The position numbers and the translations under genes are program-made. A DNA stretch of 64,000 nucleotides, from positions 24,661,001 to 24,725,000 of the forward strand of contig NC_057916.1 of NCBI RefSeq assembly GCF_018873765.1, read 5' to 3'. Positions 1 to 64,000 of this stretch are shown here, piece after piece. This stretch comes from Telopea speciosissima. Lineage: Eukaryota; Streptophyta; Magnoliopsida; Proteales; Proteaceae. The notes below the pieces were generated by a model that did not search any database, was not told the origin of the DNA, and was given only the letters and a program-made list of their open reading frames with translations. Numbering within the stretch: position 1 is the stretch's first letter; each line of letters opens with the position of its first letter.

Positions 1-3000
1 CCAACACCTTGAGTCGCCTAGACACCCAGACAAATTGGGATTCTTTCATTCTACAAAAATCGAGGCTAGTTTTTCTTAATGCTGGGGGAATTGCTGCAGT
101 TTGCATTAGAAATTAATCCCGTATGGAGGCCTATGCACAGGCTTGGGAGCCCATAAGGTGCTTGTGGAAGTTCAATGGGCTGAAATTGACCTTTGGGTAG
201 TTATATTACAGGTTTGGCCTTTCGTTTTTTTGGGTTTCATTGTAATGGGCCTAATTTATAAGCCCCATAAAGTGGGGATAAGGTTAGTACACGAGATTAC
301 TAGTTAAATGTTTAAGTTAGATTAGAATACTTAATAGCTAGATAGAGTCCTATTTTAAAATTATTTACTTTATTGAGTGTGGTAGAGTGATTAAAAGTCC
401 TTTTGAGAGTTAATTTAGAAATTTTAGGTCTTTATATGTAATACAACCTCATCAATTGGAGATGATTTCAGCAAAGAATGATTTTTTAAGAATTTTGGTG
501 CTATTGAGCAGTGCAAACGAGATTGGTATCCCATGCCTGATTTCTTCTCTTCTCTTATGTTCTCTTCTTACTCCCAAGCAGATCGATCTCATTTTTTCCC
601 TCCCCTTCCATCGATCTGATTTCTTCACTTAACAACGCAGTTGCTTCCTTTTTATCTCAGATCTGACCACAGATTTGATCATTAGGCCTGCTTGCATTTG
701 AGATCCATAATTTGGATGTTCAGATTGCATTACTATCTCATCCTCCAGGGCTCAACTCTGTCTCTCCTTTGATCCTCCATCCCCCCCCCCCTTTCCCCCC
801 ATCCCATTAAGAAGAATAAATAAAACCATAGCACTTCCATAGGCAGGGCCACCGGCCACTACCACACCATGAGGCATACCCAGGCCCGCATGAAGAACCT
901 CGTGGCCTTGCATTAATTAATTTTTGACATACGCTTAACCCAAAATATATCACGACTAACAGCCAGACCATGGATACAGAGAAACCCATTTAATTAAATC
1001 CTATAACCCAAAACAGCACTAAGAAAACTATGAAACCAATACCATAACTCAAGCAGGTTTGTTTGCTTTTAGGCTGCGTTCATCCACTGGACTCTGCCAG
1101 AATATGGATTGGGTCCCACTGGAAATTCTGTTTTTCCTTGTGTTTATTTGCCCAAAAAATCTGACCCAACCCCCAATATTTTCTTGATTCCTTCATCCTT
1201 TTCTCCTTTTATCCATTTGACAAATCCTCCCAAATTGAAGGATTAATTAGAATTTCAACTCATTCTTCTGGAAGGACAATTAATAAAGAATTGGCCCCTC
1301 AATAGCATCAGCTAAATATTTAATTAGTTTTTCACTTCTTTTATTTTTTTAATTCTTTTTATTTTTGTTTCCTTTCTAATGGTTTCTGTACAAAAGAACT
1401 GCCCTTGAAAAAGTCAGATTTTTCTCTCTTTTTTTTTAATTTATTCTCGTTTATTTTCCTCTCCTATACTTTTTGATTCCTCTTTTATTTTGTTGTTCTA
1501 TCCAGACAAATGAACAAGCAGTAAAGGTATCGCTTCTGTTATACATTAAAGGGTTTCATTACCTGTTCACTTCGCTGCTCCATTATGTTCCACTTCTTTC
1601 TGTGCTTTACATGAACACTCTTGCTCTTTTGCTTCTTTTGACCACTTCCATATATTCCAATCACCAAGGCAGTCAACTTAGACAGTGGTCACATGCAACA
1701 ATGCATGTGCCTTCCACTAGATCTAAATGAATTCTTCATGTAACGATCACTACATTATGCTCCAACCACCATGGCAGAATGACCCTGATGCAGGGCATTC
1801 AGCCAGCCCGCCAGGCCCAGCCAAGGCCAGATTTGTGCCCGCAGACCAGTAGGACCAGGCCTAAAAGGCCCAGCCCTTAGGTCGACACCTATGCTGGCCT
1901 GGGTGAATTAAACCCAGTGGTTCTGCCTTTTCATTTTCCTAGGCTAGTATTTACTGTAACTATGTGTCTTTTCAGTTTCCTAGGTGGAGTTATGAGGTTG
2001 TTCATGCTCCTGAGTATTAGTTATTAGTCATTAAGAGCCTTTTAGTTTTCTATGTCACTTTCTCGGTTGTAGTTCCCTATGTCTTGGTTTTAGTTTCTAG
2101 GTGTCGAAAATCCAAATGTATATTCAATGTAAGTTGATGTATCCCAAGGGCTTTTAATGCCTCCCCTCTATATAATGAAACCATGGTCTGTTCTCTGGAA
2201 CACCAGATTTTGAAGACAAAGAACTCTCTTGTGAGATTTAGCTTGTGGACTCAAGTGGGCTGGGGATTCAGCAATCATATCCACGGTGGATCTCCTTAGT
2301 GGGGCTCTAGTGGACCCTAGCAGCCAAAACTATCTACCTCCATCAATTATCATCATCATCAACCACCATCATCCATCTCCATCTTCATCATCAAACTAAA
2401 AGGCCCTCATCTAGCGGCTTATAACTTGCCGGTTTTCAACCAGTTCATCGATCCTTCTTATTTTTAATACAAGATGCAGATGGACTAGAATAGGAATTTT
2501 TTCAATCCACATACCCGTAGTTGATATTTTGGTATTATCTACTGAAGGAAATGCCATATAAAAATATATAAAGAAGCATTTTGTTTCTCCAAACAAGTTC
2601 CTTTACCATCAATCACATGCGTGCACGAGAGAAGAAACCATAGCAGGAGCATCCCAAGATGCTGAATGGATGTTTAGGATTAGTTGCACATGGCACTAAG
2701 CTGATTTTATGTAATTCTTGTCATTAAAAACGGAATTGTCTTTTTCATTTGGGGGCAAATCTTTACTTTTCTTACATTTAAGTTTGTCCTGGAGTCCAAT
2801 TGTTATTAGGTCCTTGTTAGATAGCATCTTTGTTTTCAATAACTATGTAACACCCCCCCCCCCAAATCGATTAATGGAATTGAGTTAATTATCGAATATT
2901 TGGATTTGTTTGGTTTGCTACCAACTGGCAAGCTGTCTATCTCTCCCCTCTTGAGCTGCCTAATGTCAGGTTAGTTCTCTCTCTCCTTCCTCTCAGTAAT

Positions 3001-4831
3001 TCCCTCTCCTCCATATCTCTATCCTCCCAATTGTTTCTTCTCCTCTAGATACTATTTTTTCTCCCTTCAATAACTACCTCTTTCTTCTCTTTATTTCTCT
3101 CTTCTCCCTCACAGTAGCAAACTAGCACTTATCTATCCCCTATTTTATTTTCAATGACTCCTCTCTAATTTTCTTTTCTTTTTTACTTTATCTATTTCTT
3201 TAGTCTTTTATTTTTTTTTTTTTCTCTAAAATTGATTGTTATTATCTTGTCTGAAATTCTAGATTTGATGTCTGTTATTATCCTCTATTAATCCTAACCA
3301 ACAGATCTGAATTTCTAGAATTCTTCCTTCACTTTCCCATAGTTCCCCTCTTTTTAGGCTCATCACCGTGGGCAAATCAGATTTCATTAGATCCCTACAA
3401 CCTTGTGATGCAGCCCCATGTGCCCACACCCGAAGGAAGAAGAAGAAGAAGAAGAAGCCCTGAAATTAGGGCTTAGTTTAGAGCCATAGCTTAGGTTTAC
3501 ATTTAGTAGGTTCTATACTTAGCTTTATTTCAGCTTACTTGTAAACTTAAGTTGAACCGGTTCAAACCATGGTTCAATTTAAGTGATTTAATTAAGTGTC
3601 TTTTGCTTTAAGTTATTAGGGGTAGGTAGGTCTTTTAACCCTTTTAAAATTTTAAGTTGTTTTAATTAGATCCACCCCTCCACGATTTAGTGAGGGAGTG
3701 TTTTGTTTAGATTAGGATTTGGCCTCTGGCCTTCTATTATTAATATTGAAATTGTGGGAGGCTCCCCCACAAGTTTTATGAATTAAAAAAATTGTTTGCT
3801 GCCATTGTTGCTGTTGCTACTCTTTGTGAGTGTTTGTCTTGTGGTTCTATCAAGGAAGAAAGAGTAGGTAGATCTCCTACGACTCCTTACGCCGTGACAA
3901 CTGGGAGGATCCCTGAATCTGAAGGTGGTTCTATCCTTCTCTACTGTCCAATCTTGCTGCCAGTGGATTCTACTGTAAGTTTGAGACCCAATTCTGTTCC
4001 TAACCCTCTACTTCCCCCCCCCCCCCCAATCAATTCCCCTTTGTTTTTTGTTTGAATTTCATAAACCCTAATCACCCTGAACCCTGTCCAGCATTAACCC
4101 CGCATCAGAATCTCATCAAAATTCAACCACAGCCCCCGTAGGCCTCCCCCTCCACTCTATATTCATCTCAGTCCCATCCAACCACTCAAACCCTAATTTA
4201 CATTGTCTCTGTAAAACCCCAAATTCCTGTGTAGACCTAACCAGCCATCAGAATTGCACCATATTACAGCCAAACATCCCTCTCATTGCCCTTAGCACTC
4301 GACCTTAGCCCCTTGCCCTAATTCCAAGTTTAAACCCTAATTTAAACCTAAATTCTAAAACCAAAACCCTAACCCTAATTTCTGAAATTTGAATTTTACT
4401 CAAACCTTGTTCAAACCTACACTATTAGCTTCTCCTAGACCTGCCCATTAAAACCATATAAGATTTAGCTCCATTCTCATAAACTTAACCCTAATTCTGC
4501 CCTAAATTACCCAATTCTGTCCATTTGAACCAGCAGCCCCTTTTGATCCTGTTGCTTGGCCTCTCATAGGATCCTTCTCCTATCTAGAGCTACATTACCC
4601 TGCTTACATCAGCACCTAACCAAAGAACTAAGATCTGGAACAAGGTTACAAGGGGGGGAAATGGCAAAAAGTAGGAAACTTGGACCCTGGGGGAAAAAGA
4701 AGAATAAAAAGAAAGAAATAAATCCTTGCAACATTCACAAAACACCTGTGCTATAAGCAAACACATATACATAATAGAACCTTGAAAAGCCGCTCTATTT
4801 GAACCAGGAAAACAAGTACACTAGATCTCAC
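1..4831. other. Gene-free stretch, probably intron of GET4
   Basis: No coding exon was found on either strand. The stretch lies downstream of GET4 exon 5 on the minus strand; because that exon ends in a normal donor site and the next GET4 exons are not visible, it is probably intron. It holds pyrimidine-rich tracts (about 2930-3230), several poly-C runs (780, 2850, 4012), a short GAA microsatellite near 3435, an LTR-like stretch near 1786-2400 and CCCTAA-like words around 4320-4380. Short open frames here match nothing I recognise. Confidence 0.6.
1786..2400 (+). repeat. Solo-LTR-like sequence
   Basis: The stretch opens with TGATGCAGG, the same start as the LTRs of the element at 17222-20657, and carries a TATATAATGAAACC promoter-like word near 2171 followed by a leader-like sequence. 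No second copy, primer site or coding region lies beside it. The right end is not defined and no clean target duplication could be fixed, so this is a tentative old solo LTR. Confidence 0.3.
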
Positions 4832-7800
4832 CTAATTGCAGCTTTCAAGAATGATGAACAACCTTCTACACGAGTTTTGGCAGCCCCCAGGGCATGGGAG
4901 AGTTGTTGCATGTCATCATCATCCTCCAAATGTTGTAAATGTTGTGGCACTGAAATCTGTGGAAATTTCTTGTATATACTCCTGACACGGTCTAACATAA
5001 ATGGTTTAGTTATAATCATGAAAAACATAAAGGTAACACATTGATCAGGTACGGATATAAAAATGTTTTATGAAACATGTCACATATTCCAAACTTGGAG
5101 TCTAATAGTCTACTAACGCATTGCCAGCCCTAATATCATGCTTATATTATAAGATAAAACTCAACCAATCCAAGTGTTTGTTTGAGAACGGATGCTAATG
5201 TCACCACAAAAAATAAGTGGCTGAGCCACATGCTTATATATATATATAATAACTTTTCCGACTCTGAATTTTTCCGACTCTGACATCTCAGACAACATTT
5301 GGTTATACATCTTAGACCAAAGTGACAAAGAAATAATTATTTGCTTACTCTATCAAAGGATATACCGAGGGGTTAGACTGAAAGTGACATGGGGAGAAGT
5401 AATGAGAAAACAAAACGATGGCTTTGAGTTAAACGCGAAGCAGGATTCAGGTATACAACCCAATTTAGTTGGGATAAGGCTCAAAGAAATGAAGAATGAC
5501 TGGGAAAAGCTATTTTATGAAGCCCATGAGGCCATGATGGTGGCTTTGGGTAATTGTGATGTGTTTCAGCTAGTCGGCTAGCGTGCTAAGTGTTCAAGGG
5601 GAGGAGAAAGAAGAGAAGAATAAAAAGGGGGGAAAAACAACTTCTGGGCCTCGAAACCAAGGTTTCAAGTTGGCATGGAGAAAGTACCAGGTTTCAACTG
5701 AGATATGGTCGAAACCTAGTAAATCTCGATTTCTGGCTGGTCAAAATCAGTGTTGGCACCGAGTTCTTGATCATTACCTACAATGCAAGCACAAGGTAGT
5801 CTAGGTTTTCAACAACACAGCAACCTAAGTCTAGCACATAAGGAGTACAAGAATACAAATGAAACAAGCTAAAAAGTAGAAACACTTACAACCCTTGCTC
5901 TGTTTCGATTCTTGGTACTCTGTGAAACTCTAAGTCACCAAACGCTGCTTTAATAGTCACTGGAATCTTCAACTAACTCCTTGATGAGAGGAACTTGAAT
6001 CTTCAAGTAGACATTTGCTTGTGGGACTCCATTTCCTCCCTCTTCTTCTCTTATCTTGCAAACCCTCTTGGTTTACACAATTGCTCAACTACCTATCTTC
6101 TAGCCTTCAATGAAGCAACGAATCAATCAATAGAGTGGATTTAAGCAAGAAACCCTAGCTTCTCTCTTTCCTTATCTCTTCTTCCATTCACTTCCTCTTT
6201 TCTCCTCCCTCTTCTTCTCTCTTGGGAGCTTCAGTGCTTACAACACTCATATTTCGATTATAAAGAGCCCCAAAAAGCAACTGAAATCGGACCAAGTTGA
6301 ACTGCCCGTGGTTCAACCATTCATCTGTGTTATCAGCAAAATGACCACATCTCACTCGTCTAGTGTCGGATTGACTTGATTCTGGGGCATTGGAAAGAAG
6401 ACTTGAAGCTCTACAACTTTCATGTTTTGAGCTGCATCCCAGGTAGTGAGTAAGACCTCAAAAAACGTGCCATAAGTTATTCGAGATCATAACTTATTCG
6501 ATCGGACTCAGATTGCACCAATTCTTGGGGCATATGAAAGTAGACTTGAAGCTCTCCAACTCAAATGTTTTGAGCTTCAACACAGTTAGGAAGACCTTGA
6601 AAAATGCGGCTCAAATTATTGATGTGCAAAAATTGGATTCTACAGAAGTTACTATTCATTTTTGCATTCAGACAAAATCAGCTGGACAGAGGCCGGATGT
6701 CTGACGCCTGACCTCTGCCCATTCAAATACACATCGCTCTCATCTAACCTCCGATTGAGCCGATTTTTTTCCACGTGAAAGATGCCTCAAAGGGAAACAA
6801 CTTTGATATTTACACCTTCAACTCAGGTTCAGTGCACGGTTTCTAAATTGATTATGAAACTGATGCAAATGATGAAGCTACTCCCTGAAGCATACGCGCA
6901 ATGCCTGAATAAGTGAATATCAATTCATAACTTCCCACTCTGATATCGGATTGGAATCATAGTTGTTTAGGCGTTGCCTAGGCGTCCAAGCACCCTTTTT
7001 TGGATGGGCACCTTGGTCACCTAGATGCTTTGTTGGTGTTGCCTTAGTTTTTGAAACCCCCCCCCCAATGCCTTGGGTCGCCTAGTGCTTCAACAACTAT
7101 GATTTTTATGATTCAAAAATTGTTGGAAAGCTAACTCAAAGATCTACATTTCTCATGTTTTAAGCTCCTACAAATTCCAACTAGAGGACAGCTCAAAAAT
7201 AGAATCTGGGCATCATGCACAACATCTACATTCGAGATCATTGCTCCGTCATCCGAGCACACTGAATGACCAGATTCTTGAGGCATTGTGAAGCTTGCTC
7301 ATAGGACTAGTCTCTTTCAGTTTTGTGCTTCAACAAAATCCCAGTGAAGGACATCTCAAAACACCTGTGAAGTAACTGCTCCAACATAAATTTTGTTAAA
7401 GTTATTAGTTCTCATGTCCTAGGGGTATTTCTGGAACTAGTTATTAACTAGTTTCCTTATTATGTAATTTCTTCTTTTTCTTTCTTTTTACCCTTTACCT
7501 CCCTAGGGAGGTTGGATGTAATATGTCAAGACATCATATTTGAGTAATATAGGTGTGGAGGGCGAAATCCCAAGACACAACTTACAACCGAGACTCTTTC
7601 TCCTCCTTGTTCTTCTCCTCTTCTTCTTCTTCTTCTTCTTCTTCCTCCTTCAACTTCTTCTTCTTCTTCTACTTACACTCTCAATCTCAATCTCAATCTT
7701 AACTTGGTATCAGAGCGCAGGTTTTGAGAGTCGTATCCAATCTCCCTCTCCCTATTTTTTCCTCTCTTTGGAATCCAAGAACATAAGGGATTCCAAGGAA

Positions 7801-10800
7801 GAGGCTCTTATATAAACTGATTGTTGAAGGAGTCTGAAATAGGTTATTTTCAACCTATTCAAGTTAGTGATGCTGCCTCTTGAGCTACTTTGAAGCCCTG
7901 ATGAAGTTTTGGAGCTCACCCAGCTTTTTCTAGGTTTTCCGCCAGGTTCCTGTTGCAGGTCTTGTATCTCCTTCTCTCGGGCTGTGTTTGGATCATGGAG
8001 TAGCTCTTTAAGATCGTTTCTGAGTCCTATTTATGCCCCTTATGCTTGCACTTGATGGATGTGAAGCTATTTGGAGCATAACCCATTCTTGTGTGACCTC
8101 TGTTTCTGCCCAGGTAAAGCTGAGACTGATATTTGATTCTTTTTCTTGTACTTGGAGTACAGTAGGCTCTTCTCTTAGTTGAGAAATAATTATGGACATC
8201 TTGTCTGAAGTCTTGCAACAGTATTAAGTGTTTTTGTTGCTTGTAAAGTGTGTGGGTAAAGGCTGTTCCAGCTTATGCTATTTTTCTTCCGGCTGAATTT
8301 CTTTTTTTTTCTGTTGTTGGAATCATTTCTTGGGTTGAGTGTGTACTCCCCACTTGTTGTTGGGACCCTTGTGTATGGTCAAGTGTTCATTTCCTTATAC
8401 TATGGTTGATTCATCAACATCTGGTTTTGGTTCGGCTGATTCACAGCCCACTCCAACAGCTCCTCGATTGGTTTATGAGAACACCCATCTACAGATCTCC
8501 TTTGTGCAGCTTGATGGTATTAATTACTTGGACTGGTCACACTCTATGAAGCTTTCTCTTCGAAGCAAAGGGAAGCTTGGGTATATTACAGGTGCCATTA
8601 AAGCCCCAGAGCCCAGTTCACCTACCTATGGAACATGGGAGACAGAAAACTCTACAGTGATGACCTGGTTAATCTTCTCCATGAAACCAGAGATTGGGAG
8701 AAGATTTATAAGAAAAGAAACTGCCAAGGCAATCTGGGACAGTGTCGCCCTGACCTTTGACAGAGTGGGTGACTCTGCCAAGGTTTATCAGCTCCACCAG
8801 AGAATTAACTCAATGAAACAAGGTGACAAGACCATTTATGAGTACTACAGTGCTTTTCTTGGTCTTTTGGAGGAGTATGACCACTACAGGGACCTCCAGT
8901 TGACTAACCCAGAGGATGAAGCCAAAGTACACCGGACCCTTGAAAAGGAGCGTGTCTTCTCCTTACTTGGTGGTTTGAATCCTGACTATGAGCCAATTAG
9001 GCTTCAGATCTTAGGCAGGTTTCCCTTTCCATCTCTTAGTGAGGTCTGTAGTTACTTACAGAGTGAGGAAACTCGACGTACTACTATGGCACCAACATCT
9101 GTTCCATCTCTTGAGCGGTCAGCCCTCAATATGAGTTCCTTCCGAGACACCAGTGGAGGTGGTAGAGGCCAAGGGCTTAACCATACTGAAGAAAGAGTAG
9201 TGGAGCCAATTGGTGCTAGTGGAGTTGGTCGCGACAGGTTTAAATGTGATCATTGTGGGAGGACAGGACACACTAAGGATAGGTGTTGGTCTCTTCATGG
9301 TCGCCCTCCTGGCACTCGTGATCGTGGTGGCCGTAGAGGGGGAGCTAGAGCACATTCTGTGATGACTGAGGCAGATGCTCCACAAGATGACTCCACTTTG
9401 GTAGATGCGGTGTTTCGCAAGGTTATGTCACAGCTAAGCACATCTCCTGCATCCACAATGGCCAGTTCTTCCTCATCCTCAGCTTTACAGGTCTCCACCT
9501 CAGCTTCTACTGCAGCCCAGTCTTGGGTCATTGATTCTGGTGCCACTGACCAGTCATATGATTCCCATACCATTTGTTCTGGTAAGGACAAGGTTAGGGT
9601 AGCTGATGGTTCCCTTTCCTCCATCTCTGGTAAGGGCAGTATCCATGTTACACCATCTATTTCTCTTACTTCTGTCCTTCATGTCCCTAATCTTACTCTT
9701 AATCTTTTATCTGTGAGTTACTTGACTAAATCTCTGAATTGTTGTGTCACCTTTTATCCTTCTCATTGTCTTTTTCAGGATTTGGTGACAAAGAGGATTA
9801 TTGGTAGCGGACGTGAGGAACAAGGCCTGTATCTTTTTTACCCTTTTTTGCCCACAGCTCAGTCCTATGTATGTGGACATGATGATAGTAGTTCTGTGGA
9901 GTCTGTTATGTTATGGCACCGCCGTCTTGGCCATCCATCTTTTATTGTAATGAGGAAGCAATTGCCTCACTTATTTTCTTCTGCTGCTTCTTCTCATATT
10001 TTTCAATGTGAATCATGTATGTTTGCCAAACATTGTCGTTCCTCTTATCCATACCATGGTAATAGAACTGCTGTTCCCTTTCATATTGTCCATATGGATG
10101 TTTGGGGACCTTCTCCTACTACTTCCTTATTTGGCTATCATTACTTTGTGTCATTTATTGATGATTTTTCTGGTGCTACTTGGACTGTTCTCATGAAGCA
10201 TAAGAGTGATGTTTGTGATGCATTTAAAACCTTTTATCAGATGATTCTTACTCAGTTTGACACTTGGATCAAAATTGCTCGGTCCAATAAAGGGGGTGAA
10301 TACATGTTTGGTGGCCTCCAAACCTTCTTTTCTAATAATGGCATTATCCATCAGCTAGTGTGTGTTGACACACCGCAACAAAATGGGGTTGCTGAGCGAA
10401 AAAATCGCCATTTATTGAAGGTCACCCGCAGTCTCTTGTTTGGCATGAATGTCCCCAAGATCTTCTGGTCTGCTGCCCTTCTCACAGCTTCTTTTCTCAT
10501 CAACCGCATGCCAACCAAGCTTCTTGATTTCAAATCTCCCTTGGACATTTTATCTCCCAAGGTTTCTGCTTTCTCTCTTCCTCCTAGAGTCTTTGGTTGT
10601 GTTTGTTATGTGCATGTTAACAAATTTGCTCGCACTAAACTTGACTCTAAAGCCCTCAAGTATCTATTCCTTGGGTATTCTTCTACTACTAAGGGCTACA
10701 AGTGCTATCACCCTTCTTCTCGTCGGTGCATTATCTCCAAGGATGTCACCTTCTTTGAATCTATTCCTTTCTTTGCTCCTCAGCATCCTCTTCAGGGGGA

Positions 10801-13800
10801 GCATTGTGGAAGTGAACAGGTTGTTGATTATCTTCACCCTCCTCTCCCTATCTCCCCTTTTATGTTTGATATTGGAACACACAAGACTGTGGCGACTGTG
10901 GATGTGGGTAATATGGGTGATCAATCACAATTAGGTGTGAATACAAAATTGGTGGTTGAGAATGATTCTGGTAAGGAGAAGGATTACCACATTACCTACA
11001 AAAAGGGTGAAGGCTTGCATAACAGAGAAAAGCAGATCTACCAAGAGTCCTCTTTGGATCCAGATCCGCATCCTCCTCAATCGGTGACACTCATTCTCCT
11101 CCATCTGATTTAGAACTTCCTATTGCTGTTAGAAAAGGGAAAAGAGCTTGTACTAATCCTATAGCCCAGTTTGTCTCCTATAATGCTCTTTCTTCTACAA
11201 GTATTGCCTTTATTATTGCTCTCTCTACAACTTCTATTCCCAGGAATGTTACTGATGCTATGTCTGACCCAAAGAGGAGACAAGCTATGTTTGAGGAGAT
11301 GATGGCTCTTGAGAAGAATGGCACTTGGCAGTTGGTAGATCCTCCCAAGGGACGTGTCCCTGTTGGATGCAAATGGGTCTATACAATCAAGTATAAATCC
11401 GAGGGTACTGTTGAAAGATACAAAGCAAGGTTAGTAGCCAAAGGGTACAGTCAGGTCTATGGGATTGATTATCAGGAGACATTTGCTCCAGTAGCTAAGC
11501 ACAACTCCATAAGAGTTCTTTTATCTCTGGCTACCAATAAAGATTGGCCTCTATATCAGTTAGATGTGAAGAATGCCTTTCTTTATGGTGACTTGGAAGA
11601 GGAAATGTACATGCAACCCCCACCGGGCTTCAAAGTACCCTCAGCTGAAGGGAAGGTGTGCCTCCTCAAGAAGGCACTATATGGGCTCAAACAATCTCCA
11701 AAGGCATGGTTTGAACACTTTCGACAAGCTATTCTTCAAAATGGATATTCCCAGAGTCAAACAGATCACACTCTCTTTACCAAACGGGGCAATGGTACCA
11801 TCACAGCTCTCATTGTTTATGTTGATGATATTGTAATCACTGGAGATGCTATGGCTAAGATAGATAAACTGAAAAGCTACTTGGCTAAACAGTTTGAAAT
11901 CAAAGATCTGGGCCCCTTGAAGTCTTTCTTAGGCATTGACGTATCAAGGACCAAGAAAGGAATCAACATATGTCAACGAAAGTTTGTGCTTGATTTGTTG
12001 ACAGAGACAGGGATGTTAGGATGTAAACCAGCAAGTTCTCCTATGAAGTAGAATCACAAACTAGGAGAAGATTGTGGTTCTCCTCTTGTTGATGCGGGAA
12101 AGTACCAGAGGCTAGTTGGGAAGCTTATTTACCTTTCTATGACACGCCCAGATATCTCCTATGCAGTGGGAGTAGTGAGCCAATTTATGCATGCCCCCAA
12201 GAGTGGTCACTTAGATGTTGTGTATCATATTCTAAGATATTTGAATTCATGCCCAGGGAAAGGTTTGTTGTATGCCAGGCACAACCACCTGAGAGTGGAA
12301 GGTTTTACTAATGCTGATTGGGCTGGCTCCATCACAAACAGGAGGCCTACCTCCGGCTACTGTACCTTTGTGGGAGGTAACTTGGTTACATGGAGAAGCA
12401 AAAAACAGTCGGTTGTAGCTAGATCCAATGCCGAAGCAGAATTTAGAGCTATGGCTCATGGAGTGTGTGAACTTATATGGTTGAAAAGACTTGTTTAGGA
12501 ATTGGGTTTTGGCATTGCAGGTCCTATGAGGCTTTACTGTGATAACAAGGCTGCCATCAGCATTGCCCACAATCCTATACAACATGACAGAACCAAGCAC
12601 ATTGAAGTGGATCGACACTTCATCAAGGAGAAGATTGACTCTGGCTGTATTTGCACTCCTTTTGTTAAGACTGGTGATCAACTAGCTGACATCTTCACCA
12701 AGGCCCTTGCCTCTCCTCAGTTTGGCTCTCTTCTATGCAAGCTGGGAATGCATGATATTTATTCTCCATCTTGAGGGGGAGTGTTAGAGTTATTAGTTCT
12801 CATGTCCTAGGGGTATTTCTGGAACTAGATATTAACTAGTTTCCTTATTATGTAATTTCTTCTTTTTCTTTCTTTTTACCCTTTACCTCCCTAGGGAGGT
12901 TGGATGTAATATGTCAAGACATCATATTTGAGTAATATAGGAGTGGAGGGAGAAATCCCAAGACACAACTTACAACCGAGACTCATTCTCCTCCTTGTTC
13001 TTCCTCCTCTTCTTCTTCTTCTTCTTCTTCTTCTTCTTCTTCTTCTTCTTCTTCTTCAACTTCTTCTTCTTCTTCTACTTACACTCTCAATCTCAATCTT
13101 AACTAAATTTACAATCTTCCTCACATAACTACATCCTTCACCTTCGGCAACACCCTCATGTACTCAAGGGCTTACAACTGCCACCTCACCATACCAAACA
13201 CAACAAGCCTCTCATCGCCTGCTCAACCACTACCACACCATCAACAGTACATATCCACAGCTACTGCCCATTGCCCTGACAACTGTACATGTTGCTCGTG
13301 AGGATACAACATCAACATACCTTGTTTGTCAACCAAGTCAACTCGGAAGCTTGTTGATCACTGTAGCCTTCAACTGACAGCTGCCTACTGTCACTGCTGA
13401 CTGTATCTTGACAACTGCCAATTGTAACTGAAGACAACCAATACATGGCTTTCAGCTATGCTAACTCTGCTCGTCCTCCAATTGACCATCCGTATACCTG
13501 CAATCTCAGCTCATCTGAGTGAGTGTGTTGACCATCAAGAATACCAACACAAGCTCACAGCTCAACTGATCTTCTTGGCTGACGGTGTTGACAACAATGA
13601 CAACATAATGTAGTTCTAGATTGGTAGGAGACCAACTAGGAGCCAACAACCAGGATCTGCCATGAACAGGGTAGTTTGAATAGGTCAAAATAAGTGTTTT
13701 TGGTTAAATTAGGGTTATGGTTTAATGGGACCTAATGTTTGATGGTAGGGTTTTGCTAAGTTGATGTAGAGGAGTCTTCCACTGAAGTTATTGTTAAGTT

Positions 13801-16800
13801 TTAACAAGTCTAGGCCAATTACTCGAGATTCCTGATTGAATGGAGGAATCTAGGGTTTAGGATGATCAGTTTGGGCTACGATTTGGATCGAGCTCTCCTT
13901 AGGATGAGAGAGTGATTCGGTCCAAGTATGGGCAGATTCTGATCGTTGGAGAGGTCTATGGAGGTTTTAGGGTTTTGGAAAACTCAAAAACAAAAAGGAG
14001 AAAGTTAGGGTTTGGTGGTTTAAATAATTAGAAGAATAAACGTTAGGGTTGGGATGAATCAAACTTACTGTTGTTGCAGAATTCCCTTGGCAGCAGCTTG
14101 TTTGATTGAGAAACTTGAATAAAAACCCAATCTTTAACTAGAACTTGAAAGAGAGCTTCAAAAGAACCACATGGGCTTCACACCGCAAGGTGTCAATTGG
14201 ATCAAACACCAATCCCACCAACGAACCACCCAGGTTTCCCACCGCAAGGTGTCAATCGGATCAAACACTGATCCTGCCAGCCTTGATCAAACACAAAACA
14301 AAAATCTTCAATGGAGAAGAAGAGCAACAAAAGCTTTTCATTAATATCAAAATTCATGTTCCATACTTGCCCCCTTATAAACTTATATAAAAGACTCGAA
14401 AATAAACTCCTACACTAAAAAGAAAAGGCCTAACCCAATCCTTAACCTATTAGGTAACCTAAACTAACTAGGAAAGTGAAATAACAAAGGAAATAGACTC
14501 AAAACATGGCTGAACTTATAGAGTCTTAATCCAGCCCAACTTAAATAGTCACAGGACCACTTAACCAAGTCACATGATCACTTAAGTGATCACATGACCA
14601 CTAATTACATAAAAATAAAATGAAGGAATCCCATAAGCAACCTAATTGCCCATATTTTAGGCTCATAAAAGTGGCCTATTACATAAAAAAAAAAAACCGT
14701 GGGATCAAAGGCCCAACATGTATATAACCAAACCCTAGACTTATTCCTAAGCAAACAAGCCCTATTTGGTGATGAATCTGCATCACAACAACAACTCATT
14801 GCAAGTTGTGCTCAACAGTTACATCCCACGCGTATACTTTCCAGGTATTAGTCATATTATAAGTGTACATATATGTATAACTTAGGGCTATAAAGGTCAA
14901 AATACAGAAGATAAGAGGGGTAAAAGTGACACTATAGAAACATGCAGGGCTAGAAAACAGAAATTATTGAAATGTATAAAATGGAGGGAAGGGCTAGATC
15001 ATCATGTTTTCGGTTTAGGCCCCTCTGGCACATGAGGTGATTGGCCACCCTATACCTCAAGGGGCACCTTGACAACTATGGTTTCTTTAATGGCCTGCAA
15101 TATGGGTTGAGAGTAGGAATACAAGTCTTGTTATATTTTAGGAGTTCAATATAAATTCTCTATTATGTTTCCCAATAGAAGTAGGACTGATTAAAAGATT
15201 AGCTCCTTAGTTTGTATTTTCTGTTTTAGTCTTTGAGAGTCCTTTTTGAGTTTGGGTGTGAAGTTCCTACTTTTGAGATGTATTGGACTGTTATATATAG
15301 GTTCTGTACCCTGCCCTTGGAGGCCTACGAATTTTATAAATAAATTATGGACTTTCCCTTCTGTCTGGCCATGTGGATTCATGGACCTGTGTATGGATTT
15401 CCTCCAATCTAAGGTGAACGCAGTACCCTGCCCTTAGAGTCTAGAATGGATTCCTTAGAGTGCCTTCTATCTTTCAAATTCATCTCTGTACTTCAAGGTA
15501 TTCTCAGGGTTTAAAGTATTGGTAGCGGGTATCGTATCAAAAAGATGATATTAAGAGATGTATCGTATTGTATCGTATCAAAGAGACGCAAGATACACAT
15601 GGAAATGTTTAGGATACATGCAAAATACAGTTTTGAAGCATAAAATACTATAAATAAGTAATATATAAAATATATCATGTATAAAGAGGAGAACAAAGTG
15701 GTCACAGGATCAAGTCTGGAAACAGCATCTTTGCAATAGCAGGGGTAAGGCTGCGTACATTATAACCCTCCCCAAACCCCGTAGTGGTGGGAGCCTCGTG
15801 CACTGGGTACGTCCTTTAAAGAGGAGAACACAGCACAAAAGACAAGTGAATTCAAATTAATTACATATAAAGAATGAAGTTTCTTAGTTGTACTAATACC
15901 AAAAAAAAAATGTCATTTTCAGTTTGGGAAGATTTAGGGTTTATATGCACACATCATTGCAATTTGCACCCAAAAAAAACAAACTAGTTTGATGCAATCA
16001 TTCAAGTTGTTTTTTACTAACCTAGTGATCCTTTGCAAAATACGACACAAAAAAAATCAAAATTTGAGCAAAAGATTCAAAATTTTGATAGAGAAGTGTT
16101 CTGGTTTCGATCCTTTATTGCAGGTTGTTAAATCACCAAATGATGATGAAATCAACACTACTAGAGTCGCTTTTGCTAGTAGAAACAAAGAATCAAATTG
16201 ATTTTGACAAAACAAAATTGATTACAATGCGTTACAGGAACTCTTGGCAAGTGTTTTGAGTCATTGATCGAGTTATATAGTTTATAAGAGATGTATCAAG
16301 TGTATCGACAAGTATCAACCACATCAGGGCACGTAACCCGAAACAGTTGATACTTTTTTTAGGTATCGTATCGTTTAGTATTGGTGGATACGTTAAGATA
16401 CCGTATTCTAGATCATAATTCTGCCACAGCAGGTCAGAACATTCATTCTCTGTTTTTCAAGTTTATTGCTACTTATTCTGCTACTCCGTAGTGACCCTGT
16501 GGCTTTGATTCACTGTTTCTTCTCAGATTTCATAAGGTCAATTACCATCAAATCCTGGTCTTCATCTAGAATTGAAAATCTTTCCTAAAATTTCGCAAGT
16601 TATGTTCACAATTTCCAGAGTTCTATGCTACTATATTCAATATAATAAGATAACCAAATCTGTTTTTGTTAATTCCTACTCCATTGATCTGTTTTACCCT
16701 TTAACCTGTCCTAATCCTGAAGAATCTCTTACCTTAATTCAAATTAGGGTTAAGGGTTCAATTTCCTCATTAGAACTTGAGTAAGATACAGATCACAATC

Positions 16801-19800
16801 CTTTCTATTGCTGGCCCAAGATTAATCCTGTCACATATCTATAACTGTTGGTATTTTATCTATAAATTTCCAAAACCGCATGGAATTCATGAGATATCAA
16901 TTCATTAAATAGGGAACTTAAAAACATCTATAATGACATCAAAATCAAACCAAACATGCAAATTTGATCACCAAAATAGGGCCCAAAGAGAAGCTAGAGG
17001 GATACTGCCTTGACTCAATTCAAATTACTAAAGTACAATAAACACACACACACAAACAAAAAAAAACTGAAAGATGATAATAAACTTACAACACAAAACG
17101 AACACTAAAACTGATTACAATCAACTTCGGCAACAAACAACAAAGTAGAAGCCAATTGTCAAAAAGCCACATGCAATCTCAAATTTAAGATATTGGATAT
17201 CCCCAAATCCCAATCTAGGAGTGATGCAGGACAATCTTGGGCCGGGCCCAACTGGTGTACTACATTGGACCAACCCAAATCCAGAAGAACCGAGTCCAGT
17301 TTGAGTGTTTGGATCTAGTAGGATTTTAGGAATTTTATTTTATTTGAGAAATTATTATGTAATCTTTTATTTTAAGGTAGTTATTAGACACATAGGGAAA
17401 TTTCCAATTTGAGTTTTATTGGGTTTCTATTTTAGTTAGCCTGGTTTTATTAAGTAATTAGGAGTCTTTATTTTTGGGTGCCTTTTATTTCTCTTTATAT
17501 ATGATGTAATTCCCCATCGTTAGGGATATGCAAGAATGAATTGAAAAAAAAAAGTGAGCCTGTGCGTGTGCGCACACCCCCCCCCCACCTTCTTCTTCTT
17601 CTCACGGCTCCTTCTCCCCCCCCCCCCCCCCCTCTGATTTCTTCTCAGATTTCCCCTCTCCTATTCTTTCTCCTGCTAATCTGATTTCTTTCTATCTTTT
17701 CTTCTTCTCCTATTCTATCCCCCATTATCTGGTATCAGAGCCCAAACCTGGGTGAATCTCTTCCCCTCTCTCTCTCTCTCTGATTCTTCATCCTCTCATT
17801 CTCTCTTCCCTGCTATTTCCTCAATCTCACTTTTCCCCATTCTATTCTTCGTCCTTCTATTTCCTCTTCGCTGCAGTTGTGACCGAACTTCAACAGCAAC
17901 CATACCACCAAGCCCCACAACAACTTCCGCTGAATCCCCAACCCATACTTTCGTAATTTCGTTTCCCATCTATTACAGACCAAAAAAAAAAAAAAAAGGA
18001 GTCGTCTCTGTGGAAACAGAGGTAGAATCGAAAACCCAGACCCCAATCCCATCCCTTTCGATTCCCTGAGCATAATCCCCAACCCACCTTCTTGATGCCG
18101 CCAAAACCAGGAAAAAGACAAAATATATATATATATATATATAATCGAAGCCAAAAAAAAGAAGGGCATATACCTGGTTCGTAGTCCTCCTTCCACGATT
18201 CAACTCCCCGTAGTCGATCAGCTCCCTTGCACCGTCGCCATCCATCGAAGTCATGAAGCCCCTCCTTCCTCGCAGCGCCTTCCTCCATTCTTCCTCTCTG
18301 GTTTGACAGAATCAGACTCCAAGTAGAAGACGGTAATAATTCCCCCCTACCCACGATCTTACTTTTCTCTTTTCTTATTTTCTATTCCTAAACTGCCCCT
18401 CAGTCTTTTATTAATTCTGTTTTATCCTTTTATTCACCCACTTCCCAGTTTTGCCCTTCACCTTATACGTGGGAGTCCATCCCCTTTTGTGTTAGTTGTT
18501 GCACTTGCCATAATTACAATTCTGCCACCGTCCTTATAAACTTCATTGTATTTACAAATTACAATTGTGCTTTCAATGTTCTCCAAACCACAACCCAACC
18601 GAATTCTTTTAGTTACAATCTGCCAGCTGCTCTGTCCTATAACTGTGAAAGTGTTGCATCAAGTGTTTTCTCCTCATAGATTTGTTGAAAAGATCAAGAT
18701 ATGTCATCAGTCTGCTATTGTTTGTCAAGCTTTTGTACAGTATCAGTCACTCCTGAGTGCTGTTTCAGCAAGCAATATTCTTCAAGGCCGTAATATTTAT
18801 GATGATTGTTGTACACTGAACATCCAATTTGCATGCCTACATGAGGTACAATTGAACTACAAACGGTCAGCGGGTTTCATGAACACATCCGTGCCTTCAG
18901 AACAGAAAGACAGGAAAACTATGATTGAAGCATCACCGACTGAATCACTTCTAGGAAATTCTATTGCGTTGACAAACAACTCTACTGAAGATGTCTTTGT
19001 TAAAGAGATTCACGTCGACAAAGTTGAAGCCCCAAAAGACAAGACAAATGGATTAACACAAGTGGAAGAACAAATTGAAACTGGACGTGATGATCGAGAA
19101 GAACTGAACGGCCCGATCAAGGTTGCAACCAAAGAACTAACCAATGGTCCGATTGCAGTGGCAAAACCCCGCCATCGGATTCCAATCAAAATCATATCAT
19201 TTGTGTACAACCATCAAGAGATCGTAGTGGCTGATCGGAAGATGTGCAGGATCACCATCCCAACTAAGCTTTTGATCGTGGATGTTGATCGAGTAGTGCT
19301 GATCCTTTCCTTCTTTAAAACTCGTGGACGAGTTTTTCTCAACATCGGGCGAGTTGATGCAGGACAATCTTGGGCCGGGCCGACCTAACTAGTGTACTAC
19401 ATTGGACCGACCCAAACCCAGTTGAACCGAGTCCAGTTTGAGTGTTTGGATCTAGTAAGATTTTAGGAAGTTTATTTTATTTGGGAAATTATTATGTAAT
19501 CTTTTATTTTAAGGTAGTTATTAGACACATAGGGAAATTTTCAATTTGAGTTTTATTGGGTTTCTATTTTAGTTAGCCTGGTTTTAGTAAGTAATTAGGA
19601 GTCTTTATTTTTGGGTGCCTTTTATTTCTCTTTATATATGATGTAATTCCCCATCGTTAGGGATATGCAAGAATGAATTGAAAAAAAAAGTGAGTTTGTG
19701 CGTGTGCACACACCCCCCTTTCTTCTTCTTCTCACGGCTTCTTCTCCCCCCCCCCTTTGATCATAGTCTGAAATCTCGCGGCCGAGATTCTCGGTTTTTT

Positions 19801-22800
19801 CAAAAGCCGAGTCGAGATGGCAAGGGAAACAGAAAAGTACCATATCTCGGCGAGATCTCGTCTCGATATCATCTTGAACTTTTATTGAAAAACAGAAGAC
19901 AAATTGCAAGATCTCGGGTCGAGTGTCGGATCTCGGTTGCTGGATATGGGTCACTTCACTCACTTTACCCATTTAACTTAAAATGTTAGGCATATACATG
20001 CTGTAAACAGCAAGGTTCAACAGAACCTTGCTTTCTATTATTTGGCTCTCTTCTCTCTAACTCTCTTCTTCTCTCAATCTTCTCTTCCCCCCTTCATTTT
20101 TTGGTTGGCTTGAAACATTTGGAAGCTGAATTTGGTGGCAAAGTGAAGATTGCAGCTCAATTTTGGAGGATTGCTCAAGTTTGTGAAGGTGTTTGATGGT
20201 TTGTAATGCTTATTAACTTGTTTTCCTATTAATTAAATGTTTTGTTTGAGTTCTATGTACATAAATTATGTCATTAATGTATATACTATGCTATTTTAAT
20301 ACGTCGCCGCCTACCAACTAAGGGTCCGATGTAAAAGTCATATTTGGACTTTGTTTTTGCAAAATCTAATAATGCCATTGTGTTTAAATGGCCTAAAATA
20401 GGTTGTCTACTGATTTTCAGACCCAACAGAGGTTTAAAACCCACCGAGATGGGCTTCCGAGTCGGGAAAAAAAAAAAGTGCACAAACTCGCCGAGATCTC
20501 GGCCCAACTCGGTTTTTTCAAAGGCCGAGATGGCCCCGAGACCCAAGATTTCGGACTATGCCTCTGATTTCTTCTCAGATTTCCCCTATCCTATTCTTTC
20601 CCCTGCTAATCTGATTTCTTTCTATCTGTTCTTCTTCTCCTATTCTGTCCCCCATTAAGGAGCTACTTCGATGCTCCAGCATGGCCCAAAATACTAAGCA
20701 ACTTAAGAGATTAGTGGGGTCCATCGTAATACTAGATCTTGAATATGTCCAAAATCAAGGTTTTCTCCATAATGGTTATAATTATTGAAGTATATCCCAA
20801 AAGCTTAAGCTGTTGGTAGACAGGCCCAACTGGTATATGAAGTCATCCATGGTCCCAGAGTGAGTCGACGTGGGATTATTCCCAGCACTACCCTACACGT
20901 GTTGCCCCTCTTTTGAGTGGAAATATACGTCAATACATGGCATAAGTGGCCCCTCTTTGGGTGACCTTACACATATTAAATTAACATAAAAGGCCTGGTG
21001 CTTTGATACCATATTGAATAATCCATCCCAAAAGCTTAAGTTGTTAAGTGGAGAAGCCCAACTTGTATATAAAGTCATCCTATGTCCCAGAGTTAGTCGA
21101 TGTGGGATTATTCCCAACAAGAATACTCAACAGATCAGTAGGATTCATTGGACCCACTGGCACCATGTGGACCCCCTTGGAATATGCCCTTTCTACTTGG
21201 GAATGGATTATCTTGCTCATAGTTCGAGAACTCGCGAGATCTCGCCGTGATCTCGTCGAGTTTCTCGGTTTTTGGAAAAGCCGAGACGAGACTGCCTACG
21301 AGCCTCAAAAGTGCAATATCTCGGCGAGATCTCGGATCTCGGTTTCGACCCATTATTTTAACCCACCTACCACTTAAATACCTTACCTAATTGGACAAAC
21401 TTGACATATCTCGGCGAGATCTCGGATCTCGGGTCCAGATCTCGGGTTGACCCAAAGTTGAGGCTTCGAGTTGGAAAAAAAAAAATACACCAACTCGCCA
21501 AGATCTCGACTCGTCTCGGTTTTTCCAATAGTCGAGTTGGTACCGAGACCCGAGTTTTAGTACCTTGATCTTGCTTCATGTGTTAGGACATCTCCAGGAT
21601 ATACCAAAATACCCACTTATGTAGAAATTAATAGTCCTAACAGCTATGATCTAGATAGAGATAGAAATTGCAACAATCTTCGGAAAAGACCTACTAAATA
21701 TTGAACCGTGGGGCCAACTTCAATACAATTAATCTAGTAAATGTTAGAACAATATAGCAAATGAACAAGGGTACTGATTTTACCACAAGAAAAGAGAAAT
21801 TATAATTTTAACACAATAAAAGAAACTGACCAAGATTATCTTCGTTATAAGGATATTTGCCTTTGACAAGTGTCTCCACAAACATTACAGCAAGCTCAGA
21901 TCCACAAGTAATCTGAAAAATACCTGATGCATCAGTATATCAATGTAATATATCATCTAAAATAGCCATAAAAACCATATGGAGTAAGACAACTAATTCA
22001 CTAAAATTTATACTGCATTTTTTGTCAAATACATTGGTTCATCAACGCAATAGAAAATTGAAACAGATGACACAATTAAGACAGATATTACTTTAAAGCT
22101 AAGAGCACTAGTCCAAGATTCAAATATGGATCAGATCTGATTGCCAATTCTTAGTGCCAAATCTTTAAGATACAGTTCTCAAGTCACCAAGTTATTTATT
22201 ATAAATAGATCCCGAAGTTGTTTTGTGAGCCAGCTCCAATGTTAACACACATAATATTAACAGATATATTGCTATCTATTATTAAATGGCTCTCGCTCTC
22301 TCAGAGCGAAGAAAATAAAAACCAACTTTACTTGGAGATGAGATGTGAAAAAGCGTAACCTGCCCATTTTTCAGTTGGGTACAGGCACCTGATTGAAGGA
22401 TATCCAAAGCTTCATCATATCTCTCAGCAGATACGTATCTGTCATCAAATAGGATAGGTCTCATCAGCATGCATCACTTAATTTAAGGAAAAAAAGCGAG
22501 ATAATGTGGCTGTACAACATTAGTTACTTCATATGTCTACCATATTACTTGGAAGAGGGTACACAAGAGGCACTAGTCTGACAATAAACAGTACTATGTA
22601 TAGACCACATAGAAATGAAAATCTCATATTGATAACATTCGCTTTACAATCACAAACCCCAAATTTTGTATTTGAAAAACGAAGCATCATCACCCCAACC
22701 CCCGATCCGGCTAGCTCAAGGTTCGAGAACTCGCGAGATCTTGCCGAGATCTCGCGAGTTTCTCGGTTTTGGGCAAAACCGAGTCGAGTTCCTAGTCGGT

Positions 22801-25588
22801 ACAAAAACTACAATTTCTCGACCGAGATCTCGCCGAGATCTCGAGATCTCGCCGAGATCTCGGTGATATCTCGAAGGTGAAAATCATGGTTTTTTTAGTA
22901 CAAAAACCAAGATCTCGGAGATCTCGGCGAGATCTCGGTTGGGCCCAAAGATGCTAGTTAGTTGTATTTAGCCCAATTTTCACCCAAAACCATTTCCAAC
23001 ATAAGAGAGAGCAGAACAAGTTCTTAGGCTCTAAACCAAGGGGAAAACCTCTCCTTCAAATTTCTTCTTCTTTCTTTCGATTGTTGGATGGAATGCACTT
23101 GTTTAGAGTTAGATTGAAGTGCCAAAGTGAAGATTCAAGTGCCAATTTGGAGCATCATCACCTATTTGCAAGATTTCAAAGGTGTTTTGGAAGCAAAGAA
23201 ACACTCACATCTGTCATATGCTCGGGAGGAGGACAACAAGATATGAACACCATGCTTACAAGTTTCGAAGCCGATATAAGGATGAATTTCTTGTTCAATC
23301 TCATTTTATGTAACAAATTAAGTGAACATTGATGTAATGTACATTTATTTGAATGTTTTGATTGCTAATTTGCTATGTTTTACTAAATTATATATAGATT
23401 ATGTTGTTTTAGACTTTTAGTACGACTGCCGCCTACCAACCTATGGTCCAAAGTGAAACTCATATTTGGACTTGTTTTTGGAAATCTGGGCATGCCATTG
23501 TGTTTAAATGGCCCGAAATATTGGATACCAAGTTTTGACCCAAAATATGTGTACAACCCACCGAGTTGGGGTCCGAGTCAAAAAAAAAAATTGCACCAAC
23601 TCGCCGAGATCTCGGCGAGATCTCGGCTCGACTCGGTTCGGCCTAGCCGAGATGCCACCGAGACCCGAGTTCTCGAACCTTGGGCTAGCTTGCTTGCCGC
23701 TTAAGGCGCGTTGCGTGGCCGGCCTCTCCTCATGGTTTGAGATATCCCCCTTGACCTCCCTTCCCCAAATCTTTGCTTTAATGCTCCTTCTATTCCAACT
23801 GGCATAGCAAACTAAAAACCAGTCGGAAGGCTTCCGAACTGTTAAGCAAGCCATTATTAGCCTTAACGAATAATTGGATCTTCTTTGGGTGGAGGAAAGT
23901 GCCCCCCCCCCCCCACTCTTGATGTAGATGAATTGATGGGCGGTTTCCTCAGCTAAAATAACCCCTTCTTTCGTTCGATTGCCTCAGCCACTGATACAGA
24001 TGTTGGCTACTCATAGACATTCTCATATCATACAGAATCTACTGGAAAGCACTAGTTACTTCATATGTCTACCATATTACTTGGAAGAGGGTACACAAGA
24101 GACACTAGTCTGACAATAAACAGTATTATGTATGAACCACATAGAAATGAAAATCTCTTATGGATAACATTTGCTTTAAAATCACAAACCCTAAATTTTG
24201 CATTGTAAAAAGCTAAGGGAAGATATGTATTGGTGCTCCCAAAAAAAATGAAAAAACAGGAAAATGTATTAACCAAAACAATGAAAAAGTAAACTAAGAC
24301 AACAACTCAGCCTTATCCCAACTAAATGGGGTCAGCTACATGGATCCTTGCAAAGACAGAGACTAAAAAATAATAAAGGGAAAGAGCACAAGAACATCTG
24401 CAGAAAACACAATAAAAGCCACCTAAAAGGAGTCGGCAACATGTATCAAGGTCCTCCAAACATCTCTATTCAAGGCATGCCCACCCATTCAACCAGTAAT
24501 AACAAGCAGTATTCAATTATAAAAGGTTTTGTAAACTAATAACAAGCAGTAAATCAAACATAAAGATGGGGTGCATGCCCACCCATTCAACAATGGAATC
24601 AATAGAACAGTTATATTCTGGCACTCCACCCATGAAACAAAATTACAACTGATAAAAAGACTGTACGTAACCTACCATAACAAGTTAACTAAAAAAATGA
24701 TGATGCTTTTACCTTGCTGTAAAGGTCTTGTACATCTGTTGAGCTCCATAGTAGTTACCATCATCTACAATTTTCTCCAACTTCTCTTGGGTCTGTATTT
24801 TTTAACAACAAAAATAGTGCTATCAAATTAGAATCTAGAAGTGCCCAATAACAAACTGTCCTGTCGATTTCCTGATTAACTCAATGATGCCTACTAAGAC
24901 CCATGGAAAAAAAAAAAACCCATAAAGAATAAAAATTTGAAATCTCTAGACGCTCAGACATAAACACGATGGCTCTCTTGATTCTAGTAACAAGACTAAT
25001 AAGACCAGATTTTGCATAGCACTTGACGGATAGAGAGGGAAAACGTTAATAAATAAACGATAAATAATGGCAAATAAAGTGAGATTTATTCAATTCGGCC
25101 GGTTGTGACAGAGAAAAAAAACAAAATTTGTAGTTATATTTAAAACGAATTCGCAACATTTCATTTTGGAAATTTAATTCCTAATGGCGCAAAGTTGTAC
25201 TCGATAAAGCAAATAAGCTAAAATGTCACCAAATTTAACCTGATTCGTTCTCTTCGTGCTTTAATTTTGCAAAGGAAAATATGAAATTTCCTGGCGATGC
25301 AAAATTTATCAATTGATCTCTTTGACATTCATGGTTCGATATCTCCCCCTTATCGGAGCTAAAGTTCATACTTTTTACCACAAGTTCGTGAATCAAGAAT
25401 GAAGAATGTTATGCAAACAATCGATAAACATATCAATTGATACAATTTCACAACGGAAATCAAACCCATTGCAATCATCAAACTATCTAATCAAGCAGCT
25501 AACACGAAATAATAACTTCAAAGTTTTAACTAATTCGAACCTCCTGTGCCGGAGGCAATACTCCTTTTTTGATCCTCTCTCTCGACAT
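4832..25588 (-). CDS. GET4: GET4 homologue, 5' part (exons 1-5)
   Basis: Partial gene on the minus strand, with exons 25541-25588, 24713-24792, 22360-22438, 21831-21912 and 4832-4991. All joins use GT-AG and reading phase is kept across all four (0, 2, 0, 1). They give about 149 N-terminal residues starting [16 protein letters not shown], with [32 protein letters not shown] and an acidic LEDDDD stretch, closely following plant GET4 (about 324 residues in Arabidopsis, recalled). GET4 proteins are alpha-helical repeat proteins that, with GET5/BAG6-type partners in fungi and animals, hand tail-anchored proteins to the ATPase GET3 for insertion into the ER. The last exon ends in phase 2 at a normal donor, so the gene continues past the left edge. 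Intron 4 (4992-21830) is about 16.8 kb and packed with transposons. No disabling change was seen. The start is the only ATG giving the conserved N-terminus. Confidence 0.88.
4992..6957. other. GET4 intron 4, gene-free part
   Basis: Intronic sequence without a recognised gene. The only element hint is an RTE-type 3' end near 5430-5487. Two open frames near 5583-5804 overlap each other in different frames and match no family I know. About 6240-6900 contains loosely repeated phrases about reading AACTTGAAGCTCTACAACT, which look like a degenerate internal repeat. Confidence 0.5.
5430..5487 (+). mobile_element. RTE LINE 3'-end fragment
   Basis: The words CCCAATTTAGTTGGGAT and AAGGCT match the 3' end of the RTE-type LINE at 56836-57868, which ends in the same phrase. 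Only the last few dozen bases are present, a short 5'-truncated remnant. Confidence 0.4.
6958..7101. mobile_element. Small TIR element (MITE), hAT-like
   Basis: A 144-bp piece with inverted ends, CATAGTTGTTTAGGCG on the left and a matching CAACAACTATG on the right. Its interior repeats GCCTAGGCG / TCGCCTAG motifs. The flanking 8-mers ATTGGAAT and ATTTTTAT agree at five of eight positions, so the target duplication is weak. CA...TG ends and an 8-bp spacing suggest hAT kinship. Confidence 0.45.
7394..7704 (+). repeat. 5' LTR of the copia element
   Basis: It begins TGTTAAAG and ends ...CTTAACT immediately before the primer-binding site. It contains a TTC microsatellite near 7615-7670 that accounts for most of the length difference from the 3' LTR. 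Confidence 0.9.
12782..13104 (+). repeat. 3' LTR of the copia element
   Basis: It begins TGTTAGAG after the polypurine tract and matches the 5' LTR throughout apart from a longer TTC microsatellite (about 13008-13070) and a handful of substitutions. The target duplication follows directly. Confidence 0.9.
13111..15682. other. GET4 intron 4, repeats without genes
   Basis: No gene was recognised. The stretch has a CA-rich low-complexity region (13130-13600), a dispersed repeat (13610-14352, also at 56115-56835 in the other orientation), and an LTR-like stretch around 15080-15460 with a TATATATAGG promoter-like word near 15293 but no partner LTR. Confidence 0.5.
13610..14352 (-). repeat. Dispersed repeat, copy 1
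   Basis: Read on the minus strand it matches 56115-56835. Shared landmarks include the phrases around CAATCAAACAAGCTGC, CACCTTGCGGTGTGAAG and GGCTCCTAGTTGGTCTCCTA. Identity is high at both ends and weaker in the middle. No protein or LTR structure was seen, so the class is unknown. Confidence 0.6.
15696..15817 (+). mobile_element. Au-like SINE, head-truncated
   Basis: A 122-bp body with the widespread plant SINE phrases GGAAACAGC, GTAAGGCTGCGTACAT and GGGAGCCTCGTGCACTGGGT. It is flanked by a perfect 13-bp duplication AAAGAGGAGAACA (15683-15695 and 15818-15830). The promoter B-box region is degenerate and the A box is missing, so this is a truncated retroposed copy inside the GET4 intron. Confidence 0.85.
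15831..17221. other. GET4 intron 4, no features seen
   Basis: AT-rich intron sequence. Around 15530-15590 and 16250-16410 there are repeated GTATCGTATC-type words that look like relics of one short repeat interrupted by other sequence. No gene or complete element was recognised. Confidence 0.45.
17222..17727 (+). repeat. 5' LTR of the PTB-carrying element
   Basis: It starts TGATGCAGGACAATC and ends CCCATTA, two bases before the primer site. It includes a TTTATATATGATG promoter-like word and C-rich microsatellites. Confidence 0.85.
18588..18912 (+). pseudogene. Captured PTB (RRM2) cDNA fragment
   Basis: The reading frame contains [52 protein letters not shown] and [12 protein letters not shown]. 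These follow the second RNA-recognition motif of the plant polypyrimidine-tract-binding protein homologue PTBP3 ([20 protein letters not shown]... in Arabidopsis, recalled). No intron is seen, which fits capture from a spliced mRNA by the surrounding LTR element. Only about 105 of roughly 430 residues are present, the RRM2 core is altered (for example IYDDCC for IYDGCC), and no host promoter is visible, so it is a gene fragment. An 843-base open frame (18546-19388) extends past it into unrelated sequence and the 3' LTR. Confidence 0.8.
19355..20657 (+). repeat. 3' LTR, split by a TIR transposon
   Basis: LTR sequence at 19355-19761 and 20569-20657 matches the 5' LTR; the break is filled by the TIR transposon at 19762-20560 and its target duplication. 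The order of events is therefore LTR element first, TIR transposon second. Confidence 0.85.
19762..20560. mobile_element. GAGATCTCG-rich TIR transposon, long copy 1
   Basis: A 799-bp element with ends CATAGTCTGAAATCTCG and, on the other strand, CATAGTCCGAAATCTTG. Flanking 8-mers CCTTTGAT (19754-19761) and CCTCTGAT (20561-20568) differ at one base. Both subterminal regions carry repeated GAGATCTCGG / GCCGAGA palindromes; the middle holds a pyrimidine-rich stretch and a conserved block around 20303-20450 (CGCCGCCTACCAAC...TTGTGTTTAAATGGCC) shared with the copy at 22717-23682. No transposase frame is present. CA...TG ends with an 8-bp duplication suggest a non-autonomous hAT element. Confidence 0.85.
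20783..21119 (-). mobile_element. TRIM (miniature LTR element)
   Basis: Two direct repeats of about 105 bases (20783-20887 and 21012-21119) flank only about 124 bases. Read on the minus strand the LTR begins TGTTGGGAATAATCCCAC and the upstream LTR is followed directly by the primer site TGGTATCAAAGC (21000-21011, minus). These are the hallmarks of the TRIM class; the LTR matches a widespread plant TRIM type I recall. Flanking 5-mers ATAAT and AGAAT differ at one base. No coding capacity is expected in this class. Confidence 0.85.
21218..21567. mobile_element. GAGATCTCG-rich TIR transposon, short copy
   Basis: A 350-bp element with left end CATAGTTCGAGAACTCG and right end (other strand) CAAGGTACTAAAACTCG. 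It is flanked by the perfect 8-bp duplication ATCTTGCT (21210-21217 and 21568-21575). The interior is dominated by CTCGGCGAGATCTCGG words, with a short unique centre (TTTTAACCCACCTACCACTT). It is nearly the same as the copy at 61432-61773. Confidence 0.9.
22523..22677 (+). repeat. 155-bp direct repeat, copy 1
   Basis: This matches 24053-24213 with roughly 90 percent identity by eye (shared ATATGTCTACCATATTACTT, CAAGAG-CACTAGTCTGACA). It lies in GET4 intron 2, about 40 bases to the left of a TIR transposon. Confidence 0.85.
22717..23682. mobile_element. GAGATCTCG-rich TIR transposon, long copy 2
   Basis: A 966-bp element with a perfect 17-bp terminal inverted repeat CAAGGTTCGAGAACTCG and a perfect 8-bp target duplication GGCTAGCT (22709-22716 and 23683-23690). 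Left and right subterminal regions hold tandem GAGATCTCG/CCGAGATCTCGG units. The middle contains a block shared with 19762-20560 (near 23425-23560) and a short open frame (23081-23332, 83 residues) that I do not recognise and that is not conserved in the other copy. No transposase. It sits in GET4 intron 2. Confidence 0.92.
24053..24213 (+). repeat. 155-bp direct repeat, copy 2
   Basis: Second copy of 22523-22677, same orientation, in GET4 intron 2. The TIR transposon and about 370 further bases separate the two copies. Confidence 0.85.
24299..24360 (-). mobile_element. RTE LINE 3'-end fragment
   Basis: On the minus strand it reads ATCCATGTAGCTGACCCC, then ATTTAGTTGGGATAAGGC and TGAGTTGTTGT, the 3' end of the RTE element at 56836-57868. 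Only the terminal part is present. Confidence 0.6.
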
Positions 25589-26077
25589 GATCCCCTCTAG
25601 GTCTAACAGATTTCGCCGGAGACCGTTCCGAAAAGCGCACTTTCGGGTTTTATTCCTGCATTTGCATACAGAACCGACCGTCTACGATCTTTACGTATTT
25701 TGTACCTTACCCAATTTAAGAATTTATATGTAGCAGACAGATCCGAATTTGACCCGAAGGTAATGTCATCCTCTTTTTTATTTTTTTTTGGGTAAAAACA
25801 ATGTCATCCGCTCCCATTCACTAAAACCATGCAACGGCAGTTCGGGATGGAGATGTCGACACGTGGCATCTCGGACTATGCCAAGTTCAATAAGACATGA
25901 AAAGACACAACAAAAATCAATCAACTCGAATCGTTGGATGTCTGAACTGCCATGTGTCAAAATCTCCACCCTGAACTGTCGCACTGCACGCTTAGGGAGT
26001 TGGAGAGTATTAAAATCTATGTTTAGAATCCAATAAAAGAAAAGGAACAGACATAAAAAAAAAAAACGAAAATCATT
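25589..26077 (-). promoter_or_regulatory. GET4 upstream region
   Basis: About 490 bases between the GET4 start codon and the first MITE to its right. This should hold the leader and core promoter of GET4 on the minus strand. No convincing TATA box was seen close to the start; the stretch is locally GC-richer around 25600-25720. No gene was seen on the plus strand. Confidence 0.4.
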
Positions 26078-26086
26078 ATAAATAAA

Positions 26087-26240
26087 GGGCATGAGATTGC
26101 TACTTGGTCGCATGGTCTCTACACCAGCGTCTAGGCCAATGGGGAAGCACATCATGGTATCCACTCAGGGGGCAAGGGTGTCATTTTACAGTGCCATGTG
26201 AGAGGGTGTAGAAGAGACCACCAAGGAAGGATATTTTCCC
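26087..26240. mobile_element. GGG...CCC MITE (Mutator-like), copy 1
   Basis: A 154-bp element starting GGGCATGAGATTGCTACTTGG and ending ATATTTTCCC, flanked by ATAAATAAA / ATAAATTGA (seven of nine match). Its 5' arm resembles the copy at 38422-38612. A 9-bp AT-rich target site and GGG/CCC ends indicate a Mutator-type MITE. Confidence 0.65.
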
Positions 26241-26389
26241 ATAAATTGATAATTGGTTAATGCATTTTTTTCTCTTCAATGACATCTTTTTTTTCTTTTC
26301 TTAATTTCCAAACATCGCCTAAAGGAAATTGCTTTTTTTTTATAAAGAAAAGAAAAAAATATATTACAAAGAAGAAATAATTTATTTAT

Positions 26390-28047
26390 TTTTTTGGTAG
26401 AAAATGAACTATATATTCGAAGAGCGTGAAAAACGCATGGTATCCGAGTTACATAAGTCAGATAGTCCGACACGCAACGGACCTTGCCCTCTGTGCCAGG
26501 GAGTTAGCCACGCTGTTAATCTCCCTGGGAATGTAAGAAAAAGTGCAAGATAAGGGGTATGTAGATAAGAGTTTGATGTCCTGAATAAGAGCCAAGACCG
26601 CTATGATGGTAGTTAGAGGGGATTTGTCCTTAAGAAGGGACACCAGCACTTGATTATCACTCTCAACTAGAAGATGATCAAAGCCTTCAGCAATTCCCTG
26701 TAGAAGTCCAGCCCGCATTGCCAAAGCTTCTCCTTGAAGAATGGTGTTGAACTTAATTGGCTCTGAGCACATGAAGAGAGGATCCCCCAAATTGTCCCTA
26801 AAGACAAAACCAATGCCACAAGTCTCATCAGTCAACGAAGCATCAGTGTTTAGTTTCTGCATGTGTTCAGGAGGAGGAGTCCAATATGCATTGTCTCTGT
26901 TAATCCTCAGCTGCTGAGTCTCAGTAGTGACCCTCTTGGAATGAAGAACGGAGAACTCCTGAAATTCCTTATTCGCAGAGAGAATAACAGCCTTGGGGGA
27001 GGCCAACTGTCCGTTAAAGACCAAATTATTGCGGGCCTTCCATAGGTTCCAACAAATAAAGGAGGACAACCCTATAACTTCTTTGGTAGGCTGAAAGGTA
27101 ACAGGGGAAATGGAGCTCTAGCTGCTAATAACTTGGGTGAGGACTGGGTTTTGAAGAGGAGGAATGTAAGTAAGCTGGGAACCATACCAAGTCGCCTTAG
27201 CAAAAGGGCAGTCGAGGATAATGTGGTCTATTGTTTCCTCGGCTGCTCCACATCTCAGGCATTATGGGTTTACCTTGCAATGTCGCCTAATGAGAGCTGC
27301 ACCAATTGCAATACCATTAGCACAGGCCCTCCATAAGAAACTTCTAACCTTAGGAAGAGAATAAGAATTCCATATAGATCTCCAAACACACTTAGGGACC
27401 TTGCTGAGCGATCCAGTAGTGGAAGAGGAGGGGAGGGTAGCACGTTTAAGCTCCTGCTGATTGCAGAGAAAATGGTAACAAGATTTTGCCGTGTAAATTC
27501 CATTCCTAGATCCACTTCACACCTGATAATCCTAGAAGGAAAGAGACTGAGTTGAATGTTCAGGATCGCCTGTCTGTCAATAGGATGGAATAGAGAGGTA
27601 ATCAGTTCCAAGTTCCAAGATCTGTTAGCCTCATCAATTAGCTCTGAAACAAATACCACTCGATGCTCACCATAATCAGGAATTTGAAGCCGAAGGGAGG
27701 GAGAGGAGGGGAGCCAAGCATCCTCCCAAATCCCGATGTTCTTTCCATCCCCCACCATCCAAACTAGACTGTCCAACAAAACCTTACGCCCCTCGATCAC
27801 ACTACGCTAGGCCCATGAAGGGGAAGATCCAAGACGAGCTTCCAGGATAGAAGAAGTTGGGTAGTACAGCTGTTTCAAAATAGTAACCCAGAAAGAGGAA
27901 GGATACTTCCACAAGCGCCAAGCCAGTTTGCCGATAAGAGCTTTATTATGAATTGAAGGATCCTGAAACCCAATACCTCCATTCTCTTTAGATTTGCACA
28001 AACGATTCCAAGATATCCAGCTGATCTTATGAGAGTCTTCAGTAAAA
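26390..28047 (-). mobile_element. L1-type LINE remnant (ORF2 C-terminus)
   Basis: Minus-strand remains of a plant L1-like ORF2. From right to left: the tail of the reverse transcriptase (KENGGIGFQDPSIHNKALIG), the linker region (WMVGDGKNIGIWEDAWLP), a zf-RVT-type domain (cysteine-rich, near 27.2 kb) and a C-terminal RNase H-like domain (KLNTDASLTDETCGIGFVFR...VESDNQVLVSLL...YIPREINSVANSLAQ; 26458-27069). It is 5'-truncated near 28047 and has several frame changes and stops (the main frames are 27807-28001, 27270-27800 and 26458-27069). The 3' end near 26390 runs into AT-rich sequence. No target duplication was identified. Confidence 0.88.
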
Positions 28048-28341
28048 AACTAACTATTTGTTTGCTATTACATACTTTAAAAGTAGAAATCTTAAAGTTT
28101 TGGGTTACTCTTGCTACATCCAGGAATAAAGTTAAACAGTTCCAAGGTATTTTAACATGGTCCGGAGAACTAAGGTAGAGCTATAAAAAAGCAAAATCCC
28201 AATCAGATAAGCCTAGTTGTGGGTTTGAAATGCATGCATAAAGTAAAACAAGGCAATAAACATCAATAGTATGAATAGTGTGCCTCGCCCCAATGATAGG
28301 CGGAAATTCTGGCCCTGTATATTTTAAGAATGCCTTTTTTT

Positions 28342-28566
28342 TATTTATAACAAGGGGTATCCGCACACATTGGCGCGTGGCCCGACTAATCCCCCCGACA
28401 ATAGGTTGACCAACCGCGCCTATGGCTACACTAATCTTCTCTCACAACGGCCACTGGCTTGAGACTAAGGGATGGCTAGCCTAAGGAGGTGAAGATAGTG
28501 GGATTCGAACTTAGGACGTTCGAGTTTATAGCTCGCCCAGCTCGCCATTACGCCAACACCCCTTGG
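28342..28566 (-). mobile_element. tRNA-derived SINE
   Basis: On the minus strand it begins GGGGTGTTGGCGTAATGG, with a good RNA polymerase III A box (TGGCGTAATGG) and B box (GTTCGAATCCC, near 28510), and ends before an A-rich tail (complement at 28328-28341). The length of about 220 bases fits plant SINEs. No clear target duplication was seen. Confidence 0.8.
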
Positions 28567-29652
28567 GTTGGAACATTTCAAAATTAATAATCAGATGCAT
28601 TTGTAAATTATTTACACAATAATTGAAATTACATGAAATTAATTTTGATTTCTTTTTTTATTTAAAATCCTCAAACTTTATCTTAATATTTTTATATTTA
28701 TAACACTTTTACATGTAGCATTAAAAACCATCTTTCTTTTTTTTTTTTTTAATTGTTGAGATTCCTAATGTTATAGCAACGTTCGAAAATTATTGGGGTG
28801 TTTGGGCACAAAGTGTTAATCTAGACTAAAACTTAAGAGAAAAAGAACGCTGCTTGGTCATTTGGTTGTTGCGTCTAGACACAAGAGTGTGCAAAAAGAC
28901 CATTCAACCTCAGTGGAATCGAAAATCCCACCCAAATCAATACCTCTTTGTGTACTCTCATTGGCCCCCATGCTGTTGAAGGGGCTACACGACCAAATTA
29001 TATAGACCTTTTGCATCTTTTGGATGATAGTGTGATACGGCAATTGGAAGAATGTGATTAATCATTGTGTTTTGATTTATTCAAACATTTGATTTGTATC
29101 ATAAATGTTCATTTAACATTCTAAATCATCATAATCACAATGGTATAGTATCATCTAGGATTTAAACAAAAAAAAAACTAACTATTATATGCTTTAAAAA
29201 AATTTAGTTAGAACGATGAAGTGTTTTTTTGGGTAGAACTAATGATGAAGTTTAATATTGTAGACTTTGTAACCTATTTATTTTGATCGTGGCCATTCGT
29301 ATAGTATTTTAAATAATAGAAAAGATGATGGTATATTTTGATCAAACATAAGATCATCATAAGCATCTTAAAGATTCTAACCAAAAGGCTACCACTAAAC
29401 CTCAGTTTTTTCTACCAAAACAAAAACCGCAGTTTATAAATTTCCAGCATTTGATTTTGATCATGTCCTTAAATTTAGCAATCAAGTTTTTATAAACATG
29501 ATGGTATTGTTTGATATTTGATTAGATTATTAGAAAACATCTAATCATGCAGTCAATGTTTCAATCATGTAAGAAACGGTCAAATTAATTAATGATCATA
29601 ACCATTGGTCTAGTGTTTCCCCCCCTCCCAAAATTTTTTTTTGATCTAGTGG
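28567..29652. other. Intergenic, AT-rich, nothing recognised
   Basis: AT-rich sequence with runs of A and T and loosely repeated TTTGATCAT-type words (29100-29560). No gene, RNA or complete element was recognised. Confidence 0.5.
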
Positions 29653-29790
29653 AGGTGTAGTGGGAGTGCAAGGAATGTTCACGTACGTGAGTGTACATGA
29701 ACAACTCACAATCGTTCAGATAGAATCTATTATGTGGAAATGATCCATTTGAATGATTGTGAGTCATTCCCGTACGTGAACATTCACCCC
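29653..29790. mobile_element. Foldback MITE
   Basis: An inverted repeat: GAATGTTCACGTACG with GAACAACTCACAATCGTTCA on the left faces the complementary TGAATGATTGTGAGT...CGTACGTGAACATTC on the right around a short loop near 29735. Flanks share TCTAGTGG. The exact ends are uncertain. Confidence 0.6.
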
Positions 29791-30035
29791 CCTTGTCTAG
29801 TGGTTGATATAATTGAAAATACTAAATGAAGTGCCATGATTCAACTCAAAGATTAAACAAAAATGTAAATGTGATGGTTGAAAAGTACCTTGAAATTTGT
29901 GTATTTTAAAAGATAAAGAATTTTGAGATAATTTGGTCATGTACTTATATAGGGGTATTTTGCTGGAAATATATTTCATGTTTCACTTAACCAACGGTAT
30001 TCAGGTTGCAACAATCCGACATTAAGTTCAATCCC

Positions 30036-30233
30036 AAGGATGTAACTTAGTTGGCAAGTGTGTGTGTCTAAATCAACATGCGTCTTGAGTTCGCTAGTCC
30101 CACGGGTTTTATGGTTCTCATAGAATCGTTGTTTACCTGATGCGTATGTGTAGGGGTGTTTGGATGTACCTGGGGGACTAGTCGGGTTGAAGGTCCATAC
30201 ATCCTCTTTACCAAAAAAAAAAAAAACAAAAAC
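30036..30233 (+). mobile_element. tRNA-derived SINE
   Basis: Contains an A-box-like TAACTTAGTTGG near 30047, a B-box-like GAGTTCGCTAGTCCC near 30087, and ends in a run of 14 As. Flanks AAGTTCAAT and AAGTTTCAAT could be the target duplication. Confidence 0.65.
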
Positions 30234-30301
30234 TCCAACACCAAGTTTCAATTGTTAGGTAACCATTAACAAAGGTACCCTTAACTTCAGGACCTCAAGT
30301 G

Positions 30302-30460
30302 GAATCGTTATCCTCTCCTGTTACAGCACGGTGCAGTAGCGCACCGTGCGGCGCTGCAGAGATCATGTGGTACAACGGGCCCCACATGGTGCACATGGCC
30401 TCTGCAACCATCGCACGATGCATTACAGCATCGTGCTGTAACAGGAGAGGATAAAAATTC
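30302..30460. mobile_element. Mutator-like MITE with long inverted ends
   Basis: A 159-bp foldback element. The ends read GAATCGTTATCCTCTCCTGT and, on the other strand, GAATTTTTATCCTCTCCTGT, continuing with TACAGCACG. It is flanked by ACCTCAAGTG on both sides (30292-30301 and 30461-30470), a 9-10 bp duplication. The interior is GC-rich, unlike the flanks. Confidence 0.85.
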
Positions 30461-31072
30461 ACCTCAAGTGTAGTCTCCCTCTCTCTCTCTCTCCAAACCC
30501 CCCCCCCCTTAAAAAAAAAAAGAAGTCCTGATTTGTAATACTTTGCTTTCATGGAAATTGTGATGTTAAATCCCAATCTTGATACAAAAATAATCCGTTA
30601 ATCAGTAATTTTTTCGGGATTAACTAATCATTAACAATTTATATGATTAGAATTCAATTCCAACGATGGTAATGTATAAGGAGTATACTCGAGTATTGAT
30701 TAATCTATGAAATTATGTAATGGTGGCACATTAAAACCTCTGATTCAAGACAGATATACAAAAAAATTCCCATTGGAGACGTGACCGGTATTCCTAACAG
30801 AACACGTGAGTTTAAGCAAAACTCCAAAAAGGGTGAAATGGTCATTTATTGTCTCTGAGTCAGGGTGCAGGGGTGGCGTACACTACATGACCAGGTGACA
30901 TCTTCTTTCCCCAAAAGAAGATCATAATAAGTTCAAATGAATTCGCAAGTCAAGAACCGAAGGAGCATGACGGGTCTTGCGTCTGTGATTTGTGTGTCTT
31001 TTATGGCGGGCCTGATGTTTTAAGCTGCTCTTTTGTTATTACTCTTTTTGTGTACATGATACTTCATATATA

Positions 31073-31206
31073 TAAATACTAACTTTTAGATAAGTGTAAA
31101 TAGTTTATTTTGGGTTCTCTAACAGTACTTTATTGTTCATGTAAATACTAACTTTTAGATAACTGTAAATAGTTTATTTTGGGTTCTCTAACCATACTTT
31201 ATTGTT
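31073..31206 (+). repeat. 69-bp tandem duplication
   Basis: Two adjacent copies (31073-31141 and 31142-31206) of a unit containing TACTAACTTTTAGATAA and TAGTTTATTTTGGGTTCTC, differing at only a few positions. Confidence 0.9.
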
Positions 31207-31256
31207 TGCTTTTTGTTAACTATTATTAACACGCCTCATAGAAGTCAAAAAATTAA

Positions 31257-31391
31257 GGGAGAATGTTCTCTGTGTTGGTGGTGCAGGCTGCGCCCAGACA
31301 CATGGGGTAGGAAAAATGACCATCCTACCCCCTTGAATGACAGGTCCATGTGTCTAGACGCAGGCTGCTGCGACAAGGAGAACATCAACCC
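31257..31391. mobile_element. GGG...CCC MITE (Mutator-like), copy 2
   Basis: A 135-bp element starting GGGAGAATGTTCTCTGTG and ending GGAGAACATCAACCC, with inner arms CAGACACATGG / CCATGTGTCTAG. Flanking 9-mers AAAAATTAA and AAAAATAAA differ at one base. Same family and length as 47911-48045. Confidence 0.8.
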
Positions 31392-31413
31392 AAAAATAAA
31401 GATATATTTTTTT

Positions 31414-31932
31414 TGGGTAAATTACATATGCCTCCCCTGTACTTTGTCCTAATTACACATTCCTCCCCTTGATTTCCCACCTTACATACGATTCCCCTAT
31501 AGTTTTCAAAAATTACTAATTCCTCCCGTCGTTAGCATCCGTCTAAGTGCCGACATGGCATAATTAGATTTTTATAATGCCCAAACTAACCCTTGGTCAT
31601 TGTGAGATGACCCATTTACCCTTTTGATAAAAACCAAAATAAGAAGGAAAAATTTGCCCTTTCTCCTCTCCCAACTTCATCTTCAACCTCGAACCTTGTA
31701 ATCGCAGCAACGATACCCCTACCAAAGGTGCTCGAGTATTTATGCTCACAAGTGACCATTGCCGCTCATTCAGATTGTTTCGGTTCTAAAACAAATTCCT
31801 TCCCAAACCGGTTTCTTTTTCTTTCTTTTACAATTATTAGAAGCCCTTCTCCATTCTTGTATTATAGGATTCAGTTTCTAGTTTTAAGTTTCGGGCAGCC
31901 AGCCCCCATTCTTGTATTTGTGGCTTGTTAAC

Positions 31933-42144: not shown

Positions 42145-45100
42145 CTATAACGTACACAGAAGTTTAACCCTTGGATTCGGGTTGGAAGGTTCATCAAGTG
42201 TCGTAGATTTTTTTTCCTTCATAACATTTAAATTGACTGGAGCAGAAAATTGTTTCCTTGGGTTGAAGTTTCTGGCTCTTTCTCTCAGGATTCTTACAGC
42301 ACTGGAACTTGAAATGTAATTGTCAAAATTTTCAGATCTGAAATCTTTTGAAACAGCAGTGCATGTGCGGAACAATTCTCCAACCATTTATGCTCCCTAT
42401 CACCAAAATGAAAACCTCAATTCTTTCTGAACCTCCAGATTGGACATGCCAAGATTGCATTCTATTCTTGCCTGGGTTATGTTGAATCTGGAGGTTCAGC
42501 AGGAGGTGAGGTTTTCATATTGGTGACAGGGAGCATTAATGGATCAGAGAATTGTTTCCTTGGGTAGTAAGGTTCATAAAGTGTTGAATATTTTTGCTTC
42601 TTCATAACAGGCAAATTGACTGCAGCAGAAAATTGATTCCCAATGCATTTCTGTTTAGGGATTTCAGAAGATCCAGCTGTAGAGCTCAACTCCTCATCCT
42701 TTGTCATTTCCACAGCTTTGTGCTTGACATTGCCTTCAAATAAATTGGAGACTCTTTGATTACGAGACAAATTAGTGTTGTATGGAACTCTTTCCCTCAA
42801 AACAATCCCCCTATTTGCCAAATTCTCATTACTGCTAGAGATTCTGACAGCAAATTGCTCCACCCTTGTTGCATTTACATCTCTTGAAGCTGCTTCTGAT
42901 TCTAACACCACAGATACTCCCTTATTTAGGCGTAGTCTTGCCATTTCTATGTCAATGACAGGCTTTGGGTAGTTTACTCCCAACTCCACCCCTGCAGCTC
43001 TAAGCACAGGTAAGGGAGCGTCCCAAGGACAATGAATCCATTCAGTTGGTATTTGTGCCAACTGCGGAAGCCAGATTCTTACATAATCACCCTCTGTCTG
43101 GATCATACTTTTTCCCTTGAACCTAATGCCAAGAATACAAGAAATAATGTAAGTTGGAGACACAAGTGGAAACAAAAGGTTTAGTCTTCCTTCCAAACTA
43201 ACCTTCCTAAAGACAAATTTATAAGTTACTACAAGAATTAGATATTAGTTTCATCCACTATAGAAAATATACTATGTTTGCAATTATCTTTTCTTGCAAG
43301 TGCAAATATCTTCCATGGGGCAACTTATTGGACACCAAATTCTGTGCACAGGTCCATCCCATCTTCTTCAGTAGATGCGTTATTTATAAGCCATGTCAGA
43401 TTTGATATGTGGAAAATTTTAGTACTAACAAATATTGGTAAGCCATTGTTTGGAAAATAGTTGGACACACAAAAAATAAAAGGGGAAAATCCATTTATGG
43501 CCCATGATGTTTAGTTAGTTCATGAAACATGAAATGTCTATCAATGATTAGATTGACCTCATATATTAACCTATAATTAAGCACCAATCTTGCAAAACCA
43601 GGTGAGATGGCTCCTTACCATAGCCAATTTGAAACCATTCATTCAACTTGTGACTACTTTTTGAATTAGATAATGAGAGGAACTGTAGACAGTGCCTATG
43701 TTGCAGTCTAAACAATCCGACTTGCTCAGTCCCACAACTAGATGAGGATGACTGAGTTTAGTCAAAATCAAATCAAGTCTGCTTGTTCAAGCTAGAGGTA
43801 AACTCATCTGGTTCTAAAACAACAGTTGAGAACTAGCATTTGAAAACTAAGTAGAGAGGAGTGTGTACCTCAGGGTTGTCTAGATGGTTGAGTTGATGAC
43901 CATCAGGTAAGCTCCCAGAGATATACTGCCAACCGAGGATATCAATTTCTAGATCACCATCCAATGAGGTCTCCCAGAAGTACTTCAACCCCCATGTCCA
44001 TGGAAGCAGTAGGACCTTCACTAAGAAACTTGAAACGATCACTCTAATCTTGTTATGCACCCACCCTGTAGCCCAAAGCTCTCTCATTCCAGCATCCACC
44101 AAGGGGTAACCCGTCTGTCCCTATTTCCAAGCCTTAAAATGATCCTGGTCAGCACGCCATGGAAAATATTCCAAGTTTTGTAGTAATGGTCTCTCATGAG
44201 TAAATGGGAAGTTGAAGCAAAGGTAACATGAGTATTCTCTAAATCCAATGGTCCTGAGGAATTGATTTGCACTCTCTTCCCCTACAAAGTTCCCATTCAT
44301 TGCCCACTGTATCTGCTTCATCTGAACGTGATAGAAGATCTTTCTCACACTCAATTCTCCAAAATGTAGGTAAGGTGATAGCAGAGAAGTGGAGCTTTTC
44401 CCCACCTTCATCCTATTCCTTGAATAGTGGACCAGTTTGTTTTCCACAAATTGGGTAAGAATCTTGTCAGCATTGCTCCAACCAGGGGACCATGATTTTT
44501 CCTGGTAAATATTTCTAGATTTCTCTGATTCATCTTCAAGACCCAGCACTTCAATTGAACACCTTACAGTTATTCCTGTGGCTGAAAAACAACATGGTAG
44601 TAGCACTCAAGACCCAGCACCTTTATTATGCTCAAGTTTCAGAAATGGACACCACTTAATTAATTTTATACATTTAACATCAAGACTTGATGTTAAGTTA
44701 CTAGTGAACATATGATCATAAATGCACAATACCCACCTATTATTTGTGCTAATAACAAGGTTCATTCTGAGAAACAATAGGGCAAAGGGCCCAACTAGAA
44801 CCAACTTCATCTTTCTGAAACAGTTGTATGTGATATTTTCATTTTTCTGAATGCATGTCATTCAGTATCATTCAATATGGCTAAATATCTAAAGACATAC
44901 CTGTTGCTGGAAGCAATTGCCATGGAGGAAGAAGCATGCCACTCTCAATTGGCATGCCTAAGCATTTATACCAATATGCATCGAATGTTGTATAAGTCTG
45001 TCCTGCCTCATCATAAACTTCCCATGGTTTGTGCGACAAATCTCCATCAAAGCCTTGCATACTGATTCCCATTTCCATTAGCTGTCCTTTTATATTAAGA

Positions 45101-45871
45101 TCTCGGGGAAGTGAAATAGGATCTAAAGAGGGAACAACAAAATTTTATTAGTGTAGTTAAAATAACAAGCTTTAAAAATTAAGTTTAAAATTAATTCAGT
45201 CCACTAGCTAGCTCAGGGAAAAGACAAATATTTCTTGTGGGGGCAAACACTTGCATTTGGGTCTTGGGCTATTAAAAGTTGAAATTCTTTTTCCTTTCTA
45301 ATTGTATTTGCTTCTTCTATCTTCAAATGTATGATCATAAGCATGATATGTGTTAAAAGACATGGAGAAAGAAATATATGGTAGAATGTAACAAGTTATC
45401 ATTTTCAATCTTCTAACTGTGAAAGCAAAAAAAAAATTTGTTGACATAATAAGAAAGACCTGCAAGTAAATAGAAAGGTTGTTGTTTGCAGAGTAAGGAG
45501 AATAAGAGGCACAGACATAAATGTAAGCTTAAAGCCTGATATGAAAGCATACCGTAAAGATGGTTGTATACTATTTTTGTTGCCCCTGTGACATGGACAC
45601 ACTGCAATAGAGCTGCAAGAGTATTTTCAGCTTTGATAAACACAAGTGCAGCCCCAAGAAACTGCAAGGACTGATCCAAGTGGGTAAGAGACCTCTTCAG
45701 CCACCACCTTGAAACTCGGCCAGGATAGAATCTACCTTCTTCTGTAGGACACCATATATAAACAGGAAGGACACACCCATCCCTTGCAGCTGCAGCTAAG
45801 GCAGGATTGTCATCAACCCTGAGATCCCCCCTAAACCAAACAATGGTCTTAGAGGTTGCGGCCATACTCAT
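42145..45871 (-). pseudogene. CRY2-like: CRY2-like cryptochrome, disabled
   Basis: Minus-strand exons 45553-45871, 44901-45122, 43869-44581 and 43122 to about 42477, all with GT-AG joins, follow plant CRY2 from the N-terminus (KTIVWFRGDLRVDDNPALA) through the photolyase-like domain (WSPGWSNAD, STSLLSPYLHFGE, VDAGMRELWATGWVHN, DILGWQYISGSLPDGH) to the tail. CRY2 is a FAD-binding nuclear blue-light receptor controlling flowering and growth. Two changes disable it: an in-frame TAG at 44121-44123, where CRY2 has Gln after KAWR, and a 4-base tandem duplication (TCTGTCTG, 43093-43100) that shifts frame before EGDYVRIWLPQL. The first Arg pair RRDLR reads RGDLR. The C-terminal tail keeps remnants of the DAS motifs (RVP, acidic stretch, STAGSSE) but is partly duplicated and inverted (42145-42640). 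Exons are otherwise well kept, so inactivation looks recent; sequencing error is possible but would need two faults. Confidence 0.87.
42384..42542. repeat. Inverted repeat in the CRY2-like tail
   Basis: Arms 42384-42442 and 42485-42542 are near-perfect reverse complements (AACCTCCAGATT facing AATCTGGAGGTT; TGCTCCCTATCACCA facing TGGTGACAGGGAGCA) around a loop of about 42 bases. Beyond the left arm, 42145-42383 repeats tail-coding sequence in the direct orientation (PRKQFSAPVNLNVMKEKKS compared with NQFSAAVNLPVMKKQK). Confidence 0.88.
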
Positions 45872-47901
45872 TGGCTTTAGATTTTCTACTAATCTAATAA
45901 ATTTATTTGTTAATAAAAACCACAAAGAGTTCTATTAGTTTTCTGATTCTTCTTCCTTTGCTGTGAAAGCAGAACTAATAAAGGACTCCCCCTCCCCACC
46001 CCTCCAAAATGAACTCTAAACAGAAGGATTCCTCCAGTTTCAAAAGCCCAAATTTGATCTTCAAACTTTGAATGGTCCTATATCTTGTGTCTCACAATTC
46101 TGAGGGCCACACTTCAGAAAAATCATTAAAATTCAAATAAATCACTCCAAAATAAATTTATTTCATAATAAAAATGAAGTGAAGAACATGTTTCAGGTGT
46201 GTACTTGGACTGAAGAGAAATTAAAAGAAGCAAATAAAATGAAGAAAGAAAATAACTCAATTGCCGTCGAATCCTGAAGATCCTATTTTGTTCACATCTT
46301 CGTCTTGATTTGACCAAGAAGAGAGAGAACAGGTTTCAGGTGCCTACTATGACAGAAGAAATAACTACAAAGAATGGAACAGCTTAGAAAGCAAAGTAAT
46401 TTGCATCTGTATCAGTTCTGAATCCTCTGATGCTCTTTTCTGCAGAAAACAATAGTCAGCATTTAAATTAGTTCCTTCCTGGTACCACAAGAGAAAGTAT
46501 TGCTTTGAGGAAGACATGGAACTAATAGCCTAATTGGTTGTCCCAAGTCCTAACTGGTTGTCGATCACACACAGTTAATTCCTATGCCAGAATTGGCAGA
46601 TTAAGATTGTGTTTGGTATGCATTTTTGGAATATATTCTTGGTTGAGAATGTATTCCAAGAAATCACATAAAAAAAAGCCTTTAGTCTTCCACCCATGAT
46701 CTTAAACATATGGACCCACCATTTATCCAATATATATTTGTCATCTCATCCTCAACATTCCCTTCCCTTGAAGATCTCAACTCTAAATCTTGGTTAAAGA
46801 GAATAAAATATATAAATATACTTTGAAATCATTTAGCATGTATAGTGGACTTTTTGAAACTAAGGCTGTGTTTGTATAATTTCTTGGATTGCAAAACAAA
46901 TGTAGCCTTGGAATGCATTCTAGATTGATTCTACATTCTGATATTATAGAAGCAACGTAAAATTGACCTTAGAATGCATACCAAATGTAGCATATATGTA
47001 TCATAATCGAAAAATCGTTCGAGATCAGTTCTTGCCCTGATATGATGGGATGAAGATTGGGCACTCTGTTAGTCTCTTTACATGTGCCCATGACATACAG
47101 GACTACATATATACCTAAAGGATATTGATATTCCTCTAAAATGCACTGGGAGAGGAGGAGACATTAACTCTCACATCCATGTGTTTAGGGGAGCCCGAGC
47201 CCCCGCCACCCGGGTAAGCCATTTAGATGACGGCCAAATTGGATTGCATTCCATTGGAATAAAAAGTTCATTAGAAGGAGACAAAGAAACGGAGATGCAA
47301 TTTAATAGAGAATGGATCCTTTGCATGTACGTACATCCACCGGCACGTGCATGTTAGGTGCCAACACTTGTCCCTTTTGCTTCCATATATACCTACCTCT
47401 CTTCATCCTTTAAATGGAAGGAAGTAGAATATGTGTTGGCACCTCACATGTATGATTCAGTTTTGATTACTCGAACCTTGATTAACACATATAGTCTCTT
47501 ACTAGCGTGCTTATTGTGCTTACCAAAAGAGAGATACTTAGCAAGTTAGCTTATTGTAGGATTTTATCCAACATTCAAAATTACCACATGATCCTCCCCA
47601 TGGCCACAGTAAGGTGGGGGCCGCGGAGGAGTCTTACCAACATGGGTCATTCAAGAAACCTTTTTCCCAAGTTAGAACCCAAAATTTCTTGTGTTTTACC
47701 ATATCCATGTGCACATTTAGATTGCAGGGATATCATGTACAAGAGATATCCCTAACTTTTTGCCACAGTTGTACCAGAAATTAGATCCTAATTACTTCAT
47801 CTCACGAGGAGTGTTGGAGCCATACATACATGTAGCAAAATCTATTAAAAAAAACTAGAAATATCCTGAGCTAAGTACAGGGAAAATGATGAGATGCTTA
47901 A
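45872..47901. other. Upstream of CRY2-like gene, intergenic
   Basis: Former promoter and leader region of the cryptochrome plus intergenic sequence. Apart from a probable MITE (46605-46995) no gene or RNA was recognised. A short GC-rich patch near 47190-47230 is unremarkable. Confidence 0.45.
46605..46995. mobile_element. Probable MITE
   Basis: The left end GTGTTTGGTATGCATTTTTGG faces the right end GAATGCATACCAAATGTAG. A second TGTGTTTG...GGAATGCATTC pair lies inside (about 46868-46925), so this may be one element nested in another. The target duplication was not determined. Confidence 0.5.
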
Positions 47902-47910
47902 TTAAAATAA

Positions 47911-48045
47911 GGGAGAATGTTCTCTGTGCCGCAGCCCAGCCTGCGCCTAGGCACATGGGCAACCTGTGTAGGGGGCAGGGTGGTCATTGTGCCCACCCCC
48001 ATGTGCCTGGGCACAGGCTACGCTGCGGCACAGAGAACAGTGCCC
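47911..48045. mobile_element. GGG...CCC MITE (Mutator-like), copy 4
   Basis: A 135-bp hairpin element beginning GGGAGAATGTTCTCTGTGCC and ending CACAGAGAACAGTGCCC, with inner arms TAGGCACATGGG / CCCATGTGCCTGG. A perfect 9-bp duplication TTAAAATAA flanks it (47902-47910 and 48046-48054). Short and GC-rich against AT-rich flanks. Confidence 0.92.
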
Positions 48046-48054
48046 TTAAAATAA

Positions 48055-48511
48055 AAAACTTAAAAATAAGGGAGAGAGAGAGAGAGAGAGAGAGAAATGG
48101 ATGTAACAACAAAATATGGGAAGACCTTTACAAAATGAAAGGAGAACACTAAATTCTTTGTTTCCACTGAAAAATATGTACCTTCCTTGGCTGATTAGTA
48201 AATCACAGAAGGTAATCCAATAATTAAAAAAAGTTTTAGTTTTTTAACCTCGAAAAAAACATATGGGTAAAAGAGAGAAGAAATGCAACAAGCTCCCATC
48301 AAAATCAATATGAACAATTCATATATTATAATTATTAAGGACCGAGTTTTCCTTAAGTCACGATGAAGCGTAATTTCTTGATCGCGGCTTTCAGATGGGT
48401 TGGAGAGGTATTGCGTAATAGGAAAAGTATTATCAACTTGCCCAATAGGAGGATGTTTTAGGACCCTAGGATGTAGGAAAACTTTCTTCAACTACTCAAG
48501 TTTTAGAATAT
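48055..48511. other. Intergenic, nothing recognised
   Basis: AT-rich sequence with a GA microsatellite at about 48073-48095. A 98-residue minus-strand open frame at 48195-48491 matches no family I know. Confidence 0.45.
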
Positions 48512-48697
48512 GAGAAAAGTTTTCTGCAGGGAAGTGTACTGCCCACGCCCAGACACATGGGGGGTGAAATGTCCGCCTCATCCACTATAAAAGGCGAAAA
48601 CCCCACTCCCCATGATGCTTCTGCACACTTTCTCATTGATTTCCGTGCACACACAGGAGTGGTGTGCACTACACGATTGGATGGCGTTCTCTTTCTC
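48512..48697. mobile_element. GGG/GAG-ended MITE, related copy
   Basis: Begins GAGAAAAGTTTTCTGCAGGG and ends GGCGTTCTCTTTCTC. The inner phrase CCAGACACATGGGG matches the copy at 31257-31391, and TTTTCTG...GGAAGTGT matches 53744-53931. The flanks are AT-rich but the duplication is unclear. Confidence 0.6.
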
Positions 48698-49513
48698 AAA
48701 ATATACTTAGCACCAAACTGAGTTGAATCGGTATGTTTCTTTACACCTTTTCTGATGATGTCGAGATACTAAAATATATTTTTACCAAAAAAAAATTACT
48801 AAAATAGATCAACTTTTTCCTTTCCTTTTATCTACCTTGATGATTATTATGAATAAATGTTTGCTAAAATGTCTCTCAACCAAGATAAACAAATTGATTC
48901 ATTTATTTTTGTCTTTATTATTTCTTGATGTCACAGTGGGAGATTACTTGCTTTCCAGGTTCTAATTAAAAAAATAAAAAATCCCATTGCATTTGCCAAT
49001 TTCATAATTTTTGTTTCTCTTGATCCATCTTCTTCAAATAGGTTAGCAGTTTAGAATCGATTGAGGGAGACAATAGTTATGGGGTCTGAAGGGCTCTTTG
49101 ATAATCTTTTTGATCATGAAATATTCATTTCAATCCTCTCTAGATTCAGTGATGTTGCAGAGGGTGGTTGGTGTTTCCTTGTTCACTGCCTTCCCTCACA
49201 TTACAAGCCGGATTTTTAGAGGCGAGTTCTCTTGAGGTTCGTATACGAAGTGGTAAGCTCATGAAATGCTTTCCATTCTTGAATGAAGTCACGAAAGACA
49301 GTATTCCAATATTGCATAGGGAGTAAGTTTTCTCTCTTCACCAATGGCGATGTGATGCTATGATTGGATGGGTTCATCATCAACTCCCACTCCCTATTGT
49401 TCATGGTTTGAATACCCTTCTCTCCCAGTAGATGTAAGCATGGAAAAAAAAAAGGTTTGTTGGATTGAATACCTGAGGACTGTTTGTTACTTATAGAAGA
49501 GCTTGTGAGATTG
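48698..49513. other. Intergenic, nothing recognised
   Basis: No gene, RNA or complete element was recognised on either strand. Confidence 0.45.
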
Positions 49514-49527
49514 AAGTAAGTGGAATC

Positions 49528-49722
49528 TCACAAGTTGATGCATGCCCCCCCAGGAGGTCAAGGGATCGATTCTCCTGGATTGCATATTATGCCAAAAAAA
49601 GGCACCTTTCTCCCCCTCCCCCCTCCCCCCCTAGGTGTAGATTGTGGGTTTGTCTTAGCCTTCCCCTTAGCTTGTAGTTGGCCTATGGGCCCTTGAGTAG
49701 GATAGTCCAAAAAAAAAAAAAA
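49528..49722 (+). mobile_element. tRNA-derived SINE
   Basis: The body contains a B-box-like GGGATCGATTCTCC near 49560, pyrimidine-rich sequence and a terminal run of about 16 As. Flanks AAGTAAGTGGAATC (49514-49527) and AAGTAAGTAGAATC (49723-49736) differ at one base of 14, a clear target duplication. Confidence 0.8.
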
Positions 49723-49822
49723 AAGTAAGTAGAATCGACAATGGAATTGGTCTTTAGGGATTCTAGTTCAGTCAAAATCAACCTAAATCAACCTTTAAAA
49801 TCATATACGAATCTACCGATTT

Positions 49823-49892
49823 TTATCAGTTCCGATTCCTTAAACCATTGATGCTACTTATCAGTTCCGATTCCTTAAACCGTTGATGCTAC
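49823..49892 (+). repeat. 35-bp tandem duplication
   Basis: Two adjacent 35-base units starting TTATCAGTTCCGATTCCTTA, differing at one base (CCATTG / CCGTTG). Confidence 0.92.
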
Positions 49893-49939
49893 TGCCATAT
49901 CCTATGGCCATGTTAAAGCTTACTTCATTTTATATATCC

Positions 49940-51775
49940 CTGGGTTCTAAATTGTTTCCTCTCAGATAAAAAACTAAATGCCTTGCTCCTTTGGTAACTA
50001 GAATTAATAATAGATTGTCCTCTTGGAAATCTAACTTTCTCTCCTATGTAGGGCATAGTGTTCTCATTAAGTCGGTGCTTGGTTCTCTACCTACTTATCT
50101 TATGAATTGCTTTTATTTTCCTCTTAGTAGTTGCAGAAAACTTGATTCAATCTGTCTTAACTTCTGGAATGGGGGTAGTGAGGGGCATAGGAAAACTTCT
50201 TTAATTTCTTGGAAGAATATTTGTCGTCCTTTATCTGAAGGTGGCCTTGGCTTTAGAAGTGCTAGAATCCACAATGGAACCCTCTTGTTGAAACTGGGGT
50301 GGAGACTTTTATTTAATGGCAATGCCTTGTGGGTAAAGGTTTTTAAAGGATGCTATTTTCCCAACTCTTCCGTTTTTTATCCCAAAACTATTTCAAAAAA
50401 GGGATCCTGGACCTGGAATAGCATTACTAAAATCATTGGTCTTTTAAAGTCCTTTAGTTTTACGAGAATCGGCAATGATCAAGAGACCTACTTTTGGACT
50501 GACCCTTGGATCCCTTCCATCCCCGATTTTACACTCTGTTTGGAACATTCCCAAAGGTTGTTTCCTGAGAAAGTCTGTTTGTTTTTTAACTATAATCTCA
50601 CCTGGGATTTGGACTGGCTAAGACAACTCCTTCCTAGCCATGCCTCTACCATTTCAGTCATCCCCATTTCTGATTCTTGGTGGTGTACTCTTGCTAAGGA
50701 TGGCCGGTTTCAAACTAAACGAGCGGCTAACTTTCTCAATTCTCTTTCCACAAATCGTGATTTTTCTTCTATTACTTGGTGAAATTTCTTTTGGAAACTT
50801 AATTTGCATCCAAAATTTATATTAATTTTTTGGCGTCTATTAAATGCAGGGATTCCAGTTAAAGATATTGTTTCTAAATGGATTCAAGTCGATTCCACTT
50901 GTACTCTCTGTGGCACTTGTAATGAGATCCTCTAGCATATCTTCCTCTCCTACGACTTGGTTAAACATATCAAGGCTGCTGGAACTCTGGGTCTGAGAAC
51001 TGAGTTTCTTTCCCACCCTTCCATGGAACACTTCCGCATATCCACTCTTCTCACCCGAAGGCTTGATAAGCCCACTCTCAGATTGTTTTTCTCTGTGTTT
51101 ATCATAACTTGTTATTTTATTTGGGAAACTAGAAACAATTATTGTTTGAAGTCTGTTAAACCTAATCCTCTCATGCTTCTGAGAAAGGTAACTGTTTGGT
51201 TGCAGGATCTCCATATCTCCCCAACCCCTATTTCATCCTTATCTGTAAATGGATATGATGAGGAGGAGTTGTTTATTTGTGTTATGCCTGATTTACCTAC
51301 TCTAGAATGTCATGTTTTGTTATGCGCAGGGGTTGACTCCAGAGACCTAAGTTCTTCTGGATGGGCCTTTGGCATTTTGTTAGATAGCAAATTCATTTTG
51401 GTCGATGCAGGTTTCATTAAGAACCATCATGTTTTAGAACCAGAGCTGTTTGGGATATTAACCGGGTTAAAATTTGCTGCCAAGAGAGGTGTGAAGCTGA
51501 AAGAAGTTTGGTGTTCAGACCACTCTTGGCCTGGATTTCTTCCAACTCCATCCCGATCTTCTTGGTCCTACAAACTACTAACCTATTTATTGCAGATTTC
51601 GGACATGTCTAAGGATATCATTTTCCGAAATTTAACGTCTGAGGGAATTCTAACATGGTTAAAAGTCAAAGGCTAAACTAGTTGCTAAACAAAAATTACC
51701 TTGTATGTATGAACAATGTAGTAATTTGCCATCTTTTTAGTAATATAATATTTTCTTTTCATTAAAACAAAAAAA
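49940..51775 (+). mobile_element. L1-type LINE remnant (ORF2 C-terminus)
   Basis: 5'-truncated plant L1-like ORF2. The end of the reverse transcriptase region (NRLSSWKSNFLSYVGHSVLI, WKNICRPLSEGGLGFRSARI), the linker WFWTDPWIP-like stretch, a zf-RVT-type domain (CTLCGTCNEIL near 50.9 kb) and a C-terminal RNase H-like region (51.3-51.67 kb) are visible. The main frame 49991-50782 ends at a stop; the frame then changes near 50.95 kb to 50957-51676. The first 3' As appear after 51760 (AAAACAAAAAAAAA), giving the poly(A) end. The element belongs to the same broad group as 26390-28047 but is clearly diverged from it. Confidence 0.88.
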
Positions 51776-53734
51776 AAACTTCAAAGGACGGCCAACAAAA
51801 CTGGGGAATATTCCTGAATGTGCAAGGCCACATAATTTAAAAAAAAAATGAAAAAAAATTGCAGCTTCTCTTGGTTTTTTTAAGCAGTTTTGGATTGGTA
51901 GAAAATTGTCATGAAGCTGAAATTTTATGAATAAGTCAACTCAAAGTTCTCTACTCATATGTCAAATTTTAGTACAACTAGAGTTGTTGGTATGACAAAA
52001 CAAAGAATGAAAATTCTAAGACTACCAAGATGGGAGCATAGTTTTAGTTCATGGGTATCAGATTAGGATTGACACTATACAATATTGACACGTCTTGGCT
52101 AGTATCGGTCTGAATCAGCCAAAAATACAAACAAGAGCACATTTTTGGCCTACGCCAGCAATACGATACGAATAGGTCAATATTGATGCCTAAAACTATG
52201 CATGAGAGTGTAAACAATTGAATTTGAAGCTGAAATTTGAAACATGACCTACTTAAGTCGTTATTTAGATACTCACTAATCAAAATTACCACATCATTCT
52301 TTCACATAATAGAACAACCATATTCATCCACCAAGTTTGTCCATCCGACACAATAAGAAAATGTTCACTTGAGTAGACACTTATTTTAGGCTCCCCAACC
52401 TACTCGTCGATGAGCATTATACTTTTTAGTATGTTAAGTTTTACAAGGACAATGTTTTTTTTTGTCTAGGAACATAGTCTATGCTAGCACTCCCATGTGT
52501 CTATAACTCTCTTACCCTCCTCTAAAATAACCTCTTTGTCCCCAGAAATTATTCTTTTTCGAGAGTACTCACTGGGTGTTTCTTTGGCGGCGTAGGCTAT
52601 ACTCCTGGACAGCTGGAAACACTCCATTTTGAAAAATAGTATTTCAAATGTACTTTTCCTTCATTGATATAAGTTCCCGCCCTCCCCTCAATGGAAATAT
52701 TCAATCCTGTATTTAATTGAACTGCCGTTTGCTTCTTCAATTCTCCAAGATTGCAGTCAATCATCTCAACGGGTTTTACTTTTCAAGATAGTGTTGGTGC
52801 CATCAGCTGCAGTGGTGGTTGGCGGTAGGGTTAATTTGATAAGGTCCATCTGAAAATAATATGATTGACATCCTTATTCAGACCTTCTTCTAGTCTTGAA
52901 ATCCCTAGGGATTTTTTCAAGAAAGGCAAAAATTTCACTCGACGTGAATACACCTAATTGTGCCACATGGAAGAATGATTAATCTCCTATTCTGACCGTT
53001 GGACATGTAAAAATGATCCAGATTCCCACGTGTCAGTTCCAACCCCACAATTTAATCATTTATCTTCCCATTAATGTCCATGCATCCCTTAATCATGAAT
53101 ACATCCTTAACTTCACATTCTTGGTTTTTCACGTAACTAACTTCTTTTGAGTTGAACTTAACATATGAGCAAAAGACCTTGTGGTATACTTGTCCACAAA
53201 ATTTGAGTCTCGTTTACCTGTTATGTAGTGAAAAATATGTACTCATCCACCTAGTGAAGCGAAATGCCAAGCAAGAAAAACCAACAAAAAGAGTACATAT
53301 ACTAATCCCTTTAGGAAAAGCTCATTTTGATGTGTTGACTTTGATAAACCTATGAATACCATCCTTCATCATTCTACCATGTGGAATGATAGATGTGGTA
53401 ATTCTAACCAATGATTTAATCATACATGATTTGGATTGGCCACATAATCAATTTCAAAGCCTAGTTCAATCAATTCCCTCTCGTGCATTGCATACATCCC
53501 TATCTATGTGCATGCATGCCCTATAGTACCCCAACCACTATTATGCAGTCTCCCCCATGATCCTAATCCTAAATTTTCAAACCTCCATTTTGTCACTGGA
53601 AAAACTAGTTGAGATAAAATTTTACATGTGAGCAAGGTAACAACTTGCAGCCTCATCTAATCTATCACATGGCAAATATTTAAGTCACCTTGGTCAGCTT
53701 ATCAAAGGAAAGATTCTGAAAGATGTTACCCATT
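51776..53734. other. Intergenic, degenerate repeats
   Basis: No gene was recognised. About 52440-52630 resembles the GGG...CCC MITEs (CTAGCACTCCCATGTGTCTA) but has lost its ends. From about 52970 a loosely repeated sequence runs on to 54440 (see findings). Confidence 0.45.
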
Positions 53735-53743
53735 TTAAAATAT

Positions 53744-53931
53744 GGGAAGCAGTTTTCTGTGCGGAAGTGTGGCCTACACCAGCACTCCCATGTGTCTATC
53801 TCTTTCTTCCTTAAAACAAGGGGCAAGAGGTATCTTTTCACATAAGGAGGAGAGAGAGAGACTCATGGGAGTGCTAGCGTAGGCCACACTCCCGGACTAC
53901 GCCAGCACTCCCGAACAGAGAACTTTTTCCC
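53744..53931. mobile_element. GGG...CCC MITE (Mutator-like), copy 5
   Basis: A 188-bp element beginning GGGAAGCAGTTTTCTGTGCG and ending CAGAGAACTTTTTCCC. Perfect 9-bp duplication TTAAAATAT (53735-53743 and 53932-53940). The arms repeat GCCTAC-CCAGCACTCCCA and its complement; a GA stretch near 53852 sits in the middle. Confidence 0.9.
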
Positions 53932-53940
53932 TTAAAATAT

Positions 53941-54592
53941 TTAAGTTTTGCAAAGAATTCTTTTCCCACTAATCATATGACCCTTGATTGGACTACTATG
54001 TCATTAACTCCCACCCACCACTTATTGTAAAGAATCAAAAATATCTTTCCCAATACCAACCAAAATGTCAATCTCCATGAAGAGATTCTCTCTTCACCAT
54101 GGATTAAGAAAAACTAGGTTAATCAAATGTATCTCTCAAATGGGCACACCTACAAAAAATATACACACGTAACCGTAGAAATGGTGGTGATCCAAAAATG
54201 CTCACTGTTCACTGTTGGATATGTTGTCAGTCTAGATTGCCACATGTAAATTTCAACCCCAAATTCAAATCATTTACCCTCTTGCGTGTATGTCCATGCA
54301 TTGCCCAAACATTCATGTACAGGCTTACAGCAGTTCTTAATTTTTCAATATTTATTTTGCCATATAACTATCTAAAACTTGACATGGAAGTAAAGTAACA
54401 CCGGGTGTACCTGTCCTCAAAAATTTAACCCCACCAACTTACCACAGGCAGAAATAATAGTTTTTCCACCCATTTATGTAGATTTGCTCATTGAAAGTGA
54501 CCAAACTTTTAAAAGCATAGCAAAGCTATATTTGACTGTAAATATAGACCAAAAAAATTGAGATGTCATCTTGGGGGAGATTATTATTGTAC
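53941..54592. other. Intergenic, nothing coding
   Basis: AT-rich sequence including the third copy of the degenerate repeat (about 54210-54440). No gene was recognised. Confidence 0.45.
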
Positions 54593-55075
54593 ATTTTTTT
54601 TTGGTAAGCAAAAATTTATTGAGAAAAATGTGCTGAAGCCATAGCATCCTCGAGACAGGCCTCTTGGAGCCAGGAAGTGGAAATAGGCCAATCTTCCCTG
54701 CACGTAAGGGAGAGAGCCTTCTGACCTAGAGAGCCAGCCACACTATTAATCTCTCTCGGAATAAAAGAAAATGAAACATGTAAAAAGAAAGACCGCAGAT
54801 GACGAATGTCTTTTACAACAGGAGCAAGTAAAGCTGGGGCGGTCTATCTGAGTTGAGAATGAGACATATGAGCTCCTTGCTGTTTGATTCTACCTCAAGA
54901 TGATCGATGCACTCACTTATGGCAAGAAGAAGTTCCGAATGCATGGCCAAGCTTTCTCCTTGTAACACCGAGAGGAAGAAGGAAGGTCCAGAATCTGCGC
55001 AGATGAGGCTGCCATGGTGGTCTCTGATTAAAAAACCCAGGCCTAATGAGCTCTTGCTTGGGGTAGATTAATTTA
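54593..55075 (-). mobile_element. L1-type LINE 3' remnant (RNase H part)
   Basis: On the minus strand the decayed frame reads LIRDHHGSLICADSGPSFF, LQGESLAMHSELLLAISECI and HLEVESNSKELICLI, the RNase H-like C-terminus found in 26390-28047. Several stops interrupt it. The 3' end carries TTTTTTTTTGGTAAGC on the plus strand, the same ending as the other LINE. Confidence 0.75.
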
Positions 55076-55460
55076 CCATTCCGATATTTCACAGTCGAAA
55101 ACAATTCAACCATCCCGACTGAATTTCCACTAGAAAGTTGAACTCATAAATTCACAACCAATTTCACCCTGTGGAGAACTATTCAACCATTATAATTAAT
55201 TTTCATTAACATTATTAAAACTAAAGATAACTTACAGAATGCAAAAACGCAATCCAGCCACAAAGCTTGATGACATGTTAAACAAAAATAATGCAATTAC
55301 AAACAAGTGGAAATCCAACAACCGATTTAAGACCTCTTCAATACATTCTGGCCAGCTCCAGAAGATGTTTTTACCGGTCTTCATCTGCAGCCACCGTGGA
55401 CATGTTCTTGTTGTCTGGTAAAAATACAACACAATTTTTTTTTTGTTCTCTTCACTATTT
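55076..55460. other. Downstream of mitoferrin, 3' UTR region
   Basis: 385 bases between the mitoferrin stop and a LINE remnant. It should hold the mitoferrin 3' UTR and polyadenylation site on the minus strand; no further feature was recognised. Confidence 0.4.
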
Positions 55461-58400
55461 TCAGGTGACTTGTCTGCCGCTGTCTTTTAGTTTTTGGAAG
55501 AAAGATTTTGATGATTCATATGTAGACCAGCAGATTGCAGCAGCAGGGGCATGGAAAAGCATCCTAGGCTTCCATCCCCTCAATAGACCAGAATATCCCT
55601 CCTTCTTTACTATGGTTTTTATGACACTGCCAATTGAGCTGTTGGCATATCTATCACATCCACAGACGCCCTGTGAACTCAATTAACAAAGAAACAGTAG
55701 TGAGATGATTGTCAGAACACAGGCAAGAAACATGAACCATAGGATAGGTGGCAAAGACAGACCAGCAAAGCATGAAGTAGACAATAAATTGAATAAAAAA
55801 CAGAGGATGGCAAGAAGAGTACTCAACTGAAAACTAAAACAAAACAACTGCAATTGTAACATCAGATAAATAATAAACTACCACATAGAAATCAAAGAAA
55901 AAGTAAGCAGAAAACTATATTAACCCAGACAGTCAACTCACTCAACACTGCTCCTCAATCCCTAGTTTACCCCGCCCTCCCCAGGAAGAGGGTGGGGGCA
56001 GGGGAGGACATCCTAACCCTCCAAAGTCTGAAAACTAATAGTTGGCCCTAGATGTCAAAATTACAGTTTTGAGGTGGTTTGTGTCCTAGTAGGCAAAGAT
56101 CGCAGTTCTTCAAGAATTTTGATATTAATGAAATGCTTTTGCTGTTCTTCTTCTCCATTAAAGATTTTTGTCTTGTGTTTGATCAAGGCTGGTGGGATCG
56201 GTGTTTGATCCAATCGACACCTTGCGGTGTGAAGCCCGGGTGGTTCATTCAAGCTCTCTTTGTTCTCCATTGTTGTCTACATTCAATTTCTAGTTCAACT
56301 TTTGATTTTTATTCAAGATCTACAATCAAACAAGCTGCTGCCAAGGAAATTCTGCAACTATAGTAAGTTTGAATCATCCCCAACCCCTACCATTCTTTTT
56401 TTAATACTTTCACAGCCCAAACCCTAAATTTCCCCCCTTTTTGTTTTCACTTTTCCCAATAACTGAATTCTGCCCAGACCAAACCAGCCAGCAAAATCCC
56501 TCCTTTATTAGATTGAACTCTCCTCTCACCATAAGGAAAACTTGATCCAAGTTGCTCCCTCATCTGACCATCATAAACCCTAAAAATCCATTTTTTCCTC
56601 TTTTCAAAACCCAAAACCCTAAACCTAATTTGCTGCCCATTTAAGTTTACACACTTCCATCCATCAAGACATCTCAGGACCTTCCCTGGAAGACTCCCCT
56701 ACCTTAACTTGTCATAACCCACACATCAATCCCTAACCCTAATTTCACCAAAAACCCTATTTTGACCTAGCTGATCCACTTGTTCATAACAGATCCTGGT
56801 TGATTGGCTCCTAGTTGGTCTCCTACAAATCTAGGACTACATTACTAGAGAAGAAAAGTGTTTCAAGTAAATATGTGGACATAATTAAAGATATGTATGA
56901 TAGAACGGTGACGAGTGTAAGAATTGTAGGGGAACAAAATAGTGAATTCCCAATTACAACTGGGTTACATCAAGGATCAGCTTTAAGCCCTTATTTGTTT
57001 ACGCTTATCATGAATGATTTAACCAGAGACATTCAAGATGAGGTTCAACAGTGTATGCTTTTTGCTGATGATATTGTTTTGGTGGATGAGACAAAAGCAG
57101 GGATTAATGCCAAATTAGAGTTATGAAGATCAACCTTGGAACCAAAAGGTTTTAAGAAGTAGAACGAAGACAGAGTATATGGTGTGTAACTTTGGTTACA
57201 CTAGGACGGATAATGAGATGGTGAAACTTGACGAGACGGAAATTCCTCAAAGTGACTATTTTAGATATCTTGCCTCAATCATAAATAAAGAAGATGATAT
57301 AGAGGATGATGTTTCACATAGAATTAAAATAGGATGGATGAAGTGGAGAGTTGTGACCCGAGTGTTGTGTGATCGACGTATTTCTTTAAAACTTGAATGA
57401 AAATTTTATAGGACAGTAATACGATCGGCTATGATGTATGGTGCGGAATGTTGGGCAATTAAGAAGCATCATATAGATAACCGCAGTGTAGTGGAGATGA
57501 GGATGTTGATATGAATAAGTGGAAAAACTAGGAAGAATTAAGTAAGGAATGATCATATTAGAACTGGTTTAGGAGTAGCCCCGATACGTGATAAGCTACA
57601 ATAAAGTCGTTTGAGGTGGCATGGCCATGTTCAACGAAGGCCTTTGGATGCTCCAGTACGGAGGAGTGATTTGATTCAGATTGAAGGAACTAAAAGAGCC
57701 AGGGGCAGACCTAAAATGACGTTAGGAGAAGTGGTGAGCAAAGACATGCATAGCTCAGGGCTTGTTTTAAATACAACCTCAAATAAAGCTGATTGGAGGG
57801 CAAGAATCCATGCAGCCGACCCCATTTAGTTGGGATAAGGCTGAGTTGTTGTTAATGTATAAACATGTTCAGCATTAATAGAAAGGTTTAAAATTATTTT
57901 TCCTTTTAACTTTATGTCAAATCAGTGTCAAACTGCAAGCTATATAATGAGTAGTTATTTAATTATGAGTTTTTCCCTCCCTAATAATTTGTTGAAGAGA
58001 TATTTAGGACCTGGTTTTCCAAAACAACCATCTAGGATGGAATCTCCTAGTTCTGCCACATGGCAAGTCAGATGTGAGAAATTTTGTGGATAGGTAGAAC
58101 CCACATGACAGGTTAGATGTAACTAAAATTTTGTGGAAAGGTAGACCCCACATGGCAGATCAGATGTGACTGAAATTTTTTGGATAGGTAGACCCCAAGG
58201 TCCACTGCACACGTCAAGTTTCAGCCCAACAGAGTTGGCCATGTGGCAAAACTAACTATTGAAAAATCAAGTGACTACCAAGAGGGTGCAAAAGACTATG
58301 AAGGGGTACACGGACATACATGGGAATATGATCTTCCACATGGACAAACTAGTAGTGCTCATTAAGGAGATTCCATCCTAAATAACCATGTAGGAAACTT

Positions 58401-61400
58401 TTTGCCAAGGTAATTTGAAAACCAGCAACTACCCCAAGATCCAAATGGGCTGGTTGTGCCTAGGTAAGATCCAAATGATTCTCTAAGCTCGGGTAAAAAA
58501 CATTTTGCAATCTCTATAATCTTGGAGTTCTCTTATACATTAAGCTTCAGTATCAATTTTGTATAGGAATTAGAATTTTTTTTGTTAGTGTCTCATTAAG
58601 AGTCTAAAAATTTGGTCCACAAAATCCTGATGTATTGGTTCTGAGAAATTATTGAATATGAATGGAAGCTGATTGGTTGGATGAAGCCTTTAGCATGCCC
58701 ATCCCATTTCTCTCCTCTCTTTACTTTATACAACAGTTTCATCTTTAGCCCTACCTCTTCATCTATCATTATGGCAATACCACAGCAGTCTGCAATAGGA
58801 AACTCAATAAATGAAGTCCCAAATGAATCTAGGCAACTGGCTCAAGATAAGCGCTCCAAATACTTCAGCAAATTGGACTGGTATGTAAAGTCAATAATCT
58901 GAAATTTCAAATGTGAACAATACTAAAGGAACCACTTGAAGAATTTGCAAGCTACTTCTGTTAACAGTCAACCACAACTCCACTAAGTTTCAATTCAATC
59001 ATGTAATCCGAAGTAGGGGTTTCAATCAATCAACTTTTGGAATTTCTTTGCAGAACTAGCAGAGGGGGGGGGGGGGGTTTCAAGATTCAAAATATGTATC
59101 AAAACATATGGGTTTCCATAATTAGAGAACTCCTCGTTACGTACTTCTTAGAGCCACAAATGAGAATTCTTGAAGATACAGTAGTAGCTTCAAAGATTTC
59201 AGCAAGCAATATAATGTATTTTAAGAAATATACCAAGGAGACTATAAGAAACAACAAAGAAAGAAGAGGTTTGGCCCATCCAAACTGAAGAGATAGAGAA
59301 CCATTCACTCAGTCCATGAAATAAATCTCCCACCAGATTATGGTTTTAGATAGTGGTACATCTTGACCAAATTCAAGCTCAGAATATAACCAGTTTGTGC
59401 CAGTCTGGGATGGACTTGGGGCTCTATTTTGTTCAAAACTTAAAAATTACACAACCAAGTTCACTCAACTTGCACTCCTAGTTTTGAAGAGCAGTATAGG
59501 ATTGTCTGATCAGGATCAACATAGGTCAGGACTCATCCAACTGACCTCAACTAAGCCTTATCCCAGCTAAATGAGGCCAGCAACATAGATCCTATTTTAC
59601 TGTTCAACTCTATTCAAAGCCATATTTATTGTCAAACCACAATCCATGCATGTTTTTTGTCATCACTTCTCCCAAATTCATGTTAGGCTTGCCCCTTGGT
59701 CTTTTAGCTCCTCCAATCGGAAAGGACCCATCCGATCCATTGATACAGTGGATCAGCCAAACCATTGTTCTTCTCATTGGATCACAGATCCTTTACTTGG
59801 ATCATCCAATCTAGAATGATCCAGATTGGTATCGCCGATGACTGATTTTTTACTCCTAGCTCCAAACTAAAATTCCATCACCAAATAAATAGTTTGTTAC
59901 ACAGCACATGATTTTAACACCTTTTCACTTCCCTGTTTTGATTTGGTTTGACAACTAGAACCGGTCGTAGATCAGCTTTTCTTGCCTGCTCGTAGACCAC
60001 CCTATATAACGGGCTACCGCGCAACTCAGGATTGGTCTTTTTTGGCGCTCGGCGTTCATTCCCGTGATTGACTCAGCTCAATATCATCCAGGGACTAGGG
60101 CAGCTTTTACCACTGAAACACTTCTACTAGTGTCACCCAACCATTGGACAATAAAATAGAACTTGAAACAAACTCCAAGACTTGACTGGTCCACCCTCAT
60201 GTGAAAACACTGATTATCCAGCCTGATAACAGGCTTTAGAAGACCAGAGATACAACGACAACAACAACAATATATTCAACTCCCTCAACAACCCTAATAT
60301 AGAACCTTTTTGTATCTTAACAATAATGTCTTTTGTTAACCCCAAAGACCAGAATCGCCAGGCAGGCCTATCATCAGGAATTTCAAGGCGGAAAGTAAGT
60401 TTTCCAACATGCAAGGATATTGGTTTTCTTTCTTTGAGTAGAAGGGGTGTGGATTTTCTCTCAGGTTCTAGGTGGTCCAGCAAACTTCATCAAAAATTTT
60501 GCTAAAAAATAAGTGATTTCTTTAGATTCTGTTGCAATTGGCTTTTGGAGAATTGAAGGTAAAGATATAAATTCCACAGTGGAGGCATGCTAATCAGTAT
60601 AAGGTTTGAGTGGTTCTCTTTCTGGTTGGTTTAAAAAAAGGGGGGAGATGGCAAGTTGCAGAAAATAATAAAAAGTACAGGGAAATAATAATCAAAGAAA
60701 AAAGAATCAGTGATAATAAAATAGTACAAGAGACTTATATAGGTGTCTGTGGGGTATTTTAACAAACCTAAACCACAACCAATTGAAAAAATCAATCAAA
60801 TTGCACTGACTAAGAGGAAAGACTTATAAAGCAGGTCTGTATCTATAAGATCCACAAACTCTAATTGGAAAATCCTAGCCTAGGGTTTGACTTCTTTATC
60901 TTTATCCATTTGGTGTGTTGTAATAGGGTGCCATCTTTTATTGCAAACTTTTTTATTCATCCCAGAAGAAAAGAAAATCCACAAACATAACATGACGCAG
61001 AACACACGTTTTCGTATTTAATAAAATACACATGCCACTAATAATGATGAAGATTTGAAGTATGTCACAGAAGAATGACCATAAGATATAATCCAATGAC
61101 GAAAAAGTGAGGATTGAAGGTTGTCAAGGAGAATGTTTGCTTCAATATTTCCCGGAGCACATAATTTATAGATTGCATTACCAAGTTAAACAGGTTCCAC
61201 CATAATCAATGAGTATCAACATGAAACATAGATATACAAATCAATTCACTCCATCAGTTAGAAGGATCAATCACCTTTTGAGCTAAATATTGCCAGACAT
61301 CTCCAAGCGGAAATATCCCAAGACATTCAGCTTTAGAGGCATGTTTAAAAATGATCACAATCCTATCACAGATAATTATTAAATAATTTTGTTTCAGAAA

Positions 61401-63451
61401 ATAATTAGCTTAATGAACCAATAACTAAAGGCATAGTTCGAGAACTCGCAAGATCTTGCCGAGTTTCTCGGTTTTTGGAAAAGCCGAGACGAGACTGCCT
61501 ACGAGTCTCAAAAGTGCAATATCTCGGCGAGATCTCGGTTGGATCTCGGTTTCGACCCATTATTTTAACCCACCTACCACTTAAATACCTTACCTAATTG
61601 GACAAAACTCGACATATCTTGGCGAGATCTCGGCGAGATCTTGGATCTCGGGTTGACCCAAAGTTGAGGCTTCGAGTTGAAAAAAAAAAAATGCACCAAC
61701 TCCGCGAGATCTCGACTCGTCTCGGTTTTTCCAAGAGTGGAGTTGGTACCGAGACCCGAGTTTTAGAACCTTGACTAAAGGTCACCGGCAATTTGAGTAA
61801 AGGGGAGGGGGAGTTACTGATGATTTGCATCTTAATTAGTCAACGTTGTGCGCCTGTGCAACTTTTAACTCCCCCCCGCCTTCTACTCCATGTGATGGGG
61901 TGCAACAAAAGAATCACTCCCCATGTAACTTAAAAGAGGTTGATCAAAGTACCATATCATGAATAGCAGACCACCCCTAAACTTGCTATCTCGGGTACAT
62001 CTCATTCCAGTCATACTAACATCCAGGAAGAACAAAGAAAGGCAATAAACACATGGAACTAGTAAGAACAAAGTTGAAGACATACAATAAACTTGTTCAG
62101 ATAACCAACTTGCACAAATGGTAAAGTCTCATTAATACAACAAAACAACTGAACACTATATTCCCACCACAACATGTGCAGTAAACCCTTTTACAAAAAA
62201 AAAAAACACTACTGGAATCTATCTTTCTACCACCTTTCCTTTTCCTTCTATATTTGTTCTGCTATGTTAAGATTTTGCGCATCTACAAGCTCTACATGTT
62301 TGAATACGTGTTACTGCCAGTGCAACTAATCTACCCATCATATTATTCCACTACTTAACAGACTGCGATTCCTTTGTTTTTTTCTTATTTCCAGTTGAAG
62401 ACTATTTCAAATATATGGAGTCGGGAATTAAGATCTGTAGCAAAAATTACAGAGAGCTAGCTTAATAATTTAAGGAAATACCACTAAAAAAGGTATAGCA
62501 TGAGGACAGAAAAATTCTCAAGACCAAAACAAAGGTAAGTAGTAAGTACAGACTTCAAAATGCTAGCATGAATCTGAATTATCAACAAAAGTAAACAAGA
62601 CACCTAGCAAAGGAAGATAAACAATAGGCAGATAAAGAGCAGAACGTTTTAGAAGAATTAAAGGAAATTACAACCTGGCACTGCAACTGGGTCTTGACAA
62701 CATCAAGAGGAGTCGTGACACCAGCAGCCAAAGCCCCAGCAGCTGCTCCTGCAGTGGCATGAACTACCAGGCTCTCATCGCTGGCATTCTCTGGCGATAT
62801 CTCCATTAACGCCCGCTTGGCAGCCTCGTATGTCGCAAAATGAACGGCAGTAAACGGGGCATTCATCACAATAGTAGTCCGATATGAAGCGTAAAACGCG
62901 CCAAGCCCCTCTTCCCTCATTACTCTCTTAACACAATCTAACACCCCTTTATAAGGACTATCCCTCAACTGTAATCTCTGCTTCACCACATCCATTGGAG
63001 TAAGGACGGCATCACTCCAAACCGTAGCAAAGACCCCAGAGACAGCGTGGGCAGCAGAATTATTGGGGTTCCCTCCAGAGAATAACTCTTTACAGACCTC
63101 GTAGACGGAAAAATAAACAGCATGCGCAGGACCAGCACCAAGACCCATTGCACCGATGCCACGGTAGAGGCCAAGAGGGCCTTCGTGCTTCAAAATGGAG
63201 CCAAGGGCATCTCGGAGACCAACGGTCTTGGCAGGGCAGGCGCCCAGGGCCTGCATACGGGTCTTGAGGGTGTCGACGGGGAACATTGCCATGTGCTCGA
63301 CACAGCCGGCGATGGAACCGGCGATCATGTACTGCCAGAACTCGAGGCCATCATGGGATGAAACGGTGACATCCGGGTGGAGGTAATCAGGGGCTTGAGG
63401 GACCGCACGGAAATCTGAATTCTGGAATTTAGGGGAAGCATCAGTGGCCAT
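55461..63451 (-). CDS. Mitoferrin, mitochondrial iron carrier
   Basis: Two exons on the minus strand, 62675-63451 and 55461-55670, separated by a 7004-base GT-AG intron in phase 0, predict 328 residues. This is a mitochondrial carrier with three repeats, each opening with the PX(D/E)XX(K/R) signature: PVDTLK (58-63), PMDVVK (152-157) and PLDVVK (248-253). It matches plant mitoferrin (MIT1/MIT2 of Arabidopsis, about 330 residues, recalled) nearly throughout, including GLGAGPAHAVYFSVYE and the last-exon CGCDRYANSSIG, GLLRGWKPRMLFHAPAAA. Mitoferrins sit in the inner membrane and import iron for Fe-S cluster and haem synthesis. The intron lies between KTQLQCQ and GVCGCD. No disabling change was seen. 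The intron carries an RTE LINE, a dispersed repeat, a MITE and a GAGATCTCG transposon. The start is the first ATG giving the conserved N-terminus. Confidence 0.95.
56115..56835 (+). repeat. Dispersed repeat, copy 2
   Basis: Inverted counterpart of 13610-14352, sitting in the mitoferrin intron and abutting the RTE LINE at its right end. Class unknown; a third, weaker relative may exist around 4020-4620 (similar GATCCTG-TTG-TTGGC phrases). Confidence 0.6.
56836..57868 (+). mobile_element. RTE-type LINE, 5'-truncated
   Basis: Decayed reverse transcriptase C-terminal half: ITTGLHQGSALSPYLFTLI, the catalytic FADDIV box near 57060-57080, and downstream SAMMYGAECWAIKK, RWHGHVQRRPLDAPVRRSD, GRPKMTLGEV and DWRARIHAADPI. 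This is the RTE-clade C-terminus without RNase H. The main frames are 56815-57126, 57179-57400 and 57611-57829, with a frame change near 57126 and several stops. The 3' end reads GGGATAAGGCTGAGTTGTTG. Mitoferrin intron, opposite to the gene. Confidence 0.88.
58010..58425. mobile_element. MITE with internal tandem repeats
   Basis: Inverted arms TAGGATGGAATCTCCT and AGGAGATTCCATCCTA, with looser similarity outward (GGTTTTCCAAAACAACC / GGTTTTCAAATTACC). Between them three 47-48 bp units (about 58063-58195) repeat ACATGGCAGATCAGATGTGA and GGATAGGTAGACCCCA. No target duplication was fixed. Confidence 0.65.
58426..61423. other. Mitoferrin intron, gene-free part
   Basis: No exon of another gene was recognised. 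A short RTE 3' remnant lies near 59545-59640 (minus: TTTAGCTGGGATAAGGC). The open frame 60214-60483 (minus, 89 residues; LTFRLEIPDDRPAWRFWSLG) matches nothing I can name. A GC-richer patch lies around 59980-60070. Confidence 0.45.
59545..59640 (-). mobile_element. RTE LINE 3'-end fragment
   Basis: On the minus strand it reads ATCTATGTTGCTGGCCTC, ATTTAGCTGGGATAAGGC; this is the diverged 3' end of the RTE family. Confidence 0.5.
61432..61773. mobile_element. GAGATCTCG-rich TIR transposon, short copy 2
   Basis: A 342-bp element with ends CATAGTTCGAGAACTCG and, on the other strand, CAAGGTTCTAAAACTCG. It is flanked by the perfect 8-bp duplication ACTAAAGG (61424-61431 and 61774-61781). The interior is nearly the same as 21218-21567, with repeated CTCGGCGAGATCTCGG. 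It lies in the mitoferrin intron. Confidence 0.92.
61782..62674. other. Mitoferrin intron, no features
   Basis: Intron sequence next to exon 1. No element or open frame was recognised. Confidence 0.45.
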
Positions 63452-64000
63452 TGGGAGAGATTATGGGACGCTTGGGAGTAGTGGGAGATTGGAGAAGGGC
63501 TAGTGTTTAAAAGAGAGTTTGAATGATAAGGGCTTGGAGTTGGAGATCGCTTTCGGATTGAGTTGAATTGGGTTGTCGCCATACACAATTATTTTTGGGG
63601 AAAAACTTTCGGGCGGCGAAAGATGGAAAGAGATTGTCGGGTCACATCTGAAAGAGATTTACATGAAGAATCAAAGCAATGGTGGTGGACACACAACCCC
63701 AAAAGATGTAGAAGCAGAAGAAATCGATAATAGACAAACAGCAAAGGGTGATTTAGAAGTTTATAGTTGCAGGTAAAAGAAGCTAGGGTTTCTTCTGTCT
63801 CTTACTTTCCCAGGATGCTGGATGATTCTTCCCTTCTGGCTGGCGCAGACACGGAGTAGATTCGTTTAATAACCCAGTTTCCACCCCTTTCACGAAGACG
63901 TCGAACAAGTCCAATTGTCGACTGGTGCAACAACTCAATGAGTCACGAGTCATGACTCATCTATTTAACACACATGCACGTGGACACGAACACCTAGAAA
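63452..64000 (-). promoter_or_regulatory. Mitoferrin upstream region
   Basis: 549 bases upstream of the mitoferrin start on the minus strand, reaching the window edge. It should hold the leader and proximal promoter. No clear TATA box was seen. The 67-residue plus-strand frame (63573-63776) is considered chance. Confidence 0.4.

Follow-up and report, generated by a model that had tools for sequence, protein, structure and literature searches.

Which kind of mobile element carries the palindromes that crowd this part of the Telopea speciosissima genome, and what are these palindromes for? Four copies were found in the window, that is, the whole 64-kb stretch of DNA that was analysed. The central one is a 966-bp non-autonomous hAT copy (22717–23682, forward strand) with CAAGG...CCTTG ends, flanked by the exact 8-bp duplication GGCTAGCT at 22709–22716 and 23683–23690. 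A 350-bp MITE-like copy (21218–21567, forward strand) has imperfect ends, CATAG on the left and CAAGG on the right (where the sequence reads CCTTG), with the exact duplication ATCTTGCT at 21210–21217 and 21568–21575. The same subfamily includes a 342-bp MITE-like copy (61432–61773, forward strand), with CATAG...CCTTG ends and the exact duplication ACTAAAGG at 61424–61431 and 61774–61781. The fourth copy, of 799 bp (19762–20560, forward strand), represents a second subfamily, with CATAG...CTATG ends between the flanks CCTTTGAT and CCTCTGAT. The CATAG/CAAGG...TTG-type inverted ends described in the first-pass annotation are present in all four copies, by direct reading as well as by scoring. The 8-bp duplications, which it called perfect, are indeed exact in three of them, but a single mismatch is observed in 19762–20560. 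An end-like pair (CATGGTTCGATATCTC ... CATCTCGGACTATG) without target duplication, at about 25330–25880, is perhaps a decayed fifth copy or a chance occurrence. Two similar stretches in direct order (about 20790–20910 and 21015–21125) were also noticed by eye between two of the transposon copies.

The palindromic motif GAGATCTC occurs 62 times in the window when up to one mismatch is allowed. The four elements, 2,457 bp in all, account for 30 of these sites. The remaining 32 are spread over 61,543 bp, for which a mononucleotide shuffle gives a mean of 21.3. In the 966-bp copy, the 5' terminal inverted repeat (TIR) and its adjoining sites span 22717–22754 (forward strand), with sites starting at 22725, 22735 and 22746, the first being the TIR variant GAGAACTC. 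A 5' subterminal array of GAGATCTC palindromes extends over 22824–22936 (forward strand), with sites from 22824 to 22929 spaced by 8–11 bp apart from one gap of 44, and includes exact copies of a 20-mer, GAGATCTCGGCGAGATCTCG. The 3' subterminal palindromes and the 3' TIR occupy 23606–23682 (forward strand; sites at 23606, 23617 and 23667). The four exact 20-mer sites of the window all lie inside this copy, for which the high subterminal density proposed earlier is confirmed; the other three copies hold looser versions of the 20-mer.

Several unrelated features share the window. A Copia-type LTR retrotransposon coding region (8339–12051, forward strand) is split into two open pieces, with copia-type gag, gag-pre-integrase and RVT_2 (2.9e-77) matches, and rve under the cut-off. 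An open frame on the reverse strand (26461–27069) contains an RVT_3 (RNase H-like) domain (1.6e-18) and is perhaps a LINE remnant. Also on the reverse strand are exons of a DNA photolyase/cryptochrome-type gene (44124–45925; DNA_photolyase 8e-23, FAD_binding_7 under the cut-off), a mitochondrial carrier protein in three matched stretches (62585–63451; 1.1e-59) and an open frame with an MEA1 match (40319–40876; 2.4e-10).

The ends and duplications were then considered over the genome (822.9 Mb, 1,287 contigs). Allowing one mismatch, the 17-bp end CAAGGTTCGAGAACTCG is found 614 + 647 times, as compared with 0 + 2 for the reversed control, and the 20-mer has 208 + 247 sites against 0 + 0. Sixty-two end pairs were scored, each left end being joined to the right end that gave the fewest flank mismatches; most left ends had a single candidate partner, and L019, L035, L041, L045 and L062 had several. 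Eleven inner false ends, with four to eight mismatches, were removed (L010 379; L027 1088; L045 184, 4015 and 5614; L047 5715; L048 301; L060 5803; L063 3505 and 5814; L066 5727). Setting L051 aside and adding L067 gave a set of 51 copies, 14 of them chosen for holding the 20-mer, 33 picked by the end alone and 4 from the window; with L051 restored the set amounts to 52, and L001 and a copy of 88% identity stand outside it. Many genome copies with 8-bp duplications had been anticipated, and this is what was observed: the duplication is exact in 45 of the 52 end-to-end copies, carries one mismatch in six and is absent from one (L051). When left and right flanks were paired across different copies, none of 2,550 combinations matched (51 copies, L051 left out). 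Since the 14 copies chosen by the 20-mer favour dense arrays, counts were repeated on the 33 end-picked copies, of which 29 have an exact duplication. A search starting from the end sequence alone relied on 100 listed 17-bp matches, all of them exact and located on the first three contigs, so that well-preserved copies are favoured. Seventy-seven of these were covered by the DNA examined: 64 belong to exact-duplication copies (one being L001), seven to one-mismatch copies and six to none.

CACTA elements, too, typically carry dense repeats in their subterminal regions, and the family could in principle belong to another TIR superfamily, Mutator-like or CACTA, its 8-bp duplications being incidental. 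Such an origin is extremely improbable. The ninth base is duplicated in only 8 (upstream) and 6 (downstream) of the 45 exact-duplication copies, which is not above chance level, and the 9-bp duplication of Mutator-like elements (MULEs) is thus not found. CACTA (En/Spm) elements have CACTA ends and a 3-bp duplication, whereas the ends are CAAGG or CATAG here and the duplication is of 8 bp, in 51 of 52 copies. To this are added the hAT domains of L013 and L032, detailed below, and it is the combination of hAT domains and 8-bp duplications that already refutes this alternative. Neither a majority of copies lacking 8-bp duplications nor a transposase of another superfamily was encountered. The targets of hAT elements prefer T at the second position and A at the seventh, and the duplications agree with this bias, T being in excess at position 2 (23/45) and A at position 7 (20/45), with p 2.7e-4.

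The palindrome-ended elements are therefore a plant hAT family with gene-bearing relatives, as judged from the 8-bp duplication, the C-terminal dimerisation domain and the N-terminal BED zinc finger. Their ends follow the known consensus sequences in part. The excerpted text of PMC6027215 gives [T/C]A[A/G]NG as the general hAT TIR consensus and [T/C]AGNGNNG as its extended plant form. The CAAGG ends fit the former and not the latter, and the CATAG and CATGG variants miss position 3. In comparison with the Repbase-catalogued plant hAT elements treated in the same excerpt, CAAGG is thus shared with the general consensus, whereas CATAG and CATGG deviate (PMC6027215). Literature queries on the palindrome decamer gave, by title, no transposon work among the matches listed. 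None was found combining DUF659, hAT and subterminal, and nothing relevant appeared among the matches listed for CAAGGTT with hAT, TSD and MITE. The family is named nowhere among the literature matches listed, and may already stand in Repbase or P-MITE.

The gene-bearing relatives are eleven copies of 4.8–5.5 kb (L013, L029, L032, L033, L035, L036, L037, L040, L042, L055 and L067), which share the ends and the 8-bp duplications, with one mismatch in L033 and L042. In L013, the element spans 971–5956 (4,986 bp) with family ends and the duplication CTCGATAC, its coding pieces lying on the opposite strand. A Pfam scan covered two of the eleven. L013 matches zf-BED (PF02892, 1.7e-8), DUF659 (3.4e-32) and Dimer_Tnp_hAT (PF05699, 1e-14); in L032, a single open stretch holds zf-BED (2.9e-7) and DUF659 (3.7e-49), and Dimer_Tnp_hAT (1.5e-11) follows in another. 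The autonomous-type relative with a hAT transposase and the same TIR, whose existence the first-pass annotation had suggested should be checked, is thus represented by these gene-bearing copies. Its description of the short copies as non-autonomous hAT-like elements is backed by the 8-bp duplications, the family ends and the BED, DUF659 and hAT dimerisation domains.

Structural comparison was informative for the C-terminal block of L032, which aligns to chains of the transposase of Hermes, a house fly hAT element, with an E value of 0.007. Hermes makes 8-bp target duplications, and a BED zinc finger and a hAT dimerisation domain are common to both transposases. According to the excerpt of PMC6027215, E572 is among the key Hermes residues, and the ER motif that aligns to Hermes is taken to be the place of this residue. 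Two candidate catalytic aspartates of the RNase H-like DDE core were recognised by eye only. Exon 1 (BED plus DUF659) gave no match at E 1 to solved structures, the Hermes BED domain included. A single-sequence structure model of the transposase, with a mean pLDDT of 38.4, was too poor for use.

No fully intact copy was identified. The full first-exon frame is missing from all eleven translated copies of about 5 kb (L051 and the ten gene-bearing copies other than L067). In L067, the first exon is open across 613 residues, a statement that covers this exon only. When the L032 stretch was searched against the genome, 92 of 4,261 first-look candidates were scored, at 77–100% identity; the matched stretch is free of stops in nine of the 92, the query copy included. 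Nearest-neighbour identity among ten gene-bearing copies reaches 95–98%, which suggests activity of the family that is fairly recent by plant-genome standards. CpG transitions in the larger copies are 2.8 times as frequent as at other sites (0.042 versus 0.015, counted over whole copies), as expected for methylated DNA.

How do the short copies of the window relate to these larger ones? Three blocks of 22717–23682 align to L013, at 1–472 (96.5% identity), 483–555 (86.5%) and 556–966 (411 bp, 88.9%), showing this copy to be an internal-deletion derivative of a subfamily-A parent. In 19762–20560, the 3' 357 bp are 94% identical to L068; some 2.5 kb upstream of L068 lies a transposase exon with 80% identity to the subfamily A exon. 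Two more matches to this copy (C8:22814909 and C11:29498195) lie 2.5–2.9 kb from exons of the same 80% band, and the 5' end of this 80% subfamily is absent from the 901 bases of L069. The 350-bp subfamily, whose two window members are 89% identical to each other, shares only its ends with the larger copies, mostly at 72–83% identity. A genome search for 21218–21567 scored 40 copies, this one among them, at 89–100% identity, out of 3,107 first-look candidates. Allowing two mismatches, the 3' end of this subfamily, of the CTAAAACTCGG type, is matched 664 + 624 = 1,288 times in the genome; larger copies may account for some of these ends. No gene-bearing parent with exactly this 3' end could be pinned down among the 100 matches listed, where one has a listed transposase exon no more than 2.4 kb away and a second has one at 19 kb. 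At the first of these, a 341-bp span between ends looks like a separate short copy.

This organisation recalls that of maize Ac/Ds. The Ac subterminal repeat is AAACGG, and we know of no DUF659 domain in the Ac transposase; the Telopea family differs by its ends, its palindromic motif and its DUF659 transposase. Common to both systems, following the excerpted account in PMC3260210, are a gene-bearing element accompanied by heterogeneous derivatives, a common TIR with subterminal repeats, and 8-bp duplications. The internal-deletion copies resemble Ds-del and the 0.35-kb copies sharing only the ends resemble Ds1, as both are presented there (PMC3260210).

The palindromes themselves are concentrated near the ends. 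In the 31 copies longer than 1.2 kb, GAGATCTC (at most one mismatch) reaches 21.1 sites per kb in the outer 300 + 150 bp versus 0.04 per kb inside, and it is the most enriched 8-mer. The corresponding values for the 24 end-picked copies of this size are 19.2 (15.3 without the outermost 28 bp) and 0.05 per kb. Among CGAG-NN-CTCG decamers, the middle is AT in 239 cases, AA in 45, TT in 30 and something else in 2. The AT form, CGAGATCTCG, is the sole perfect palindrome among them, and the inner part of the TIR, CGAGAACTCG, is the AA form. It had been supposed that the motif was amplified in the non-autonomous copies. A local block duplication is indeed seen in the 350-bp subfamily, as a 27-bp exact direct repeat within 21218–21567, but the gene-bearing copies carry the array too: their 5–16 sites per copy (4–14 in the four window copies, in both cases with at most one mismatch) rule out an amplification restricted to non-autonomous ones.

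Close to either tip, the sites also keep constant distances, whether the copy is gene-bearing or short. The distances measured in 22717–23682 (13, 23 and 34 bp from the 5' tip; 13, 65 and 76 bp from the 3' tip) recur in other copies. At the 5' end, the 13-bp site is found in 48 of 51 copies, as a rule in the TIR form CGAGAACTCG and as exact GAGATCTC in one, a constancy that is partly circular because this site belongs to the TIR used to find the copies. The 23-bp site is present in 40 copies (exact in 37) and the 34-bp site in 18 (exact in 16). At the 3' end, sites lie at 13 bp in 30 copies, at 65 bp in 40 and at 76 bp in 15. In the 33 end-picked copies, the 5' sites at 23 and 34 bp are found in 27 and 8, and the 3' site at 65 bp in 26. 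The commonest spacings between neighbours are 11 bp (117 cases), 10 (47), 8 (24), 52 (22) and 80 (20), and the values 52, 57 and 80 do not all correspond to a whole number of helical turns.

These positions bear on the idea of a functionless array, in which a self-complementary repeat, expanded by slippage or block duplication, merely hitch-hikes with the ends. The 27-bp block duplication mentioned above would fit such a process, as would the variation in site number between copies, from 2 to 16. Its weak point is a constancy of position that drift is not expected to preserve: the 3' site stays at 65 bp across three identity bands of the transposase, and the 5' site stays at 23 bp across two. 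In both the copy of 88% identity (L070/L071; exact duplication TTAGCCAC) and the 80%-identity copy L068, the 3' site lies at 65 bp; the 5' sites of the former are at 13, 23, 51, 103 and 114 bp. Each of these two bands is represented by a single copy in this comparison, and the kept distances could reflect shared descent over a short time. On balance, we regard a functionless array as very unlikely.

Another distinctive feature is the asymmetry of the two ends. In equal 150-bp zones, 5' sites outnumber 3' sites in 27 of the 31 copies longer than 1.2 kb, with three ties. This is what would be expected if the palindromes were promoter or autorepressor sites of the transposase gene, hence denser at its 5' (promoter) end. 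Yet 12 gene-less copies of 326–439 bp, whose 3' end is of the CTAAAACTCGG type or closely similar to it, retain 5–9 sites each (L048, of 326 bp and with other ends, has two), and the 3' end too has a site at a fixed place. The retention of sites in copies without a gene argues for a cis role in transposition and not solely in gene expression. A purely regulatory function thus seems unlikely, although gene-regulatory and transposition roles could coexist.

For such a cis role, Hermes provides the closest model. In the excerpt of PMC10368747, two BED domains bind cooperatively to a quasi-palindrome at bp 11–27 of the left end, and the exact distance and phasing relative to the TIR matter. The Telopea family resembles Hermes in having a candidate BED site just inside the left tip, quasi-palindromic in Hermes, and in the asymmetry between left and right ends. 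By comparison with Hermes, its palindromes would have the right form and place for BED docking. The resemblance has limits, since palindromic character is ascribed in the same excerpt only to the first pair of the left end and to one deep inside, whereas the Telopea family has mostly perfect 10-bp palindromes in arrays (PMC10368747). The Hermes right-end repeats were, in that excerpt, not seen bound by BED domains, and about 70% of activity was left after mutation of the inner left-end repeats (PMC10368747), which implies that many sites of the Telopea family may be idle.

Taken together, the short copies very probably belong to a single plant hAT family as its non-autonomous members, and are mobilised in trans, docking included, by the transposase of the 4.8–5.5-kb copies, whose ends are the same. 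Paired BED fingers would dock on each palindrome, as in Hermes. The sites, which follow one another at roughly one helical turn at the 5' end and are fewer at the 3' end, would place a multi-dimer transposase over the tip. The enzyme would then cut at the CA/TG end and insert the element with 8-bp staggered joints; the sites retained in short copies would be needed in cis. That each CGAG(NN)CTCG site is a docking site for a pair of transposase BED zinc fingers, with stacking or assembly over the tip, is proposed by analogy and with moderate confidence. A more specific proposal is tentative, and we consider it possible rather than probable. The ends would form a built-in ruler, in which 10-bp palindromes, set one helical turn apart and at base-exact distances from the tip, would bring several BED pairs of a single assembly onto the same DNA face at the 5' end. 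A plant BED-DUF659 hAT transposase would then recognise an array, and not scattered single repeats.

In practical terms, the 17-bp end flags 1,261 places in the genome (at most one mismatch) for annotation. The family links non-autonomous copies to gene-bearing relatives within one genome. It also offers a natural test of hAT end recognition, with a candidate site that is palindromic, repeated and fixed in its distance from the tip, in three transposase identity bands.
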